Source: Desulfocapsaceae bacterium
GTDB taxonomy: Bacteria > Desulfobacterota > Desulfobulbia > Desulfobulbales > Desulfocapsaceae
NCBI GenBank assembly: GCA_028697885.1
Contig: JAQVER010000002.1
Location: forward strand, 1 to 64,000
Length of the DNA: 64,000 nucleotides
Direction of reading: 5' to 3'
Part shown: positions 1 to 64,000 of the stretch, one piece after another
How positions within the stretch are numbered: position 1 is the first letter of the stretch
Layout: the number at the start of each line of letters is the position of its first letter
Notes under the pieces: model-generated
The model's input: only the letters and a program-made list of their open reading frames with translations
Told to the model about the DNA's origin: nothing
Database searches by the model: none
Translations under genes and position numbers: made by a program

Positions 1-2
1 AT

Positions 3-224
3 ATGGGTCAGGAAGAGAAGAAACAGGAGGATCTCAAGGAGATAAAGAAGCAAACCGAGAGAATGGAGATGACCGGCATAGGAGTTATATGCCTCTTTGC
101 CCCAGAAAGAGATGGAATTACCGGCGAGATGGGCAAGGAGGAAAAAAGAGAGGCCGGCTCCGGATACTGCCATGATATACTTTTTGCCGATGGAAGATCG
201 GAGCACCGTAACAATCCAGGACAT
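3..224 (-). CDS. sdhC: Succinate dehydrogenase/fumarate reductase cytochrome b subunit, N-terminal part (runs off left edge)
   Basis: Only the first 74 residues are in the window; the frame stays open to the left edge. The product should be the membrane-anchoring cytochrome b subunit that passes electrons between quinone and the flavoprotein/iron-sulfur subunits of succinate dehydrogenase or fumarate reductase. The start codon (complement of 222-224) has GAGG five bases upstream. The visible protein has a basic N-terminus with SSIGKKYIMAVSG, a first membrane helix ending in LLAHLAGN, then the N-x-Y-x-x-HxHSLG pattern and the start of a second helix; the histidines are candidate heme ligands of the di-heme b558 family. 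It lies downstream of malic enzyme on the same strand, so both serve C4 metabolism. The choice between sdhC and frdC cannot be made from this fragment. Confidence 0.8.
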   Translation of the reverse strand, partial: MSWIVTVLRSSIGKKYIMAVSGAGLSFFLLAHLAGNSISFWGKEAYNSYAGHLHSLGLLLYLLEILLFLLFLTH

Positions 225-327
225 TTTTACCTCGGTGAGAAATGGCGGGCGCAACTCCGTCGACAAAAGAGAAACAAGAATGACATTACTGTTTGCAGAT
301 AAGTTGCGAACACAATAAAGATTAACC

Positions 328-390
328 TCCCACAGAGACGCTGAGGCGCTGAGAAAATCTTTTTCTGTTTCTCTCTGCATCTCTGCGGGA
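328..390. repeat. Imperfect inverted repeat (REP/MITE-like) between maeA and sdhC
   Basis: Two arms, one reading CCCACAGAGACGCTGAGG and the other, on the opposite strand, CCCGCAGAGATGCAGAG, face each other around an AT-rich centre. Such cacagagacgc-type palindromes are common dispersed intergenic repeats in bacteria. It may act as an RNA hairpin between the two genes; the function is not known. No gene is seen in 225-465. Confidence 0.45.
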
Positions 391-465
391 TACCATTTTT
401 TATAAAAGAGCTGCTTGCGTGTATCAATACTTATTTGTGCTGAGCAATTACTTTTTTTAAAAAAG

Positions 466-2199
466 TTACAGGGGACCTTGAACCTCTAATGGTAAATAGG
501 TCGGTCGCCACTGCATTTTTTCAACAAGCGTTGTCAAGCGTTGCGGATCATTATCATGTTGGAATGTACTGTAAACGCAGAGTCCACTGACGCCATCTGC
601 AATAGCTGTTTTGCCGACGGCCACTGCAACTTGCCGGCAAACCTTGCGCAGGTCCGATACCGGAGGTGTCAAAATTCCTTTCTCTCGATCTTCCTGGGAA
701 ACCATCTCTGCGACGGCCATGGCAGCAGCTGTAAAAAAAGAGGGAAGAACCTCTCGAGTGCCTGAAGCAAGTATCCCCAGTCCCACACCTGGAAAGATGA
801 AAACGTTATTGCACTGAGCGATACGCGTACCATTAACGGGAGGAAATGGACTGCCGGTGGCGATCAAGGCTTTTCTCTCGGTCCAGCGATGGATGTCTTC
901 CGGCAAGGCTTCGGCGTAGGTGGTCGGGTTGCTTAATGGAAAAATGACAGGCCTGTCTGTGTTAGCTAGTGTTGCCTTGACCACTTCCTCGGTGAAACAT
1001 CCTGCCCGGCCGGAGGTGCCGATGAGGACGGTTATCTTCTCGTTGACAACAGCATTGAGGAGGGTGTTGTCTTCCTTATTTTTCAGCCAGCTCAGAGTGT
1101 GCGGATCTTTGGCGAATTTTCCTTTATAGGGTTCCAGGCTGCGATCGGTGGTGAGAACACCATGGCTGTCCAAGGCAAAGATCCTTGCCAGGGCCTCTTC
1201 GGTGCTGAGGCCATCGGCCAGAAGTGCTGTCTCAATCTGCTCTGCTACACCAATCCCACCAGCTCCTGCACCATGAACAAGAAAAACCTGATCTTTCAGG
1301 GCCTCTTGTTTTATTTTCAAGGCAGTGAGGATAGCGGCCAGGGTAATGGCACCGGTTCCCTGAATATCATCATTAAAGGAGATCAGGTCATGGAGATAGG
1401 CATCCCGGATGGCAAAGGCATTCTGTTTTGAAAAGTCTTCCCACTGGCAGAGGGCATTGGGATATACCGTCTTGAATGCCCTGGCAAAGCGCTGCACAAA
1501 ATTAATATAATCGTCACCTTCAAGACGTGGATGACGCCAGCCTAGGTAGTCGGGATCATCAAGAAGCTCTTTATTGTTGGTTCCCACATCCAGTGATATG
1601 GGAAGGCAGTGCCAGGGAGCGATTCCTGCTCCCTGGGTATAGAGCATGAGCTTACCGAGACAAATGGCAATACCGCCGGCACCTTGATCCCCAATACCGA
1701 GGATACCCTGATTGTCGGTCACCACCGCCACTCTGATGTCATGGGCGCCGTACACTTCGAGAATTTTTTCAGCATGATCAATGTTGCCGGGATAAAAATG
1801 GAGTCCATTGGCCATGCGGAACATGGAGGAATACTTTTGACAGGCAATGCCCACAGTCGGTGTATAGATGATGGGCATCAGGTGTGCCAGGTCTTCAGCG
1901 ATGACGGCATGGGCAAGGGTGGCATTCCGGTCATAGAGGGAGCGGACATAAATGAATTTCTCAATATCAGTCGCTTTATTGCTGATGATATTCAAGGAGT
2001 TTTTTACTTGGCTTTCCAGAGGACGCACAGCAGGAGGGAGAAGACCTGAAAGTTGCAGCTGCTCCCGTTCCGCTTCGGAAAAAGACGTGCCTTTGTTGGT
2101 AAAATTGTTGGCTTGGACACTCATACCCCGGGCAGCTATCCTGATTGCCTTGGTATTACCGTATTCGTCATATTCAAAATGATAAAAATTCTCCGCCAT
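466..2199 (-). CDS. maeA: NAD-dependent malic enzyme
   Basis: Catalyses oxidative decarboxylation of malate to pyruvate in the cytoplasm. The predicted protein is 577 residues, the usual size of the large (SfcA/MaeA) malic enzymes. Visible motifs are YTPTVGIACQKYS (catalytic tyrosine region), GDQGAGGIAICLGK (catalytic lysine and malate/metal site), VHGAGAGGIGVAEQI (NAD-binding Rossmann loop) and FPLSNPTTYAEALPED followed by ATGSPFPPV. The frame extends 13 codons further upstream, but the start MAENFYHFEYDEYG has AGGA about 8 bases before it and is preferred. It is transcribed divergently from the hybrid kinase and lies upstream of the sdhC-like gene on the same strand. Confidence 0.93.
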   Translation of the reverse strand: MAENFYHFEYDEYGNTKAIRIAARGMSVQANNFTNKGTSFSEAEREQLQLSGLLPPAVRPLESQVKNSLNIISNKATDIEKFIYVRSLYDRNATLAHAVIAEDLAHLMPIIYTPTVGIACQKYSSMFRMANGLHFYPGNIDHAEKILEVYGAHDIRVAVVTDNQGILGIGDQGAGGIAICLGKLMLYTQGAGIAPWHCLPISLDVGTNNKELLDDPDYLGWRHPRLEGDDYINFVQRFARAFKTVYPNALCQWEDFSKQNAFAIRDAYLHDLISFNDDIQGTGAITLAAILTALKIKQEALKDQVFLVHGAGAGGIGVAEQIETALLADGLSTEEALARIFALDSHGVLTTDRSLEPYKGKFAKDPHTLSWLKNKEDNTLLNAVVNEKITVLIGTSGRAGCFTEEVVKATLANTDRPVIFPLSNPTTYAEALPEDIHRWTERKALIATGSPFPPVNGTRIAQCNNVFIFPGVGLGILASGTREVLPSFFTAAAMAVAEMVSQEDREKGILTPPVSDLRKVCRQVAVAVGKTAIADGVSGLCVYSTFQHDNDPQRLTTLVEKMQWRPTYLPLEVQGPL

Positions 2200-2699
2200 G
2201 ATCCTGTCCTTTATATATGAAAAAATTCCTGAATACATTCCGTGCGTGGAAAAAATCGCTGAAGCTATAGTAAATAGAACATTCGTTTGACTGTTAAAGT
2301 GGGTGTAAGGAGCTGAAGCGAAAGAGTTCTCAATGATCTAGTTATCGTGTAATGGCTTCCCAATATTCTCTCTATAAAACTTTTATTACTTTTGTTGAGG
2401 TAAGGGAATGGCAAAGAACGTCCCACTGTTTTTTTTCATTTCCCTTGCCTGTATGTAGATCAGGTTGATCGGCAACTCAATCCAGATAAGGGCCAATGTG
2501 GTTGAGCATTGGCTGGTTTTCCTTTCGCTGAGAGTTAATCGGCTATAGATCTTTATCCATCCTATGGGCAAGTGATGGATAAAGCAAGGCTGAGAATTTT
2601 GATTATCGTGCAGGAAATTTTCTTATAGGAGAGAAAGGACAAGCTGAGGCGGACTGATCAGGTCTAAACTAATCCACTACATGTCAGCCATGCAATTCA
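2200..2699. other. Divergent intergenic region between malic enzyme and hybrid kinase; no gene seen
   Basis: About 600 bases separate the two divergent starts. Short frames here lack a recognisable product or ribosome site. It probably carries the promoters of both genes; the only well-formed candidate is the one listed at 2700-2728. Confidence 0.5.
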
Positions 2700-2728
2700 T
2701 TGACTTTTATTTTGTTTTCCACGATAAA
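2700..2728 (+). promoter_or_regulatory. Candidate sigma-70 promoter of the hybrid kinase
   Basis: TTGACT at 2700-2705 and GATAAA at 2723-2728 are separated by 17 bases, about 75 bases before the kinase start. The -35 box is one base off consensus; the -10 box is weaker. Confidence 0.4.
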
Positions 2729-2804
2729 TATTTAATGTAAGTGCTCCTCTGATACACTTCACTCTCAACCTCGCCTTTCTCATATATTGATAAGGAGTAG
2801 TGTT

Positions 2805-5552
2805 TTGGCCCCATCTTTCCCTGCAACGAAAAGATCCTTACGGCACTTCCAATTACTACTCCTTGCCTTGACAGGTCTGTTTCTCCTCTCTTGGCAGATG
2901 CCGATTCTGCCGGTCATGCTGGGGACAACCATCATGAGCCTGCCGATGCATATCTTCAGCGAGACATTTTCCATCGTTATTTCCATGATGGTTTTTGCTA
3001 TCGCGTACGCAGCCACTGAAGATCGTCCTGCCCCTATTCTTATGCTCGGGTGCGCTTTTCTGGTGGTAGGCCTTCTCGATTTCTCCCACGTTTTGTCCTT
3101 TGAAGGGATGCCGGATTTTGTTACCGCTGCCGGTACTGAAAAAGGATTGAACTTCTGGCTGGCGGCCCGACTGATCTTTGCTTTGGCAATGCTCGCTTTT
3201 GTCCTCCTGCCCTGGCGTCCTTTTTCCAACCCTTGGAGCCGCTACTTGCTGTTGACTGCTAGTCTTGTCCTCACCGCGTTGATCTATTGGCTGGGTTTGT
3301 ATCACCAAGAGATCTGGCCATCCACCTTCATTAAGGGGAAGGGTCTGACGCACTTCAAGATTGGAGCAGAGTGTGTCATCATTGCCATGATGGTCGGTTC
3401 CGCCATCTTGTTTTATCAGAAAGCCAGAGTCTCTGATACGCCCTATGATGCGGCAAGTTTGTTTACTGCTGTCGGTATTACTATTCTCAGCGAACTGACT
3501 TTTACCCTCTATGCCGAGGCCTTTGATATCTTCAATCTGCTCGGCCATCTGTATAAAATTCTGGCCTATATCTTTATCTGTAAAGCGATGTTTTGCGTCA
3601 TCGTTCGTGAACCGTATCAAAAACTGCACAGAGTAATCAATGCGCTGAAGCAGAATGAGGCGGCATTGAAGCAGAGCAAAGAACACTTTCGTATCATCAT
3701 GGACAGTCTTGATGCCCTTGTATATGTAGCGGATATGGAAACTTATGAACTTCTTTTCTTGAATGCCTATGGTAAAAAAATCTGGGGGGATGTGGTCGGA
3801 AAAAGGTGTTGGCAGGGATTGCAAGCCAATCAGACAGGTCCATGTCCGTTCTGTACCAATGACAGGTTGGTGGATACTGATGGTAATCCCTCTGGTGTCT
3901 ATGTCTGGGAATTCCAGAATACGGTGACGAAAAAGTGGTATGAATGCCGAGATCAGGCCATACAATGGCCGCAAGGACGGCTTGTCCGGATGGAAATTGC
4001 AATAGACATAACCCAAGGCAAACAGGCGGCACTGGAGGTGTTCAAGGCCAAGGCAGAATGGGAGAAGACCTTTGATTCCATTGGTGAGTTAATCACCATC
4101 CAGGATCTCCAGATGCGCATTGTGCGGGTTAATCAGGCCACCCTGCAGGCCTTGCACATCAGTAGAGAGGAGGCGGTCGGCAAATTTTGCTATGAAATCT
4201 TCCGCGGTGTTTCGACCCCCTGCGATGGGTGTCCGGTGACAGAGGCCCTGCATGATTTAAAGAGCAATAGCGCCGAGATCTATCATGAAACCCTGGGCAA
4301 GACCTTCATGGTCTCAATTGCCCCCATCTTGGATGAAGAAGGCCATGCGCAGGGCTTTGTCCACATTGCCAAAGATGTCACAGACCGGAAACGGGCGGAA
4401 GTCCAGCTGCAGCAGGCTCAGAAAATGGAGTCTATCGGCACCCTTGCTGGTGGTATTGCCCACGATTTTAATAATATCCTCGGTGCCATCCTCGGCTTTA
4501 CAGAACTGGCCATGATGCGGAAGAAAGAGGAGGACGAAGGGCTGCGGGAAGATCTGCAGCAGGTCCGCATTGCAGCGGATCGGGCCGCAACCCTGGTCCG
4601 TCAGATCCTGACCTTCAGCCGAAAGAACCCAGAGAACAAGCAACCTTTGCAGATATCTTTAATTGTCAAAGAGGCCCTGGAACTGTTGCGGGCTTCCATT
4701 CCAACAACCATTGAGATCCGCCAGGAAATCATGTCCCAGGCAGTGGTCTTGGCTGATCCGACCCAGATCCATCAATTGATCATGAATCTGGCCACCAACG
4801 CCTATCAGGCAATGGAGGAGAAGGGCGGAGTATTGGGGGTCACCTTGAAGGAACTTAGGGTTGACGCTGATGCCGAGTTGGTCCCTGGCCCCTATGTAAT
4901 GCTGTCGGTCAGTGACACCGGTGGCGGCATGGAAAAAGCGGTCATGGACAGAATGTTTGAACCCTATTTTACCACCAAGGAGGTGGGTAGGGGCACCGGC
5001 CTGGGGCTGGCTGTGGTCCATGGCATTGTCAAAAGCCATAAGGGCAGAATTGCGGTCTATAGTGAGCCGGGACGAGGTACGACCTTCAATGTCTATCTGC
5101 CTATTGTTGTCTGCGAACCAGCAGCAACGGAGGTCGTCGACATTGCACCGTTCATGTCCAGGGCACATGAGCGGCTAATGGTGGTGGATGACGAAGAAAA
5201 AATTCGTGATCTTGTCAGTCGTTTTCTGACTCAGGCCGGCTATCGGGTTGAGGCATTCGGCAATGGTCTCCAAGCCTGGCAAGCCTTTTCCCACCGGCCG
5301 GATGATTGGGATCTCATCCTGACTGATCAGACCATGCCGGGGATGACCGGTGACCAATTAGTGGCCAAGGTATTGGCCCTTCGGCCAGAGTTGTCCGTTA
5401 TCATCTGTTCTGGTTACAGCCAGATACTTAGTAGTGATGAGGCGAAGAAGCTGGGGGGGGCTGTTTTTTTACAAAAGCCCATTAATAGGATTACGCTCCT
5501 TACCCAGGTCGCACGAGTTTTGGAGAGCAAAACTGAGCAGAAAGGCCCCTGA
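2805..5552 (+). CDS. Membrane hybrid histidine kinase, MASE3-PAS-PAS-HisKA-HATPase-receiver
   Basis: A sensor kinase of about 915 residues that should autophosphorylate and pass phosphate to its own receiver. Order: six or seven hydrophobic segments in residues 1-230 resembling the MASE3 sensor; two PAS domains at about 280-410 and 420-535, each with cysteine pairs (CPFC, CDGCP) that could bind a metal or cofactor; a HisKA dimerisation domain with GGIAHDFNNILG and the phospho-acceptor His at about 553; HATPase with N box NLATNAYQAM and G boxes DTGGGM and GTGLGLAVVHG; and a receiver with VVDDEE and the acceptor Asp in LILTDQTMPG at about 841. TTG at 2805 is preferred because AAGGAG lies 7 bases upstream; a TTG at 2787 precedes that ribosome site. 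No response regulator or target operon is adjacent, so its role is unknown. Confidence 0.88.
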   Translation: MAPSFPATKRSLRHFQLLLLALTGLFLLSWQMPILPVMLGTTIMSLPMHIFSETFSIVISMMVFAIAYAATEDRPAPILMLGCAFLVVGLLDFSHVLSFEGMPDFVTAAGTEKGLNFWLAARLIFALAMLAFVLLPWRPFSNPWSRYLLLTASLVLTALIYWLGLYHQEIWPSTFIKGKGLTHFKIGAECVIIAMMVGSAILFYQKARVSDTPYDAASLFTAVGITILSELTFTLYAEAFDIFNLLGHLYKILAYIFICKAMFCVIVREPYQKLHRVINALKQNEAALKQSKEHFRIIMDSLDALVYVADMETYELLFLNAYGKKIWGDVVGKRCWQGLQANQTGPCPFCTNDRLVDTDGNPSGVYVWEFQNTVTKKWYECRDQAIQWPQGRLVRMEIAIDITQGKQAALEVFKAKAEWEKTFDSIGELITIQDLQMRIVRVNQATLQALHISREEAVGKFCYEIFRGVSTPCDGCPVTEALHDLKSNSAEIYHETLGKTFMVSIAPILDEEGHAQGFVHIAKDVTDRKRAEVQLQQAQKMESIGTLAGGIAHDFNNILGAILGFTELAMMRKKEEDEGLREDLQQVRIAADRAATLVRQILTFSRKNPENKQPLQISLIVKEALELLRASIPTTIEIRQEIMSQAVVLADPTQIHQLIMNLATNAYQAMEEKGGVLGVTLKELRVDADAELVPGPYVMLSVSDTGGGMEKAVMDRMFEPYFTTKEVGRGTGLGLAVVHGIVKSHKGRIAVYSEPGRGTTFNVYLPIVVCEPAATEVVDIAPFMSRAHERLMVVDDEEKIRDLVSRFLTQAGYRVEAFGNGLQAWQAFSHRPDDWDLILTDQTMPGMTGDQLVAKVLALRPELSVIICSGYSQILSSDEAKKLGGAVFLQKPINRITLLTQVARVLESKTEQKGP

Positions 5553-5578
5553 CCGATAGCCTTGGCAATATCGGTCAG
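5549..5578 (+). terminator. Perfect 10-bp hairpin over the kinase stop codon
   Basis: CTGACCGATA at 5549-5558 pairs exactly with TATCGGTCAG at 5569-5578 around a 10-base loop. It overlaps the TGA stop of the kinase and sits between convergent genes, which suits a transcript end, but there is no T-run directly after it. Confidence 0.4.
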
Positions 5579-5697
5579 CCATCCTTGGTCTCTCTGGTTT
5601 GAGGTCACCACCAACTTATTCGAGGGGATAATTTTGGATATGGTGGCTGTCTACGGGATCTGTTGATTCTGTAATTTCCTGCTGACTGTCAGAACGT

Positions 5698-6468
5698 TCA
5701 TTCTCCTTGGCAGCGCAGATCTTCGCTGTCGACGTAGGCGTAGGCGCTGTGCTTGTGGATGGATTCAAAGCTCTCTACCCCGACGGAAAACCAAGTTATG
5801 TCCGGGTGGGCTAAGGCACTTACTGCGACCTTACGCACCACATCCTCAACAAACATAGGGTTATTGTAGGCCTGTTCCGTTACATATTTTTCGTCGGGCC
5901 GTTTCAGTAAAGCATAGACGGGGCAGGATGCTGACGCTTCAATCATATCGATCAATTCTTCAACCCAGATAAATTTGCTGAATTTCACGTTGAGGCTCAC
6001 TTCCGCACGTTGATTATGGGCGCCGGCAGCGCTGATTTCCTTGGAACAGGGGCAGAGGGTGGTAACCGGAACCAGCACCGAGAGGATAAAATCTTCCTCC
6101 TCCTTCTCACTACCTACAGTGCCGGTGAAGGTGCAATTGTACTCCATGAGGCTGCGGGTCCCCGTTACCGGGGCCTTCTTTTCGATAAAATAGGGAAAGG
6201 ACATGATAATGCTGGCGGATTCGGCCTTGAGTGCCCCTTTAACCTCTTCCAGCAGATTGGAAAAGATGGTTACGCTCATCTCGTCCATGTATTTGTTGAG
6301 GGCAGTGGTGAAGACTGTGACGCAACTTTCCCGATAGGCCCCCGGCATGCGGGCCTGCATGCTGACTGTGGCCACGGTATTCTGCAGGCCGCCATTCTTT
6401 TCGCGGATCCGAACCGGAAGCTGGATGTCCTTGATGCCGACGGCCTCGATGTTGATGGGTGCGCCCAT
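5698..6468 (-). CDS. folE2: GTP cyclohydrolase I type IB (FolE2)
   Basis: Converts GTP to 7,8-dihydroneopterin triphosphate, the first step of folate synthesis. The 256-residue length fits FolE2. Visible family marks are LPVRIREKNGGLQNTVA near the N-terminus, TLCPCSKEIS followed by GAHNQR (metal/active-site cysteine region) and VESFESIHKHSAYAY near the C-terminus. It begins 4 bases after the metF stop codon, so the two are almost certainly co-transcribed and translationally coupled. FolE2 is the alternative to zinc-dependent FolE in the known family; no FolE is visible here. Confidence 0.93.
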   Translation of the reverse strand: MGAPINIEAVGIKDIQLPVRIREKNGGLQNTVATVSMQARMPGAYRESCVTVFTTALNKYMDEMSVTIFSNLLEEVKGALKAESASIIMSFPYFIEKKAPVTGTRSLMEYNCTFTGTVGSEKEEEDFILSVLVPVTTLCPCSKEISAAGAHNQRAEVSLNVKFSKFIWVEELIDMIEASASCPVYALLKRPDEKYVTEQAYNNPMFVEDVVRKVAVSALAHPDITWFSVGVESFESIHKHSAYAYVDSEDLRCQGE

Positions 6469-6472
6469 CAGG

Positions 6473-7363
6473 CTAAGCCCTGAGCTGCTGGGAATTTCTG
6501 ACCCCCAGGGATTTGTAAATCTCCTGGGTGGCGGTCGAGCAGTTCAGGGTGAAGAACTGTATCCCACGGACATCGTGATCAAGCAGATCCCGGATCTGTT
6601 CAGTGGCCCAATGGATACCCACCTTTTCTACATATTCATCATCTGCAGCCCGATAAACCGCCTTCAGCAGACGGGCAGGGATGTGAGCGCCGCCCGCAAG
6701 CTCGGCGGTGCGGATCAGACCGTTTTTGGTGGTTACCGGCATGATGCCGGCGATATTCGGGACGTTGATGCCTGCCAGCTCGCAGCGTTCACAATAGTCA
6801 TAAAAATCACGGTTATCAAAAAAGAGCTGGGTGACAATATAATCGGCCCCGGCGTCGACCTTGGCCTTCAGGTAATCGATTTCCTGCAGGCGATTGGGTG
6901 TGCTGGGATGCCCCTCGGGAAATCCGGCCACACCGACGCACATCTCCGGAAAATGTTTTTTGATGTAGGCCACCAGGTCTGCGGCATGGTTGAAGCCGTC
7001 TTCCGGCTGTACAAAATCAGCCATTGTCTTAGGTGGGTCACCGCGCAGGGCAAGGATATTACGAACACCTGCCTCCCGGTATTTTTCCAGAATCCCATGC
7101 ATCTCCTGTCGGCTTGATCCGACGCAGGTGAGATGGGAGACCACTGATATATCAGTCTCTTTCTTGATTCTGACCACCAGGTCATGGGTGCGATGCCGGG
7201 TGGTGCCGCCAGCGCCGTAGGTTACACTCACATAAGAGGGCGCAAGCGGCATAAGATTGGCGATGGTAGCCAGAAGGCGATCGGCGGCAGCGTCTTCTTT
7301 TGGTGGAAAAAATTCAAAGCTGAAGGTGGTCTTGTGTTGAGCAAGAAGGTCTTTTACAAGCAT
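6473..7363 (-). CDS. metF: 5,10-methylenetetrahydrofolate reductase
   Basis: Flavoprotein that reduces methylene-THF to methyl-THF for methionine synthesis or the C1 branch of the reductive acetyl-CoA pathway. The 296-residue product shows TTFSFEFFPPKED at the N-terminus, YVSVTYGAGGTTR, HLTCVGSSRQEM, ILALRGDPP and the C-terminal half with DYIVTQLFFDN and GIMPVTTKNG, all typical of MetF. The frame extends upstream, but the methionine before LVKDLLAQHK has AGGAA just upstream and matches normal family starts. It is the first gene of the metF-folE2 pair. Confidence 0.93.
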   Translation of the reverse strand: MLVKDLLAQHKTTFSFEFFPPKEDAAADRLLATIANLMPLAPSYVSVTYGAGGTTRHRTHDLVVRIKKETDISVVSHLTCVGSSRQEMHGILEKYREAGVRNILALRGDPPKTMADFVQPEDGFNHAADLVAYIKKHFPEMCVGVAGFPEGHPSTPNRLQEIDYLKAKVDAGADYIVTQLFFDNRDFYDYCERCELAGINVPNIAGIMPVTTKNGLIRTAELAGGAHIPARLLKAVYRAADDEYVEKVGIHWATEQIRDLLDHDVRGIQFFTLNCSTATQEIYKSLGVRNSQQLRA

Positions 7364-7860
7364 GGAAATTCCTGTGTTGATAAGAAAATGAAAAAAGGAG
7401 GTTCTTGCCAAAGTCTCGAAAGCTGTCAGGATCATCTGACCTGTCGTTTTGACCAGTAGGGAGAAATATTCATACAATCGGTACAGGAAAATATCTCTCC
7501 CTGTCGGCCAAAATGACAGAGCTATGGCTTAGTGTGACTTGTCCAAGAAACTCGTAAGGTTAATATGCGTCTGTGTCCAAAAGAACAAAATTTCCTTTTT
7601 ACTCTTTTTTCTCCTGTTCGACAATGCGGAAATTCAGCGGTTGTTCAAGAGCCGTTACGAAATAACATGGCCATTTATATCTGTTTCTTTACGGTTCCTT
7701 GTACCGTCCCCGGAAATTAAGCGGCTATGTTGTTTTTTTACAGCGGCTTAGGCATGAAAAATGTCTTTTTTCATGCGTTTCCCACTGATTCGGTGTAAAC
7801 TTCATTTTTTTGATAGGACTATTCAGTGCCCAATAATGGCAGTGTTGGAGTGCGCGAGGG
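7364..7860. other. Intergenic region upstream of metF and hslR; hairpin at 7752-7776
   Basis: About 500 bases without a convincing gene. A 70-codon frame at 7539-7751 has no recognisable product. A stem GCATGAAAAA (7752-7761) with TTTTTTCATGC (7766-7776) forms a compact hairpin ahead of hslR. Promoters of both divergent transcripts should lie here, but none stands out. Confidence 0.4.
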
Positions 7861-8271
7861 ATGGCTGAAGTGATAGAGACAGACCTGCAGGTGCGGATGG
7901 ACAAGTGGCTCTGGGCTGCCAGATTCTTCAAGACCAGAAGTCTGGCGGCACAGGCGGTCAGTGGCGGCAAGGTCCAGGTGAATGGCAATCGAGCCCGCTC
8001 TTCGCGGATCGTGCAGATTGGCGATGTCCTGCGGATCAGGCGTGGTGAGGTTGAGTTTACCATAAGCGTTCTTGGTCTTTCCCCGTGTCGACGTCCTGCC
8101 GTCGAGGCACGATTGCTCTATGAAGAGTCGGAAGAATCCATGCAGTTGCGGCAAGAGGCGGCCAGGATGCGCTCTCTGCTGGCTGCCGGTCAGACTCGGC
8201 CTGACAAAAGACCTGGCAAGAGGGACAGACGGAAGATCAGAGAATTTATCCGCAAGAATGAGAGTGAATAA
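7861..8271 (+). CDS. hslR: S4-domain ribosome-associated heat-shock protein Hsp15
   Basis: Binds stalled 50S subunits carrying nascent chains and helps recycle them. The 136-residue protein opens with an S4 RNA-binding domain: MDKWLWAARFFKTRSLA, then GGKVQVNGNRARSS and GDVLRI. LLYEESEES and a highly basic tail follow (KRPGKRDRRKIREF), all matching HslR in order and length. The upstream ATG leaves 12 residues before the core, as in E. coli; an alternative in-frame ATG is at 7897. It precedes the purine genes by 55 bases. Confidence 0.85.
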   Translation: MAEVIETDLQVRMDKWLWAARFFKTRSLAAQAVSGGKVQVNGNRARSSRIVQIGDVLRIRRGEVEFTISVLGLSPCRRPAVEARLLYEESEESMQLRQEAARMRSLLAAGQTRPDKRPGKRDRRKIREFIRKNESE

Positions 8272-8326
8272 CTCACTGAAATGAGAAAAAATAACTTTTG
8301 AACATATATCTGAGAAGGAGTTGACC

Positions 8327-8950
8327 ATGAACAAGATTACACGAGCGTTGATCAGTCTGACCGATAAATCTGGGATTGAGGGATTTGCCAGAGAATTGGC
8401 CGATCTTGGGGTGGAGCTTCTCTCCACCGGCGGTACTGCCAAAAAGATTAGAGAGGCCGGGATACCGGTGAAAGACGTATCAGAATTCACCGGATTTCCG
8501 GAAATGCTTGATGGCCGGGTCAAGACCCTGCATCCAAAGGTCCATGGCGGTATTCTCAACCAGAGGGATAATGTGGAACATCAGAAGCAGTGTGTGGAGC
8601 ATGACCTGAAACCCATTGATCTCATTGCCGTGAATCTCTATGCTTTTGAAAAGACCGTTGCCGATCCCAACTGCTCACTGGCTGATGCTATCGAAAATAT
8701 AGATATCGGTGGTCCCACCATGCTCCGAGCTTCGGCCAAAAATTTTCATGATGTGACAGTAATCGTTGATCCTGCTGACTATCCACAGGTCTTAAAGGAG
8801 ATCAAAGAGCAGGGGAATACTACGCTTAAGACTCGATTCCGTCTGGCTGCCAAGGTCTTTGCCTTGACTTCAAAATATGATACTGCGATCTCCGCCTGGC
8901 TCGACAAGGTTGACGTGGAGAGCAATCCTTATTTCGCAGGAAAGGAATAA
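8327..8950 (+). CDS. purH: Stand-alone IMP cyclohydrolase (N-terminal half of PurH)
   Basis: Closes FAICAR to IMP, the last step of purine synthesis. The 207-residue protein matches only the MGS-like cyclohydrolase domain of Pur[54 protein letters not shown] and [15 protein letters not shown]. The C-terminal AICAR formyltransferase domain of the usual ~520-residue enzyme is missing and the stop is followed at once by purN, so this is a genuine single-domain gene rather than a truncation. The start is ATG 8327 with AAGGAG 7 bases before it. A separate AICAR formyltransferase must exist elsewhere. Confidence 0.92.
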
Positions 8951-8953
8951 GAA

Positions 8954-9535
8954 ATGTTGAAAATAGCGGTTCTTTTATCGGGAAGCGGCAGAACCCTTGA
9001 TAATTTTCATGAGCGTATCGGCAATGGAACACTTGATGCAGAAATTCAGGTGGTTATTTCCAATGTCAAAGATGCGCTGGGTTTAAGTAAGGCCGAAAAA
9101 TATGGCTATCCCGCCTTTTATGTTGCCAAAAATGAGGCCATTAACGCAATCTTGAAGGACTATCCGATAGATATTATCTGTCTTGCCGGGTTCCTGAAAC
9201 TCTATGAGCCACCCCCAGCCCTGGTCCGGTCGGTGATCAATATCCATCCTTCCTTGATTCCCGCCTTTTGTGGGGATGGCTTTTATGGCTCACGGGTGCA
9301 TCGAGCGGTCAAGGAGCGGGGTTGTCTGGTCAGTGGCTGTACGGTGCATTTTGCCAGTGAAGTCTATGACGAAGGGCCGATCATAGTCCAGAAGAGTGTT
9401 GACCTTGATTATGATGATACCCCTGAGAGCATTGCAGCCAAGGTGTTTGCCGCAGAGTGCGAGGCCTTTCCCGAGGCGCTGAACCGAGTCAATGAAAAAG
9501 GGATAGATTTTTTCTGGAAGCGGGTGCAGTCATGA
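8954..9535 (+). CDS. purN: Phosphoribosylglycinamide formyltransferase
   Basis: Transfers a formyl group from 10-formyl-THF to GAR, step three of purine synthesis. The 193-residue protein has KIAVLLSGSGRTLDNF at the N-terminus, IICLAGFLKLY, the catalytic NIHPSLIPAF motif (Asn-His), GCTVHFASEVYDEGPII with the conserved aspartate, and a Rossmann-like fold length. The active-site loop reads CGDGFYG, a variant found in a subset of PurN proteins. It starts 3 bases after the cyclohydrolase stop with AGGAATAAG upstream, and its end overlaps pyrR by 4 bases. Confidence 0.93.
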   Translation: MLKIAVLLSGSGRTLDNFHERIGNGTLDAEIQVVISNVKDALGLSKAEKYGYPAFYVAKNEAINAILKDYPIDIICLAGFLKLYEPPPALVRSVINIHPSLIPAFCGDGFYGSRVHRAVKERGCLVSGCTVHFASEVYDEGPIIVQKSVDLDYDDTPESIAAKVFAAECEAFPEALNRVNEKGIDFFWKRVQS

Positions 9536-10074
9536 GCAATGAGTCACGCACTATCCTTACAGCTCAGGAGATGGATCTGGCCCTGAAAAGAATTGCTCTG
9601 CAGATCCTTGAACGCAACCATTCCGTCGCTGATCTGGCCATTGTCGGCATCCATACCTGCGGCGTGGATCTGGCAGAGCGAATCAGAAAGATTATCCAGG
9701 AGCAGGAGGGGGTAGAGATTCCTTTCGGCAGTCTTGATATCACCCTCTACCGTGATGACTGGAGCCTTATCTCCCAGAATCCCGTGGTCCGCACCACTGA
9801 TATCTCCTTTACGGTGGAAGGAAGCAGGCTGATTCTGGTGGATGATGTCCTGTACACCGGTCGCACCATCAGGGCGGCCATGGATGCCATCATGGATTAT
9901 GGCCGCCCCCACTCCATTCAATTGGCGGTGCTGGTTGGCCGAACTGGCCGTGAGCTTCCCATCCAGGCCGATTATACCGGCATGCAGACAACGGTTCAGC
10001 CCTACGAACGCATCCAGGTATTACTCAAGGAACATGGCGGCCGTGATGAAGTAGTGATCCAGAGGAGTATCTAG
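9532..10074 (+). CDS. pyrR: PyrR uracil phosphoribosyltransferase/pyrimidine regulator
   Basis: PyrR proteins convert uracil and PRPP to UMP and, in some bacteria, bind pyr mRNA to control attenuation. The 180-residue product shows AIVGIHTCGVDLAERI, the SLDITLYRDDW stretch and the PRPP loop LILVDDVLYTGRTIRAA. It is translationally coupled to purN through an ATGA overlap. No pyrimidine gene or obvious PyrR-binding leader is seen beside it, so a regulatory role here is not shown. Confidence 0.92.
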   Translation: MSNESRTILTAQEMDLALKRIALQILERNHSVADLAIVGIHTCGVDLAERIRKIIQEQEGVEIPFGSLDITLYRDDWSLISQNPVVRTTDISFTVEGSRLILVDDVLYTGRTIRAAMDAIMDYGRPHSIQLAVLVGRTGRELPIQADYTGMQTTVQPYERIQVLLKEHGGRDEVVIQRSI

Positions 10075-10370
10075 ATCTTTTCCAAGCCGCTGTAAAAAAA
10101 ATAATGTGGTCATTTCAATAGCCAAAGTCGGCTATCGCTCTTCACCCCATCTCTCTGGGGTAAGCGACACCGGTCGTTTCTGCTCTGCGTCAGGATCTGT
10201 TGCGAAATATTCTAAAATACAATGATTGTTTCGCAAAGGCTCCTGAATAATTCCGGTTGTTGAGTCTGTGTCTGTTGAGTTTGCAGTCTAAGAGACTATT
10301 GGCTATCCACCTTCTTCTAACGAGAAGCTTTCTTTAAAAATAAAGGCCGGGTTAACCCGGTTGTGTTGTT
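10075..10370. other. Intergenic region pyrR to U32 gene with two inverted repeats
   Basis: No gene is seen. ACCCC at 10144-10148 pairs with GGGGT at 10157-10161, with outer TCGCT/AGCGA arms extending the stem; it may end the pyrR transcript. TTGCGAAA at 10200-10207 pairs with TTTCGCAA at 10229-10236 around an AT-rich 21-base loop and may be a protein-binding palindrome. Confidence 0.4.
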
Positions 10371-12623
10371 ATGGAACTACTTGCTCCTGCCGGTAATATG
10401 GAGTCCTTCCGGGCTGCTGTCCAAGCCGGTGCTGATGCCGTCTATGTCGGCGCCCCTGGCCTGAACGCCAGAAACCTGGCCCGTGACCTCCGTCTGGAAG
10501 AGATTGCTGCCATGATCTCCTACTGCCGTGAGCATGGGCTGAAGTTCTATCTCGCTGCCAACAGTCTGGTCAGGGAACAGGACCTGCCCCAGGTGATCGA
10601 GACCCTGGCCATCCTCGAAGAGCTCAAGCCGGATGCCCTCATTGTTCAGGATCTGGGGGTGATCAAACTGGTGCAGGCCTATTTCCCCGATCTTACCCTC
10701 CATGCCTCTACCCTCATGGCCGCCCACAATTCCGATGTGGTCCGTTCCTTTACTGATATGGGCTTTGAGCGGGTGGTGCTTGCCCGTGAGCTGACCATGA
10801 AGGAGATCAGCGCCATCTGTAAAAAGACTGAGACTGAGATCGAGGTCTTTGTCCATGGGGCCATGTGTTTTTCCTATTCGGGGCTTTGTCTTTTTTCCTC
10901 CTTTCTCGGCGGCAAAAGCGGTCTGCGTGGCCGTTGCGTCCAGCCCTGCCGACGCCAGTACACCTGGGCGGCAAAAGGGGGAATCAAAAGTGGGACGAAA
11001 GGCGGGAGAAAGGGCAGCAGGGAAGCGTCCGGCGGCAAGGGTGGCTATCTCTTTTCCATGAATGATCTGGGCGGGCTTGAGGCCGTACCCTGGCTTGCCG
11101 AGGCCGGTGTCGCCTCTCTGAAGATTGAAGGGCGGCTGCGTACAGCTCACTATGTCTCCCACGTAGTTCAGGCCTACAGGATGGTGATTGATGCCGATGC
11201 GGCCAGCTTCCCCTCTGTGTTGAGAAAGGCCGGGCAGCTTGTGGAGCAGGCCATGAGCCGCAAAGTTACCCCCGGCTATTTTCAGTCGCCGCAACCAGCG
11301 GAGGCTATTACCCCTTACCATTCCGGGAATGTCGGAATGCATCTTGGCCGGCTGGAGGGGGTGCAGCAGCGGAAGAATGGTCTTTATGGCAGTCTGATTC
11401 TGAAGGGAGAACTGGAGGTCGGAGACCGCTTGCGTCTACATCTCGAGACATCAGGGGAGCGGCACAGTTTCACCCTGCAGGAGATGTTCAAGGGCAAGGA
11501 TCCAGTGCAACAGGCTCTGACCGGGGATAAGGTGCAGATTGGTCTGCCTGTCGATCTTGTCCCGCCAGGGGCAAGGATGATTGATATCTACAAGGTGGAT
11601 GTGCGCAACAGGCAGCAGGCCACTGATGTCGAATTCGGACTCCCGGCGATCGGGAAGATGAAGGACCTTGTCGTCCAAGTCCAGGATAGCCAGCGGGGTC
11701 GCATTGCCGCTATCCGCGGAGAGGTATGTCTGACGGGGAAAAAGGATGCAAGGTTATTGCTGCCCGTTGATAAGAGAGGAAAAAGCGATGGCAGATCGCG
11801 GGCCGCACAGCGGAAAAGCAGCGCGGTCAAGGTGAAATTGCCTCTGGAATGGTGGCTGAAGACCGACTCCCTTAAGTTGTTACAGGAGCGTCTGCCATTT
11901 ACCCCTGACCGTTTTTTGGTGCCTATCGATAAAACGACGGTCAGCCAGGTAGGACAGATTAAGCGCTATATGGGGCAGGGGATACGCAATATAACCTGGT
12001 GCCTGCCGCCTATCCTCTTTGAATCAGAGCTGGCCCAGATCCAGAAGCAGCTCACCATCCTCGTGCGTTCCGGTTTTAAAAGTTTTCAGATCGGACATAT
12101 CAGCCAGGCCTGGATGTTTCGAGGGGAGAGGGTCCATTTGTCCTGTGACTATACCATCAGCCTCATGAATAATCAGGCTTTGGCCGCGGTCGAGCATCTG
12201 GGGGCGGAGGCGGCCCAACTCTCCATTGAGGCAGATCGTGCCCTGCTTGCGGATATTATCAAAGGCAGTCGGACCAATTCCCAGCGTATCCGCAAGGGCC
12301 TGACCGTCTACGGCGCTCCGGCCCTCTTTACCGCCAGGCTTGCGGCACGTCATTTTCAGTATGATCGAGTTCTGGTCAGCCCCAAGGGGGAGTCTTTCAC
12401 CATGCACAAGAAAGACGGATTGGTCAGGACCGTGCCATGCCGCCCCTTCTCGCTGCTGCCCTATCTCGGAGAATTGCAGGATATGGGCCTTGATTATGTG
12501 GTGGTTGATCTCTGCAATCTTTCCACCAGTCAGCAGGATATGCTGGCCCTGGCCGAGAGGCTCAGCGGGGTGGGCAGGGTGGCAAAGCTCCCCACCTTTA
12601 ATTATCTCGGTACGCTGGAGTAG
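10371..12623 (+). CDS. U32 family peptidase / RlhA-like 23S rRNA hydroxylation protein
   Basis: A 750-residue U32 protein. The N-terminal half has MELLAPAGNMESFRAAVQAG, ADAVYVG, and the U32 signature VFVHGAMCFSYSGLC followed by GRCVQPCRRQY, whose cysteines are the likely iron-sulfur ligands. The long form with a C-terminal extension resembles E. coli RlhA (YdcP), needed for hydroxylation of 23S rRNA C2501; other U32 members act in tRNA hydroxylation or ubiquinone hydroxylation. A basic Gly/Lys/Arg-rich insert follows the cysteine cluster at about residues 202-224 and looks like a low-complexity loop. Proteolytic activity is not supported for these members. Confidence 0.82.
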   Translation: MELLAPAGNMESFRAAVQAGADAVYVGAPGLNARNLARDLRLEEIAAMISYCREHGLKFYLAANSLVREQDLPQVIETLAILEELKPDALIVQDLGVIKLVQAYFPDLTLHASTLMAAHNSDVVRSFTDMGFERVVLARELTMKEISAICKKTETEIEVFVHGAMCFSYSGLCLFSSFLGGKSGLRGRCVQPCRRQYTWAAKGGIKSGTKGGRKGSREASGGKGGYLFSMNDLGGLEAVPWLAEAGVASLKIEGRLRTAHYVSHVVQAYRMVIDADAASFPSVLRKAGQLVEQAMSRKVTPGYFQSPQPAEAITPYHSGNVGMHLGRLEGVQQRKNGLYGSLILKGELEVGDRLRLHLETSGERHSFTLQEMFKGKDPVQQALTGDKVQIGLPVDLVPPGARMIDIYKVDVRNRQQATDVEFGLPAIGKMKDLVVQVQDSQRGRIAAIRGEVCLTGKKDARLLLPVDKRGKSDGRSRAAQRKSSAVKVKLPLEWWLKTDSLKLLQERLPFTPDRFLVPIDKTTVSQVGQIKRYMGQGIRNITWCLPPILFESELAQIQKQLTILVRSGFKSFQIGHISQAWMFRGERVHLSCDYTISLMNNQALAAVEHLGAEAAQLSIEADRALLADIIKGSRTNSQRIRKGLTVYGAPALFTARLAARHFQYDRVLVSPKGESFTMHKKDGLVRTVPCRPFSLLPYLGELQDMGLDYVVVDLCNLSTSQQDMLALAERLSGVGRVAKLPTFNYLGTLE

Positions 12624-13341
12624 GCCCTCTGAGGCATTCTCTGTTTACTTCGTTTTAGTAGGATGAATCGCTCTTTTTATCTGTACTCGATGCGTTTGAA
12701 TCCTGCGTTGATGAGAGACTTCCAGTTTTTTTTGACTTTCTCTTGTGTGGAGACAAAATATTGCGATATTCGGGGAAAAATGATAAAAAATAGGCTCGTG
12801 AATGCCGTCTGTGAAGGCCAATAGAATACTGGCTGCGATTCTGAGCTTTGGTGTATCAAGCGCCTTCTGTGAGGATTTTATTTCTATTTGTAACATGGTT
12901 TTGGCTGTCGAACTGGCAGTAAGTGCTCCACAGTGTTTCATCGCGTTCCCGCTATTTGGTTCTTCGGATAACTTTCCGGTACTGCCGCTTTCTCCACTTG
13001 TTTGTCAATGTTGTTTTTATTTAGAATTTTTCCGCCAAATGTGTCGGAGCCATATTTGTTCTGACACATTTGGCGGTAGTGGGAGTAGTTCTATATGACC
13101 TACCACCTTGCAGTCGCTCAGTCCGTTCTTATAATAAAGCCTTCTGATTGAGACGAACACGAGTGTAGATGTTAAGCCAGCCACTGATGATTTGTTCAGG
13201 GCTGCAGTCAGTTTTTGTAAGTTCTTTTACTAAAGTCATTTCGCAGAATAACTACGCATTGACAGGCCATTTTTTGATGGCTTTTAGCAAGATGCTAACT
13301 ATCTTGCCCAATTAATCTTCATCTACAATAGAGAGTGCTAC
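12624..13341. other. 718-base region without a convincing gene
   Basis: Frames of 98 codons exist on both strands but give no recognisable protein and have poor ribosome sites. The region contains the REP-like palindrome listed at 13032-13076. AT-rich sequence before 13342 probably holds the promoter of the sulfatase gene. Confidence 0.4.
13032..13076. repeat. Perfect 14-bp inverted repeat, REP-like
   Basis: CCGCCAAATGTGTC at 13032-13045 and GACACATTTGGCGG at 13063-13076 are exact reverse complements around 17 bases. The AAATGTGTC-GA-CC style core resembles dispersed elements linked to REP-associated (Y1) transposases. No transposase gene is adjacent. Confidence 0.6.
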
Positions 13342-15312
13342 TTGAATTTACGAGAAAAGATGGATCGAAAAATATTAAAAATCTTTGCTGTTGTAAAAAA
13401 AAGCCGTTTTGCTGTTTTGGCCCTTTTCGGAGTAGTGTATCTGGCTATTTCAACCCTTTTACGAATTGTTCTTTTGATCAGTTCCTGGGGGGTGTCTAAG
13501 GCTAGTCTTTGGGAACTGAGTCAGATATTTCTGGTCGGTACCTTCTATGATGTGGTTTTTTGCATATATTTCAGCGTATTTTTCTCTCTTTTGCTTCTTT
13601 TTCTTCCTGATATCTTTTATAGAAGTAAAATCTATAAATATACAACCTTTTTCTTTGCATTTCTGCTGCTTTACGGGCTCTATTGTGTGACATTTGCAGA
13701 GTGGTTATTTTGGAATGAGTTCAATACAAGATTCAATTTTATTTCCATTGACTATCTCATGTATACGGATGAGGTGGCCAGGAATGTTTATGAATCCTAT
13801 CCTGTCCTTCCTATTTTTATTGGCATATTTTTTGCCTCAGCTCTCACCTTTGTCTTGGTGAAACCTGCTCTTGTCGGCATTTTACAGGTTCGAGAGAAGT
13901 TTAGTAGCAGGTTGGCTTTTACTATCTCAATATTCAGTTTGGCGCTCTGCTCCTATCTCTTTGTAGGTCAGTCCTTGCGAGGGCTTTCTGACAATAACTA
14001 CATTAATGAGTTGGGGTCAAATGGCCCCTATCAATTTGTTGCAGCCTTTAGAAATAATACCCTTGACTACAAGACCTTCTACCCTTTGGGGAATGAAGCA
14101 GAGCTGTCAAGGCGTCTAAAAGAGTCAGTCGGCAAGAAAAATGATGAGGGGGGGCTCTTCAATATTGCAAGAGATGTGGTGCCCATAAAAAATACTGAAA
14201 AACTCAATGTGATCCTCATCTCTATCGAGAGCCTGAGTGCTGAATTCCTCACCAGATTTGGCCAGAAAGAAGACATTACTCCTTTTATGGATCAATTGTT
14301 TGAGAAAGGGCTGTTGTTTACCAACTTTTATGCCACTGGCACCCGGACAACCCGCGGCCTGGAGTCAATTACCCTGTCCCTGCCGCCAACCCCTGGAAGA
14401 TCTCTGGTAAAGCGTCCCGACAATGCCAAGATTTACAATCTTGGCAAGGTGTTTAAGGATAATGGCTACGATGTGGCCTTTTTGTATGGAGGACGCGGTT
14501 TCTTTGACAATATGAACGCGTTTTTTTCAGGAAATGGCTATCGCACGGTTGATCAAAGTGATCTCGAAGCCGATGAGATTACCTTTGAAAATGCATGGGG
14601 TGTGGCGGACGAAGATATCTACAGAAAAGCAATTACTGAGGCGAATGCCTCGCATGCAGCCGGGAAACCTTTCTTCTATCATATCATGACCACCAGCAAT
14701 CACCGTCCTTATACCTATCCGGAAGGGAAGATAGATATTCCCTCCGGTACCGGACGTTCCGGGGGGGTTAAGTACACGGATTATGCCTTGCGGCAACTCA
14801 TCACCTTGGCAGAAAAACAGAAATGGTATCAGGATACCGTCTTCGTTATTGTGGCTGACCATTGCGCCGCCGTTGCCGGAAGGGCGGAGCTCCCTGTCGA
14901 GCGATATCATATTCCGCTCCTAATTTATTCTCCTGGGCATATAGATGCTCAAACTGTCAGTAAACTGAGCGGTCAGATTGATATTGCGCCAACCCTTCTT
15001 GCTCTGCTGGGAATCAGATATGAAAGCCATTTTTTCGGCCAGGATATTCTGAGTGATACTTTTCAGGAAAGAGCGCTTATCAGTAATTATCAACGGATGG
15101 GCCTCTATGAGGATGATCAGTTGACCATTCTGGCGCCTGTAAAGCAGATGACTGTTATCAAAGATCCTCTTTATAACGAGAAGAGCATTGCGGCTGATCC
15201 GAAAAATGGCAATGTCCTGGAGGCAATGGCCCTGTATCAGGGGGCCGATTTTATTCTGGCAAAGAGGTTGAACCGCTGGGGAGAGGCAGTGGCGAAAGAC
15301 ATTGGAGAGTAA
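13342..15312 (+). CDS. LTA-synthase-like membrane sulfatase (phosphoglycerol/phosphoethanolamine transferase type)
   Basis: The 656-residue protein has five hydrophobic segments in residues 20-220 and an extracytoplasmic alkaline-phosphatase-fold domain from about 295. Marks are LNVILISIESLSAEF (metal-binding Glu), TGTRTTRGLESITLSLPPTP (Thr nucleophile region), GYDVAFLYGGRGFFDN, and VIVADHCAA with a later histidine, matching the LtaS/OpgB-like family that moves phosphoglycerol or phosphoethanolamine onto envelope glycans or lipids. The exact acceptor is unknown. TTG at 13342 follows GAGAG by 8 bases; an in-frame ATG at 13360 is the alternative. Confidence 0.82.
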   Translation: MNLREKMDRKILKIFAVVKKSRFAVLALFGVVYLAISTLLRIVLLISSWGVSKASLWELSQIFLVGTFYDVVFCIYFSVFFSLLLLFLPDIFYRSKIYKYTTFFFAFLLLYGLYCVTFAEWLFWNEFNTRFNFISIDYLMYTDEVARNVYESYPVLPIFIGIFFASALTFVLVKPALVGILQVREKFSSRLAFTISIFSLALCSYLFVGQSLRGLSDNNYINELGSNGPYQFVAAFRNNTLDYKTFYPLGNEAELSRRLKESVGKKNDEGGLFNIARDVVPIKNTEKLNVILISIESLSAEFLTRFGQKEDITPFMDQLFEKGLLFTNFYATGTRTTRGLESITLSLPPTPGRSLVKRPDNAKIYNLGKVFKDNGYDVAFLYGGRGFFDNMNAFFSGNGYRTVDQSDLEADEITFENAWGVADEDIYRKAITEANASHAAGKPFFYHIMTTSNHRPYTYPEGKIDIPSGTGRSGGVKYTDYALRQLITLAEKQKWYQDTVFVIVADHCAAVAGRAELPVERYHIPLLIYSPGHIDAQTVSKLSGQIDIAPTLLALLGIRYESHFFGQDILSDTFQERALISNYQRMGLYEDDQLTILAPVKQMTVIKDPLYNEKSIAADPKNGNVLEAMALYQGADFILAKRLNRWGEAVAKDIGE

Positions 15313-15450
15313 TCCTTAGAATGGCTCAGCTTCTTTCTTGCTTCTGAAAAAATGATGAGTGGCCCTGTTCTTCTACATGAAGTGACCGGTCCCGTTTAAG
15401 AATCAAATTGGCGGCCGCCGCTGGTTACCTGAATCGTCGGAATTGTCAAA

Positions 15451-16092
15451 ATGAAAACAAAGATGAAGATACTTGATCGTTATTGCCGCACTGCGGATAA
15501 GAAGGTCATGATAGATATTGCTGCTGGGAGGGTAGAGGATCTCTACAATGATTTAGACAAATATGCACCGTATAGAAAAAAAGACCTGGATCAGGATCTC
15601 GTAGAATATCTTATTGATGCTGTAAGTGAAATTGGGAAAGAGGATTTTGTGATACGATTTCGTTTCGCAGTCTTAGCCGACATGGATCTGAGGTCTCGTG
15701 TGCAAAGGAGTATTCATAATTACTTTCAATATCTCAAAGTACTTGAACTTCGTGAGCTGGCGAAAATGACACGCTCCACTTTTATACTTTTTTCCATCGG
15801 AATTGTGCTTCTTTTCCTCTCTGTGTGGAGCAACCAAAAAATTGCAGGCTATGACGGTGTCATTACCCAGGTGTTTGCGGAAGGAATAACTGTGGCTGCA
15901 TGGGTATCCTTGTGGAATGCCATTACAAACTTTCTTATAAATTGGGTGCCTCATCATCAACAGCTTAAAATGTATGAACGAATTTCCAACGCAAGAATTA
16001 TTTTTCATGAGATGGTGCAGGGTGATCAACAACAAGAAGACCATTCTTGCTTCAGTCAAGCAGATGAAGGTGATCAAGGATACTCTCCATGA
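15451..16092 (+). CDS. Hypothetical membrane protein with two transmembrane segments
   Basis: I do not recognise this family. The 213-residue protein has a charged N-terminal half rich in Asp and Lys (about residues 1-105), a hydrophobic segment STFILFSIGIVLLFLSVW, a second weaker one through the ITVAAWVSLWNAITNFLINW stretch, and a polar Gln/Asp tail. The layout suggests a cytoplasmic helical domain anchored in the inner membrane by a hairpin. It follows the sulfatase by 138 bases on the same strand, but no shared function is evident. Confidence 0.6.
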   Translation: MKTKMKILDRYCRTADKKVMIDIAAGRVEDLYNDLDKYAPYRKKDLDQDLVEYLIDAVSEIGKEDFVIRFRFAVLADMDLRSRVQRSIHNYFQYLKVLELRELAKMTRSTFILFSIGIVLLFLSVWSNQKIAGYDGVITQVFAEGITVAAWVSLWNAITNFLINWVPHHQQLKMYERISNARIIFHEMVQGDQQQEDHSCFSQADEGDQGYSP

Positions 16093-16366
16093 TTTCCCTT
16101 GAATTCCGTTTTTTTTTGCACGAGCTAAAACATGGATGACAATCCTCCCCCAATTCATCTCAGGGCATTTTTTTTATGGAGGCCTTTCCTGAGCCACTGA
16201 ATATTGGTCAGTCAATGCTCGTCAGTCAGTGATAAAGGGACACGAATGAGGGGATTTCCCCCTTAAAACAAGCGATATGAAAGTCTATTGCCGACAGAGG
16301 AAAATCAACAAGAGACGCAATGAAGCTCTCCCGTCCAGCAATCCGAGCATCATTAGGAGGAAAGTT

Positions 16367-16714
16367 TTGAAAACCGGTATAATATTCAGGGCAATGATTA
16401 TAAGTGGTAGTATTCTCTTATCGGCAGTTAGCAGCGGGGCTGCAGATGATAAAGGAGCGGAGTCGATTGTGCTCAACGGAGGCAGTCTTGGCTCGATCAC
16501 CTTTCCCCATGCTGTTCATCAAGGGATTTTTGTTGACTGCAAACCCTGCCACGATCTTTTTCCCAAGGAGGCCAAGGTTATTGATAAAATGAAAGCTGAA
16601 GGGAAATTGCAGAAAAAAAATGTCATGAACATGTGTATAAAATGTCACAAAGATTTAACCGGAAAAGGTCAGACCGCAGGCCCGACCGTGTGCATGGGCT
16701 GTCATAAAAAATAA
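16367..16714 (+). CDS. Small periplasmic triheme c-type cytochrome (c3/c7-like)
   Basis: The 115-residue protein starts at TTG 16367, seven bases after a strong AGGAGG, which gives a clean signal peptide (MKTGIIFRAMIISGSILLSA followed by a small-residue cleavage region). The mature part holds three CxxCH heme sites (CKPCH, CIKCH, CMGCH) plus free histidines in FPHAVHQG that can be distal ligands, as in cytochrome c7. It should carry electrons in the periplasm of an anaerobic respirer. An upstream frame extension to 16277 would hide the signal peptide and is rejected. Confidence 0.85.
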   Translation: MKTGIIFRAMIISGSILLSAVSSGAADDKGAESIVLNGGSLGSITFPHAVHQGIFVDCKPCHDLFPKEAKVIDKMKAEGKLQKKNVMNMCIKCHKDLTGKGQTAGPTVCMGCHKK

Positions 16715-17299
16715 GAGTGGGGAGTGAAGTGAGAGTGGGACAGGGTTGCCGAAAGGGCATGTCGTAATACTGGTGAAGTGCAAAGCCTGTAAGCCAAGCC
16801 GCTCTTATCACTTCGCGATCTATCCGTTGAATAAGTCATTATAAATAAATCTTAAAATCTGTACAGATACGTACCCATCTATTTATGTCAAAGATAAATA
16901 AACATTCTGCTTGATTACAATGGCTTTATGGGGAGCTACTTGTGCGTCTGTGCTTGCGTCAACCTGATGCAAAAGTTGCTCCTGTAAATATATTCAACCT
17001 GAATAAGGATGAGTCCCGTTCTTGGAATAAAATAAATGAGTAGATTGCAGGCGGTGCCATGTCAGGCTTTGCCCCCTCTGCTGGGCCGTGTTCACGGACG
17101 TCAAGCCTTCATTCGAAGAACAGATCCTACCGCAACTGCATGTGGAAAATGGTGAACATTTTCTGGTGACTCCTGTGCTGACCAAGGCGGAGATGGATTC
17201 GCATTTTTTTTACCAAGGGTGAGGACCCTCTACAAACCCATTTCACTAATGAGGCGCAAGCGGGTAATAGGGGTTAGATCTGCTTGGCGCTGAGGTATT
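16715..17299. other. 585-base region without a clear gene; possible gene remnant
   Basis: No complete gene is seen. An open stretch at about 17084-17221 on the plus strand reads WAVFTDVKPSFEEQILPQL and continues to a stop in a protein-like composition, but it has no credible start and I cannot assign it. It may be the 3' remnant of a decayed gene. Confidence 0.3.
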
Positions 17300-18178
17300 A
17301 TGAAACCGTTTCTTATAACTTCGGGTGTTGTGCTGGCAATGTCCCTGCTGGCTTTTGTCCTGCTGATGCCTGCCTCTGGCAATTTTGTTCGTTATCTGTG
17401 GTGGCGCGCCATGTCTGCTGCCATCGTAGTGAGGGGCAGTGTCAGGTCCGGGGATGCTGATATTCATTATGTCAAGTATGGCAGCGGTCTGCCGCTGTTG
17501 TTGCTGCACGGCGGTTTGAGTCACCGCTTGAGCTGGTTCTCTCAGCTTCCGTGGCTGGCAGCTTCTGGTCGAGAGGTTATAGTAGTTGATACCCGTGGTC
17601 ACGGGGAGTCCGGACTTGGCGATACTGAGCTGAGTTATCGCCTGCTTGCTTCCGATGTCGTTCATGTCCTCAATCAGCTTGGCATCCAGCACACGGATGT
17701 GATAGGTTGGAGTGATGGAGCCAATACGGCGCTGCTTCTTGCTCGTTACTGGCCGGAGCGGGTCTGCCGAATCGTTGCCATCAGCGGTAACTCCGACCCC
17801 TCGGGTCTGACGTCTGAGGCGCGGGCCGACAGCAGTACACACAGCACCGGCCTGACCTATTGGTGGTATCGCTGGTGGACCAGAGCTGGAGAACGTATCG
17901 ACGAGCTGGAAAGGCGGATTAAACATCTGTGGCGGAATAATCCCAGCCTGCAGGCGCATGACCTGGGTGCCATAGAGGCACCGACACTGCTCATTGTCGG
18001 TGAACACGATGTAATCACTTCCGAACACGCGCAACAGATGGCGGATTTACTGCCGCACGGCACCTTGGAAGTTATCCCGGCTGGTGGTCACGCAACACTT
18101 ATTACCCATGCCTGTCAGATTGATATGTTGATCGGAAAATTTCTGGGAATTCCCATCGATTATCTGTGTAAAAAATGA
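17300..18178 (+). CDS. Alpha/beta hydrolase, membrane-anchored or exported
   Basis: The 292-residue protein begins with one hydrophobic segment (LITSGVVLAMSLLAFVLL), so it is exported or anchored. The alpha/beta hydrolase fold shows LLLLHGG (oxyanion loop), VVDTRGHGESG, the nucleophile elbow GWSDGA (Ser), the acid in LLIVGEHDVI (Asp) and the histidine in IPAGGHATL, so the triad is complete. The substrate is unknown. GAGG lies about 6 bases before the ATG. It is the first of a same-strand run with mntH, a stress protein and mprF. Confidence 0.85.
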   Translation: MKPFLITSGVVLAMSLLAFVLLMPASGNFVRYLWWRAMSAAIVVRGSVRSGDADIHYVKYGSGLPLLLLHGGLSHRLSWFSQLPWLAASGREVIVVDTRGHGESGLGDTELSYRLLASDVVHVLNQLGIQHTDVIGWSDGANTALLLARYWPERVCRIVAISGNSDPSGLTSEARADSSTHSTGLTYWWYRWWTRAGERIDELERRIKHLWRNNPSLQAHDLGAIEAPTLLIVGEHDVITSEHAQQMADLLPHGTLEVIPAGGHATLITHACQIDMLIGKFLGIPIDYLCKK

Positions 18179-18222
18179 TGAATAACCTCCATTAAAGTCC
18201 TTTTGATATTTCCCTACAGACC

Positions 18223-19533
18223 ATGAACAGCCCTGCAGATAAGCCAGAATGTGCACCAGAGAGCAGTGACCAAAAAACGATCAGTGTTGCCAGTAGGATT
18301 GTAATCGGAAAGGAACGAAAAGGATTTATGCGGCTGCTTCCTTTTCTTGGACCAGCCTTTATTGCCAGTATCGCGTATGTGGATCCGGGGAATTTCGCCA
18401 CCAATATCCAGGGTGGGGCTCAGTTTGGCTATACTCTGCTCTGGGTGGTGGTCTCCAGTAACCTGATGGCGATGCTTATCCAGAGCCTTTCGGCAAAGTT
18501 GGGTATTGCCACCGGGCGGAATCTGGCTGAACTTTGCCGGGATCATTTTCCCAGGCCGATAGTCTGGGCGATGTGGGTGATCATGGAACTGGTTGCCATT
18601 GCCACTGACCTGGCTGAATTTATCGGGGCGGCGGTTGGTTTTAATCTCCTGTTTGGTATGCCGCTAGGGATTGCCGGGCTACTCACTGCCGTAGTCACCT
18701 TTCTTATTCTCGCCCTCCAATCCCGTGGATTTCGGCCTATGGAGGCGGTCATTACGGCCTTGCTGGGGGTGATTGCTCTCTGCTATGTGGTGGAGACCTT
18801 TCTTGACAAGCCGGACTGGAAGCAAGTTGCCTTTCACGCGGTCGTGCCCCAATTTGCCGGGGCTGAAAGCATTCTGCTGGCCACTGGTATTCTGGGGGCA
18901 ACCATCATGCCTCATGTCATTTTTCTCCATTCTTCACTGACGCAGGGGCGTATTGTCACCTCTGACCAGGAACAGAAACGGCGTCTTTTTTCTTTCGAAA
19001 TGGTGGATATCATTGTGGCGATGGGGGTCGCTGGCTTTGTCAATGCGGCCATGTTGATCATGGCTGCAGCCACTTTTAATCGGCAGGGATTAAGTCAGAT
19101 TGCAACCATTGAAGAGGCGCACCGGACTCTGGAGCCGCTGCTTGGGGCTGCTGCCGGCTGGGTTTTTGCCATTTCACTTCTGGCTGCCGGGCTTGCTTCA
19201 ACGACGGTCGGTACCATGGCCGGCCAAGTAATCATGCAGGGCTTTCTTCATCGGCATATACCGATCTGGCTGCGTCGCCTGATCACTGTCGTGCCGTCTC
19301 TGGTCGTTATTTTTCTTGGCTTTGATCCGACCCGAACATTGGTCATGAGTCAGGTTGTGCTCAGTTTCGGATTACCCTTCGCTATTATCCCTCTGGTTAT
19401 CTTCACCGCTCGCAAAGGGTTGATGGGAACGCTCGTCAACTGGCGAGTGACAACGGTTTTGGCCTGGCTGGTAACAGCCTTGGTGATAAGTCTGAATTTC
19501 TATCTGCTGTACCAGATTTTTTTGGGAGCATAA
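18223..19533 (+). CDS. mntH: NRAMP-family divalent metal (Mn2+) transporter
   Basis: Proton-coupled importer of manganese or iron in the inner membrane. The 436-residue protein has about eleven hydrophobic segments and both metal-binding motifs: D54-P-G-N57 in VDPGNFATNIQGG and M229-P-H231 in IMPHVIFLHSS. The N-terminal 30 residues are polar. It ends 3 bases before the universal stress protein, so the two are co-transcribed. No MntR or MntS site was recognised upstream. Confidence 0.92.
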   Translation: MNSPADKPECAPESSDQKTISVASRIVIGKERKGFMRLLPFLGPAFIASIAYVDPGNFATNIQGGAQFGYTLLWVVVSSNLMAMLIQSLSAKLGIATGRNLAELCRDHFPRPIVWAMWVIMELVAIATDLAEFIGAAVGFNLLFGMPLGIAGLLTAVVTFLILALQSRGFRPMEAVITALLGVIALCYVVETFLDKPDWKQVAFHAVVPQFAGAESILLATGILGATIMPHVIFLHSSLTQGRIVTSDQEQKRRLFSFEMVDIIVAMGVAGFVNAAMLIMAAATFNRQGLSQIATIEEAHRTLEPLLGAAAGWVFAISLLAAGLASTTVGTMAGQVIMQGFLHRHIPIWLRRLITVVPSLVVIFLGFDPTRTLVMSQVVLSFGLPFAIIPLVIFTARKGLMGTLVNWRVTTVLAWLVTALVISLNFYLLYQIFLGA

Positions 19534-19536
19534 ATC

Positions 19537-20439
19537 ATGATCAAACATATTCTGGTTCCCCTAGATGGGACTTCGCTGGCAGAAGTGGTCCTGCCGGTGG
19601 CAAAATCTCTGGCTTCTTTGCTGGGTGCACAGGTAACCCTGCTGCATCTCATTGAAGAGACTCTGACCCCACTCATTCATGGTGAAAAGCACCTGAAGGA
19701 CCAGGTTGAAGCGGAATGCTACTTTGAGAATATCGTGCTGCAATTCCGCGCCAGCAATATCTCCTGTAACTTCCATGTGCATAATGAAAAGATTCCCGAG
19801 CTTGCGGGGGGGATTGTTGCCCATGAAGAGGAATTACGCCCTGATCTGATTATTATGTGTACCCATGGACCGGAAAGTGTTGAAAGACTGCTTTGGGGGA
19901 GCAAGGCTCAACAGGTTATTGCCCAAGGTAAAACACCTCTATTGTTGCTGCGTCCGGAAAGCAGAACTGCCCAAGATTCGTTTACTCTCAATCGCATTCT
20001 CGTACCCCTTGACGGTACTTCCGAACATGAAGGTGGTTTTACTTTTGCCGCAGATATGGCAGAAGCTGGTATGGCAGAGCTGCATTTACTGGCAGTAGTT
20101 CCAGAGGTTTTCTCACTGGCGGGGCGGCCGGCGTCTCTGTCCCGTTATCTGCCTGGGACATTTTGGGCCATGGAGGGGATCACTATAAAGAGCCTTGAAA
20201 AATATCTGGAGAATATGCTGACCAGAACTGATGCCCGGGGAATTACGGCAACGGGTGAAATCCGCCATGGCAAGGTCGTGAAAATGATCTGTGAAACAGC
20301 TGATGGCATCAATGCCGATCTCATTGTTCTGGCAACTCATGGCAAGGCTGGAACGGAGGCTTTCTGGGCGAACAGTACGGCAGCTCAGGTACAGAAACGG
20401 ACCACTCGTCCTTTGCTGCTCTATCCGGTCCAGGAATGA
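19537..20439 (+). CDS. Tandem-domain universal stress protein
   Basis: The 300-residue protein contains two Usp domains. Each starts with ILVPLDGTS (residues 4-12 and about 152-160). The first ends with ADLI-like DLIIMCTHGPESVERLLWGS and the second with DLIVLATHGKAG, close to the G-2x-G-9x-G(S/T) ATP loop; the spacing looks more complete in the first. It follows mntH by 3 bases and precedes mprF by 46 bases, suggesting a metal/envelope-stress operon. Confidence 0.9.
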   Translation: MIKHILVPLDGTSLAEVVLPVAKSLASLLGAQVTLLHLIEETLTPLIHGEKHLKDQVEAECYFENIVLQFRASNISCNFHVHNEKIPELAGGIVAHEEELRPDLIIMCTHGPESVERLLWGSKAQQVIAQGKTPLLLLRPESRTAQDSFTLNRILVPLDGTSEHEGGFTFAADMAEAGMAELHLLAVVPEVFSLAGRPASLSRYLPGTFWAMEGITIKSLEKYLENMLTRTDARGITATGEIRHGKVVKMICETADGINADLIVLATHGKAGTEAFWANSTAAQVQKRTTRPLLLYPVQE

Positions 20440-20485
20440 TCTTTTTTTCAACTGCTCGGTTTTTTTTCCTGATGGAAAAAATGAG

Positions 20486-23056
20486 ATGAACTCTACTGTA
20501 AAACAATGGCCATCGGTTTTGCAACGCCTGTTACCCTTGATTGCGCTGTTGATGTTTTTTGCGGCGCTGTGGGTGTTGCATGATTCCCTGCGTAACTTTC
20601 ATTACCATGAAGTCATCGGCTGGTTGCATGCCGTTACCGCGACCCATCTCCAACTGGCAGTGGCGCTAACAGTCCTTAGCTACCTGTGTATGACCGCCTA
20701 TGATCAACTGGCATTTTATTACCTGAGGCACCCACTGGCGCGGGGCAGGGTAATGCTGGCCTCATTCATCAGTTATAGCTTCAGCAATAATATCGGTCTT
20801 TCACTGTTGACAGGTGCGTCGATGCGCTATCGTCTCTATTCAGCCTGGGGGCTGTCCGCGGAAGAGATCACCCGGTTGGTGAGTTTTACGGCGGTGACTT
20901 TCTGGCTGGGTATTCTTGTTGCCGGCGGGTTGGTGTTCACACTTGAGCCGCTGGATCTGCCAGCGGTTCCGGGATTACCGATAAACTCAGCCCGGATATT
21001 AGGGTTCCTCTTTCTGCTGGTGGCAGTTGCTTATCTGCTGCTGCTTAAGTTACGGCGGGCATCGTTTCGGTTTCGTTCATGGGAGTTTTCCCTGCCGTCG
21101 CTGAAGCTCGGTGTTGTGCAACTGGCAGTAGGCGGCCTGGACTGGATCCTGGCCGGCAGCGTCCTCTTCGTTCTTTTACCAGAGCAAGTGTTTCTTTCTT
21201 TTTCCCAATTCCTCGGGATCTATATTCTGGCCCAGATTGTGGCCCTGGTCAGTAATGTGCCAGGCGGCCTGGGTGTCTTTGAATCGATGATTCTGCTCTT
21301 TGCCCCGCAAACCTCTTCCGCAGCGTTGCTTGGCTCTTTGCTGCTTTTTCGCGCTATCTATTATCTGTTGCCGCTAATTGTGGCGACTGTACTTCTGGCC
21401 GTCACTGAAATACTGGCTCGGAAAGTGGTTGTCAGCCGGCTTGTTCGAGTGGTCGGGCAATGGGGGGCAGTTGTAGTTCCGCAGTTTCTGGCTCTGTCTA
21501 CATTGTTTGCCGGAGCGGTTCTCCTCTTTTCTGGGGCAACTCCGGTTGTACCAGAACGTCTGCACTGGTTGCAGAACTTTATCCCGTTGCCGATTGTCGA
21601 GTTTTCGCATTTTTTCGGCAGTGTTACCGGGGCGGTTCTGTTGTTACTGGCGCGCGGCTTGTATCGGCGACTTGATGCGGCCTATCTGTTCACCAGCCTC
21701 TTTCTTGTCGGCGGTATTCTTTTTTCCCTGCTCAATGGCGCAGATTATGAAGAGGCCTTTTTGCTGGCGCTGTTATTGGGGGCTCTGGTTCCCTGTCGTC
21801 GTCATTTCTACCGTAAATCCTCTCTGTTTACAGAATCGTTCACTCTCAGCTGGATTGTCACCATTCTGCTGGTTTTTGGCTGCTCTACTTGGTTGGGGAT
21901 ATTTGCCTACAAGCATGTTGCTTATTCCGGCGAGTTGTGGTGGCATTTTGCACTGAAAGCGGATGCCCCGCGATTCATGCGGGCCACTGTAGGAGCCGGC
22001 ACCTTGTTGTTCCTGTTTTCTTTGGCCAGATTGCTGAGACCTGTCGCCATAAAGCCGGAGCCGGTGGGTACCTCTGTCCTGGACAAGGCTCGGGCGATTA
22101 TTGCCACCATGCCTTCGGTCGAGGCCAATCTGGCCTTGCTTGGTGATAAGGCGCTGCTCTTTGATGAGCAGCAGCGAGGCTTTGTCATGTACGGGATTGA
22201 AGGGCAATCCTGGATTTCCATGGGTGATCCGGTCGGTCCGCCTGAAACGGCACGTGATCTGGCATGGCAATTCCGTGAATTGGTTGAGCGGCATGGCGGT
22301 CAACCGGTTTTTTATGAAGTCGGTCCCGCCATGCTCCATGTCTATCTGGATATGGGGCTGACCCTGTATAAGCTTGGTGAGGATGCCAGTGTCCTGCTGA
22401 GTGATTTTACCCTGGCCGGCTCGGAACACAGTGGCCTGCGTTATACGCATCGCCGCCTCGGTAGAGAAGGATGCAGCTTCGAGGTGCTTCCTTCGTCTGC
22501 CGTTCCTGGACTGCTGCCGGATTTGCAACGTGTCTCGGATGGCTGGCTGCAGGCAAAAAACTGTCGGGAAAAAAGATTCTCCCTGGGATATTTCAAGGCG
22601 GACTATCTGGTGAATTTTCCGGTGGCTGTAGTGCGGGTGCAGGACGAGATCGTTGCCTTTGCCAATCTCTGGACCGGCTCCCAAAAAGAAGAATTGTCGG
22701 TAGACTTAATGCGGTACGGTTCGCAGGCGCCGGATGGAATTATGGATTATCTTTTTGTCAATCTGATATTGTGGGGACAGGAACAAGGGTATCAGCGCTT
22801 TAACCTTGGCATGGCCCCGTTGTCTGGTCTTGAAAATCGTCCTTTTGCTCCACTTTGGAACCGGATAGGTGCCTTTGTCTTCCGCCACGGTGAACATTTT
22901 TACAATTTTGAGGGTCTGCGTCATTATAAGGAAAAGTTCGGTCCGGTATGGGAACCACATTACCTGGCATCTCCAGGAGGTTTTATTCTGCCGCGTATTC
23001 TCACCAATATCACCTCGCTGATTTCGGGGGGAGTCAGAGGTGTTGTAGGGAAATGA
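20486..23056 (+). CDS. mprF: Phosphatidylglycerol lysyltransferase/flippase MprF
   Basis: MprF transfers an amino acid from aminoacyl-tRNA to phosphatidylglycerol and flips the product, lowering the negative surface charge. The 856-residue length fits. The N-terminal ~530 residues form a many-helix flippase domain with SYSFSNNIGLSLLTGASMRYRL-type sequence and NVPGGLGVFES. The C-terminal DUF2156/LPG synthase part has GDPVGPPE, RYTHRRLGREGCSF and FNLGMAPLSGLENRPFAPLW. The frame runs 65 codons further upstream over the usp gene; the ATG at 20486 begins the normal N-terminus. Which amino acid is used cannot be told from sequence. Confidence 0.92.
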   Translation: MNSTVKQWPSVLQRLLPLIALLMFFAALWVLHDSLRNFHYHEVIGWLHAVTATHLQLAVALTVLSYLCMTAYDQLAFYYLRHPLARGRVMLASFISYSFSNNIGLSLLTGASMRYRLYSAWGLSAEEITRLVSFTAVTFWLGILVAGGLVFTLEPLDLPAVPGLPINSARILGFLFLLVAVAYLLLLKLRRASFRFRSWEFSLPSLKLGVVQLAVGGLDWILAGSVLFVLLPEQVFLSFSQFLGIYILAQIVALVSNVPGGLGVFESMILLFAPQTSSAALLGSLLLFRAIYYLLPLIVATVLLAVTEILARKVVVSRLVRVVGQWGAVVVPQFLALSTLFAGAVLLFSGATPVVPERLHWLQNFIPLPIVEFSHFFGSVTGAVLLLLARGLYRRLDAAYLFTSLFLVGGILFSLLNGADYEEAFLLALLLGALVPCRRHFYRKSSLFTESFTLSWIVTILLVFGCSTWLGIFAYKHVAYSGELWWHFALKADAPRFMRATVGAGTLLFLFSLARLLRPVAIKPEPVGTSVLDKARAIIATMPSVEANLALLGDKALLFDEQQRGFVMYGIEGQSWISMGDPVGPPETARDLAWQFRELVERHGGQPVFYEVGPAMLHVYLDMGLTLYKLGEDASVLLSDFTLAGSEHSGLRYTHRRLGREGCSFEVLPSSAVPGLLPDLQRVSDGWLQAKNCREKRFSLGYFKADYLVNFPVAVVRVQDEIVAFANLWTGSQKEELSVDLMRYGSQAPDGIMDYLFVNLILWGQEQGYQRFNLGMAPLSGLENRPFAPLWNRIGAFVFRHGEHFYNFEGLRHYKEKFGPVWEPHYLASPGGFILPRILTNITSLISGGVRGVVGK

Positions 23057-23142
23057 TGGACTGAATAGCGCTTTTTTTTCTGTTAATAGTGCGACCAGCT
23101 AATATCGGGTAAAAAAAATCGTATCCATAAAGAGGCATCTAT

Positions 23143-23844
23143 ATGAAAAAAAGAAATAATCAGCAAGTTTGTGCTGTTTGTGGAAAGACCTTTTTAAACA
23201 AAGATCTGGTGCCGGCCGATGCTGTTCGAGATGTCGTCACCAATGAAATCGTCCATGATCATCCCAGCTGGTCGGCGGGGAGTTTTATCTGTCGATCCGA
23301 CTTGGGCAACTATCGAGCGAAGTATGTTCATTCCCTGCTCGAGTCTGAAAAAGGAGAGATGACGGTTCTTGAACAGGAGGTTTTGCATAGCATTCGGGAG
23401 CATGAACTCTTAGCCAAAAATGTTGACGCGGAGTTTGAGCAAACGTGGTCCTTTGGCGAGAGGTTGGCAGATCGAATCGCGACATTTGGTGGCAGTTGGG
23501 CGTTTCTCATATGCTTCGGGGCATTTCTTGCCCTGTGGATTGCGATGAATTCCATTGTCCTTCTTTGGCACCCTTTGGATCCCTATCCTTTCATCTTCCT
23601 CAATCTTATCCTCTCTTGCCTGGCGGCGATCCAGGCTCCGATTATCATGATGAGTCAGAATCGTCAGGAGGCAAAGGATCGCATTCGCTCGGAGCACGAT
23701 TACCAGGTGAACCTCAAAGCGGAACTTGAAATTCGTCATCTTCATGATAAGATGGATCATCTCCTCTCCCATCAGTGGGAGCGCTTGGCTCAGATTCAGG
23801 AAATTCAAGTCGATCTGCTGGCAGAGATTGGCAGGAGGGGATAA
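23143..23844 (+). CDS. DUF1003 family membrane protein
   Basis: The 233-residue protein has a zinc-ribbon-like start (VCAVCGKTF) and the DUF1003 core: two membrane helices around WAFLICFGAFLALWIAMN and DPYPFIFLNLILSCLAAIQAP, then IIMMSQNRQEAKDR, the DYQVNLKAELEIRHL motif and an amphipathic coiled tail. The function of the family is not established. It follows mprF by 86 bases on the same strand, and DUF202 comes next. Confidence 0.85.
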   Translation: MKKRNNQQVCAVCGKTFLNKDLVPADAVRDVVTNEIVHDHPSWSAGSFICRSDLGNYRAKYVHSLLESEKGEMTVLEQEVLHSIREHELLAKNVDAEFEQTWSFGERLADRIATFGGSWAFLICFGAFLALWIAMNSIVLLWHPLDPYPFIFLNLILSCLAAIQAPIIMMSQNRQEAKDRIRSEHDYQVNLKAELEIRHLHDKMDHLLSHQWERLAQIQEIQVDLLAEIGRRG

Positions 23845-23933
23845 CTTGTTGATCGATGCGGATTTTGTATTATTCCAGAGCCGCTGGCTATTGTTGATCC
23901 TTGGTGGAACCGAGGGGGAATCTAAAGGAAATT

Positions 23934-24305
23934 ATGTCAGACTTGAATGATCCCAGAGTCCTTTTTGCCGCAGAGCGTACGTTGCTTGCATGGAACAGAA
24001 CCAGTCTCTCTTTAATGGCTTTCGGATTCGTCATTGAGAGATTTAGTTTGTTTATTGAGATTTCAGGCCGAGTTGAAATGAAGTTATTTCAACGTCATAT
24101 TGCATTTTTTATCGGACTGACATTCATTTTGCTGGCATCATTTATTGCCTGTTATTCAATTTTACAGCATCAACGTTTCCTTGAAACGATACGGTCCGTT
24201 GAAATTCCGAAGGGGTATAATCTTAAGGCGGGGATGGCTGTCAACGGCGTACTTGGCTTTCTGGGAATTGCCTTGAGTCTTTATTTGTTTTATGGCTATA
24301 TGTGA
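23934..24305 (+). CDS. DUF202 (YidH-like) small membrane protein
   Basis: The 123-residue protein carries the DUF202 signature RVLFAAERTLLAWNRTSLSLMAFGF followed by two more hydrophobic helices (about residues 55-78 and 102-122). ATG 23934 is chosen because AAGGAAATT precedes it directly; the longer frame starts inside the untranslated region. The family has no established function; here it sits with DUF1003 and mprF, suggesting an inner-membrane role. Confidence 0.85.
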   Translation: MSDLNDPRVLFAAERTLLAWNRTSLSLMAFGFVIERFSLFIEISGRVEMKLFQRHIAFFIGLTFILLASFIACYSILQHQRFLETIRSVEIPKGYNLKAGMAVNGVLGFLGIALSLYLFYGYM

Positions 24306-24500
24306 ATGTCTGCGTGGGTCAAAAAAGACGAATAGGGTAAGGGTGAGATTCTATTTTTTCCCTGACAATATCCGGGGCTCCATGTTAATTAAGATCAAGA
24401 TGCTGCCCAGCACAAAAGACACATTATAAATCGTTCAGATGGCAATAATAGTTGACTTTAGTGTTTTGTCGTATTAAATTTGTTTGTTCTTTTAACGTAG

Positions 24501-24530
24501 TTCAGGCATATTGTGCCCGTGTTTTATAAT
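24501..24530 (+). promoter_or_regulatory. Candidate promoter of rpsT
   Basis: A perfect TATAAT at 24525-24530 is preceded 18 bases upstream by a weak TTCAGG. A small ACCGG/CCGGT hairpin lies between it and the start codon, which could take part in S20 autoregulation. Confidence 0.5.
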
Positions 24531-24587
24531 AGACAATACCGGGAAATCCGGTTTACAATTTGAGCAAGTCAACAACAGGAGAAATTC

Positions 24588-24860
24588 GTGGCTAGTCATA
24601 AATCTGCAGAAAAGAGAAATCGTCAGGCAACAGTTCAGCGTATGCGTAACCGTGCCATCAAGTCACGGATGAAAAATGTAATCCGTCTGGTGGACGAAGC
24701 AGTTGCCGCAGGTTCAGTTGAGGCGGCACAGGAAGCATTGAAGGTTGCCATTCCCGTTATTGCCAAAACAGGTTGTAAAGGGACTATTCACAAAAAGAAT
24801 GCATCCCGTAAGGTTTCTCGTTTAACCAAACGTGTCAACAACATGCAGGCAGCCGCATAA
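24588..24860 (+). CDS. rpsT: 30S ribosomal protein S20
   Basis: The 90-residue basic protein begins MASHKSAEKRNRQATVQR and has RNRAIKSRMKN and the C-terminal IHKKNASRKVSRLTKRVN, all diagnostic of S20, which binds 16S rRNA during 30S assembly. Translation starts at GTG 24588 with ACAGGAG upstream; a non-ATG start is common for S20 and is linked to its low, autoregulated translation. It is a single-gene unit with its own promoter and terminator. Confidence 0.97.
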   Translation: MASHKSAEKRNRQATVQRMRNRAIKSRMKNVIRLVDEAVAAGSVEAAQEALKVAIPVIAKTGCKGTIHKKNASRKVSRLTKRVNNMQAAA

Positions 24861-24923
24861 GCGGTTCTGGCAGGTGTCCGGCTTGAAGTAGGGTTGCCGG
24901 AATGTTCGATGTGTGCCATTGTA

Positions 24924-24960
24924 AAGGCCATGGAGTCGTTAGATTTCATGGCCTTTTTTT
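24924..24960 (+). terminator. Rho-independent terminator of rpsT
   Basis: AAGGCCATG at 24924-24932 pairs perfectly with CATGGCCTT at 24947-24955 and is followed by a run of T. It insulates rpsT from the trp transcript. Confidence 0.9.
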
Positions 24961-25000
24961 ATGCTGTTTTCATATGAAATAATATGTGGTAGAGTCTCTG

Positions 25001-25140
25001 CGCAGGGTATGGACGTCCTGCGTAAGTGAGCCTCTAGCGAGGCGTCGAGTGTCATTGCCGGCGCCACGCCATAGGGCGGATGCCCCGAAGGAAACAGTCA
25101 TGGGGTGTCAAATACGCACCCGTTGCTAAGGTTTTTATTA
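25001..25140 (+). ncRNA. Structured leader or small RNA upstream of trpE, class unknown
   Basis: Several compact stems follow one another: CGCAGG/CCTGCG (25001-25006 with 25017-25022), GCCTC/GAGGC (25030-25034 with 25039-25043) and CGCC/GGCG (25067-25070 with 25075-25078). Then comes a choice between CCCC/GGGG (25083-25086 with 25102-25105) and GGGTG/CACCC (25103-25107 with 25117-25121), which share bases and cannot form together, before a GTTTTTATT stretch. This looks like an attenuator or riboswitch-type leader for the trp genes, or a free-standing RNA. No Trp-rich leader peptide and no known riboswitch consensus was recognised. Confidence 0.45.
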
Positions 25141-25222
25141 AATAGAATGGATTTTTCTGCGTGCCCTTCCGGGTAACTAGAAGAGTTTTTTTTCATTATC
25201 ATCCTCTTGCCGATCTGTCAGC

Positions 25223-26731
25223 ATGTCACAATACAATCATTTTCCAGACCTCGAGGTCTTCCTGGATCTGAAGGGCAAGGCCGGACTCGTTCCAGTGTAT
25301 CGAAAAATAATAGCGGATCTCGACACCCCGCTTACCCTTTTTGCCAAGGTGGCGGAGAATCAGAGTCATGTCTTCCTCTTTGAGAGCATGGAGGGAGGCG
25401 AGAAATGGGGCCGCTATTCCTTTATTGGTTTTGATCCGTTGGTGACTTTTTCGTCAAAGGGGGACCATGTTGAGATCTGTACCATCCGTGATCTCCAACA
25501 AGAGAAAGTGGTTTGTAAGGGGGATCCCCTGAAAGCCCTGAAACAGTTGGTGGAGAGCTTTGCTGTGGCCGAGTTGGATGGTGACCTTCCCCGTTTCTGT
25601 GGGGGGGCGGTTGGGTTTCTCGGCTACGATATGGTCCGCTTCATGGAAGATTTGCCCGATGAAAAGCCCCCGCTTGCCTTTCCTGATTCGTCTTTCATGG
25701 TGCCGAAGATGGTGCTGGTCCATGACAGCTTTCGACAGACCGTGACAGTGGTCTGCTGGGTGCGGCTGACGGAAGAAGAAGATGCGGCGTCTGTGTATGT
25801 CGGTGCGACCAAGCAGATCGATGAGGTTATTGCCCGACTTCAAGCCCCAGTACCTGCCGAATGTATGGCCTCTAATATCGAGGGCTGTGCCTCGGGCCAT
25901 GAGTTCAGTTCCAATATGGAACCGCAGCAGTTTAAGGCCATGGTGGAACGGGCTCGTGATTATATCAAGGCCGGTGATATCATTCAGGTGGTGTTGTCTC
26001 AGCGTTTCCATACCAGGACAGAGCTTGCCCCGGTAACCCTTTATCGCGCCCTGCGCCATATCAATCCCAGCCCTTATCTCTTTTTTCTCAAACTGGGCGA
26101 TCTGGTGCAGATCGGGTCCTCACCCGAGATTCTGGTACGCAAGGATGGTGAGCATGTTGAGCTTCGGCCTATTGCCGGTACCAGGAAAAGGGGGACGACC
26201 CCTGCAGAGGATGAGGCCCTGCGGCTTGAGCTGCTTGCTGACCCCAAGGAGCGGGCCGAGCATTTGATGCTTGTTGATCTCGGCCGCAATGATGTGGGCC
26301 GGGTGGCCCGTGATGGCAGTGTGGAAGTCAAAGATCTGCTGGTGGTGGAAAAATACAGCCATGTCATGCATCTGGTGTCTGCGGTGCACGGGATTATTGC
26401 CGAGGGTAAGGATCAATTTGATGTGCTGGATGCCTGTTTTCCGGCCGGGACGGTGAGCGGGGCGCCCAAGATTCGGGCCATGGAGATAATTGAAGAGCTG
26501 GAACCGGAGCGGCGAGGTCCTTATGCCGGTGCGGTGGGATATTTTGGCTTTTCCGGCAATATGGATTTCTGTATCACCATCCGGACTTTTGTCATGCAGG
26601 GAAAGGACCTGTGGATTCAGGCAGGGGCAGGCATCGTCTATGATTCCGATCCTGCATGTGAGTTTGAAGAGACCATAAATAAATCCATGGGATTGCGACG
26701 TGCTGTTGAGCTTGCGGAAAAGGGGTTTTAG
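25223..26731 (+). CDS. trpE: Anthranilate synthase component I
   Basis: Makes anthranilate from chorismate with ammonia supplied by TrpG. The 502-residue protein has the N-terminal feedback region with LFESMEGGEKWGRYSFIG and the chorismate-binding part with GDIIQVVLSQRF, GSSPEILVR, LRPIAGTRKRG, DLGRNDVGRV and FPAGTVSGAPKIRAMEII. It is the first gene of the trp cluster, preceded by the structured leader, and trpG begins 3 bases after its stop. Confidence 0.96.
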   Translation: MSQYNHFPDLEVFLDLKGKAGLVPVYRKIIADLDTPLTLFAKVAENQSHVFLFESMEGGEKWGRYSFIGFDPLVTFSSKGDHVEICTIRDLQQEKVVCKGDPLKALKQLVESFAVAELDGDLPRFCGGAVGFLGYDMVRFMEDLPDEKPPLAFPDSSFMVPKMVLVHDSFRQTVTVVCWVRLTEEEDAASVYVGATKQIDEVIARLQAPVPAECMASNIEGCASGHEFSSNMEPQQFKAMVERARDYIKAGDIIQVVLSQRFHTRTELAPVTLYRALRHINPSPYLFFLKLGDLVQIGSSPEILVRKDGEHVELRPIAGTRKRGTTPAEDEALRLELLADPKERAEHLMLVDLGRNDVGRVARDGSVEVKDLLVVEKYSHVMHLVSAVHGIIAEGKDQFDVLDACFPAGTVSGAPKIRAMEIIEELEPERRGPYAGAVGYFGFSGNMDFCITIRTFVMQGKDLWIQAGAGIVYDSDPACEFEETINKSMGLRRAVELAEKGF

Positions 26732-26734
26732 ATC

Positions 26735-27334
26735 ATGCTGGTCATCATTGATAATTACGATTCGTTTACCTATAATATTGTTCAGACCATTGCCGGAAAC
26801 AGTGCGGCAATGGGGGAAAAGGCAGAGATCAAGGTCTTTCGCAATGATAAAATCACGCTCGAGGAAATCGAGGCGCTGCATCCTGACCGTCTGCTGATCT
26901 CACCTGGCCCCTGTACGCCGGCGCAGGCAGGTATCTCCATTGGTGCAATCAAATATTTTGCCGGCAAAATTCCCATCCTTGGGGTCTGCCTTGGTCATCA
27001 ATCCATGGGTGAAGCATTTGGTGGGGCAACTGTAAGAGCCAGGCGGATCATGCATGGTAAGACCTCTCCCATCTTCCATGATGGTAAGGGGGTTTTTACT
27101 TCTCTACCGAACCCCTTTGACGGCATGCGCTATCACTCGCTGGTGGTAGAAGAGGCAACTCTTCCCGATTGTCTTGAGATAAGTGCTCGCAGTGATGAGG
27201 GAGAGCTCATGGGGCTGCGTCATAAGACCCTGGCTATTGAAGGAGTGCAGTTTCATCCTGAATCAATCATGACTCCGGCGGGTATTACTCTGCTGAAGAA
27301 TTTTATGCGCCCTGATTATCTCTCACTCTTGTAG
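26735..27334 (+). CDS. trpG: Anthranilate synthase component II (glutamine amidotransferase)
   Basis: Supplies ammonia from glutamine to TrpE. The 199-residue class I amidotransferase has IIDNYDSFTYNIVQ, LLISPGPCTPAQAG, the nucleophile cysteine in ILGVCLGHQSMGEAFGG and the His-Glu pair in GVQFHPESIMTP. It is a separate gene, not fused to trpD. As in other bacteria it may also serve p-aminobenzoate synthesis, since no pabA is in view. Confidence 0.95.
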   Translation: MLVIIDNYDSFTYNIVQTIAGNSAAMGEKAEIKVFRNDKITLEEIEALHPDRLLISPGPCTPAQAGISIGAIKYFAGKIPILGVCLGHQSMGEAFGGATVRARRIMHGKTSPIFHDGKGVFTSLPNPFDGMRYHSLVVEEATLPDCLEISARSDEGELMGLRHKTLAIEGVQFHPESIMTPAGITLLKNFMRPDYLSLL

Positions 27335-27375
27335 GGGGAGTGACGTCTTGAAATCAATTAGAATTGGATAGAAAT

Positions 27376-28413
27376 ATGGATATAAAACAAGCAATTACCA
27401 AGATAGTAACCCGCCAGGATCTCAGCGAAGATGAAATGGTTGATGTGATGAATGAGATCATGGGCGGATCCGCAACCCCTGCTCAGATTGGTTCTTTCAT
27501 TACCGCTTTGCGGATGAAAGGGGAAACGGTTGCTGAGATCACCGGAGCGGTACGGGTTATGCGGAAAATGGCAACTCCCATCGCAACCGGCGTTGACGTC
27601 AGTCATGACGGCATTTTGGTGGATACCTGCGGGACCGGTGGTGATGGCTCCGGAACCTTTAATGTCTCCACTACCTCCGCCTTTGTGGTGGCCGGTGCCG
27701 GAGTGGTGGTGGCCAAGCATGGCAACCGTTCCGTTTCCAGTCATTGCGGCAGCGCCGATGTCCTTGAGGCCGCCGGCGTTTCACTGAGTCTGACTCCGGA
27801 GCAGATCGGACGCTGTGTCCAAGAGGTCGGCATAGGTTTTTTGTTTGCACCGGCCTTGCATGGAGCGATGAAACATGCCATTGGCCCACGGCGTGAGATA
27901 GGGATCAGGACTATCTTTAATATCCTGGGACCGCTGACCAATCCTGCCGGGGCCAATGTGCAGGTGCTCGGTGTCTTTGCTTCGGAGTTGACCGAGCCCC
28001 TGGCTGAGGTTCTCGGCAGGCTTGGCTCCAAGCGGGCTTTGGTCGTCCATGGTGAAGGGAATCTGGATGAATTGACCGTCACCGGCAGCACCAGGGTCTC
28101 TGATCTGTATGAGGGGAAGGTGAATACCTATACTATTACCCCGGAGCAATTAGGCTTGCCGCGCGCCACGCTTGCCGATCTCAAAGGTGGAGCCACTGCC
28201 CAGGAGTCAGCCAGCCAGATGCGGGCCATCCTTGGCGGAGAGCAGGGGGCCAAACGCGACATGGTGCTCATTAATGGCGGGGCAGCACTCATGGCCGCAG
28301 GAATGGCTATCGATTTGCCGGCTGGAGTGAAGATGGCAGCAGAGATTATTGATTCCGGAAAGGCCCTGGCAAAGCTTGATCAGCTGGTGGCTTTCTGCCG
28401 AGATCTGAACTGA
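27376..28413 (+). CDS. trpD: Anthranilate phosphoribosyltransferase
   Basis: Joins PRPP and anthranilate. The 345-residue protein shows the family signature [40 protein letters not shown], and [20 protein letters not shown] 27376 gives the usual N-terminus [13 protein letters not shown]; a TTG four codons upstream is the alternative. It lies 41 bases after trpG. Confidence 0.96.
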
Positions 28414-28463
28414 AAGCTTATGCTGTCTGTGTGTGATTCCTTGTTTACTTTATAGATTATACG

Positions 28464-29246
28464 ATGATTTTAGATACGATTGTTGCCAGAAAAAAAGAAG
28501 AGGTTCGCCTCTTAAAGGCGCGGGGGATTCATCTCCCTCCTTCGTTTGCCCATAAACCCATTGATCCACCTCGTGGTTTTCGTCAGGCTCTTCTTGATTA
28601 TCCAGGTGTGGCCATTATTGCCGAGATCAAGAAAGCCTCGCCCTCTAAAGGGGTAATCCGGCCTGATTTCGACCCGGTGGCCATTGCCAGGAATTATGAG
28701 GATAATGGTGCCCAGGCCATATCGGTGCTGACCGATGAACAGTTTTTTCAGGGTAGTCTGCTCTATCTGCTTCAGGTCCGGGAAGAAGTGAGGCTGCCGG
28801 TGCTGCGCAAGGAGTTTATCATTGATGAGTTGCAGATCGAAGAGGCCCATGTTCATGGGGCTGATGCCATATTGCTCATGGCCTCCATCCTTGATGCCCA
28901 TCAGTTAAAGGATTTTCAGGCCTGTGCCCGGGAGTATGGCATGGACTCCCTCGTTGAAGTCCATGACGAGCAGGAGCTTGAGGTGGTGCTTGCTGTAGGT
29001 TGCAGCCTTATCGGGGTGAATAACCGTAATCTCAAGGATTTCTCCATGGATATTGAGACGACATTTCGCCTGAAGAAATTGATCCCTGCTGATATCCCGG
29101 TTGTCGGTGAGTCGGGACTAAAAACTCAGGCCGATCTCCAGCGTCTGCAGGAAGAGGGGATAACAGCCGCCCTGATTGGGGAAACTCTGATGCGGGGTGA
29201 AGCAGGCGGTAATACCTTGCAGGGATTGCGTGGACCGTGTCTATAG
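28464..29246 (+). CDS. trpC: Indole-3-glycerol phosphate synthase
   Basis: Closes the indole ring. The 260-residue TIM-barrel protein has AEIKKASPSKGVIRPDFDP (catalytic Lys and Glu), SVLTDEQFFQGS, VLRKEFIIDELQ, GADAILLMASIL, LVEVHDEQELE, IGVNNRNLKDF and VGESGLKT. It is a single-function protein, not fused to trpF, and lies 50 bases after trpD. Confidence 0.96.
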   Translation: MILDTIVARKKEEVRLLKARGIHLPPSFAHKPIDPPRGFRQALLDYPGVAIIAEIKKASPSKGVIRPDFDPVAIARNYEDNGAQAISVLTDEQFFQGSLLYLLQVREEVRLPVLRKEFIIDELQIEEAHVHGADAILLMASILDAHQLKDFQACAREYGMDSLVEVHDEQELEVVLAVGCSLIGVNNRNLKDFSMDIETTFRLKKLIPADIPVVGESGLKTQADLQRLQEEGITAALIGETLMRGEAGGNTLQGLRGPCL

Positions 29247-29407
29247 ATACTATAGCGAGCTGAATGGCCATAAACGCCAGGGAATACCGTAAATGACATG
29301 AGCAAACAGAGCTGTCTCATCACGTTTACCTGAATTTTGAGTCATTGGCAGGCTGCTTTGCATTTTAGCAAGGCATTCTGAACCGTTAAACAGAAAATGG
29401 AGGAAAC

Positions 29408-30073
29408 ATGGCCGCAAGGACGCGGGTTAAGATGTGTGGCATCACTAATCGTTACGATGCAGAAGAAGGGGTACGGGCCGGGGTCGACGCCTTGGGTTTT
29501 ATCTTTGTGGACGAGAGTCCGCGTCATATCTTGCCGGAAAATGCGCGGGAGATCATTGCTGATTTGCCGCCATTTGTTGATTGTGTTGGTGTCTTTGTCG
29601 ATCGTGCCCCTCAGGAAGTCGAAGAAATTATTGCCTATTGCGGCCTTTCTTATGCGCAGTTGCATGGCAGCGAAGAACCGAAGTATTGTGAGCGTCTGGC
29701 CCGTTCGGCAGCTCCCTGCAAGGTGATCAAGGCCTTCCGGGTCAGCGGGGAGACGCCAGCCGATCTCTGTACCCCGTATAACGAGATGGTGCAGGGTTTT
29801 TTGCTTGATACTTACAGTAAGGGGATAGCGGGAGGGACCGGTATGGTCTTTGACTGGCGGATCATTGGTAGGCTGCATCTGCAGTCGCCCCTGATTCTTG
29901 CCGGTGGCCTTGATCCTCAAAATGTGAGGGAGGCAATCAAGCTGGTGCATCCCTTTGGGGTTGATGTGAATTCAGGTGTGGAGCGAGCCCCAGGCATTAA
30001 AGATGTGGATAAATTGCACGCCTTCATGGAACAGGTACGACTGGCAGATCAGGGTAAGGCCCTGGAGGGCTGA
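29408..30073 (+). CDS. trpF: Phosphoribosylanthranilate isomerase
   Basis: Isomerises PRA to CdRP. The 221-residue protein begins with RVKMCGITNRYDA (catalytic Cys) and has ALGFIFVDESPRHI, CVGVFVDR, YAQLHGSEEP, LDTYSKGIAGGTG (catalytic Asp) and LILAGGLDPQNVREA ending in GVDVNSGVERAPG. GGAGGAAAC precedes the ATG. A 160-base gap separates it from trpC. It is the last trp gene here; trpB and trpA are not in the window and the next gene is on the other strand. Confidence 0.95.
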   Translation: MAARTRVKMCGITNRYDAEEGVRAGVDALGFIFVDESPRHILPENAREIIADLPPFVDCVGVFVDRAPQEVEEIIAYCGLSYAQLHGSEEPKYCERLARSAAPCKVIKAFRVSGETPADLCTPYNEMVQGFLLDTYSKGIAGGTGMVFDWRIIGRLHLQSPLILAGGLDPQNVREAIKLVHPFGVDVNSGVERAPGIKDVDKLHAFMEQVRLADQGKALEG

Positions 30074-30096
30074 TCTCTGATAATTCTGACGTCCTC

Positions 30097-30140
30097 ATTC
30101 TTTATCTGGTTCTCATGGGGCTGTGAACTGGATAAAGAAT
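30097..30140. terminator. Long hairpin between convergent trpF and cytochrome genes
   Basis: ATTCTTTATCTGGTTC at 30097-30112 pairs with GAACTGGATAAAGAAT at 30125-30140 over 16 bp with two G-T wobbles. Its position between convergent stops fits a bidirectional terminator. Confidence 0.65.
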
Positions 30141-30165
30141 AACGGTTCGTAATATCCTGAGTGCT

Positions 30166-31692
30166 TTAGTTCTCCTGTTGTTGTCCTTGCTGTTTCCTTT
30201 CAGTCGTTTCTTCCTTTTTTTCTTCCAATCGGTAGAAGTCATGCAGGCGTTGTCGGTAAAACATCCCCGCTGCTCCTGTAGTATGGGGCGTGTAGGGTTG
30301 TAATCCTTTGTCGGGCGATTGGGCTTGAATGGCATCAAAGCGCACCTTGTGTTCTTCGTCAAGCCATGACAGATGAAGATCCAACAACGGGCGCATGACC
30401 GATATCCTGCCGCTCGTGTCCCTGCCAAGCTGTACTGTTTCCCAGCGGCGCATGACATATCCTTGATGCCATATACCTTTTTTCTTTTCACCGTTTATCT
30501 TATCAACCATGATTGGTGCCATAGTGGGATAATCAGAGTTCAGATTATAGGTGAGAATCTTTTCCACCTCCCAACTGCCCTGAGTCGTCAGTCTCCAGAA
30601 GGCGTCATTTTCCCTGGTGTCATTGCGGAGCAGGTGAGTTCCAGTATCATTGAAGGCCCATTGGGCATGACATGCCTGACAAGTTATCTGATCTTTAGAA
30701 GCTGCATGGGCCGGATCACGCATGAGCGGGATTGCATGGCGCTTCTTGTCGCCCTTGGAAAAGAAAAAATATTTTTCTTCTTCCTCGGTCACATTGGCTG
30801 GCAGGGATTTCTCAAGGCTTTTCTGGAGATGGCAATCCTGACATTGTATACTCTTGGTTTGTCGACTGTTCATAAGCTCAGCGCCACCATGGCAGTCAAC
30901 ACAGATCAGACCCTTCTGCTGATGGATATCCGGGATTAATTGATGATATTCAACGCCATAGGGACGAGTGATCGGGTCCTTAGTGATGTACGGAGTCCGG
31001 TATTCCTCGTTAAAATCATGCTCAAAGCGGCCATGATAGTCTGCGCCGACCCAGTTCCCGTAATGACATTGCAGGCATTGCTTGTCACCTGGCGTTTTCA
31101 GAAATGTGTGAGAAGTGGGAGAACCGTTGGTGAAATCCATATGGCAGGCCGCGCATCCTGTGCCATGACCCACGAGAGGATAAGGATCGCCGCTGGAATA
31201 GGGGTGGCAGCGCAGGCAGCGTCGACGCAGTAGGTCATCTGCCAGTTGCAGAGCTGTCTTGGGTTCATCGGTAATGGGGATCTGGGTGAGGGTATCAAGT
31301 TCCTTCTGGGCGCCAAAGGCCTTGCGGACCAGATTAACCTCACGTTTCAAGGTGAAATGAATTGATTGTTGTGTCCCTGTCACTTGGTCAGGATGACATT
31401 TCCCGCAGCTCTGAACCATTGATGCCGGGTGAGCGGGTTGTGAAATGAGATCTGTATGGGCGTCTTTCTGGTCGTTACTGGACTCCTTGCCGGCATGGCA
31501 GGAGGAACAGGAAAAATTATGCGCCTTGTCCTGAACGACTTTGTGGCAGCGTCTACATCCATTTGGTTCAGTGTTGATAACGGACTGTGATTTTTCAGAA
31601 TCTCCTTTGTTAGCTTGTTCAGGTGGGGTGGTGGAATCTGAACAGCCTGTCAGGAAGAAAGAACAGGCAATGAAGAGTGACAGGTAAAACAT
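30166..31692 (-). CDS. Nine-heme c-type cytochrome lipoprotein
   Basis: The 508-residue protein has a lipoprotein signal (MFYLSLFIACSFFLTGC, lipobox LTGC) and nine CxxCH heme sites: CRRCH, CSSCH, CGKCH, CLRCH, CAACH, CLQCH, CVDCH, CQDCH and CQACH. The first eight lie in residues 45-280 and the ninth at about 335. The last ~170 residues have no heme site and may form a separate domain. It is probably anchored at the periplasmic face or outer membrane and relays electrons in anaerobic respiration; the partner is unknown. The tail is rich in Glu, Lys and Gln. No strong ribosome site precedes the ATG. It resembles cytochrome c554/NapC-unrelated multihaem proteins of sulfate and metal reducers. 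Confidence 0.85.
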   Translation of the reverse strand: MFYLSLFIACSFFLTGCSDSTTPPEQANKGDSEKSQSVINTEPNGCRRCHKVVQDKAHNFSCSSCHAGKESSNDQKDAHTDLISQPAHPASMVQSCGKCHPDQVTGTQQSIHFTLKREVNLVRKAFGAQKELDTLTQIPITDEPKTALQLADDLLRRRCLRCHPYSSGDPYPLVGHGTGCAACHMDFTNGSPTSHTFLKTPGDKQCLQCHYGNWVGADYHGRFEHDFNEEYRTPYITKDPITRPYGVEYHQLIPDIHQQKGLICVDCHGGAELMNSRQTKSIQCQDCHLQKSLEKSLPANVTEEEEKYFFFSKGDKKRHAIPLMRDPAHAASKDQITCQACHAQWAFNDTGTHLLRNDTRENDAFWRLTTQGSWEVEKILTYNLNSDYPTMAPIMVDKINGEKKKGIWHQGYVMRRWETVQLGRDTSGRISVMRPLLDLHLSWLDEEHKVRFDAIQAQSPDKGLQPYTPHTTGAAGMFYRQRLHDFYRLEEKKEETTERKQQGQQQEN

Positions 31693-31819
31693 AATGAGAG
31701 GAGTGGAACCCTATGGGCTCAAGTTAAATTATCAGTGAGTCTGTATTGATCGGATCTTGACACAGTACCATAAAATTGATAATTACTGGAACTACTTTTC
31801 TGGGGTCTCATCTGATCAA

Positions 31820-31895
<76 letters not shown>

Positions 31896-31903
31896 GTAAA
31901 ATT

Positions 31904-31937
31904 AAGGGTTTCAGGGTAATTCCTGAAACCCTTTTTT
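31904..31937 (+). terminator. Rho-independent terminator after tRNA-Thr
   Basis: AAGGGTTTCAGG (31904-31915) pairs perfectly with CCTGAAACCCTT (31922-31933) around a 6-base loop, followed by T residues to 31937. It may also end the integrase transcript from the other side. Confidence 0.92.
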
Positions 31938-31965
31938 GTTGCAAAAGGGACACCAAAGGGACACC

Positions 31966-32997
31966 TTATTTTCGGGACTTTCGGAGAGACGAAACCAGTG
32001 CAGCAGCGTCAACAATCCTGCTCATTTTTATTTTGGTGTAAATGGTGGTGGTCTTGATATCTTTATGGTGAAGGGACTCTTGCAGTAGGCGGAGATCTCC
32101 ACATGCTTCAAGGGTATCTGTGGCGTAAGCGTGGCGAAATTTGTGATGTGTCATTGTATAAGACAGTCCTGCCTTCCGGGAGGCTGTGGCAAGGGTTTTC
32201 TTTATGCTCAATACTGGCTTTCCTGTTTTTTTATTTTCAAAAACCCACCCTGTTTCTTTCTTTAAGGGAAACATCAATTCTCTAAATTCTTCCGGGATAG
32301 GAAGTGCTTGATTGTCGCCACCTTTCACGGTTACCGTTATTGTTCCTCGTTCCCAATTAATATTTTCCCATCGTATTTGATTGGCTGTTCCAATTCTGGC
32401 CCCAGTATTCCACATGAGATAAATTAATGCGCGTGTAAGGGGGTCAGTAATATATGCCAGGATGGCATCAACGTCTGTTGATATTGGTGCCATCGGTATT
32501 GGCCTGTGATATTTAGGGGTCTGAGGTTTAAAAGACAATGGGTCAGCATAATTGTTTTCTACCATCCAAGATATGAGTCCTTGCAGATAGTGGATATCTT
32601 TCTGATTAGCTCGTTTCTTGTCGGGGCGCATGGCGACAAAATCAGTGATGTGTGATGGTTTTATCTGGCCAGTTGTCATCTTACCGAATATTTGCATGAG
32701 GCGCGGCATTGACATTTTTACATCGATATGTGTTTTTTTTGCCCTATTTAAACCATGCCAACGTAAATACTCAGGAAGAGCGGCCTCAAGAGTGAGTGAT
32801 GTTACTTTAACCGTACTTCGTGATTTTCTGTCGAGCCCGGCAGCATGAAGAATGGCCTGTTCAAAAGTTTCAGCCTGCTCCCTCGTTCCTTCAAAATTTT
32901 TAGTTCTCTTTCCACCCTTCTTCCCATCCGGTCTCCATATTATTTTCCAAACAGCTTGTCCAGGTGTCTCTGAATGTCTGATAAATTCAATACTCAT
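31966..32997 (-). CDS. int: Tyrosine site-specific integrase of the tRNA-Thr element
   Basis: The 343-residue protein has an N-terminal arm-binding region, a SAM-like core-binding domain (about 60-160) and a catalytic domain with the first Arg in TGARIGTANQIRW, the H-x-x-R box HHKFRHAYATDTLE, and LQESLHHKDIKTTTIYTKI with the conserved His and nucleophile Tyr. All catalytic residues are present, so it may be active. It ends 70 bases from the tRNA-Thr 3' end and points toward it, the typical setting of tRNA-targeting islands. Confidence 0.93.
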   Translation of the reverse strand: MSIEFIRHSETPGQAVWKIIWRPDGKKGGKRTKNFEGTREQAETFEQAILHAAGLDRKSRSTVKVTSLTLEAALPEYLRWHGLNRAKKTHIDVKMSMPRLMQIFGKMTTGQIKPSHITDFVAMRPDKKRANQKDIHYLQGLISWMVENNYADPLSFKPQTPKYHRPIPMAPISTDVDAILAYITDPLTRALIYLMWNTGARIGTANQIRWENINWERGTITVTVKGGDNQALPIPEEFRELMFPLKKETGWVFENKKTGKPVLSIKKTLATASRKAGLSYTMTHHKFRHAYATDTLEACGDLRLLQESLHHKDIKTTTIYTKIKMSRIVDAAALVSSLRKSRK

Positions 32998-33013
32998 GGC
33001 CTTGTCCTCCTAC

Positions 33014-34177
33014 TTATAATAAAATATTCCACCGTGATTTTAAAAAGCTGCGTTCCTCTTCGGTCAAGGCAAAAGAAATAATCCCGGCGCTACTTTTATC
33101 ATCGGCAATGATAGGGCGAAAAACCAGCCAGATTTTTCTTCCATCGTTCATAGATATTACCTGCTCACCAGCAATACCTTCCTCTCTTGTTTTCCGTATG
33201 GTATTGTACACCCCTTCAATAGACGCTTTCGATGTCAGTATAGCTAAAAACTGATCTATGGTTTTTGTTTCACTTTCCGCTAAACCAAACAGTTTCAAGA
33301 AACACTCTGTTTGATATATGATGTTTCCCTGTTCGTCGCTGCAGCAGGCAGGGAATGGGGATATCAATGACGGTATCGTTGAAACGCGCCTCTTTGCATC
33401 GGCAAATTCTTTTTGCATGCTTCCGCAGTCATCAGCACGAGTCATTATGACGATCTGGTAACTATCATCACCGATTCTGATTACCTGCGAGTCAATCATG
33501 TAAAACAACTGGCCAATTTGCATATTGAAACTGACCGGTATTTTAAATTCTTGGGTCTCTTTAATCTTACAACCTTTGCACAATGTTAATTCAGATGCGG
33601 AGACGCATGTTTCACAAAGAATTTTTCCTATTGTTGACCCAGAGCAAACCATACGATGTGCTTGGTTTTGAAAAACTACTACTCCCTTGGTGTCAAGAAT
33701 TGATATAGCTGGCGGAAGGTATTCGAAAACATCCATCCAAAACCGTAGTCTTTCTTTTGTTGACGCCGCCTCTTTGGCAAACTCAATCACTTCCGACACA
33801 ATATCATGGTGGCCCTTGTCTTCTTCCTTGAAAGGCAGCGCCATGGATGCTTTATTATCCTCTTTATCCTCTTTATCCTCTTTATCCTCTTTATCCTCTT
33901 TATCCTCTTTATCCTCTTCCCCTTCGTTAAAAACCTCTTTTCCTTTGTTAAGGAAGTCAAGCAGGGAATCATAACCGCAAGCCGCTGCTATTTCTCCTTG
34001 CTTGTCAGTTCCAGCCCTGTGTTTCTTTCCTTCCTTAGATACCCTCTCTCTGACTATTGCGTTTAGGGTTTGATACGCCACCCCCACTTGATCGGCAATT
34101 TCTCTTTGGGTGAGCTTGGTTGTCTGAAGAATGTGGTGCAAAGCTGCCAGGAAATAATCATACGTGTCAACGCTCAT
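33014..34177 (-). CDS. HTH-PAS regulator, repressor-like, of the element
   Basis: The 387-residue protein starts with a lambda-repressor-like HTH (ILQTTKLTQREIADQVGVAYQTLNAIVRERV), then a low-complexity linker of repeated Lys-Glu-Asp, then a PAS domain (about 150-265; LPPAISILDTKGVVVFQNQAH, with CETC and CKGC cysteine pairs) and a second PAS-like domain (about 275-385). A strong AAGGAGG precedes the ATG. It is transcribed divergently from the AlpA-like/primase operon and lies just upstream of the integrase on the same strand, the place of the master repressor in phage-like elements. PAS domains are unusual there and suggest a small-molecule, redox or ligand signal rather than RecA-driven cleavage. 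Confidence 0.8.
   Translation of the reverse strand: MSVDTYDYFLAALHHILQTTKLTQREIADQVGVAYQTLNAIVRERVSKEGKKHRAGTDKQGEIAAACGYDSLLDFLNKGKEVFNEGEEDKEDKEDKEDKEDKEDKEDNKASMALPFKEEDKGHHDIVSEVIEFAKEAASTKERLRFWMDVFEYLPPAISILDTKGVVVFQNQAHRMVCSGSTIGKILCETCVSASELTLCKGCKIKETQEFKIPVSFNMQIGQLFYMIDSQVIRIGDDSYQIVIMTRADDCGSMQKEFADAKRRVSTIPSLISPFPACCSDEQGNIIYQTECFLKLFGLAESETKTIDQFLAILTSKASIEGVYNTIRKTREEGIAGEQVISMNDGRKIWLVFRPIIADDKSSAGIISFALTEEERSFLKSRWNILL
33861..33914. repeat. Six exact tandem copies of a 9-bp unit inside the HTH-PAS gene
   Basis: The unit TCTTTATCC (plus strand) repeats six times without error, coding for repeated Lys-Glu-Asp in the linker between HTH and PAS. The unit length is a multiple of three, so copy-number change alters linker length without a frameshift. 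Confidence 0.97.
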
Positions 34178-34440
34178 AAATCCTCCTTGATTTTAAATAA
34201 AATATAAGTGAACGGCAGAAAATAAACTGCCATCTCATTTTTATACAGATATAATCTTTATTTTACAAAAAAAATTTATAGCATCCTGACCGTTGTCTGG
34301 CAAGGGTTTTTGTATATTTGTGAATATATAATATTTATTTCTGTATAATAAGTAAAAAAATACCATTTACATGATAAGAATAAAGTCTATAATGTTGTTC
34401 TATAAGTTTAGCAGGCATTAAATATTTACTTTTATCTAAT
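34178..34440. promoter_or_regulatory. AT-rich divergent control region of the element
   Basis: This gap separates the repressor-like gene from the AlpA-like operon. It is very AT-rich and contains a TATAAT at 34344-34349 on the plus strand and other -10-like boxes. It should hold both promoters and the operators; no clear operator palindrome was recognised. Confidence 0.45.
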
Positions 34441-34833
34441 ATGGAAACTTGTTGTTTGTTAATCAGAGAGAAATGGCAATTTTGCTGGAATGTACTTATC
34501 ACCCCTAAGTCTATGGCAAGTATCGACTCAGCGGGAATTGGTCCGAAAGGCAGGATCTCTGTTGGACGTAAGGTGGCCTACCCCGTGGCTTCGCTTATAA
34601 CATGGCTTGAATTGCGTTCCAAGCAGGCACCGGGGGCGTGTATGACCGCTCACAATAAAATGGCTTCCGCTGAACAGATCGTCCGCTTGGGAGTCGCCAA
34701 CATTATACAAAATTATCACAACAATTTTCTGCATAAACTTCAAAGGTTACACGCGATTTCTTTTTTGCCCTTTATTGTTTCAGGTGTGGCCTGGCTTATT
34801 ATAATCCTTGTTTGTTTGAGAATGACGATATGA
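34441..34833 (+). CDS. Small AlpA/excisionase-like DNA-binding protein with C-terminal hydrophobic tail
   Basis: The 130-residue frame contains a winged-helix-type stretch GIGPKGRISVGRKVAYPVASLITWLELRSK that resembles AlpA/excisionase-like regulators (GP..-IG.-V.Y....-WL pattern). The C-terminus is hydrophobic (FLPFIVSGVAWLIIILVCL) and may be a membrane segment, which is odd for such proteins. The start is uncertain: neither ATG 34441 nor the in-frame ATG 34513 has a good ribosome site. It is the first gene rightward from the divergent control region and overlaps the next gene by ATGA. Confidence 0.55.
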   Translation: METCCLLIREKWQFCWNVLITPKSMASIDSAGIGPKGRISVGRKVAYPVASLITWLELRSKQAPGACMTAHNKMASAEQIVRLGVANIIQNYHNNFLHKLQRLHAISFLPFIVSGVAWLIIILVCLRMTI

Positions 34834-35036
34834 CGACCGCTAAAAATACATCCAATACCCTTGAAAACAAGCCCGCACAAGGAAAGGCCCGTCTTGTCAT
34901 GGTTATTGAGCATGATCCCGGCCAGAAAGTTGAGGAGACAGCACTCATTCGTGTAACGAGAGAACGTGGCCACCAGATTATCTGTATTAAGATGAGCGAC
35001 GATAATAGCACTATGAAAGAAAATCAGAATGATTGA
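34830..35036 (+). CDS. Small hypothetical protein of the element
   Basis: A 68-residue polar protein I do not recognise. It begins in the ATGA overlap with the AlpA-like gene and overlaps the primase-helicase start by 8 bases, so it is translated as part of a tightly packed operon. It contains a short hydrophobic strand (KARLVMVIEHDPG) and a basic/acidic C-terminal half. Confidence 0.5.
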   Translation: MTTAKNTSNTLENKPAQGKARLVMVIEHDPGQKVEETALIRVTRERGHQIICIKMSDDNSTMKENQND

Positions 35037-37098
35037 TCTCGGGCAAGCACCTCCACAACAGGAGGAACGATATCATATACCTGACACGCCGACCGATTCG
35101 GTTGAGGCGTTCCGTAATATCCTGGCTGATCATGGTATATGCCCGGACTGCATTGATACCTCTGGCAAGCTGGTACGGGTGGATATCGATAGGGGTGATA
35201 AGGCCGGATGGTATGTTTTTTTCCTGGGTGACGTGTCTGCTGGCTCGTTTGGCAACTGGCGAACAGGGCTTAAAGAAAAATGGTGCAGCGTTGATCGTAA
35301 GGAAATGTCGGACGCTGAAAGCGAAAGGTATGCCCAGATTGTCGCGGAGGCCAAACGTCAACGGGAAGCACTGAAAGCCGAGCTGCAGGGCGCGGCCAAG
35401 GTGAAGGCAAATGAAATATGGAATCAGGCGCAAGACACCATTGCCCATGCCTATCTATCAAGAAAATTTGTTCAGGCCCATGGATTGAAACAGTCGCGCG
35501 GCGATTTGATTGTACCGCTGCGGGATGAAAAAGGCGAGATTCATAACCTGCAGTTTATCAAACCGACCGGAGAAAAGAAGTTTCTCTTTGGTGGCCGGGT
35601 AGAGGGATTGTCTCACACGATTAAAGGGAATAGTGAACTTGCAATCTGTGAAGGCTACGCGACCGGGGCCACGATCCGTCAAGCGACAGGGGCTACAATA
35701 ATTTGCGCTTTTAACCGGGTGAATTTGCTCCCTGTGGCAAAGATTGTTCGTGATAATAGTCCTGATGCCAGTATCACACTTTGCGCCGATAATGACCGTT
35801 TTACCGCTGGCAATCCGGGTTTATCTGATGCCACCAAAGCGGCAAAAGCGATAAAGGCCAGGGTTATTTACCCGGTCTTTGACGAGCTGCCCGGTGGTGA
35901 TGATCCAGAGAAGAAATTGACCGACTTCAACGATCTGGCCGCGCTTGGTGGTTTTGATCTGGTGAAGAAGCAAGCAATGATTGACGACCGGCCACAATGG
36001 CAGAAAGGAAGGTTGCCGCCGCTGACCATGGAAGGAACGCGGGTGGCTGGAAGACTCTTGGCCCGTCCGGCACCGCTGGAATTTCTATTCAAGTTCAACG
36101 ATCAAGGCTTGATCCCTCGTGGTGTGGTCGGGGTAATAGCGGCAACCGGTGGAACGGGCAAGACTTTCTTTCTACTCTCGCTGGCCATGGCTGGCGCTGG
36201 CGGTGGCAACTTCGGGCCGATCCATGCGCCAAGGCCATTAAAGACGCTGGTACTTGTGGGCGAGGATACCCAGGACGAGCTTGAACGCAGGTTGTGGGAT
36301 ATCGGTAGAGGCAAGTTTCCTGAAATGCTTCACGCGGCTTCTGTGTATGGCGAGGTCGGGCCATTGATGCGGCTGGAAGGATCGAATCCAACATTGGCAG
36401 ATGCGTGGTATTGGCTGGATAAAACATTATCAAATTACGATAATCTGGACTTGCTTATCATTGATCCCAAGAGCCGGTTTTATGGCCTGGACGAGAACAA
36501 CAATGACCATGCAACTCAATGGATTCAGTCGCTTGAGATATTGGCGAAGAAGCATGATATCACCATTCTGTTTTCCAGTCATACGGGCAAGCAAAGTTCC
36601 GGTGAGATCAATCAAAATATGATCCGGGGTGGTTCTGCCATTGTTGATGGTTGTCGGTGGCAAGCCGGAATGATCAGAATGGATCAGGCCACGGCAGACA
36701 GGCTGGGAATAGAAAACGCTCGGGATTATGTCATGTTCGATGCGCCCAAGAGCAACTATTCACCAGATTTGCCAAGTGTGATGTATTTCAAGCGATCAGA
36801 AAGCGGGGTGTTGGAATATTGTGAGCCCGGCAACGAGATTCGTGAAGAAATGGCCGATGCGTTGCTGGAAATCCTGACAAAAGACACCATAAGATACTCG
36901 AAGAGAGATCTGGAAAAGGAGAAAGTTGGAGTGGAAGTTGCCAGAAATATGAAAGAGATCTTCCCCGGGTTTAGGAGAAATGACGACATGGGAAGGACAA
37001 TTGACCAACTTATCAAGGATGGAAAATTGTTTGAGGAAAAGGTCAAAACAAAAGGAGTAGATAAACCAAAAACAGTGTTAATACCCCAGCCATTTTAA
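35029..37098 (+). CDS. Primase-helicase (TOPRIM plus RepA-like AAA ATPase)
   Basis: The 689-residue protein should start replication of the element. Residues ~150-300 form a TOPRIM-like primase region (ELAICEGYATGATIRQATG, ITLCADNDRF, LTDFNDLA). Residues ~330-580 form a RepA/RecA-type helicase with Walker A AATGGTGKTFFLLSL, LVGEDTQDELERRLW, Walker B LLIIDPKSRFYG and FSSHTGKQSSGE. The C-terminus (580-689) looks like a winged-helix DNA-binding tail. The same primase-RepA layout is found in satellites and phage-like plasmids. The iteron-like repeats directly downstream support an origin there. Confidence 0.86.
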   Translation: MIDLGQAPPQQEERYHIPDTPTDSVEAFRNILADHGICPDCIDTSGKLVRVDIDRGDKAGWYVFFLGDVSAGSFGNWRTGLKEKWCSVDRKEMSDAESERYAQIVAEAKRQREALKAELQGAAKVKANEIWNQAQDTIAHAYLSRKFVQAHGLKQSRGDLIVPLRDEKGEIHNLQFIKPTGEKKFLFGGRVEGLSHTIKGNSELAICEGYATGATIRQATGATIICAFNRVNLLPVAKIVRDNSPDASITLCADNDRFTAGNPGLSDATKAAKAIKARVIYPVFDELPGGDDPEKKLTDFNDLAALGGFDLVKKQAMIDDRPQWQKGRLPPLTMEGTRVAGRLLARPAPLEFLFKFNDQGLIPRGVVGVIAATGGTGKTFFLLSLAMAGAGGGNFGPIHAPRPLKTLVLVGEDTQDELERRLWDIGRGKFPEMLHAASVYGEVGPLMRLEGSNPTLADAWYWLDKTLSNYDNLDLLIIDPKSRFYGLDENNNDHATQWIQSLEILAKKHDITILFSSHTGKQSSGEINQNMIRGGSAIVDGCRWQAGMIRMDQATADRLGIENARDYVMFDAPKSNYSPDLPSVMYFKRSESGVLEYCEPGNEIREEMADALLEILTKDTIRYSKRDLEKEKVGVEVARNMKEIFPGFRRNDDMGRTIDQLIKDGKLFEEKVKTKGVDKPKTVLIPQPF

Positions 37099-37114
37099 CG
37101 AATGAATACACAAA

Positions 37115-37320
37115 AAATAAGAAACCGGAGAAACCGGAAAAATGACGGTGCCGTTTTCTTAATTTTTATAAAATCAATTAGTTATGTGTGTGAAAAGAAA
37201 CCGGCATTGTCGTTTTCTAATAAGTAAAAACACTGTTTCTTTTTATTCGCTAAATCAATGAATTAAGTAACAGGAGAAACCGCCTTATAAATAAATATAT
37301 AAATGTGCCGTTTACTGCGG
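37115..37320. other. Iteron-like repeats, candidate replication origin of the element
   Basis: GAAACCGG occurs at 37121-37128, 37130-37137 and 37197-37204, with GAAACCG at 37276-37282. Reverse-orientation relatives occur at 37149-37160 (TGCCGTTTTCTT), 37208-37220 (TTGTCGTTTTCTAA) and 37305-37317 (GTGCCGTTTACTG). Between and after them lie AT-rich tracts (37161-37190, 37285-37304). Repeats flanking AT-rich DNA right after a primase-helicase gene fit an origin. No gene is seen in 37099-37401. Confidence 0.55.
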
Positions 37321-37401
37321 CCACATTATATTTCTTTTAATAATTGTCGTGGTGAGGGTGGCTATCACACAATGAAAAACTAGGAAGGGAAAAAACGAAA
37401 A

Positions 37402-37716
37402 GTGAAGAAGAGAAGAGACACCGTTAAGATTAAAATCGAAAGATTGTATCCACTGGTGAACGGATGGATGAATTTCAAAGTCGTTCCAATTTTCAAAGAG
37501 GAACCAGGATACAGAAGATATAAAACACCATCTGGAGCATTTGTGATGGTGAGCAAAAAAAAGAGAGAATATCGTTTGGCGTACAATGGTGATCGGTTTT
37601 TGGAAGGTACTGAATTGAACTCTTTTGAAAGGGATTTTCCCCATAAAAAATATTATGAGTTTGGGAAAATGAAAAAATGTTACGAAGCCTACATGGCGAT
37701 AGATCCAGATGAATAA
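37402..37716 (+). CDS. Hypothetical protein of the element
   Basis: A 104-residue, strongly basic, Tyr/Phe-rich protein beginning at GTG 37402 (MKKRRDTVKIKIERLYPL), with AGGAAGGG about 14 bases upstream. I do not recognise the family. It lies between the candidate origin and the terminase gene; a DNA- or RNA-binding role is possible from its charge only. Confidence 0.5.
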   Translation: MKKRRDTVKIKIERLYPLVNGWMNFKVVPIFKEEPGYRRYKTPSGAFVMVSKKKREYRLAYNGDRFLEGTELNSFERDFPHKKYYEFGKMKKCYEAYMAIDPDE

Positions 37717-37837
37717 ATCTAAAAACATTTCCCTGGAGAAGAAAAACAAAACCAATAAGTCCCGGTTAATGAGTAAACTTCATTTGAAGGTTCATGACGA
37801 TAAGCCTCACGAGGAACTAAAGAGGAGGGTGATATGA
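37709..37837 (+). CDS. Very small basic protein, coupled to terminase small subunit
   Basis: A 42-codon frame starts inside the end of the preceding gene (8-base overlap) and ends in an ATGA overlap with the terminase start. The product is rich in Lys and His (MNKSKNISLEKKNKTNKSRL at the N-terminus). The double coupling suggests that it is translated, if only to deliver ribosomes to the terminase start, which also has AGGAGGGTGAT inside this frame. No family is recognised. Confidence 0.35.
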   Translation: MNKSKNISLEKKNKTNKSRLMSKLHLKVHDDKPHEELKRRVI

Positions 37838-38283
37838 GCAAAATAGATAACCCCTGGCATGAAAAGTTGACCGAGAAGCAACGGCGCTTCTGTGAGGCAT
37901 ACAGCACCAACGGCGGTAATGCCCTGAGAGCGGCGGCGTCTGCTGGTTATTCTAAGCCAAACCAGCAAGGTTCTCAAAACTTGGAAAAACTTGCAATTCA
38001 GGGAGCCATTGAACGATTGCGGCAGGAAACCACTAGCACTGCTATCATGACCAGGGAACAACGGCAAGAGATGTGGTCTGATATTATAAGGGATAAGACT
38101 AAGCCTGATATGGTCCGGTTGCGGGCTTCTGAATTGCTGGGGAAATCACAGGGTGATTTTATTGATCGGAAAGAACTATCAGGGCCAAAGGGTGGGCCGA
38201 TTAAATCTATTGCGATCGAGTTAATCAGCGCTGATCAAGCGCGCCGAATAGCACATGAAATTTTAGAATCACCAGGTAGATAG
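37834..38283 (+). CDS. terS: Phage terminase small subunit
   Basis: The 149-residue protein has the Terminase_2 pattern LTEKQRRFCEAYSTNGGNALRAA and AGYSKPNQQGSQNLEKL (DNA-binding helix-turn-helix), a central helical oligomerisation part and a short C-terminal tail. It selects DNA for packaging. No large subunit, portal or capsid gene follows, so it can act only with a helper phage's large subunit, as in phage satellites. AGGAGG precedes the ATG. Confidence 0.88.
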   Translation: MSKIDNPWHEKLTEKQRRFCEAYSTNGGNALRAAASAGYSKPNQQGSQNLEKLAIQGAIERLRQETTSTAIMTREQRQEMWSDIIRDKTKPDMVRLRASELLGKSQGDFIDRKELSGPKGGPIKSIAIELISADQARRIAHEILESPGR

Positions 38284-38467
38284 ATTTAGGTCATGTGCAA
38301 GTTGTGGTGAATCAATAATTTGTAGAAGCTTAGATCGAATCTGACAGCTAAGGCGAAAGCCCCGCACCTAATCTAACATTCGTATATGATGTGGTAATCT
38401 TAACGTCCGTATTCATGTGCCCGTGCCGGAAGTAATCTACAGATTTTCTGTTGGATGCAACGTAACA

Positions 38468-38498
38468 TCTGGTTCCCAGGCAGCGCAGAGGAACCAGA
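38468..38498. repeat. REP-like hairpin downstream of the secreted-protein gene
   Basis: TCTGGTTCC (38468-38476) and GGAACCAGA (38490-38498) form a perfect 9-bp stem. The first 20 bases match 42281-42300 at 18 of 20 positions, so the two copies bracket the 3.5-kb secreted-protein gene. GGTTCCCA-type palindromes are common dispersed repeats. The rest of 38284-38508 holds no gene. Confidence 0.6.
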
Positions 38499-38508
38499 GA
38501 TACCTTCT

Positions 38509-41500
38509 TTACTGCCGAACCCTTGTAATCCCCGGCAGGAACATCGGCCAGGGAAATTTTATCTCAAACGTGGCAATACAGCTTTTATTGGTGTCCAAGG
38601 TTACAGTCAATGGATTGAACTTCCCGGAGCAATCACCACTCCAACCAGTAAACCTGTAATCAGGATCGGCGGTAGCTGTCAACATGACACTCGCGCTCAC
38701 GGCATACACTTCCGAACAATCATCGCCGCAATCAATTCCTGGGGGTGCGCTCGTTACTTTACCTGTGCCACTTCCCCCTTTATTGATCATCAGCAAAGAC
38801 TGAGGAATTGCTGTGAAATTCACGGTCGCAGTATCAGGGATAACTACTGAAGCCGGTGCTTCCTGAATCTTGTTGACTAGATGTTCTGCGCTTACCACAT
38901 AGGCATCAAAAGGAACATTGGAAATTACATAATATCCCTGACTATTGGTCAGCGCTGAATTCACTGGCTCGCCGGTCGTCTTGTTCAAACTCACCTTGGC
39001 ATTGGCCAAGCCGCTGCCATCACCAAATTTCACATATCCGGAGATATTACCCCTTGTGGTGTCTATGCCAATGGTTTGAGGTTCGGAATATTCAGCCACC
39101 GTGTCAACGGCATAAATAGAGTAAAAATAATACTTGCCCACCGTTACCCCGGTATCGGTAAAACTCTGGGCTGTTCCCTCATACACCATTGTTCCGTCCG
39201 TTGGTGAGGCGGGCGCACTGTCTTCTTTGCGCACAACCTGCACCTTGGAAAAATTCGGATGCACTGGGTTCTCCCAGTTAAGAACCGTTCTATTTTCGGT
39301 AGTAAACAAGCCCGTAAAATAACTGGGGGTGCCAACTGCGGTGGCGAGTGTTTCCGTTGCGCTGGGCGCGTATGTGGTTCCTTTTGTCACCCTTCGGGCA
39401 TTGGTATCACTGTTGCCACGCCCTACATAGAACGTAACGTTCTCAACACTGTTTTCGACATAGGTCTGATCATCATAGGCAATGCTGGTCAGCGTTCCGT
39501 CAGCATTGGGGATATTGACATAAATATCCAGCAGCGGCGTCGAAGACTCCTTGGTTGCCTCTATGCGATACTGACCATCCACCGGCAGATACAGTTTATA
39601 CATGGTTCCACCAAGGCGGATAAACTGCACGGCCTGGCCTGGTGTCACCTCAGCCTCCGAGAGGAGATTGATCTTTGCGCCAGTATCTTTATTGAAAACT
39701 CCGGTAACCGCTCCACCCACCACCAACACCTCAATATGGCCTGTCTCGACGATACCTTCTACTTGTTTTGGCTGGATATCTGATTTGGGAGTAGTGGTAA
39801 CCTTGGCAAGAGCAGGACTTAACGCCATAGATGGGACTGTTGAGTCAGTGTTATAAATGTGTTGGGAATCGCCGTCACGACCCATGAATCCAGTATCGGC
39901 CATTGATAAGAGTGGCCATTGACTCTTAACATCTCGACCGTCCAACGAAAGCAATAAAATCTGGTTGCCACCAGAATTAAAGAATGCAGTATTATCGACA
40001 TATTTATGCACATATAACTCGCTGTAATATCGTGCTCCTAATTTAGCTGATTTATCCTTCGGAAATACATTGTCCCATATTAAGTATTTCACATGATCAT
40101 TCCACATTATAGCCGATGTTATGGCAACCGCATGCCCTCCCTCTGCTGCAATCCCAAAAGCCAACGACACAGGATTTCCACTTTTTAACAGTTCTTGCCA
40201 CTTTGATCGTTGTGAAATATCGTAAACAGAATACAGGATTCGATCCTGACAGACCCAAGTAGATTTTGTTGCCACAAACCAGTTGGGTTGTGCCACAAAA
40301 TAATACAGAATTTTTTTGGCGTTAAGCACCCACCACCCACGAGCAGATATAGGCTCAACGCTAGGTAACGGCTTATATGGTTTTATCGCCACACCATTAA
40401 CACCATCCCAGTGGTTCTCAATATCATATTGATATGAATCTATTGTTGTTCCTTGTCCCCACCAATCGTTCTCCTCTTGATGGGAAAATTGTGCTATTGC
40501 CGAATTACATAAGCCGTAACAAAGGCCTGTAGATTTTTGACTTATTCCACCAGCCTTCCATCCCATGCTATCCCAAAAAAATGAGCGTTTTTGTGGTATT
40601 AGATTGCTTGATATTATTTTTGCATGACTATAAATATTGCTATCACTATCTACACTCCCCCAAGACCCATTCGCAAACTTCCAGGCATGCTGCCCAACGT
40701 CAAAGGTCGTTCCATAAAATGAGAATCCGCTGGGGCCGTTTTCAATAGCACTGCATGTACCGTTAGTAGGACAATATTGAAGAGTTCCATTTTCAAAGAA
40801 TGCCGATCTTACCCCGACTTTTTTTACCTTGAATTCCAGTGTGTATTTTACAAAGTTTGGTTTAATTGTACTGTCTTCACAGATATATTCGTTATTGGCT
40901 ACAGTGGTAACAACCACACTATTTCCATCAACTATCCGAAAAACTCCATTGTCGCAAAGACCAATGTCCCTTACCCCATTCGCAACAAGATCAATATCAA
41001 TTTTCAGTCGGTCAGAAGAAGTGTGTGTATTGTACATATTCAAATCCCCCCCGGCGCTGATTTTGTCTTGCGGCATGGCGGGAGTGGTTGCGGAAACTGC
41101 GTCTGAAGGTGTGGCCCAGCCGGTTGCCAGGCTTGAGCAGTTGGCGGTGGCATCGCCGGAGACGACTTTGTAATAGTAGGTGGTACTGGGGGTCAGATTT
41201 TTTTCATCAACATGGCTGGTGCCGCTCCCGCAATAGACAGCGGGAGTAGTAAATGGCCCCGCCGCGCTATCCGCCCGATACAGGGCATACACAGCCGCCC
41301 CGCTGATGCTGCTCCAACTGAGATTGATTTTGTTGTAAGAGGTAGTAGGCGTGGCGGTGAGGTTATAAGAGCCGGGGGGATAGGAAGAAAGTGAAATCAC
41401 CTTCACATCATCAAATCCGCCAACTACATGTATTGAATTAAGCCCTATACTTCCAGTATGATATGTTGAATCATAAAGATCAATATACTGCAATCCATCA

Positions 41501-42063
41501 ACCCATACTGAAATCCTGTCATCTACGACATCCACCTGAACCTGATAACCAACAGCATTTGGCACAGGAAGAACTAAAACAGATTTTTGTAATATAACAG
41601 AATTTCCCAAAGCATCTATTTTATAAACTTGAACATACCCCTCACCATGAAGATCAATCCAATAACCACCAGACGTATTTAAATCTCCATCCTGTTGTCT
41701 CCTAACCACAACACCTAGAGCCGTTACAGAATAAAAACCAGAAATATGGCGAGTTTTGAAAGTAACGCGATAATTCTGCCAATTAAAACCAGAAGAAACA
41801 TACAAATCGTTATAAGGAATATTCGGCGCAGTATTAGACTGTCTTAATTCCCCATCTACAATCGAGAAATTAGCACCTGACGCAGCGTTCAACGTCCAAG
41901 ACGACAAAGTACCAGAAAAATCATCCTGAAAAATTGTTTCCCCCATTGCTACAGAATGATATAGAAAGAGTAAAATAGCCAACAAACAACACTTTATTAA
42001 CGCTTTCTTCTTACGCAAAACAAGCCCCATTCTCTCTCTCTTTCCATGGTAAATTTTCATCAT
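38509..42063 (-). CDS. Large secreted multidomain protein with LamG-like, FN3, cysteine-peptidase-like and InlB-type repeat domains
   Basis: The 1184-residue protein has a signal peptide (hydrophobic CCLLAILLFLYHSVAMG after a basic start). A jelly-roll domain with TIFQDDFSGTLSSWTL follows (about 45-235), then an FN3 domain (240-345), a unique central region (360-780), a second FN3 (about 940-1040), a carboxypeptidase-regulatory-like domain (GNISGYVKFGDGSGLANAKV) and a C-terminal InlB-type repeat (ADPDYRFTGWSGDCSG). The central part contains STGLCYGLCNSAIA, EGGHAVAI and LIWDNVFP, an order of Cys, His and Asp/Asn as in papain-like peptidases. GGGGAGG precedes the ATG. It is probably an adhesin or surface enzyme; the catalytic reading is my inference. 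Confidence 0.7.
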   Translation of the reverse strand: MMKIYHGKRERMGLVLRKKKALIKCCLLAILLFLYHSVAMGETIFQDDFSGTLSSWTLNAASGANFSIVDGELRQSNTAPNIPYNDLYVSSGFNWQNYRVTFKTRHISGFYSVTALGVVVRRQQDGDLNTSGGYWIDLHGEGYVQVYKIDALGNSVILQKSVLVLPVPNAVGYQVQVDVVDDRISVWVDGLQYIDLYDSTYHTGSIGLNSIHVVGGFDDVKVISLSSYPPGSYNLTATPTTSYNKINLSWSSISGAAVYALYRADSAAGPFTTPAVYCGSGTSHVDEKNLTPSTTYYYKVVSGDATANCSSLATGWATPSDAVSATTPAMPQDKISAGGDLNMYNTHTSSDRLKIDIDLVANGVRDIGLCDNGVFRIVDGNSVVVTTVANNEYICEDSTIKPNFVKYTLEFKVKKVGVRSAFFENGTLQYCPTNGTCSAIENGPSGFSFYGTTFDVGQHAWKFANGSWGSVDSDSNIYSHAKIISSNLIPQKRSFFWDSMGWKAGGISQKSTGLCYGLCNSAIAQFSHQEENDWWGQGTTIDSYQYDIENHWDGVNGVAIKPYKPLPSVEPISARGWWVLNAKKILYYFVAQPNWFVATKSTWVCQDRILYSVYDISQRSKWQELLKSGNPVSLAFGIAAEGGHAVAITSAIMWNDHVKYLIWDNVFPKDKSAKLGARYYSELYVHKYVDNTAFFNSGGNQILLLSLDGRDVKSQWPLLSMADTGFMGRDGDSQHIYNTDSTVPSMALSPALAKVTTTPKSDIQPKQVEGIVETGHIEVLVVGGAVTGVFNKDTGAKINLLSEAEVTPGQAVQFIRLGGTMYKLYLPVDGQYRIEATKESSTPLLDIYVNIPNADGTLTSIAYDDQTYVENSVENVTFYVGRGNSDTNARRVTKGTTYAPSATETLATAVGTPSYFTGLFTTENRTVLNWENPVHPNFSKVQVVRKEDSAPASPTDGTMVYEGTAQSFTDTGVTVGKYYFYSIYAVDTVAEYSEPQTIGIDTTRGNISGYVKFGDGSGLANAKVSLNKTTGEPVNSALTNSQGYYVISNVPFDAYVVSAEHLVNKIQEAPASVVIPDTATVNFTAIPQSLLMINKGGSGTGKVTSAPPGIDCGDDCSEVYAVSASVMLTATADPDYRFTGWSGDCSGKFNPLTVTLDTNKSCIATFEIKFPWPMFLPGITRVRQ

Positions 42064-42857
42064 CCAGGACCTCCCCGCACCAGTCGGAGTTTTTTCTCCA
42101 TTCCCTTATCAAACCGCTTACGAAACCCTTACCGCCATTACGCATCCAAAAATACAGCATCACCGTTATGCTCCAATACCGACAGAATAACGGGGGCAAA
42201 AGCAAAGAATAGTTAACATTCTGTTCTTAACTCCAAATAAAAACATAATACAACCAGAGGTTTTCCAGAGTCCTGTTAAGTCTGGTTCCCATGCACCGCA
42301 AGGTAATGTGAGGTAGTTTAAAAATGTGGATACCAAAGCACTCAAAGTAATGCGTGATAATCGTCCAACGAGGTCGTTCAAAATTTACCCCCTTGCGAGA
42401 TGTTCCTAAAAATATGGAATGTTCCCTTTTTTGTCATGGCATCTTCTGGATTTTTACTCAAACAGAATTTCAGTAGAGAAAGATGTTCCTTGGCAGGATT
42501 AAACCTTGAGCAACACAGGGGGACTTAACCTTCTTCCTGAGTATACGAAATAGACCAAGATGCTATATCCGCGCGGATTTTTCTCCCAAATCATGTCAGA
42601 TCAAGTTTCATTTATTTTAATAAAATAAAACCTCAGAGCGCTCAATGCCCGGCCGTAATTCATGTCGTCTGTTATAATTAACTTCAGGACTTCCTTGTCC
42701 GATAGAATAAGACCGGGAACCTACAGCGCACGGAGACTCGTTATTCATCAAAACACAGGCCCTGAAAGTGGCTATGTGGGTATCTGGGGGACAGTAAGGT
42801 GGGGGCCCTAAAGTGGCATGAAAAAACTTGTTCTGCATGTCGCTTCTTGTGGGTTGG
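42064..42857. other. 794-base region without a convincing gene
   Basis: Short minus-strand frames (for example 42166-42381 and 42617-42838) have no recognised product and weak starts. It should contain the promoter of the secreted-protein gene. Confidence 0.4.
42281..42300. repeat. Second copy of the GGTTCCCA-type repeat
   Basis: TCTGGTTCCCATGCACCGCA differs from the copy at 38468-38487 at two positions and lies in the same orientation, but lacks the facing arm. Confidence 0.55.
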
Positions 42858-43451
42858 TTACAGCTCCAGTTTCATGTATGCCTCGCGGATCTCCTCGGGC
42901 TGGATGCAAAGGTAGTCCAGAGTCTGTTTCTGGCTTGAATGGTTGAACATGACCATCAGCTCGGCGATGGAGGTATTGAGCTGGATCCGTTGGTGGTAGC
43001 CGAAGGTCTTGCGCAGGGTGTGGCTACCATAATTACCCTTGAGGTTAATGGTAGCACACCAGGACTTGACCAGGCGGTTGATCGAGGGCACGGTCAGGGC
43101 CTGGCCACGCTGGCTGAAGAAGATTGGATCGTTGTTAGCAATGGGGACTGAGGCCAGGAGTTGCTGGATAGCGGTGGAGGCTGATTTGTTCAAGGTGATG
43201 CGCCGCTGTTTGCCGGTCTTTTTTTCCTTAAGGGTGAGTTCGTCGCCTGCCTGGCAGTGACGCACTTGACCGGCGGTGATCTGGAGTAGATCCGAGGCGC
43301 GCAGGTTGGTGTTGATCCCCAGAACGAACAGACAGAGGTTGCGCGGATTGTCGTCCAGTATTTTTTTGATGGAGCGGATGTCGCGTAGCTCTCGGATCGG
43401 TTCGACCTTGATTGAGGAATTTTTTTTTGGATGATTAGGATTTTTGCTCAC
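42858..43451 (-). CDS. Short tyrosine recombinase, catalytic domain only
   Basis: The 197-residue protein has LGINTNLRASDLLQI (first Arg), the lysine hairpin EKKTGKQRRITL, HTLRKTFGYHQR (H-x-x-R) and FNHSSQKQTLDYLCI (His and Tyr nucleophile), so the catalytic set is complete, but it lacks the N-terminal core-binding domain of full-length integrases. It starts at GTG 43451 with GAGG 7 bases before it. Short recombinases of this kind are a known group (FimB-like size). It sits at the left edge of the defence genes and may mobilise or invert nearby DNA. Confidence 0.85.
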   Translation of the reverse strand: MSKNPNHPKKNSSIKVEPIRELRDIRSIKKILDDNPRNLCLFVLGINTNLRASDLLQITAGQVRHCQAGDELTLKEKKTGKQRRITLNKSASTAIQQLLASVPIANNDPIFFSQRGQALTVPSINRLVKSWCATINLKGNYGSHTLRKTFGYHQRIQLNTSIAELMVMFNHSSQKQTLDYLCIQPEEIREAYMKLEL

Positions 43452-43600
43452 AATTAACCTCGCGGTGTACTATAATTTTTTTATGCTAACTTTTGTTGTT
43501 ATTCTATAATAAGTTTGCAAGTGCGCAATGGGTAATTTGGGGCTGATTGGTGGAATGTTCGGCAACTTGTTGTTTTCATGACTGTTTGGCGGGAATGGAG

Positions 43601-43630
43601 CTTGTTAACTTTTTATTAAAAGTTAACAAG
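43601..43630. repeat. Perfect 13-bp inverted repeat with 4-base loop
   Basis: CTTGTTAACTTTT (43601-43613) and AAAAGTTAACAAG (43618-43630) are exact reverse complements around TATT. It could be a bidirectional terminator for the recombinase or a recombinase site. Confidence 0.95.
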
Positions 43631-43709
43631 ATATGGTGGTGCGGCGGCAGGTGGAAAAGTCTGGTCGTAAAACCGGGTGCGAAATCCCTATTGAGGTAGT
43701 GTTGGAATG

Positions 43710-43742
43710 TCCACAGCCTCGACGGTGTAGCGAGGCTGTGGA
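43710..43742. repeat. Perfect 12-bp GC-rich inverted repeat
   Basis: TCCACAGCCTCG (43710-43721) and CGAGGCTGTGGA (43731-43742) pair exactly around a 9-base loop. There is no T-run, so a plain terminator is unlikely; it may be an operator or a folded site about 200 bases before the RtcR-like start. Confidence 0.95.
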
Positions 43743-43944
43743 GGACCTCAAGAGTTCTATTGTAAGATGATCAAAATCAATAACTGTCAGATCAGGCCTG
43801 AACCCTAATAACTCATTCATCATCGTGCTCACAATAATGGATAACTTCTTTATTGGCATATTTATCACATGGCACACAACCAACAGTGAGAGAATAGTAA
43901 AATAATTTGCTAACTCCCAAAAAATCTTGTAGTCCTAAGAAACT

Positions 43945-45456
43945 ATGGGGAATAAGATACTAATATGTTGGTTAGGAATGACAGATCTGAGAGCGGCCTC
44001 TGGATCAACAGACGTTGGTTTAGGGCCAGTGGCCCAAGCTGTTGCTGAACAAGCTTACAGAGAGGTGGTGCTTCTCAATAATTGGAAGAAAAACACAGCT
44101 GAAGACTATGTTGTTTGGCTCAAAGAAAAGACTCCTACGCAGATAACTCTCCAACATATTTCTCTCTCAGGACCAACAAACTTCGGCGAGATCTATCAAG
44201 CCGCCACAGCTATCATTTCCGAAAAAATAAAAGAACACGGTCAGGATGCCAATCTTGTCTTTCATCTGAGCCCTGGAACCCCTGCCATGGCCGCAGTCTG
44301 GATTCTCCTAGCCAAAACTCGTTTCCGCGCCGAGTTGATTGAATCATCCAAAGAGCATGGTGTCCGCACGGCCTCTGTGCCTTTTGATATCTCGGCCGAC
44401 TTTATCCCTGACTTGTTTCGGAGGCCAGATAAAACCCTTGAGCGCCTGGCCGCTGGGTTGCCTGATGCCGCACCAGAGTTTGACGACATCATCCATCGCA
44501 GCGAGGTGATGCAGAGGGTGATTCTCAAGGCGCGGCGCATTGCCCCCCGTTCCATCCCTGTCCTTATCGAAGGCGAATCCGGCACCGGCAAGGAGTTGTT
44601 CGCCCGTGCCATTCATGACGCCAGTCCGCGAAAGGACAAGCCCTTTGTGGCCATTAACTGCGGGGCCATCCCCCCAGAACTGGTCGAGTCGGAACTATTT
44701 GGCTATGAAAAAGGGGCCTTCACAGGCGCCAATACCGCTAGGGTCGGCCATTTTGAAGCAGCCCACACCGGCACTATCTTTCTCGATGAGATCGGCGAGC
44801 TACCGAAAGAGATGCAGGTCAAGCTGCTCCGCACCCTGCAGGAAGGCGAGGTCAAGCGCATAGGCGCAACTGCGCCCAGGAAGGTCGACGTAAGAATTGT
44901 TGCGGCTACCAATAGAAATCTTATTGAAGAGGTGGCGGCCTGCTCCTTTCGGGAAGATCTCTTCTACCGGCTGGCCGTGGCGGTGATCAAGCTACCGCCC
45001 CTGCGGGAACGGGAAGGAGATATCAGCCTACTGGTTGATCAATTCCTTGACCGGATCAACCAGGAAAGCAGTAATGAACCTGGCTACAAGCAAAAGAAAA
45101 TTTCTGCTTTCGCAAGAAATCTTCTCCTTTTGCACCCTTGGCCAGGCAATGTCCGCGAGTTGCAGAATACCTTGACCAGGGCAGCGGTCTGGTCGCTGGA
45201 TGAAGAGCTTGGCGTGGAGGATATCCGTGAGGCCCTGCTCCCGGTTCCCGCGCCCGGCAAGGGAAAGGACGCGATTCTCAACCAGCCGCTCACCCAGGGA
45301 GTCGATCTGCCGGAGATCATGAAAACCGTGGCGGCTCATTACCTTGAACGGGCGCTTGAAAAAAATAACGGCAACAAGACGAAAACCGCTAAAACACTGG
45401 GACTTCCAAGCTATCAGACCCTGACTAACTGGCTCAAGAAATACGGCCTCGAATAA
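43945..45456 (+). CDS. RtcR-like sigma-54 activator with CARF-type sensor domain
   Basis: The 503-residue protein has three parts. Residues 1-165 resemble the CARF-type sensor of RtcR: an N-terminal Rossmann start (KILICWLGMTDLRA) and the ligand loop HLSPGTPAMAAVWILLA with H107 to P113, followed by AELIESSKEHG. Residues ~175-410 are the AAA+ domain: Walker A GESGTGKE (210-217), GAFTGA intact at 257-262, FLDEIGELP (Walker B) and REDLFYRLAV. The C-terminus is a Fis-type HTH (NNGNKTKTAKTLGLPSYQTL). Known RtcR activates RNA-repair genes from a sigma-54 promoter on sensing RNA ends. Here no rtcA or rtcB is present; the target is the restriction/defence operon, whose sigma-54 promoter starts two bases after this stop codon. 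Confidence 0.88.
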   Translation: MGNKILICWLGMTDLRAASGSTDVGLGPVAQAVAEQAYREVVLLNNWKKNTAEDYVVWLKEKTPTQITLQHISLSGPTNFGEIYQAATAIISEKIKEHGQDANLVFHLSPGTPAMAAVWILLAKTRFRAELIESSKEHGVRTASVPFDISADFIPDLFRRPDKTLERLAAGLPDAAPEFDDIIHRSEVMQRVILKARRIAPRSIPVLIEGESGTGKELFARAIHDASPRKDKPFVAINCGAIPPELVESELFGYEKGAFTGANTARVGHFEAAHTGTIFLDEIGELPKEMQVKLLRTLQEGEVKRIGATAPRKVDVRIVAATNRNLIEEVAACSFREDLFYRLAVAVIKLPPLREREGDISLLVDQFLDRINQESSNEPGYKQKKISAFARNLLLLHPWPGNVRELQNTLTRAAVWSLDEELGVEDIREALLPVPAPGKGKDAILNQPLTQGVDLPEIMKTVAAHYLERALEKNNGNKTKTAKTLGLPSYQTLTNWLKKYGLE

Positions 45457-45458
45457 GT

Positions 45459-45474
45459 TGGCACGGTCATTGCT
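45459..45474 (+). promoter_or_regulatory. Consensus-perfect sigma-54 promoter of the defence operon
   Basis: TGGCACGGTCATTGCT matches the sigma-54 consensus TGGCACG-N4-TTGCW at every fixed position, with GG (45460-45461) and GC (45472-45473) 10 bases apart. Transcription should start near 45485, about 26 bases before the hsdR ATG. It faces the defence genes and directly follows the sigma-54 activator gene. Confidence 0.93.
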
Positions 45475-45510
45475 TTATAGGCAATCAAATTATCACTTTT
45501 GGATGAAACG

Positions 45511-47802
45511 ATGAGTCGAAACGAAAAACAGACATGCAGGGAATTGATTGAACCTGCCCTCAACAGTGCCGGCTGGGAATGGGATTCTCAAGTCATCATC
45601 GGTCCTGGTCGGGTCAACATTACCGGCGAGGCCATGTACGATGAGACGCAGGCAATCATCGCTGATTATGTCTTGCGATATCGTGGCATCCCTCTGGTTG
45701 TCCTGGAGGCCAAGGCCGAGGCGGCCAGTGCCGCCGATGGTATGCAGCAGGGTTCTCGTTACGCCCAGCGTCTGGATATTCGTTTTTCCCTTGCCTCCAA
45801 CGGCACCGACTGGATTCTTACCGATAACTATTCCGGCACCTTTGAAACCATCGCAGTCGCCCCTACCCCGGAAAACATTCTCACCCGCCACGGCGTTTTT
45901 ATGGACTGGGACCGCTGGGGAGATACTTTTGCGGCCGGATACCATGTTGACCAGGTGAGCCGCAAGAAGGTCCGTCCCTATCAGGATATGGCCATCCATA
46001 AAACCCTGTGGCAATTTGCTCAGGGGGATGATCGGGTGCTTTTGCTCATGGCCACCGGCACCGGCAAGACCTTTACCGTGTTCCAGCTCATCTGGAAGAT
46101 GATGAATAGCGACGCGCTCAAGCGCCAGCATGTTCTCTTTCTGACTGACCGCAACTCCCTCAAGGATCAGGCTTATCGAGCCTTTGCCGCTTTTTCAGCC
46201 AACGAGCGTGTCACCGTTGATAAGGATACTGTGGCCAAGGGGTAGCACGAGGTTGGCAAAATTTTCTTTGCCAATTACCAGAGCCTGGATGAAGAGCTGA
46301 ACGGTAAAAAGGTCTTCGCCCATTACGATCCTGACTTTTTTGACCTGGTCATCATAGATGAGTGCCATCGTTCCGGCTTTGGCGACTGGTTCGGTGTACT
46401 GGAGCATTTCAGTTCCGCCCTGCAACTGGGCCTTACTGCTACACCCCGTGAACTGGAAGAGAGCCGCCGCGTCTTGACCAATGAGGAAAAACGCCGTGAC
46501 ACCTACGAATATTTTGGCGAGCCGGTCTATACTTATAGTCTTAAACAGGCCATCGAGGATGGTTTCCTGGTCCCTTATCTGCTGGAGGAACGAATCACCA
46601 ACCTTGATGAAGAAGGTTATACCAGCGCGGACGGCAAGCATTACACCACCGCCAATTTCGAGCGCGACATCCGTATGCCGGACCGCACCAAGGCTATTGC
46701 CGAGGATCTCTGGTCCATTCTGGGTAAATATGGTCTGCGGGATGAAAAAAGCATTATCTTTTGTGTGGATGACACCCATGCCGCCTTTATGGCGGCCGAG
46801 TTACGGCGCCTCGCAGGAGACAATGACTATGCCGGCCGTATTACTCGTTCTGAGCGTAACAGCCACCAGCTGGAGCGCAACTTTGCCATTGTAGGTCCAA
46901 GCAAACCACGCATCGCCGTAACCGTGGACCTGCTGACCACCGGTTTCGATGCCCCGGATGTCAAAAATATCGTCTTTGTCCGGCCGCTCAAGAGCGCCAT
47001 TCTCTACAAGCAGATGAAGGGGCGCGGCACCCGTCTATGTGACGACATCAATAAACGTTATTTTACCATTTTCGATTATTCTGGGGCCAGTCTGCTTGAG
47101 GATACCGAGTTTGACGGCCATCCGGCTAACAAGCAGAAAGGGACTCAGCCCAAAGCCAAGCCAAGGAAGAAAACCGACGAGCCGACGGTCAAGCCGGTAG
47201 GCGAAGGCATCTCCGTGATCATCTCCGATACCAACCGCTATGTGTGCCTGGCGGATGGCCGTAAAATTCCTTTTGAGGAGTACACTGAGCAGTCGCGGGA
47301 GTTTATCCTTGATGTCTCCACAAAGTCCATTGACGAACTGCTCGCCATCTGGATCGACAAGAACAGCCGCAAGGAGCTGCGCGAAGAACTGCGCGACCAT
47401 GATATTTATCCTTCCGCCTTCCGCCATTACCTCGATCTGCCGAAAACCGATGACGTGGACATCCTGGCCAAGATCGGCTTCAATCTGGTGCGGGTGCCAT
47501 CGCGTGACGATCGCGCCACCCGTTTGCTGGTGGAGGACGAACTTTGGCTGCTGAATCAGCTCGGAGAAAAAGCCATTTCCCCGGATGATCGTATCAAGTT
47601 GAGATTCTGGGATACCGCCCTTGACCATTACCGGCTGTTCGGCATCGATGATCTGGAGCAGGCCCGCACCTACAGCGCCCCCCAGTTTGTCGAGCAGTTC
47701 GGTAGCTTTCAGACCCTGACCAGTCGCTATGGCGGCCCGCAACTTTTAAAAAACGATCTGGAGGCGGTGAAGCGCCACCTCTATATTCCCATGACCGCAT
47801 AA
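45511..47802 (+). pseudogene. hsdR: Type I restriction endonuclease subunit HsdR, interrupted by an in-frame TAG
   Basis: HsdR is the ATP-dependent translocase and nuclease of type I restriction. The frame runs 763 codons to 47802 but has one TAG at 46243-46245 (codon 245); on both sides the same frame is open and reads as HsdR. N-terminal part: the nuclease domain with IPLVVLEAKAEA and then Walker A ATGTGKT (181-187). After the stop: FANYQSLDEEL, the DECH box (283-286), LTATPREL and LTTGFDAPDVKNIVF with QMKGRGTRL. ATG 45511 has GGA 7 bases upstream; a TTG at 45499 is in frame. A nonsense mutation, sequencing error or suppressed stop are all possible. Without read-through the helicase is split and restriction should be lost. 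Confidence 0.88.
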
Positions 47803-47818
47803 GCAAGGAAAACACTCC

Positions 47819-49291
47819 ATGACCAATAAAACCGACCATCGTCGCCAGGAAGTCCAGCAGATCGTAAAAAATGCCTGCGACCAGCTTAATCAGGAGGGCG
47901 TTGATGCCCGCAACTACGTGGAGCAGCTTGCCTGGCTCTTCTTCCTGAAGGCCTTTGACGAGGCTGAAACCCGACGCGAGGAAGAGGCCGCCTTTGACGA
48001 CAAGGAGTATGAACGTCGCCTCTCTGGCGAGTATGCGTGGTCAAACTGGGCCAAGGATACCGACCACGCCGACCAGATGCTGGAGTTTGTCGATGGCAAG
48101 CTGTGGATCAAACTCACCAGCCCTGATCCTAAAAAAGGTATGGGGGATGAGCCGCTGGCCCAGCGTTTCCGCCGGATCTTTGACAATGTCCGCAATTACT
48201 GCCGTCGTGGCACAACCTTTGCCAGAGTGGTCCAGCAGGTGGACAAACTCCATTTCTCCAGCGAGACCGATGTCATCGTGCTCTCGGAAATTTATGAAGA
48301 CCTGCTGAAACGGGTGGCCGCTGATTCGGCAGGCTATGCCGGGGAGTTTTATACCCAGCGCCACATCATCCGCGCCATGGTTGAGGTGGTGCAGCCTAAA
48401 TCCGGCAACCGGGTCTATGACCCTTGTTTCGGCACCGCCGGCTTCCTCGGTGAATCTGCCGATTACATCCGGCGCAACAACACCTTGAGCGGTCCGCAGC
48501 TCGACGCCCTGCAGCAGAAAACCTTTTTCGGCATGGAGATCAAGCCGCTCACCTATCTGCTCGGCACCATGAACATGATCCTGCACGGTATCGAAGGGGC
48601 CAATCTGGAGTTGACCAATACCCTGGAGGTGCACAGCCAGAATGTTGGCGAGAAGGCCAAATATGACGTGATCCTCTCCAATCCGCCCTACGGCGGCAAG
48701 ATGGCTCAGGAGATGCAGACAAATTTCCGGGTGCACTCCGGTGCCACCGAGTGTCTCTTTGTCCAGCACATTATGGCCAACCTGGCCAAGGGCGGCCGTG
48801 CTGGGGTGGTAATTCCTGAAGGGGTACTGTTCAGGGGCGGGCCGGACCAGAAGGTTCGTAAGGAGCTTTTGGAACAGTTCAACGTTCATACCATCCTCTC
48901 CCTGCCCGCCGGCTGCTTCCTGCCCTATACCGGGGTCAAGACCAATGTCATCTTTTTCGACCGACCTAAGGATGGCAGTGCAACAAAAAACGTCTGGTTC
49001 TATGAACTAACCAACGATGGTTTTGAATTGAAATCGACCAGGAAGCCCCTGGAGGGCAACCAGATTCCCGATTTTCTGGCCAAGTGGCAGATGCGAGAGG
49101 AGGACGAAAATTCTTGGTCCATACCCATCGAAGAGATCATCGAACGGGGCTATGACCTATCGGCCAAGAACCCGAACCGCAAAGACGACTATGAACATCG
49201 CCCGGCCCTGGAGCTGGTGCAGTCTATCAAGGCCAAGGAAGAGAGGATAATGGATCTGCTGAACGAGCTGGAAGGGATTTTGGAGAAATAA
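47819..49291 (+). CDS. hsdM: Type I restriction-modification methylase subunit HsdM
   Basis: N6-adenine methyltransferase of the type I complex. The 490-residue protein has the N-terminal HsdM helical domain (YVEQLAWLFFLKAFDE), GEFYTQRHIIRAMVE, the AdoMet motif I YDPCFGTAGFLGE (about 200), and the catalytic NPPY at 288-291 in VILSNPPYGG. The end contains GYDLSAKNPNR and a coiled tail that contacts HsdS. It begins 16 bases after hsdR with AAGGAAAAC upstream; hsdS starts 2 bases after its stop. Confidence 0.95.
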   Translation: MTNKTDHRRQEVQQIVKNACDQLNQEGVDARNYVEQLAWLFFLKAFDEAETRREEEAAFDDKEYERRLSGEYAWSNWAKDTDHADQMLEFVDGKLWIKLTSPDPKKGMGDEPLAQRFRRIFDNVRNYCRRGTTFARVVQQVDKLHFSSETDVIVLSEIYEDLLKRVAADSAGYAGEFYTQRHIIRAMVEVVQPKSGNRVYDPCFGTAGFLGESADYIRRNNTLSGPQLDALQQKTFFGMEIKPLTYLLGTMNMILHGIEGANLELTNTLEVHSQNVGEKAKYDVILSNPPYGGKMAQEMQTNFRVHSGATECLFVQHIMANLAKGGRAGVVIPEGVLFRGGPDQKVRKELLEQFNVHTILSLPAGCFLPYTGVKTNVIFFDRPKDGSATKNVWFYELTNDGFELKSTRKPLEGNQIPDFLAKWQMREEDENSWSIPIEEIIERGYDLSAKNPNRKDDYEHRPALELVQSIKAKEERIMDLLNELEGILEK

Positions 49292-49293
49292 AC

Positions 49294-50454
49294 ATGCATA
49301 CAACCACACCCAAAGGCTGGGAAACCAAATCCCTTGAAAATCTTTTAGATATCCAAAATGGTTATGCCTTTGCATCCGACAGATTTTCAAATGATAGAGG
49401 TATGCCGCTTATTCGCATACGTGACCTGAAAGGTGGTTATGGAACTGTGGTCAGATTTGATGGCGAATTTGATGACAATTTCGTTGTTAAATCAGGCGAT
49501 CTTTTAATCGGGATGGATGGTGAGTTCCGTTGCTATAAATGGCAAGGCCCTGATGCTTTACTGAATCAGCGAGTATGTCGGCTTATTGATTTTAGTGATG
49601 AGCTGCTTCCTGATTTTGTTCTTTTTGGGATTAATCCACATTTAAAAGTCATCGAAAAAAATACACCTTTTGTGACGGTACGACATCTATCTGCCAAAAA
49701 AATTAAATCGATTGATTTTTCGTATCCACCTCTCGATGAACAGCGCCGCATCGTCGCCCGCATCAAGGAGTGCATGGAACGAGTGGAGGAGCTTGAGGGC
49801 CTTAGGGCGGAGGCCATGCGGGAGCGTGATTATCTCCTGGAATCTCTGATTGAGGCAGAATATCAGGAGGCTGAGGGAAAAAATGTAATGCTCACTGATA
49901 TTTGCGCAATCACGTCCAAACTTGTTGACCCGCGAGAGCAGCAATATGTCGATCTGATACATATCGGGGGGGGCAACATCGAGGCCAAGACCAGCAAGCT
50001 ATTGGAGTTGAAAACCGCTCGAGAGGAAAAACTCAAATCAAGTAAATTCGTCTTTGATAACTCGATGGTGCTTTACAATAAAATCCGGCCTTATCTGATG
50101 AAGGTCGCTCGGCCTGATTTTTCAGGCCTTTGCAGCGCCGATATGTACCCGTTGCTTCCAGACCCTGAAAAGTTAACCAGAGATTATTTGTTCTATCTGC
50201 TTTTATCGCGGAATTTTACGGATTATGCAATTGCAGGCTCGAACCGAGCTGGTATGCCAAAAGTGAATCGTAATCATCTGTTTGCATACAAATTCACTTT
50301 GCCATCAATCGAAAAACAACAACGGATTACCGAGACATTGGATGTTGCTGTCTCGGCAGTGGAAGAGCTGCGAGCAGATATGACCCTGAGCTCCTCAGAA
50401 ACCAATGCCCTGCGCGAATCCATTCTCCGCAAAGCCTTTGCCGGAGAACTATAG
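49294..50454 (+). CDS. hsdS: Type I restriction-modification specificity subunit HsdS
   Basis: Recognises the bipartite DNA target. The 386-residue protein has two target-recognition domains: TRD1 (about 5-150, GWETKSLENLLDIQNGYAF, ending YPPLDEQRRIV), a central coiled-coil helix (150-195), TRD2 (about 200-335, ending FTLPSIEKQQRITE) and a C-terminal helix with ESILRKAFAGEL. Both halves end in the conserved P-x-x-EQ-x-x-I pattern, so it is full length. It is 4 bases before the next start. Confidence 0.93.
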   Translation: MHTTTPKGWETKSLENLLDIQNGYAFASDRFSNDRGMPLIRIRDLKGGYGTVVRFDGEFDDNFVVKSGDLLIGMDGEFRCYKWQGPDALLNQRVCRLIDFSDELLPDFVLFGINPHLKVIEKNTPFVTVRHLSAKKIKSIDFSYPPLDEQRRIVARIKECMERVEELEGLRAEAMRERDYLLESLIEAEYQEAEGKNVMLTDICAITSKLVDPREQQYVDLIHIGGGNIEAKTSKLLELKTAREEKLKSSKFVFDNSMVLYNKIRPYLMKVARPDFSGLCSADMYPLLPDPEKLTRDYLFYLLLSRNFTDYAIAGSNRAGMPKVNRNHLFAYKFTLPSIEKQQRITETLDVAVSAVEELRADMTLSSSETNALRESILRKAFAGEL

Positions 50455-50458
50455 GCCA

Positions 50459-53400
50459 ATGGCTGAGCTCTCTTCCACCACACCAGCCGGGAAACAGCTG
50501 GACATCCTGCGCGGCAATAGCCCGCTGGCGGCCCACGAATTTCTACAGGTGCTGTCAGCATTCATCTTCCTGCGCTGGGCAGACTTCCAGGAGGCGGAAC
50601 TGGAGGCCGTTGCCGCCTTTGATGACACCCCCTATGAACCGATACTTCCACCCTTTCTGCACTGGCGCACCTGGCACCAGTTGCCTGCTGCCGAGCTCTA
50701 TCTTTTCCTGACTGAGCGTTTGCCCGCATCATTACAACAGCTCCAAAATTTCCGGCACAATCCCCTGGCCACCCATCTGCATCGTCTGGCTGACCCCTTA
50801 CACAAACTGGCAGGACTAAGGCCCGAGCAGATAGGCTCTCTTATCCTATGGCTGGCCGAGCAACCCTTTGAGACCCCGTCTGATCGGCGTCAGTTACTCG
50901 CCACCTTTGACGGGCTCCTCGAAGCCGGGCAAGACAAACACTCCGGCGAGTACCGGACCCCGCGCCATATTGCCGGGCTTATGGTAGCCCTGGCCGCTCC
51001 TGTGCAGGGAGAGAGTATCTATGACCCTTGCTTTGGCACGGCAGGCCTGTTGACCATGGCCATTGACCAGGTCTTGCAGAAGGCAACGCAGAACAATGGC
51101 GGTTTTGCTGTGGCGGGTTTGGATATTTCCGGCATCGAGATAAATACGTCTGCCTATCTCATCGGCCTGACCCGGCTGGCGCTGGCTGGCAGTGGCGATC
51201 CGCAACTGGAGCTAGGCAACAGCCTAGAGCGTACCCCCTCGGGTAATCTTCAGCAGGACGGCTTTGACCTTGTGTTGGCCAACCCGCCCTGGGGATGGAC
51301 CGCCAGGCTGGATGAGCGCTATGGTCTGGAGCATTATCCCGTTATGACCAAGGATGCCACCGGACTCTTTTTGCAGCATGCTCTGGCCAATCTGCGTGCC
51401 AATGGCCGGGCTGTCATCGCTGTCCCCAATGGCGTCCTTTTCAGAAGCGGAGCGGAATATAAATTACGGCGCTGGCTGCTGGATCACCACAACGTCGAGG
51501 CGGTTATCGCCCTGCCGGAAAGGGCCTTTATGCCAACCACGGCTATCAAGTCAAGCCTTCTGGTATTGCGACGGGGTAACAGTACCCGCAAGGTCCGTAT
51601 GGTGGATGCTGAACCCTTTTTCGAGAAAGGCAAGGGGAGACAACCGGCAACTATTTCAGAGGAGGGATCCTTTAAGCTGGCCGAGGCGATCCGAAACGTG
51701 GAACCATCTGAGTTCTGCTGGGATGTGGAGCTCAAGGTGCTGGCAGAATCAAAATTCGACCTTACCCCGCGCCGCCGTGACCAGAGCGGGCTTGATACGA
51801 CCCTTGAGGCCCTGCGCCCATCAGTCGAAGTGGTAACTCTCAAGGATTGCTGCAGGATCGCCACCAGTCGTCAAATCCCCGTAGCTGATCTTGTGGACGA
51901 ACGGCCAGAAGTCTCAAGCCCCTTGGAGCAACAACCGCTTTTTAAAGAGAACACAAAGAACGTAGAGCAGCAGAGCCTTTCCCCGTCTGCCGAGCCAATC
52001 CCCTATATCCGCATCAGGGACATCCACAAAGGCCAGGCCGGTAAAGGCAGTTCCTGGTTGTCAGCGGCGACCGCCCAGAAGGTGGAACCTGGCTGGAAAC
52101 TACGGGCCGGGGATGTGCTGTTTTCCAAGTCAGGGACCATCGGTAAGATCGGAGTTGTCCGTAACGGCGCAATCGGCGCTATTGCGGCAAGCGGGCTCTA
52201 TGTCCTGCGGGCGGATAACAACCGCCTTGACCCTCATTATCTTGCCGCCTATCTCGACAGCAGCGAGTGCCGGGCCTGGCTCCAGGACCGGGCAACCGGC
52301 GCGGTCATCAGCCATCTAGGCCGGCCGGTTATTTACAATACCCCTATACCGCTTCCGCCGTTACAAATACAACAGCGGGTTGCTGCCGCCTGGCGGGAAC
52401 ACGGGGTGGATGCTCTGACCTACTTAGCCCGGCTGCTGACCGATGGAGAGGAGGATCCCATTGTTGCTTGGCTTGAGAAGGAGCTAAAAACATTCCCGGC
52501 TGATCCGGAATCCCTGACCGATCCTCTGGCTCTTGGCCCCCTCGATGAACTTGCCGACCGCGTCCGGCCTCTGCGCAATGAGGCGGCCCACGGCAGGCAT
52601 GGTGACAATACCCTGCTGCCCTGGATTTTATCATTCAACGAGGCCGTGTCCCCCTTGCGTGGTGTCAACGATATACCCCATGGGCCGGGGCTGCTGAGCG
52701 TCCTGCAGGAATCTGGGCTCGGCCTTTTGGGTGCAAAAGATGCAGTAAGTGGACACCTGCCCAGCGAGGAGAAGGCCCGGAAGTTGACCGATATCGTTTC
52801 CAAATGGCTGAGTCGGGCGATTACCGTCCTGTTTCATGATGTGCAGCTAGTTTTCAGTGCGGAAACTTCCACTTTTATATCTGGCGAGTTTCAGGAATTT
52901 GACCTGAAGGTGCAAAACGGCGGCCCTCTGCCATTACGAAAGGTGATGATTGTTTTTGAACCGGAGTGGGGGCAGGGCAACATCAAATATCTGGCAGAGA
53001 ATGGTGTCGAAACCATAGGACTGAAGGCGGATCCACCCAAGACAGCAGGACCGTTCACGCTGGTGGCCCGCTGGAGCGCCCTGGCCCTTGACGGCCAGCA
53101 AGTGGATGGCGCACGGGAGATCGCCTTTGATGTATTACCTGCAGCTCAGCCGAAAGAAGACGTGGTCCAGGATCTCGGGGCCAGTCCCTATGTCTGTGGT
53201 GATCCGATCCGGCCGGAGCGCAATGATGTGTTTTTTGGCCGGGAAGAGCTGCTCGATCAGATCCGCCGCCAGATTGTCCAGAGTGGCAATGTTGTCTTGC
53301 TGGAGGGTAATCGGCGGGCCGGGAAATCCTCCATCCTTCGTCACTTGGAGGGTGTCGGACCTATACAAGGCTGGCTGGGTGTGTACTGCAGCCTGCAGGG

Positions 53401-54418
53401 CGCCGAGGGCAGTCAGGATGGTGTAGGAGTACCTACGGCGGCGGTTTTTCGGGAAATCGCTATTAGCATTGCCAAGGCGATGGTTCCACTGGGTATCGAG
53501 GTGCCCCTGCCCGATGGCAGCACCCTGCCCCCTGGGAAGAAGATCGGTATTGCCAGGGCTTGCCGCCAGGGGATCAGCGAGGAACATTCATTTGCTGATT
53601 TCCGAGATTATGCGGAAATGGCCCTGGAAACGATGGAAGAGCGGCAGCTTGGCATCCTGCTGATGCTGGATGAGTTTGACAAGCTGCAGGAAGGCATTGA
53701 CAATGGGGTGACCTCGCCGCAGGTTCCTGAAAACATCCGCTTTCTGGTGCAGACTTACCCGGGTTTTTCCGCCATCCTGACCGGTTCGCGACGGTTGAAG
53801 CGTTTGCGGGATGAATACTGGTCCGCGCTCTTTGGGCTTGGCACCAGGTTCGGTGTGACTTCGCTTTCTCTGGAGGCTGCTAGACATCTGGTGACGGAAC
53901 CGGTCAAGGGCCGTCTGGTCTATTCACGAGAGGCCGCTGAATGGGCCATCGTGCTGACAAATCGTCAGCCTTTTCTGCTCCAGAGCCTCTGTAACCGCAT
54001 CTTTGATATGGCTGCCCAGCTGAAACACCGCTCCATCACCCTGGAAATGGTCAATGAAGCAGCGGCCCTGCTTGCCGATGACAATGAACATTTTCGCAGC
54101 CTATGGACCTACTCCGGTTCCGACCGCCGCCGGTTTATTCTGGGACTAATCAATAAAGAGACGGACGGGGCTGACCCTTTGCGTTTCGGCGTCCTGCGGG
54201 AGCTGCTTTCAACCCATGGAGTGGAGGTTGAGGACGATACCCTGAGTGATGATTTGGAGTTTCTGAGGGAACTGGAACTGGTTGATCTGGTCGGTGAGGG
54301 TGAAAGTGGCCATTACGCCCTGGCCATCCCGCTCATGGGCAAATGGATCGGCCGGCAACATGATTTTGAGGTGTTGAAAAATAAAGCACGGATGGAAACG
54401 GAGGATAACCATGGTTGA
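50459..54418 (+). CDS. Fused adenine methylase / specificity domain / AAA ATPase protein
   Basis: A 1319-residue fusion. Residues 1-450 are an HsdM-like methylase: FLQVLSAFIFLRWADF, GEYRTPRHIAGLMVA, motif I YDPCFGTAGLL (about 189) and NPPW at 275-278. Residues ~455-650 are one HsdS-type target-recognition domain (YIRIRDIHKG, AGDVLFSKSGTIGKIGVV, LPPLQIQQRVAAAW). A helical and beta-rich linker follows (650-915; GEFQEFDLKVQNGGPLPLRK). The C-terminal part is a STAND-like ATPase (NDVFFGREELL, Walker A GNRRAGKSS at 950, LLMLDEFDKL as Walker B near 1070, SLEAARHLV) and a wHTH tail. ATG 50459 is chosen; the upstream frame overlaps hsdS. I know no named system with this exact fusion. Confidence 0.85.
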   Translation: MAELSSTTPAGKQLDILRGNSPLAAHEFLQVLSAFIFLRWADFQEAELEAVAAFDDTPYEPILPPFLHWRTWHQLPAAELYLFLTERLPASLQQLQNFRHNPLATHLHRLADPLHKLAGLRPEQIGSLILWLAEQPFETPSDRRQLLATFDGLLEAGQDKHSGEYRTPRHIAGLMVALAAPVQGESIYDPCFGTAGLLTMAIDQVLQKATQNNGGFAVAGLDISGIEINTSAYLIGLTRLALAGSGDPQLELGNSLERTPSGNLQQDGFDLVLANPPWGWTARLDERYGLEHYPVMTKDATGLFLQHALANLRANGRAVIAVPNGVLFRSGAEYKLRRWLLDHHNVEAVIALPERAFMPTTAIKSSLLVLRRGNSTRKVRMVDAEPFFEKGKGRQPATISEEGSFKLAEAIRNVEPSEFCWDVELKVLAESKFDLTPRRRDQSGLDTTLEALRPSVEVVTLKDCCRIATSRQIPVADLVDERPEVSSPLEQQPLFKENTKNVEQQSLSPSAEPIPYIRIRDIHKGQAGKGSSWLSAATAQKVEPGWKLRAGDVLFSKSGTIGKIGVVRNGAIGAIAASGLYVLRADNNRLDPHYLAAYLDSSECRAWLQDRATGAVISHLGRPVIYNTPIPLPPLQIQQRVAAAWREHGVDALTYLARLLTDGEEDPIVAWLEKELKTFPADPESLTDPLALGPLDELADRVRPLRNEAAHGRHGDNTLLPWILSFNEAVSPLRGVNDIPHGPGLLSVLQESGLGLLGAKDAVSGHLPSEEKARKLTDIVSKWLSRAITVLFHDVQLVFSAETSTFISGEFQEFDLKVQNGGPLPLRKVMIVFEPEWGQGNIKYLAENGVETIGLKADPPKTAGPFTLVARWSALALDGQQVDGAREIAFDVLPAAQPKEDVVQDLGASPYVCGDPIRPERNDVFFGREELLDQIRRQIVQSGNVVLLEGNRRAGKSSILRHLEGVGPIQGWLGVYCSLQGAEGSQDGVGVPTAAVFREIAISIAKAMVPLGIEVPLPDGSTLPPGKKIGIARACRQGISEEHSFADFRDYAEMALETMEERQLGILLMLDEFDKLQEGIDNGVTSPQVPENIRFLVQTYPGFSAILTGSRRLKRLRDEYWSALFGLGTRFGVTSLSLEAARHLVTEPVKGRLVYSREAAEWAIVLTNRQPFLLQSLCNRIFDMAAQLKHRSITLEMVNEAAALLADDNEHFRSLWTYSGSDRRRFILGLINKETDGADPLRFGVLRELLSTHGVEVEDDTLSDDLEFLRELELVDLVGEGESGHYALAIPLMGKWIGRQHDFEVLKNKARMETEDNHG

Positions 54419-56009
54419 TTTACCCTTCCCGATTTTAGGGACAGATATACCACCAATGCTGGGCAGGACACGTATCATGCAGCGGATGTGGAGTGATCTC
54501 ACCAAACAGACTCCAAGTCACCTGCAAATCGTGGGGCCGCGATATGCTGGGAAGACCGTCTTGATGCACGGACTGGCGAAGCTAATGGTGCAAGAAGATT
54601 CCCCCTATGCTGCGGTGATCGTATGGGACCTTGGCCACCAGACACCGGATTCCAATGAGGCCTTTCTCAAGGCCCTGTGCGATAAGCTGGGCGAGGGACT
54701 GAAGGCAAGCGGGAATGACTACGGGGATCATCTGCTTGCGGTTGAGGATGACGAATATAACGAGTTGCGGGATGTACTCGATGCATTGCATGACGATGAG
54801 AGCAAGGTGCTGATGCTCTGGGATGGTTTTGATAAACCGCTCAGCACCGGCAAGCTCACCCGCAATCTCTGGGACCAGTTGCGAGAACTGGCTTCTAGCC
54901 CAAGTCTGCGACTGGTCACAGCTACCCGCCGCCCACTGGCTGAGTTGATCCGCAGCGAGGAATCGGTAGCCAGTGATTTCTGGAATATCTTTGACATGAC
55001 ACCGGTTCGGGTGGATATCTTCGATGAAGATGACAGGGCGACCATTCTGGCAAGGCTGCCGGGTTACACCTTCAAAAGCGGTGCCTTGAGTGAACTTGAG
55101 AACTGGTCGGCGGGATATCCGCCTCTGTATCTGACCTTGCTCAACCATATTATAGAAAGTGGAGCTGCTGGCGAGATAGATAATCAGGCAGTCAACAATG
55201 CTGCAGAGGCAACTCTTGATGGTGTGAGCGGAGTTCTCAATTACCTGTGGAACGATTGTCCGGAGACGGCAAAAAATCTCTACCGGTACTTGGTTGAACA
55301 TAGTGAAATAGCTGTATCAGATGTTGGCATTTCTGAACGCACGCTGCTGATGAAAAAAGGGTTCATTAAAGTATCAGGGAACAGAATATCCAAAGGTTGC
55401 CGGTTATTGGAACAGCACATCAAGAGCCTTGGCAAGGATGCAGGCAGTATGGTTCGCTTATTCGGACCATGGGAAGCATATCGTAGTAATATCCGTGGGC
55501 TACTTGAACTTCGCCTTGCCCAGATAAATCAATTTGACGAACGATTACCACGCTATGTCGAATTTTCTATAAAACGACTCCCTGAGGACCCCGCAAGTGC
55601 ACTAAACGACTTAACAAGCATTGAAGAGCGAGGTCTTGATCTTATTTGGGAGCGTGAGTTTGGAGCCGTACGACTTGTCCCTAGTGATATTGTTGCTTAC
55701 TGGACGGTCAGCCCGAGAGATCGAAATTATTTCATTCAAGATATGATGAAAACTAATTCTTTTGAGGTTCCGCTCGATAGGTTTCAGCAATTACGATTAT
55801 TGCAATTACTAACTGGCAGCACCAAGGATTTCGAATCAAAGTCCAAAACCGTCTCAAAGGATAGCTACGTTCTACTTAACGCAATTCACTGTTTCCGTAA
55901 TCGCAATCAGCATGGTGGAGGTCAGGAAACACATCTTGGTGTTGCTGTAGCTGCAATTATGACTTGCATGGAATTGCTCGCTTGCTTGGATAGAGAGTCA
56001 GGGGTGTGA
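54411..56009 (+). CDS. STAND/AAA-like ATPase, partner of the fused methylase
   Basis: The 532-residue protein begins with a P-loop ATPase: MLGRTRIMQRMW, Walker A GPRYAGKTVLMHGLA (about 42-49), VLMLWDGFDKPL as Walker B (about 135) and LVTATRRPLAEL as sensor. Residues ~250-345 look like a winged helix, and the C-terminal ~170 residues are helical with HCFRNRNQHGGGQETHLG, a conserved-looking polar patch with R, N and H spaced as in HEPN-type RNase folds (inference). It overlaps the preceding gene by 8 bases, so the two are translationally coupled and probably interact. The N-terminal start resembles the ATPase region of the previous protein, suggesting a related pair. Confidence 0.75.
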   Translation: MVDLPFPILGTDIPPMLGRTRIMQRMWSDLTKQTPSHLQIVGPRYAGKTVLMHGLAKLMVQEDSPYAAVIVWDLGHQTPDSNEAFLKALCDKLGEGLKASGNDYGDHLLAVEDDEYNELRDVLDALHDDESKVLMLWDGFDKPLSTGKLTRNLWDQLRELASSPSLRLVTATRRPLAELIRSEESVASDFWNIFDMTPVRVDIFDEDDRATILARLPGYTFKSGALSELENWSAGYPPLYLTLLNHIIESGAAGEIDNQAVNNAAEATLDGVSGVLNYLWNDCPETAKNLYRYLVEHSEIAVSDVGISERTLLMKKGFIKVSGNRISKGCRLLEQHIKSLGKDAGSMVRLFGPWEAYRSNIRGLLELRLAQINQFDERLPRYVEFSIKRLPEDPASALNDLTSIEERGLDLIWEREFGAVRLVPSDIVAYWTVSPRDRNYFIQDMMKTNSFEVPLDRFQQLRLLQLLTGSTKDFESKSKTVSKDSYVLLNAIHCFRNRNQHGGGQETHLGVAVAAIMTCMELLACLDRESGV

Positions 56010-56052
56010 AGGTGGGAGGAAGCGAAGCGCTGTACCTATTCAATTCATTAAA

Positions 56053-56301
56053 GTGACGAAGGAGAGCGTTTGCTCCTTTCTTGGAGAGGTCAAGAATCAT
56101 GTTGATATTGCCAAGGCTGGCTATTTCGTGAATGAGCTTGAAAAGCTCCTGGCCCAGACAAAGAAGGAAGTGCACTACGATCTTTATGTGGACACTGATG
56201 AAAACTCCAGCCACTACGGATTAGGCAAAACCGTCAAAGGCCTTAGCCGTTTCCCGGGCAAAATGAATCAAGAAAGGATAATATCCCTTAAAAGAGGGTA
56301 A
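56053..56301 (+). CDS. Small hypothetical protein between the ATPase and the giant helicase
   Basis: An 82-residue frame from GTG 56053 with no ribosome site nearby; the frame is open further upstream into the ATPase end but offers no better start. Content is ordinary protein-like: FVNELEKLLAQTKKEVHYDL then YVDTDENSSHYGLGKTVKGL. I do not recognise it. It lies 43 bases after the ATPase and 11 before the giant gene, so it is probably a real member of the operon, or the 3' part of a decayed gene. Confidence 0.45.
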   Translation: MTKESVCSFLGEVKNHVDIAKAGYFVNELEKLLAQTKKEVHYDLYVDTDENSSHYGLGKTVKGLSRFPGKMNQERIISLKRG

Positions 56302-56312
56302 TAAAGAGGGCA

Positions 56313-59300
56313 ATGAGCGATAACGAAGAAAATAAATATCAGGCCAATGATGCGGACACGGTTGTAGGTGAGATATTTTCCGGTGGGATCACTGTAAGCG
56401 AGGCCATAGAGCGTTTGCGAAAGCGCCTGCTCGATCTGTCATCACGCAACAGATTGCTCAACTACCGTCATCCAAAGGGGCGCAGCGTCCAGATAGCCGA
56501 CGAGCCGAACAGTAATCTGGTGTTCGAGCGGATTTATGACGATGGCAAAGCGGTTCCCTTCAAGTACGTTCCTGAGCCCGATCCGAAAAGTTATGAGGGC
56601 AAACGGCCCGAGGCCAAGTTGCAAGCTGCTAGGATTGGTATTTCTACATCATTTGAATTTTCGCCAAGCCAAACTGAAACCCAAGGGCGCAGGCTTCACG
56701 GCATACAGACACTTCTGTATCCTGCTGACCTTGAGCGGCAGCTGCGTAAGATAGCAAGCGAGGCCAGGACTGCTATTGAGGAGACCGGCAGCAATATGCT
56801 CTATCTGGTGTTCGGCTTTCTCGAGTTCTACGACAGCGAAGATTCTGACCGCCCGTTGCTTGCCCCGCTGATCTCACTTCCAGTCACGCTTGTTCGCGAG
56901 GGCATTGCTCCAGACACTCGTACATACCAGTACAGCGTAATGCACAGTGGCGAGGATCTGGCTGAGAACCATACCCTACGCGAGAAAGTCCGTCGGGATT
57001 TTATGCTCAGTCTTCCGGAGTTCGCTGAGGAAGATTCACCAGAGGCGTACTTCGCCCGTATTGAGCAGGCAGTCAGGAATAAGCACAGGTGGAAGGTGCG
57101 ACGGCAGATCACTCTTGGCATGCTTTCTTTCGGTAAGCTAGCAATCTGGTCTGATCTGGACACCAAGAAAAACCCCGGCCTTTTGGAGCACGACCTCATC
57201 AAGTCGGTCTTCTCGGGTGGGCAGTGCGAAGTCGGTGATGGATTCCATGCCGAGGACTATCGGATTGATGAATTCCCCTTAGAATCGCAGGCCCTCATCT
57301 ACGACGCGGACTCGTCGCAGCACAGTGCGATAATTGATGTCCTTTCTGGCAAAAACATGGTCATTAACGGGCCTCCCGGTACCGGCAAGTCGCAGACCAT
57401 TACCAACATCATCGCCTCGGCTCTTTCAAAGGGCAAGAAGGTTCTGTTTGTGTCCGAGAAACTTGCTGCTCTTGATGTTGTGCGCAACCGTCTTAATCAC
57501 GCTGGCCTTGGGCATTTTTGCCTCGAACTTCATTCTCATAAGACTCACAAAAAGAAATTTCTTGAGGATGTTGAGGTTCGAATCGAGCAGCAGTTCCCTT
57601 CCTCGGTAAAACTTCAAGCTAAACAAGCCACCTTGCAGCGGCAAAAGGTGGAGCTTGCAAGATATGCTGAATTGATAGGCAGCCGGATCGGCAATGCGCT
57701 TGGCATGACGATTAATGAGATCTTCTGGGCGGCTGAGCGACGGCGGCAAGAGCTGGGAGATCTCTCAGGAGTGGTCAATGCTATCGGATTCCCCGATGCC
57801 TCCAGATGGGTATACGACGATATTGAGTCCCGTCGCTCCAGAATTGAAGGTCTTGCTGAATTGCACGATGCTGTTGGACAATTTAACGAACAGCATCCTT
57901 GGTGGGGATTTTATCCTAATCCACTGATTCCTTCTGATGACGATGCCATTGCCCGTATTATTCGACATGCGCTGGAGCGAGCGCGTGAGGCTGACAGGGC
58001 TGCGGAGGATGCTGTCTTATATTTTAATCTTAATGACCAGCCTTCGACTGTCTCGGCAGGTTTGATCAGGGAAAAACTGGCCAACATCCTTGAGTTTCCC
58101 GGCGAAGCTGATGCGTCTCTTTTGGGTAAGATGTTTGCTCCTAACTCCGATCCTAATGGACAGCACAGTTTCAAGTGTCTTTCTGATATAGTGTCGGGTG
58201 TTGAAAAAGCACGGGAGCTTTTCAAGGTGGCCAGTACCTCTTTAATTGATGGTACTCAATTTTCTGGCGATGAAGTTGAAGAGATAAAAAACCGTGTTGT
58301 GTATCGACAACTGCAAGATAGCCTTATGTCAGCTGATCTTTATAAGGCACAGGAACGAGCGGTCGTGTTTGAGCAGGCAGTGGAAGCGTTTGCTGCTGCT
58401 GCCCAGGACACTACACCCCCTTACAATGCAGCGAGTCAGGCTGCTGTCGAGGAGTTTCTCGGTGCCTATGCGAAGATTTCGGCTTTGGGTTTGGCTCCGG
58501 TAAGAATTACAAGGGCTTTGGACAGGGCAAAAGCATTAACGGACGTTATTTCCAAACTGGTTACAGCGCTTGACCACATCTCGGACATCGCTAAGCGCAG
58601 GAAACTGGCTTTTGATTCTTCACCTGACTCTGTAGCAAGGTTGGCCGGCTCGCATGGTATCCCTGGTTTAGCAAACCAGGTTGAGATCAACCCGCAGATT
58701 TTGGAGAAGGCGCGCAGGTTCGTGGCGTTTCCATTAGCCGATAAATCGATTGCAGAAATCGAACGATTGAAGGGTTCCCTTGAAACCGAGACAGCAATCT
58801 GTGTAGATGCCTTGGGGCGTTGTCGGACGATTATTGAACGCTTTGGCATTGCATTTGATCAAACGGAGCGCTCTGTTGAAGAAGCCTCAATTCTTGCGAC
58901 CTTGGCCTTGCAAGCTCCTGCCGATTTACTTGAATACAGACAGCCAAGTTTTGGTCATGTGAGAACAACTGAACTTATCGCCAAGATCGAGAGTTTCCTT
59001 GTTTCAGAACAAAAGATGCGTGCAGATCTCGACCAGATTTTTTACCTCGATGCCCTGCCTGAAATCTCTGATATTAAATCCTCGGTAGTTGTGTTGAGGC
59101 AAAAGGACGGTTTTTTTGCGTTCTTTGATGGGAAATGGCGCAAGGCGCGTCAGCTTCATGCAGGTTTGTGCAAGGAAAAACGAAAGCTTTCGGCGAGACA
59201 GCGAATGGAGGAGCTTGCCTGTTTGATATCGTGGATTGAATCTCGTGATGCCTTTATCGAAGATCCTGAATTTAAGGAGTGTTTTGGTAGTCTGTTTCGT

Positions 59301-62300
59301 GGACTTGAAACCGATATCGAAAAAATTGTACGTTTGAATGACTGGTATCTCTCTACTCACGCAGCCTTTGTTAAATGTCCAGGTTTGTCCGACAAGGTTA
59401 ATTTGTCGTCGATTCCTTCTGAAAGAATTTCCGAACTGGCTGTCAAGGCAAATATTGTCTGTGTAGACGTGGAGAGCTTGGTTGGTATTGACGCTGCCAT
59501 TCGAGGTGTGTTGGGCGCGAATATCACCGGTTTCCGGGATGCCCGAGCCAGAAGTTGGGATGAGGGGCTGGAATGTCTACATCGGGCCGTGACGGGGTTA
59601 GAAACGGAGTCAGGGTTTTTTGCCGAATTTGCCGACCGAAATTTGTCTCCAAGGGATGCCTTGCGTCTCATGGAGGCAAAGGCTGAGTTGGAGGCGTCTT
59701 CTTCGGATTTGGCTTTGCTTATGGAGGGGCACAAAGCCTTGAAAGAGGTCGCTGGTGATGAGCTGTCTCAAATTGTCGCGGTGACTGACGGTCAATGGTC
59801 TGAGCGTCTGCCGATGTTGTCAAAGATGGCTTCCCTTGTAGCAGATACCGTACACCAAGCCCTTGCCTTTGCTGGTGTGGACTCTTCATTTTTGTTCGCT
59901 GAAACCTTCGCAAGGACCAAATCTACAATGGACGAAAAGTGGGCCGATATTACTTCGTTGCCCGCATGGAACCGCTTCGAGAATTGGCAAGGGCTAATCG
60001 TAGCGGCGCAGGACGAAGGGCGGGCGGTCAGGGAATTTTTAGAAAAGTTGGCAACCTGTGCACGGCCAAGTGTTTCAGCCGCTGCCGTGCTTGGTGCAAT
60101 CGCTAAAAAAATCGAGGCTGAATCTATTCTGGATCGGCTTGCACGATCGGAGGAAGTATCTTTGTTGTTCGGCAACCTTTTTCAAAGAGCCGATACCGAC
60201 CTGGAGCGATTGTCTCTAACCCACGCATGGGGACGGTCGGTATGCGAAATAGACTTACCCGCTGCCGTTCAATGGCGCCTGCTTTCTGATGGTGCTCAGG
60301 AAGTATTGGGAAGGGGACGGGCTCTTTTCTCCGAAATTGACGATAGCTGTCGAGACACCAAAGTGTTTCTTGAGGGACTTTGTTCGTATGGCTCGTTTAA
60401 TTGGGATGAATGGCAAAAGCAGGAGCGTGCTCAAAACTTGCTGGATCGACCTGCTGAAATTGTGCGCCGTATAGAGTCGGCTGACGTTGCGCCAGGATCG
60501 GTACTTCCGTGGTCGAAATATCTTATGGCTCGTGAACAGGCTCAACAGCTGGGACTTGGTGATTTTGTGGATGCTTTGGAGTCGAACAAGATTCCCTCGT
60601 CCAGTCTTGCGTCGGCTTTTGAATTATCAGCCTATCAATCTATTGGTCGTTCAATCTACCAGGCATTTCCAGAACTTTCGGGATTTACCGGTGCGACCCA
60701 TGATAAGATTCGCGCAGACTATCAGGCGCTTGACGCTGAAATTGTTTCTCTGACCGGAAAGGATTTTGCCAGCCAAATCGATACCCGTACCCGTGTTCCT
60801 GAGGGCAGGCGTGGCGCGACTGTAGGTGAGTATACTGATATGCACTTGCTGCGTAGGGAGATCAGTAAACAACGACGACATATTCCGATCCGACAGTTGA
60901 TTAAGCGAGCCGGCAATGCGCTGCAGGAGCTCAAACCGTGCTTTATGATGGGCCCACTTTCTGTGGCACAGTATCTTGAACAGGGTGTTTTGGAATTTGA
61001 TCTGGTGGTTATGGATGAGGCCTCTCAGCTCCGGCCAGAGGAGGCATTGGGTGCTATCGCTCGTGGTAATCAGTTGGTGGTGGTGGGTGATCCTAAGCAA
61101 TTACCACCGACGAGCTTTTTTGATCGCCTGGTGGACTCCGGTGACGGCGATGAAGAGGATGACGAGGCTCCGGCTGCCATCAGCGGCATGGAAAGCATTC
61201 TGGACATCTGTCAGCAATTGTTTACCCCGGTGCGCAGCTTGCGGTGGCATTATCGATCGCAGCATGAATCGCTTATCGCATTTTCGAATCACCATTTTTA
61301 TAAAAATCTGGTCGTGTTCCCTTCACCTTATGCGAAGAATCCGGGGCTTGGAGTGAAATACCGGTATGTTAAAAATGGATTGTATAGGGACAGACAAAAT
61401 AAGCCCGAGGCTCAACGGGTGGTTGACGCTGTTCTGGAACACATGATCAAGCGGCCCGACGAATCACTTGGTGTCGTAACGCTCAACCAGACCCAACGTG
61501 AACTTATCGAGGATCTGCTTGACAAGAAGCTGAAAACTTTTACAGAAGGTGTAGAATTCTTGGGACGTTGGGAGACTGAGGGTTGGCCATTCTTCGTCAA
61601 GAACCTTGAAAACGTCCAGGGCGATGAACGTGACGTTATTTTCATTTCTACCACCTTTGGCAAAGTACCGGGCACGGACAAAGTGCGCCAGAACTTCGGC
61701 CCAATCAGCCGTCCGGACGGTTGGCGTCGACTAAATGTACTTTTTACACGTTCAAAGCGGAGGATCGAGCTTTTTACGTCCATGTCGCCAGAGGATATCA
61801 TAGTCGATGAAAAGACCCCCTTGGGTACAAAAGCCCTGCGGGATTATCTTGACTTCGCCAAATTCGGGGTTTTGGTAACGACAGACGAAAATGTGCGAGA
61901 ACCGGATAGTGACTTTGAGATATCAGTGGCCAATGTTATTACAGCAATTGGTTATGAAGTTAAACCGCAATTGGGTGTTGCAGGATTTTTCATCGACATG
62001 GCGGTACGGAATCCAGATAGACCGGGTGAATTTTTGGCTGGCATTGAATGTGATGGTGCCACCTACCATAGTGGAAATTCGGTGCGTGACCGCGACCGCA
62101 TTCGCCAGGAAATTCTTGAATCACTCGGATGGAAGTCACGGATCCATCGGATCTGGTCCACGGATTGGTTTTACAACCCCAGGAAAGAAGTTGAGCGTCT
62201 TCGGAATTTTCTAGAAGAACGGCGTCGCATAAGTATAGCAGAGGAGCCGGATAATTGGGAGAAAGCAGACAACTACACCCTGGATGATGACAGCTCGGAG

Positions 62301-62609
62301 ACAGTCGAAGCAATTGAGGAACAACCGATAGAGGATGTTACCACTTCTGTGGGAGGAGACGATGCGTTTGTCGAGGTTGGTGACCGCGTTACCTACGATT
62401 TTGTGGATGATTCCAAAAATCGACACTATGTTTTTATCGTAGACAGTGAAAGTAATCCGAAAATGGGTATCATCAACGAGCTAACTCCAGTGGCCCAGGC
62501 CTTGTTAGGGCTATCCTCTGGAGATGTCGGCGATCTTAAAGTCCCAGGCCAGAAAACACGGCAGCTACGAGTGCTGAAAATTCAACGGCAAGAGGAACTT
62601 CTCGCGTAG
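56313..62609 (+). CDS. Giant DUF4011-type superfamily 1 helicase with C-terminal Vsr-like nuclease
   Basis: The 2098-residue protein starts with a DUF4011-type region (about 25-330; RLRKRLLDLSSRNRLLNYRH is its hallmark). Walker A GPPGTGKSQT (about 353) opens an SF1/AAA_11 helicase that is split by a ~1100-residue helical, coiled-coil-rich insert; motif II DEASQLRPEEALG is near 1567, then VVGDPKQLPPTSFF, LRWHYRSQHESLIAFSN and LNVLFTRSKRRIEL. The C-terminus (about 1880-1990) has IECDGATYHSGNSVRDRDRI and HRIWSTDWFYNPRKE, a Vsr/MTES_1575-like endonuclease. DUF4011-helicase-Vsr proteins are reported anti-phage genes. AGAGG precedes the ATG. Confidence 0.88.
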   Translation: MSDNEENKYQANDADTVVGEIFSGGITVSEAIERLRKRLLDLSSRNRLLNYRHPKGRSVQIADEPNSNLVFERIYDDGKAVPFKYVPEPDPKSYEGKRPEAKLQAARIGISTSFEFSPSQTETQGRRLHGIQTLLYPADLERQLRKIASEARTAIEETGSNMLYLVFGFLEFYDSEDSDRPLLAPLISLPVTLVREGIAPDTRTYQYSVMHSGEDLAENHTLREKVRRDFMLSLPEFAEEDSPEAYFARIEQAVRNKHRWKVRRQITLGMLSFGKLAIWSDLDTKKNPGLLEHDLIKSVFSGGQCEVGDGFHAEDYRIDEFPLESQALIYDADSSQHSAIIDVLSGKNMVINGPPGTGKSQTITNIIASALSKGKKVLFVSEKLAALDVVRNRLNHAGLGHFCLELHSHKTHKKKFLEDVEVRIEQQFPSSVKLQAKQATLQRQKVELARYAELIGSRIGNALGMTINEIFWAAERRRQELGDLSGVVNAIGFPDASRWVYDDIESRRSRIEGLAELHDAVGQFNEQHPWWGFYPNPLIPSDDDAIARIIRHALERAREADRAAEDAVLYFNLNDQPSTVSAGLIREKLANILEFPGEADASLLGKMFAPNSDPNGQHSFKCLSDIVSGVEKARELFKVASTSLIDGTQFSGDEVEEIKNRVVYRQLQDSLMSADLYKAQERAVVFEQAVEAFAAAAQDTTPPYNAASQAAVEEFLGAYAKISALGLAPVRITRALDRAKALTDVISKLVTALDHISDIAKRRKLAFDSSPDSVARLAGSHGIPGLANQVEINPQILEKARRFVAFPLADKSIAEIERLKGSLETETAICVDALGRCRTIIERFGIAFDQTERSVEEASILATLALQAPADLLEYRQPSFGHVRTTELIAKIESFLVSEQKMRADLDQIFYLDALPEISDIKSSVVVLRQKDGFFAFFDGKWRKARQLHAGLCKEKRKLSARQRMEELACLISWIESRDAFIEDPEFKECFGSLFRGLETDIEKIVRLNDWYLSTHAAFVKCPGLSDKVNLSSIPSERISELAVKANIVCVDVESLVGIDAAIRGVLGANITGFRDARARSWDEGLECLHRAVTGLETESGFFAEFADRNLSPRDALRLMEAKAELEASSSDLALLMEGHKALKEVAGDELSQIVAVTDGQWSERLPMLSKMASLVADTVHQALAFAGVDSSFLFAETFARTKSTMDEKWADITSLPAWNRFENWQGLIVAAQDEGRAVREFLEKLATCARPSVSAAAVLGAIAKKIEAESILDRLARSEEVSLLFGNLFQRADTDLERLSLTHAWGRSVCEIDLPAAVQWRLLSDGAQEVLGRGRALFSEIDDSCRDTKVFLEGLCSYGSFNWDEWQKQERAQNLLDRPAEIVRRIESADVAPGSVLPWSKYLMAREQAQQLGLGDFVDALESNKIPSSSLASAFELSAYQSIGRSIYQAFPELSGFTGATHDKIRADYQALDAEIVSLTGKDFASQIDTRTRVPEGRRGATVGEYTDMHLLRREISKQRRHIPIRQLIKRAGNALQELKPCFMMGPLSVAQYLEQGVLEFDLVVMDEASQLRPEEALGAIARGNQLVVVGDPKQLPPTSFFDRLVDSGDGDEEDDEAPAAISGMESILDICQQLFTPVRSLRWHYRSQHESLIAFSNHHFYKNLVVFPSPYAKNPGLGVKYRYVKNGLYRDRQNKPEAQRVVDAVLEHMIKRPDESLGVVTLNQTQRELIEDLLDKKLKTFTEGVEFLGRWETEGWPFFVKNLENVQGDERDVIFISTTFGKVPGTDKVRQNFGPISRPDGWRRLNVLFTRSKRRIELFTSMSPEDIIVDEKTPLGTKALRDYLDFAKFGVLVTTDENVREPDSDFEISVANVITAIGYEVKPQLGVAGFFIDMAVRNPDRPGEFLAGIECDGATYHSGNSVRDRDRIRQEILESLGWKSRIHRIWSTDWFYNPRKEVERLRNFLEERRRISIAEEPDNWEKADNYTLDDDSSETVEAIEEQPIEDVTTSVGGDDAFVEVGDRVTYDFVDDSKNRHYVFIVDSESNPKMGIINELTPVAQALLGLSSGDVGDLKVPGQKTRQLRVLKIQRQEELLA

Positions 62610-62860
62610 GCACGTTAAAAGGTACTGCACACCGACTGCTAAAAGCGGCGCGGGTTACGCTTTGCTCCAGTTGCACCATTTTTTCCGGCAGATGAGTAAA
62701 GTGGTGAGACTTCTGAAGTTTGAATCCGATGAATTTTTAACTACAAATCTCGTTTTCAAAAAGTCAATTTATCCTCTTATCATTAAGTCAAGAATTCATT
62801 TGAAAGATATTGACTGTTGTTGTACTCGCTTATTAACCATTTAAAGTGAGAGAACACCTT

Positions 62861-63037
62861 ATGCATAACGACAAACATGACAACGTCTTTGCCGATGATG
62901 ATGCTCTTGATTTCATTATCTATAAGGAGATCGAGAAGCAGAATCGAGAACGAAAGGGCGGTAAAGGAGGGTGTTTTGGTATTGTTGCGCTGCTGCTCTT
63001 GCCGGCGGCGAGTGTGATGCTTCTGAGCTGGAAATGA
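62861..63037 (+). CDS. Small tail-anchored membrane protein
   Basis: A 58-residue protein with an acidic start (DVFADDDALDF-like), a basic linker KQNRERKGGKGG and a single C-terminal hydrophobic segment CFGIVALLLLPAASVMLLSW. Function unknown. It starts at ATG 62861 with GAGAG upstream and lies between the giant helicase and the AddB-like gene on the same strand. The region 62610-62860 holds no other gene that I can support. Confidence 0.55.
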   Translation: MHNDKHDNVFADDDALDFIIYKEIEKQNRERKGGKGGCFGIVALLLLPAASVMLLSWK

Positions 63038-63255
63038 AGTGAACACAATGGTCAAGAAACAAACTGTCCATTTTTATTTGACTACCACAGTGCCGAGGGG
63101 CTCAAAAATGGGCTCCAATAAAGAACCTTTATTTGTAAGTAAGTTTTTTTAGACAAAATATTCACGTTGTGTCCGGTTTCATCACTCCCGCCTTGTACAT
63201 TCTCATTACGAGTTCATTGAGTAGCAATTTTCCTAATATAAACCTGGGGACATGA

Positions 63256-64000
63256 ATGAAGATAGTTTTTGACTCAGCGCTTGATGAGCGCTCCTGGCCC
63301 ATATCGCCTGATGGTATGAACAGCACGCTGGGGTCACTAAAGGTTGGTAAGCTTGGTTTGTTGGGAATTCTTGAGACCATGCTTGGCCTCAAGGGACCTG
63401 ACATATCTGATGCTCTCAGGGCTGCTTTTTTAGTCTCTGTCTTACGTGAAAAGAAAGATGCTTTCTGGGCCAGATCAGCGGAGGTTGATCCTCTTGGTGT
63501 GGCAAGAAAATTGTTGTCCCTCCGGGATTACTTGTGGCTCTATGGCTGGCGGGATCAACCTGTCACTGATCGCCTTGCTGAACTTGTTCATTTGTCAAAG
63601 ACGGTTACCCCTGGTGTCCCTGATAGGCTGGTGGCAGTGATTGATTCGATTCCTGGCTATCGGGGTGAGCTTCCTGATTTTCTACTCCATGAATCCATCG
63701 ACTCTTTGCCTAAAACCTGGCAGGAGATTTTCAGGGGCCTTGAGAAAAAAGGTGCTGTTGTTTCTGAAGAATTTTTGTCTCCAGTGCAGGCCAATGGCGA
63801 CCTGGGCCAGGCTCGTGAGACTGTCTTTGATCCGAAGTTTGATGGGTCTCTGCAGCTTGTCAGGCAGTCTGGAGTCTTACAGGCGGCACATGATATGGCA
63901 GCATGGCTTGCTGCCGTTGCCAGGGATGGTGACCTTGAGGGTACTGTCATAATTGGAGGCGATGCTGTTCTCGATAATGCCCTCAGTCGCTTTGGCTTGC
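63256..64000 (+). CDS. PD-(D/E)XK/AddB-like exonuclease-helicase protein, N-terminal part (runs off right edge)
   Basis: The frame is open from ATG 63256 (GGGGA 6 bases upstream) to the end of the window, giving 248 residues. It begins MKIVFDSALDERSWPISPDG, then LGLLGILETMLGLKGPDISDALRAA, DPLGVARKLLSLRDYLW and LIDSIPGYRG-type text, and later GVVIIGGDAVLDNAL-like sequence. It resembles the N-terminus of long AddB/RecB-nuclease-like proteins that are usually paired with a UvrD-type helicase. The nuclease domain itself lies outside the window, so this rests on N-terminal resemblance. It extends the defence island to the right. Confidence 0.6.
   Translation, partial: MKIVFDSALDERSWPISPDGMNSTLGSLKVGKLGLLGILETMLGLKGPDISDALRAAFLVSVLREKKDAFWARSAEVDPLGVARKLLSLRDYLWLYGWRDQPVTDRLAELVHLSKTVTPGVPDRLVAVIDSIPGYRGELPDFLLHESIDSLPKTWQEIFRGLEKKGAVVSEEFLSPVQANGDLGQARETVFDPKFDGSLQLVRQSGVLQAAHDMAAWLAAVARDGDLEGTVIIGGDAVLDNALSRFGL

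Follow-up and report, generated by a model that had tools for sequence, protein, structure and literature searches.

A candidate HTH-PAS-PAS master repressor in a tRNA-Thr-integrated, satellite-like defence island of a Desulfocapsaceae bacterium

Introduction

Islands of the SaPI/PICI type show the layout int-stl / str-xis-pri-terS and have a typical size of about 15 kb. Among regulators with PAS domains, the tandem PAS repressor PpsR/CrtJ is chromosomal and carries its HTH at the C-terminus, and NreB, a histidine kinase which is not DNA-binding, has four cysteines within a PAS domain with the spacing C-x2-C-x11-C-x2-C. The SaPI/PICI repressor Stl answers helper-phage proteins (PMC6092414, PMC9638917), and the global repressor of the Gram-negative AlpA PICIs, such as EcCICFT073, is called unclear (PMC6092414). 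The nearest case known to us in which a PAS-HTH protein governs a phage is VqmA of phage VP882, which senses DPO; it is a regulator of the life cycle of a mobile element, acts as an activator and carries its HTH C-terminal to the PAS domain (PMC8284805). A literature search whose scope took in a minority of the subscription journals found no description of a PAS-containing satellite repressor.

The locus described here is in the window, the 64,000-nucleotide stretch analysed (GenBank assembly GCA_028697885.1, contig JAQVER010000002.1, positions 1 to 64,000), and contains a gene encoding an HTH-linker-PAS1-PAS2 regulator. It shares with the Stl loci of SaPI/PICI the gene order, the divergent regulation, an integrase gene on the repressor side, a primase and TerS, and its gene order and strands match the PICI layout given in PMC6092414, but its regulator has two PAS domains after the HTH and about 49.7 kb separate the att sites. 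With the Gram-negative AlpA PICIs it shares the integrase, AlpA-like and primase genes, and it shows in addition a repressor candidate. The regulator resembles VqmA in combining PAS and HTH domains, but the HTH comes first and there are two PAS domains. It resembles NreB in motif, by the four cysteines within a PAS domain, with a middle spacing of x8 instead, and PpsR/CrtJ by the tandem PAS domains (4hh2 has rank 2 in the fold search). Judged from the sequence, a repressor with sensor domains in this satellite-like island would be a variant of the known Stl/CI-type repressor function within a PICI-type layout.

Results

The island and its gene order

The 3' end of the tRNA-Thr gene recurs at contig position 81579-81637 (G000:C93), beyond the window, with 97% identity over 60 columns, and an island of about 49.7 kb enclosing the regulator gene is therefore delimited (Table 1). 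The integrase is at one end of this island, the att direct repeats are at a specific site, and the regulator, primase and TerS genes are in the conserved PICI order. Since the 49.7 kb between the repeats do not agree with the PICI size, the island is named satellite-like rather than classified as a PICI. A satellite of only about 6 kb was rejected, because a second att copy was not found in the window and the partner is at 81579. No PHROG match to capsid, portal, tail or large terminase was found among the 17 ORFs scanned, and an ordinary prophage repressor was rejected on the absence of structural genes in these ORFs.

Table 1. Position of the regulator, its island and related loci (window coordinates unless a locus is named).
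Feature	Position	Strand	Basis or remark
tRNA-Thr (CGT), integration site	31820..31895	(+)	ARAGORN, Rfam
Left att repeat (tRNA-Thr 3' end)	31847-31906		direct repeat
Tandem AAAGGGACACC x2, possible integrase arm-type sites	31944..31965	.	TRF
Tyrosine integrase	31966..32997	(-)	Pfam Phage_integrase E 3.2e-24; phrog_1 E 3.4e-43
HTH-linker-PAS1-PAS2 regulator, candidate master repressor	33014..34177	(-)	387 aa; ORF, Pfam/PHROG, structure models
Codons of C188-x2-C191-x8-C200-x2-C203, PAS1	33569..33616	(-)	translation
Six exact GAGGATAAA units coding Glu-Asp-Lys, in codon phase	33863..33916	(-)	pattern count
Expected operator region, A+T-rich, divergent intergenic, 263 bp	34178..34440	.	ORF calls; promoter and operator scans
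AlpA-like small regulator/excisionase candidate	34441..34833	(+)	similarity to L084:3294-3521
Toprim-AAA primase/helicase	35029..37098	(+)	AAA_25 E 9.6e-38, Toprim_3 9.6e-10; phrog_2249 DNA primase 5e-71
Terminase small subunit (TerS)	37834..38283	(+)	Terminase_2 E 1.5e-15; phrog_51 4.1e-23
Anti-phage cargo: CARF-sigma54 regulator, type I R-M genes, PDC-S37-like helicase	43945..62609	(+)	PADLOC
G207 PAS1 relative	L064:10122-10823		~490 bp past tRNA-Gln
Stand-alone HTH paralogue, without PAS	L037:9138-9425 (G000:C164)		95 aa

Just outside the right repeat there is an integrase remnant, 64% identical to the window integrase over 59 residues, which probably represents a second, older insertion. 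A short integrase ORF of 197 aa, comprising the catalytic part, is inside the island at 42858-43451, so that the island may be composite. The tRNA-Thr gene is a hot spot, with further repeats or elements at the same tRNA in other genomes of the genus; no HTH-PAS gene was seen in the other listed tRNA-Thr islands of the genus, judged by eye from the first 110 residues of each ORF. GGGTGCC-like pairs, also recognised by eye, adjoin the tRNA-Gln gene in the related island of genome G207.

The regulator gene contains 387 codons and a stop, and its ATG is preceded by AGGAGG, which upholds the ORF of the initial annotation. The integrase frame starts 16 bp past the regulator stop, on the same strand and likewise with AGGAGG, and for these reasons both genes probably form one operon, with joint transcription expected from this arrangement. 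The ORF layout also confirms the divergent intergenic stretch that had been named as the presumed binding region. Promoter-like matches at 34366-34393 (+) and 34356-34328 (-) are candidates from a sequence scan, in which such matches were no commoner than in shuffles of the scanned region (13 versus 12.5 expected), and the operator search of the divergent region gave A+T-rich repeats and nothing further. The first divergent ORF is 42% identical, across 59 aa (pairwise E 3e-18), to a 75-aa ORF of genome G087, which adjoins the primase of a tRNA-Thr-linked element. Neither of these two ORFs matched Pfam, and the name AlpA is presumed from the position and by analogy with such neighbourhoods.

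Domain organisation of the regulator

The N-terminal HTH claimed for this protein is backed by a five-helix domain at the N-terminus of the structure model, by matches to Pfam below the cut-off (HTH_24 E 0.0039 and HTH_3 E 0.027), and by weak matches to PHROG repressor/regulator families (2.5e-4 and 6.4e-4); the scores are weak, yet they are consistent with an HTH. A search with the N-terminal 87 aa matched one of the 257 class genomes, its own, at two places. The second place is an HTH-only paralogue, 53-55% identical to the head and a further argument for the HTH, on a contig that also contains an integrase-like ORF, a group-II-intron-type reverse transcriptase and an HU-like gene, all named by eye.

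Between the HTH and PAS1 there is a repeat array, in which TRF counts 7.1 copies of a 9-mer in any phase (33855-33918, 64 bp, 100% identical). Its score of 128 is the highest of the six arrays of the window. The six exact in-frame units reported before (GAGGATAAA) are real, and the array is far above chance expectation. The four-unit pattern GARGAYAAR x4 is present in one of the 93 family genomes, its own. Because the array is so far beyond chance and the four-unit pattern is unique in the family genomes, slippage is a fair guess. The Glu-Asp-Lys linker would most likely be a flexible spacer of mutable length. The further proposal of the initial annotation, a length-variable linker that tunes the switch, finds no support: the data contain a single allele, from one assembly, and the closest relative is without the repeat.

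PAS2 matched Pfam PAS_9 with 21.1-23.1 bits, under a cut-off of 27 that is a detection limit and not a property of the fold, and its model superimposes on solved PAS domains with VIA-align Z up to 11.8 (107 residues, rmsd 3.0). PAS1 alone gave no PAS match in Pfam; against a profile built from four PAS domains of chromosomal proteins, which were themselves picked by similarity to the regulator, it reached 29.8 bits, with 8.9 bits for the best of 4000 shuffles. Its model matches the CitA PAS with Z 12.6 (rmsd 2.4, 103 residues). The first model, from a 4-row alignment, was poor in PAS1 (pLDDT under 50); the second, from an 11-row alignment, has a mean pLDDT of 72.5, and in it both PAS domains group with solved PAS structures. 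Both domains show in the models the two strands, helices and three strands of the PAS fold. The claim of two PAS-like domains after the HTH thus holds: despite weak homology scores, both folds are supported by the model comparisons and the shuffle test. In the comparison with viral models the top match carries the annotation of a phage histidine kinase, and the sequence search of solved structures gave only implausible matches (E 0.24 or worse). Pfam found no S24 peptidase at the C-terminus, where the PAS domains are located instead, so that SOS cleavage is not expected; a cleavable CI/LexA-type repressor was ruled out on this absence.

The cysteine pairs noted earlier, CETC and CKGC, are present in PAS1, in a segment that comes after the first two strands and before the last three, and this loop is the least certain part of the 11-row model (pLDDT under 50). 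NreB offers the precedent of a four-cysteine PAS domain with an O2-labile [4Fe-4S] cluster (PMC4601167, PMC8774646), a small number of PAS domains are said to carry such a cysteine motif (PMC10468136), and a PAS domain of WalK binds zinc (PMC6624279). By this analogy, the PAS1 site is possibly a metal or Fe-S/redox sensor, and zinc would be an equal alternative to Fe-S. From the modelled fold and the cysteines, sensing via the PAS domains is plausible.

Relatives of the regulator

The full protein found no relatives in the genome contigs and viral contigs of the relative search, and tblastn at E 0.1 found none in phages and plasmids; within the family, six of the 93 genomes, its own included, gave matches at E 0.001. 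The PAS1 profile matched 2 of 257 order genomes at E 1e-4 (its own and G207) and 2 of 395 phylum genomes, the second weakly (E 8.8e-5). PAS1 and PAS2 together matched 24 of 252 class genomes at E 0.01, its own included, mostly in long multi-domain frames. The only close PAS1 relative found is the G207 gene, with 39% identity over 140 aa. An alignment of the regulator and this relative recovered one locus in the genome contigs, the G207 record CAIPYE010000015.1 itself, and none in the viral contigs.

The G207 relative shows a recurrence of the four cysteines as C-x2-C-x10-C-x3-C, has an HTH of a different class, and lacks both the second PAS domain and the linker repeat. The 44-base end of the tRNA-Gln recurs exactly 1757 bp further on, with the relative in between. 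The region L064:9587-12310 contains two tandem, related element remnants at this tRNA-Gln. Both remnants contain an HTH(-PAS) gene, ahead of which an in-frame TAA occurs at a similar place. The adjacent remnant carries the second HTH copy, with pN 0.12 and pS 0.74 over 69 codons, which indicates past selection on the HTH head. In both copies the listed TTG start is closely preceded by in-frame stops, so that these genes may be decaying.

Four chromosomal PAS proteins (L004, L005, L048 and L008) share two or three of the PAS1 cysteine positions. The profile of four PAS domains used above scores the G207 protein at 8.1 bits, within the shuffle range, and this failure to recognise the G207 PAS1 counts against a simple common PAS1 class. 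In two genomes of the same genus, G075 and G079, a conserved hydrolase gene is the neighbour of a gene for an HTH-PAS-PAS protein of 378 aa that lacks the cysteines. Since these HTH-PAS-PAS genes are apparently not in an element, the HTH-PAS-PAS architecture alone does not imply a repressor.

Discussion

Proposed role of the regulator

The regulator is proposed, with middling confidence, to be the master repressor, equipped with a PAS sensor, of the tRNA-Thr-integrated, satellite-like defence island. The element repressor-like character suggested by the initial annotation is strengthened by the integrase partner, the divergent AlpA-like, primase and TerS genes, the att repeats 49.7 kb apart and the relative in a tRNA island. 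In the mechanism envisaged, for which we infer DNA binding, repression, cofactor and signal alike, a PAS-mediated dimer would bind 34178-34440, silence the rightward excision and replication genes and set its own level and that of the integrase. Release would occur when the cysteine site of PAS1 is altered, by loss of metal, damage to Fe-S or oxidation of thiols, or when a PAS ligand changes, and excision and replication would then follow a chemical cue. PAS2 would probably relay the signal or dimerise, and the PAS domains would stand in for the helper-phage or SOS input at the stl position. A narrower version is tentative: the master repressor would be a metal- or Fe-S-dependent PAS sensor, redox or oxygen would set excision and replication, and PAS sensors with different HTH heads would be present in several tRNA islands.

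The TerS, primase and AlpA-like neighbours suggest a phage-dependent satellite and would also suit an Stl-like repressor in which the PAS domains are only dimerisation or docking surfaces and a helper-phage protein lifts the repression, as in SaPI Stl. Phage proteins do lift Stl repressors (PMC6092414, PMC9638917), and PAS domains dimerise regulators too, as in VqmA (PMC8284805). This explanation is nevertheless doubtful: it gives no role to the cysteines that PAS1 retains in both relatives, and there is no known helper phage. The large cargo, together with the same architecture beside the hydrolase gene in two genomes of the genus, would fit a captured host-type HTH-PAS-PAS regulator which controls cargo or host genes and not the excision of the element, but the operonic position with the integrase, the divergent AlpA-like and primase genes and a second HTH-PAS gene within another tRNA island make it unlikely. 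Still less probable is that a PAS signal switches the regulator on to activate the AlpA-like operon or to act in a dual manner. This reading has models in VqmA of VP882, a PAS-HTH phage regulator which is an activator (PMC8284805), and in AlpA, which activates in the switch of the Gram-negative PICI EcCICFT073 (PMC6092414); however, the interval between the integrase and AlpA-like genes has no other repressor gene, and the regulator occupies the place of stl.

The proposed master repressor is a concrete candidate with a built-in sensor for Gram-negative PICIs, whose global repressor is called unclear in PMC6092414. The island may heed a chemical signal, for example oxygen or metal, and not only DNA damage or a helper phage. 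If this is true, the chemistry of the cell would bear on the release of an entire defence island, and the redox/oxygen state would join SOS and helper phage as a third trigger.

Cargo of the island

Between TerS and the defence cargo, the ORF at 38509-42063 encodes a 1184-aa protein with carboxypeptidase-regulatory and InlB-repeat-like domains, for which no PHROG match was found. The ORF at 43945-45456 encodes a CARF-AAA-HTH regulator (RtcR_PspF2, 677 bits) immediately before the type I R-M genes, so that a CARF sensor and sigma-54 module precedes the restriction genes. Two adjacent ORFs, 45499-46245 and 46474-47802, match positions 11-235 and 326-557 of one 807-position type I restriction-enzyme profile, and hsdR therefore looks broken or misassembled. 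The helicase is PDC-S37/Hhe-like, and further cargo of the island includes a WYL regulator, a PDC-S26-like gene and ZacA-ZacB-ZacC. The last set is complete and is inside the same island at L082:4948-11260 (G000:C93:68948-75260), preceded by genes encoding UvrD-like and PD-(D/E)XK-like proteins.

Follow-up and report, generated by a model that had tools for sequence, protein, structure and literature searches.

An operon that looks like an undescribed, ATPase-controlled variant of type I restriction machinery

Gene Content of the Locus

The window (the whole 64-kb stretch of DNA that was analysed) carries on its plus strand a regulator gene, a type I restriction-modification unit, a gene joining a methylase and half of a specificity subunit to an ATPase (called here the fusion) and a second ATPase gene, P2. 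The features are as follows, with fusion residues numbered from the fusion ATG:

43945-45456, plus strand: regulator, CARF - sigma-54 activator (AAA+) - HTH, RtcR_PspF2 type (PADLOC PDLC01995, E 5e-204; Pfam Sigma54_activat, E 1e-71)
45459-45474, plus strand: sigma-54 promoter TGGCACGGTCATTGCT, between the regulator and hsdR, 0 mismatches
45499-47802, plus strand: hsdR, EcoAI/FtnUII type (HSDR_N, ResIII, EcoEI_R_C; NF046051 matches both halves)
47819-49291, plus strand: hsdM (N6_Mtase, E 3e-71; HsdM_N, E 3e-15)
49294-50454, plus strand: hsdS with two variable target-recognition domains, TRDs (Methylase_S, E 1e-28, 2 stretches)
50459-54418, plus strand: the fusion, 1319 residues (HsdM-like methylase, half HsdS, helical domain, Ig-like domain, ORC/STAND AAA+ ATPase, winged-helix-like end)
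50459-51793, plus strand: fusion residues 1-445, HsdM-like N-terminal part and N6-adenine methylase (PADLOC MTase_I, E 1e-61)
51281-51292, plus strand: fusion residues 275-278, catalytic motif IV NPPW (motif comparison of 7 homologs)
51998-52378, plus strand: fusion residues 514-640, single TRD (Pfam Methylase_S match at about 514-642)
52379-52843, plus strand: fusion residues 641-795, helical domain (AF2 model)
52844-53158, plus strand: fusion residues 796-900, Ig-like beta-sandwich (AF2 model, Foldseek matches to beta-sandwich proteins)
53171-54415, plus strand: fusion residues 905-1319, ORC/Cdc6-STAND AAA+ ATPase with a C-terminal winged-helix-like part (Walker motifs, Foldseek)
53306-53329, plus strand: fusion residues 950-957, Walker A GNRRAGKS, conserved in all homologs
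53657-53680, plus strand: fusion residues 1067-1074, Walker B LLMLDEFD, conserved in all homologs
54411-56009, plus strand: P2, second ATPase, 532 aa, paralog of the fusion's ATPase

In the ORF calls on the 64-kb window the fusion frame is uninterrupted and its ATG lies four bases past the hsdS stop. An earlier note on this DNA had read methylase motif I, NPPW, one TRD, Walker A at residue 950 and Walker B in this single frame, beside a separate hsdM and hsdS, and all of this was confirmed, with motif I (YDPCFG) starting at residue 188 and both genes lying directly upstream. P2, the helical and Ig-like domains, and the CARF/sigma-54 regulator and its promoter go beyond what that note had pointed out. 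Pfam matches on the whole fusion are N6_Mtase (E 5e-47), Methylase_S (E 6e-7) and nSTAND1 (E 4e-4); on the ATPase part alone nSTAND1 gives E 4.5e-5, which falls under the Pfam cut-off. After the TRD comes the beginning of the HsdS-type conserved helix, and the helical domain has no above-cut-off Pfam match. In the window this domain contains an RNEAAHG motif. A HEPN ribonuclease fold, marked by RNxxxH, may be present in this domain and at the C-terminus of P2; the motif occurs in three of seven fusions and three of seven P2 proteins, is not conserved and has no Pfam support.

The predicted structure of the ATPase part is best matched in Foldseek by ORC2 and RuvB, with Apaf-1 and a plant resistosome further down the list. 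A PDB sequence search with it gave no match. The predicted structures reach mean pLDDT values of 76 and 66, a moderate quality. Judged by its Walker A and B motifs and its modelled ORC-like fold with a C-terminal winged helix, this part is an ORC/Cdc6-STAND AAA+ ATPase. Pfam detects no nuclease in the fusion, and neither Pfam nor PADLOC finds the N-terminal effector or C-terminal repeat sensor of a STAND defence receptor (AVAST-like). A type I enzyme has a separate M subunit and a two-TRD S subunit, whereas here there is one chain with one TRD. The best explanation is that the fusion is a natural M-half-S enzyme, in which a helical/Ig linker and an ORC/Cdc6-STAND AAA+ ATPase have taken the place of the remainder of HsdS.

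The first 8 bases of P2 overlap the end of the fusion gene. The two ATPases are matched by hhalign with a probability of 95% (E 2e-8), and P2 resembles ORC/Cdc6 and PABY2304 in Foldseek, while a PDB sequence search with it returned weak Clp/Hsp100 AAA+ matches only. P2 retains Walker A, its Walker B (DGFD) is without the catalytic Glu, and it probably binds ATP without hydrolysing it. No PADLOC or NCBIfam model identifies the fusion's ATPase half or P2, the matches being weak and partial.

Perfect sigma-54 promoter matches are expected by chance about 0.017 times per 64 kb, the same element stands at the same position in two related loci described below (L005 and L008), and rpoN was found in the source genome. 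With the regulator and this promoter ahead of hsdR, the operon, as far as its sequence tells, is probably inducible. All genes of a type I unit, including a two-TRD HsdS, are present in the window, though hsdR (likely start ATG 45511) is broken by one in-frame TAG at 46243-46245, where the alignment shows CAG in L005, so that the HsdR effector may be missing there. Pyrrolysine read-through of this codon was rejected, as the genome has no PylS above cut-off.

Distribution and Conservation

Seven loci were compared, i.e., the window, five further genome loci (L005-L009) and the Acinetobacter plasmid type. The fusion recurs as one frame in L005-L009 (three phyla) and on Acinetobacter plasmids, on a finished one of which it is annotated as one CDS. 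The gene order hsdR-hsdM-hsdS-fusion-P2 is kept in six of the seven loci across three phyla, while the Acinetobacter locus is hsdR-fusion-P2 only. P2 lies downstream of the fusion in all seven; the earlier note had asked whether all homologs keep both the fusion and its neighbour gene, and they do so in these loci. The window genome is a draft of 174 contigs, and the earlier note had allowed that separate genes were joined by an assembly error; with the same one-frame fusion in five other genomes and on a finished plasmid, this explanation is rejected, its likelihood being close to nil.

The system is rare, with profile hits in 2 of 258 genomes of the class and 1 of 395 in the phylum sample, and past the window's genome and one other (G530, whose HsdR is identical to that of L005) the phylum and class searches found distant ATPases only. 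No relatives were found in IMG/VR or phage records, so the system is not known to be phage-borne, and no published description of the fusion-P2 set was found. In the tree, the HsdRs of the fusion loci, Acinetobacter included, form one 100/100 clade, which within the class sample occurs only in the two fusion-carrying genomes. Other plasmid EcoAI-type HsdRs score lower, and those inspected have no adjoining fusion or P2. The loci are neighboured by defence genes (Hhe-like, DruH, CBASS, ThsB, DrmD-like, TmtA-like); the downstream Hhe-like helicase was rejected as a member of the unit because downstream genes vary between loci.

The best-kept part of the fusion is its ATPase (67% mean identity, 62% even to Acinetobacter). 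Its TRD is conserved (mean pairwise identity 56.5%, minimum 43%, 7 homologs), the TRD stretches of HsdS are hypervariable (about 15-25% identity between loci), and HsdM is 78-94% identical between loci. The fusion methylase forms its own 100/100 clade separate from HsdM, and changes much faster than the HsdM of the same loci. Between the window and L005 the silent divergence of hsdR-hsdM is below that of the fusion, which suggests some mosaic exchange, while in the remaining locus pairs the fusion and P2 proteins change faster at similar, near-saturated silent divergence.

A refuting case named in advance, that homologs lack catalytic NPPW, holds for one lineage only. Six of seven homologs have the features of a gamma-type N6-adenine methylase, i.e., motif I, an intact (N/D/S)PP(Y/F/W) motif IV (NPPW in four, NPPF, DPPW) and a TRD after the catalytic domain; the Acinetobacter fusion, on a long branch, has HPPV. 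Acinetobacter has also lost the HsdR motor (DECH, helicase motif II), while the HsdR nuclease motif and the ATPase motifs of the fusion are kept, and these catalytic losses are confined to this lineage. Since motif IV is lost there, methylation is not common to all members; on the sequences compared, the common feature is the ATPase pair. As hsdM and hsdS are absent from the Acinetobacter locus, the fusion must substitute for them if HsdR works there.

Comparison with Known Systems

The operon has the three subunits of type I restriction-modification systems (EcoAI/FtnUII family), the first half of the fusion corresponds to HsdM plus half an HsdS, and its HsdR is EcoAI-like; unlike such systems, it has an M-half-S-ATPase fusion and P2, both missing from the inspected ordinary EcoAI-type loci, and a fusion TRD that is conserved rather than diversifying. 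Type IIG/ISP enzymes and engineered M-half-S proteins likewise combine a methylase with a single TRD in one chain, but IIG/ISP chains bear their own nuclease (ISP also an ATP-dependent motor), where the fusion bears an ORC/STAND AAA+ ATPase and no nuclease. In BREX and the DUF499-centred BREX-related systems (PMC12839542), too, an N6-methylase works alongside ORC/Cdc6-STAND ATPases, of which one is catalytically impaired (BrxB iSTAND there, P2 here), and a helicase/nuclease is present; here, however, the ATPase is fused to the methylase and the effector is HsdR, and in the scan of the operon and the genes downstream of it (43.9-62.6 kb) nothing matched PglZ, BrxC, BrxL or DUF499. A methylase (mad2-like), a specificity protein (mad5-like) and an ATPase (P2, weakly similar to mad8) recall MADS, but they score far under the cut-offs or the generic type I models; nothing matches mad1, mad3, mad4, mad6 or mad7, and the mad2 and mad5 matches are generic cross-matches.

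Operons in which RM genes follow an RtcR-like sigma-54 activator have already been described as CARF/RtcR-headed defence superoperons, and in the accessible portions of those papers (PMC4012209, PMC11090510) no mention of the fusion or P2 was found; the conserved sigma-54 promoter ahead of hsdR is added here. Finally, the PrrC/EcoprrI guard also ties an ATPase protein to a type I RM locus, but PrrC is an ABC-type ATPase anticodon nuclease, unlike the STAND/ORC ATPases and M-half-S fusion of this operon.

Proposed Mechanism and Alternatives

Domain order, synteny, the promoter, the conservation pattern and the motif losses can be read directly from the sequences, and on them we base the following proposal, to which we would give a little under an even chance. 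The M-half-S fusion and P2 would assemble into a complex that recognises DNA under ATPase gating and brings in the dedicated HsdR nuclease of the same, probably inducible operon, with the ATPase pair setting when HsdR is licensed to cut, as may be likened to the BREX methylase and its ORC/STAND ATPases. The separate HsdM2S would supply HsdR's changing specificity, while a fusion with intact motif IV probably also methylates a fixed motif; self-DNA marking is thus likely where NPPW/F survives, yet would be dispensable. The CARF/sigma-54 activator would turn the operon on, probably when an RNA or nucleotide signals infection or damage. The single HsdR clade, Acinetobacter included, the synteny, the well-kept ATPase and HsdR nuclease motif beside the loss of motif IV and the HsdR motor in Acinetobacter, the P2 paralogy, the three-locus promoter and the defence-gene neighbours are consistent with this. 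We also count as support that an engineered M-half-S fusion with HsdR restricts phage (eop 0.10; PMC6158711). Against it, a shared HsdR-docking surface would not predict a fusion methylase outpacing HsdM, and the nonsense codon in the window's hsdR, the restriction of catalytic losses to the Acinetobacter lineage and the moderate quality of the models also weigh on this side.

The fast evolution of the fusion and P2 would suit a guard with an integrated decoy, in which the M-half-S part mimics a type I methylase and so attracts phage anti-restriction proteins (Ocr, ArdA, Stp-like). Their binding would trigger the STAND ATPase, which together with P2 would set off HsdR or another toxic response, similarly to PrrC/EcoprrI, except that bait and switch are one protein here. 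The STAND type of the ATPase, the non-diversifying TRD, the loss of motif IV in Acinetobacter with its domains kept, and the PrrC precedent (PMC2610378) speak for it; however, six of seven fusions keep motifs I and IV at about 50% identity across phyla, needlessly for a pure decoy, the Acinetobacter locus has no HsdM2S to guard, and neither fusion nor P2 has a clear toxic effector domain. We consider such a guard unlikely.

The earlier note had proposed a self-contained enzyme that could mark self DNA and, at unmarked sites, switch on effectors through its ATPase without relying on the type I unit. A single chain does hold the methylase, the TRD and the STAND-type ATPase, with motif IV mostly intact, but the fusion was never seen without P2 and a dedicated HsdR in seven loci, so it is not self-contained; self-marking as a general role fails with the Acinetobacter HPPV motif in a locus without hsdM and hsdS; and the chain has no recognisable effector domain to be switched on, HsdR being the sole conserved nuclease. 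This model we regard as equally improbable. An ordinary second methyltransferase would also agree with the motifs being intact in most members and with a conserved TRD suited to a fixed motif. As an orphan or accessory M-half-S enzyme it would serve epigenetic control or maintenance methylation, and its ATPase would do no more than aid loading. The obligate second ATPase, the dedicated HsdR, the location among defence genes, the apparently inducible promoter and the retention of the ATPase in Acinetobacter despite the loss of motif IV make this very unlikely.

Conclusions

The operon resembles type I restriction machinery, of which it seems to be an undescribed variant under ATPase control; its use would be against phages, to which the neighbouring genes are only a pointer, and its mechanism would be the ATPase-gated recruitment of HsdR proposed above. 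Restriction enzymes are usually held to separate self from foreign DNA by methylation, and type I cleavage to be driven by the HsdR motor. It is conceivable, though rather doubtful, that there is a class of restriction in which an ORC/STAND ATPase pair, one fused to an M-half-S reader, replaces both, leaving the reduced Acinetobacter form with nothing but ATPase switching and the nuclease. The operon combines a normal, variable type I unit with an ATPase switch that is fused to a non-diversifying reader, under control that appears inducible, and the Acinetobacter form seems to have shed methylation and translocation. If true, type I restriction would be tied to the BREX-like and STAND-like kinds of defence, and an evolutionary route from one to the other would come to light.

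The Fusion Protein and Its Homologs

The frame at 50459-54418 is unbroken and encodes 1319 residues. The features discussed here are as follows:

45459-45474, perfect match to a sigma-54 promoter, in the 42-base gap between the regulator gene and hsdR
50459-54418, + strand, fusion gene (HsdM-like methylase, half HsdS with one target-recognition domain (TRD), helical, Ig-like and ATPase parts)
54411-56009, + strand, P2, second ATPase gene, overlapping the fusion stop by 8 bases

The Pfam search matched the methylase and recognition parts (N6_Mtase, E 5e-47; Methylase_S, E 6e-7), with a weak nSTAND1 match for the ATPase part, and the motifs which the earlier note had placed from the sequence alone were all borne out (motif I, NPPW at 275-278, Walker A at 950-957, DEFD at 1071-1074). 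Structure models were built from six sequences; Foldseek ranked ORC2 and RuvB at the top for the ATPase, with Apaf-1 and a plant resistosome further down and a poor overall superposition. By fold and motif, the ATPase belongs to the ORC/Cdc6-STAND clade, its STAND-family sequence matches all being below cut-off.

Full-length homologs, 39-63% identical to the window copy over the whole length, are present in Desulfobulbaceae (L005), other Desulfobacterota (L006, L008), Fimbriimonadaceae (L007), Verrucomicrobia (L009) and on Acinetobacter ursingii plasmids, and thus the fusion is real and conserved. Such genomes are rare (2/258 in the class, 1/395 in the phylum sample), and no relatives were found among phage records or IMG/VR. 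The fusion/P2 set was not found in the open-access literature searched, nor in PADLOC 2.0.0 or NCBIfam 20.0.

Two short motifs are also observed. Residues 491-495 (51929-51943), in the linker before the TRD, resemble beta-clamp binding peptides; one to three QxxLF, QxxMF or QxxIF motifs occur in this variable linker in the window, L005, L006 and L008, exceeding shuffled linkers, and are absent from the L007, L009 and Acinetobacter fusions. A HEPN-like RNxxxH (in the window RNEAAHG, residues ~706-712) is present in three of seven fusions.

P2, the Second ATPase

P2 has a predicted ORC/Cdc6-like fold and, judged by sequence comparison, is paralogous to the ATPase of the fusion (hhalign probability 95%, E 2e-8). 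Since its Walker A is intact but its Walker B reads DGFD where the fusion has DEFD, P2 probably binds ATP without hydrolysis. The P2 C-terminus carries a HEPN-like RNxxxH (RNRNQH) in 3/7 proteins, the His being kept in all.

Operon Composition and Conservation

Six loci share the order hsdR-hsdM-hsdS-fusion-P2, and P2 also adjoins the fusion in Acinetobacter, which answers the question of the earlier note whether homologs keep the fusion and its neighbour. In L006, the RM operon itself contains a ThsB-like (ThsB1-like) TIR gene (4859-5812), placed between hsdM and hsdS; in L005, a PDC-M14A-like gene (9025-10044) lies between hsdS and the fusion; in L009, hsdM is split by a frameshift at 7522-7524. 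Genes downstream of P2 vary (Hhe-like, DruH, CBASS, DrmD-like with TmtA-like, or no defence match) and are therefore neighbours, not parts of the unit. In the window, 56313-62609 encodes a 2098-residue Hhe/ProA-like DUF4011 helicase, which also has an MTES_1575 nuclease and, fused at its C-terminal end, a GreA/GreB domain; it reaches neither the Hhe nor the ProA cut-off of NCBIfam.

HsdR is dedicated to the fusion loci: the HsdRs, Acinetobacter's included, form one 100/100 clade, only the two fusion-bearing genomes among 251 of the class carry it, and the top-scoring plasmid HsdR is that of Acinetobacter, adjoining its fusion. Among ordinary EcoAI-type loci, those of Calothrix, Nostoc, Vibrio and Aquincola were inspected, and neither a fusion nor P2 was seen within the displayed stretch. 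The fusion methylases form their own 100/100 clade and are not copies of the local HsdM.

Mean pairwise identities of whole proteins, Acinetobacter excluded, are 79% for HsdR, 84% for HsdM, 28% for HsdS, 51% for the fusion and 48% for P2. Within HsdS, the TRD stretches are 15-25% identical and the central conserved helix 52-56%; the fusion parts reach 52% (methylase), 56.5% (TRD), 36% (helical), 34% (Ig) and 67% (ATPase). HsdS thus diversifies like type I subunits, whereas the fusion TRD does not. A fixed target, or else a non-sequence role, is suggested by this but not proven, since TRDs ~36% identical can have the same target (PMC5399793).

The Reduced Acinetobacter Form and the Proposed Mechanism

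The sample comprises seven independent loci, and the informative losses come from one of them. The Acinetobacter locus consists of hsdR, the fusion and P2 in that order, hsdM and hsdS both being absent between the regulator and the fusion; apart from the fusion, N6_Mtase has a single match on that plasmid, a weak one in a 2216-residue frame far off. Motif IV of the fusion is HPPV in 3/3 plasmid copies, and HsdR retains Walker A and its nuclease motif (D...EVK) but has lost both TATP and the DECH of helicase motif II. The fusion ATPase remains 62% identical to that of the window. The three copies are 99.4-99.5% identical; frames are full length on the RIVM0002 plasmid, and the breaks in both RIVM_C011601 copies, where flanking genes are affected too, look like sequencing errors. 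What all members have in common is therefore the ATPase pair and the HsdR nuclease domain, neither methylation nor translocation.

The earlier note had proposed an enzyme which marks self DNA and switches on effectors at unmarked DNA; in its pure form, this is opposed by the Acinetobacter losses. Together with HsdR, an engineered HsdM joined to half HsdS is able to restrict phage (eop 0.10; PMC6158711), so the first half of the fusion is a plausible dimeric DNA reader serving HsdR. In BREX, similarly, a methylase acts with ORC/STAND ATPases, one of them inactive, a precedent for the fusion with P2 (PMC12839542). On these two precedents, we favour a reader gated by the ATPases, which would license HsdR; most members would also methylate DNA, though this activity would be dispensable. 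The chief alternative is that of a STAND guard, its methylase and half HsdS serving as a decoy for phage anti-restriction proteins; the catalytic motifs, retained in six of seven members, speak against a pure decoy. The earlier note would have counted homologs without a catalytic NPPW against its reading; loss of this motif IV is confined to Acinetobacter.

Regulation and the Window hsdR

The window hsdR has an in-frame TAG at 46243-46245, where its close relative L005 reads CAG (Gln). Pyrrolysine read-through is unlikely because no pyrrolysine synthetase (PylS) scores above cut-off in this genome; a real nonsense mutation or a sequencing error is possible. If the TAG is real, the window operon retains modification, the fusion and P2, without a full HsdR.

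The first gene of the operon encodes a CARF-AAA-HTH activator (PADLOC RtcR_PspF2, E 5e-204), and RM genes headed by RtcR-like regulators are already described (PMC4012209). The sigma-54 element, for which chance would give ~0.017 perfect sites per 64 kb, recurs 23-25 bases upstream of hsdR in L005 (4014) and L008 (262), being conserved in three loci, and rpoN is present in the window's genome. With this conserved promoter, the type I RM operon is probably inducible, and one may ask what keeps it from restricting its own DNA once it is switched on.
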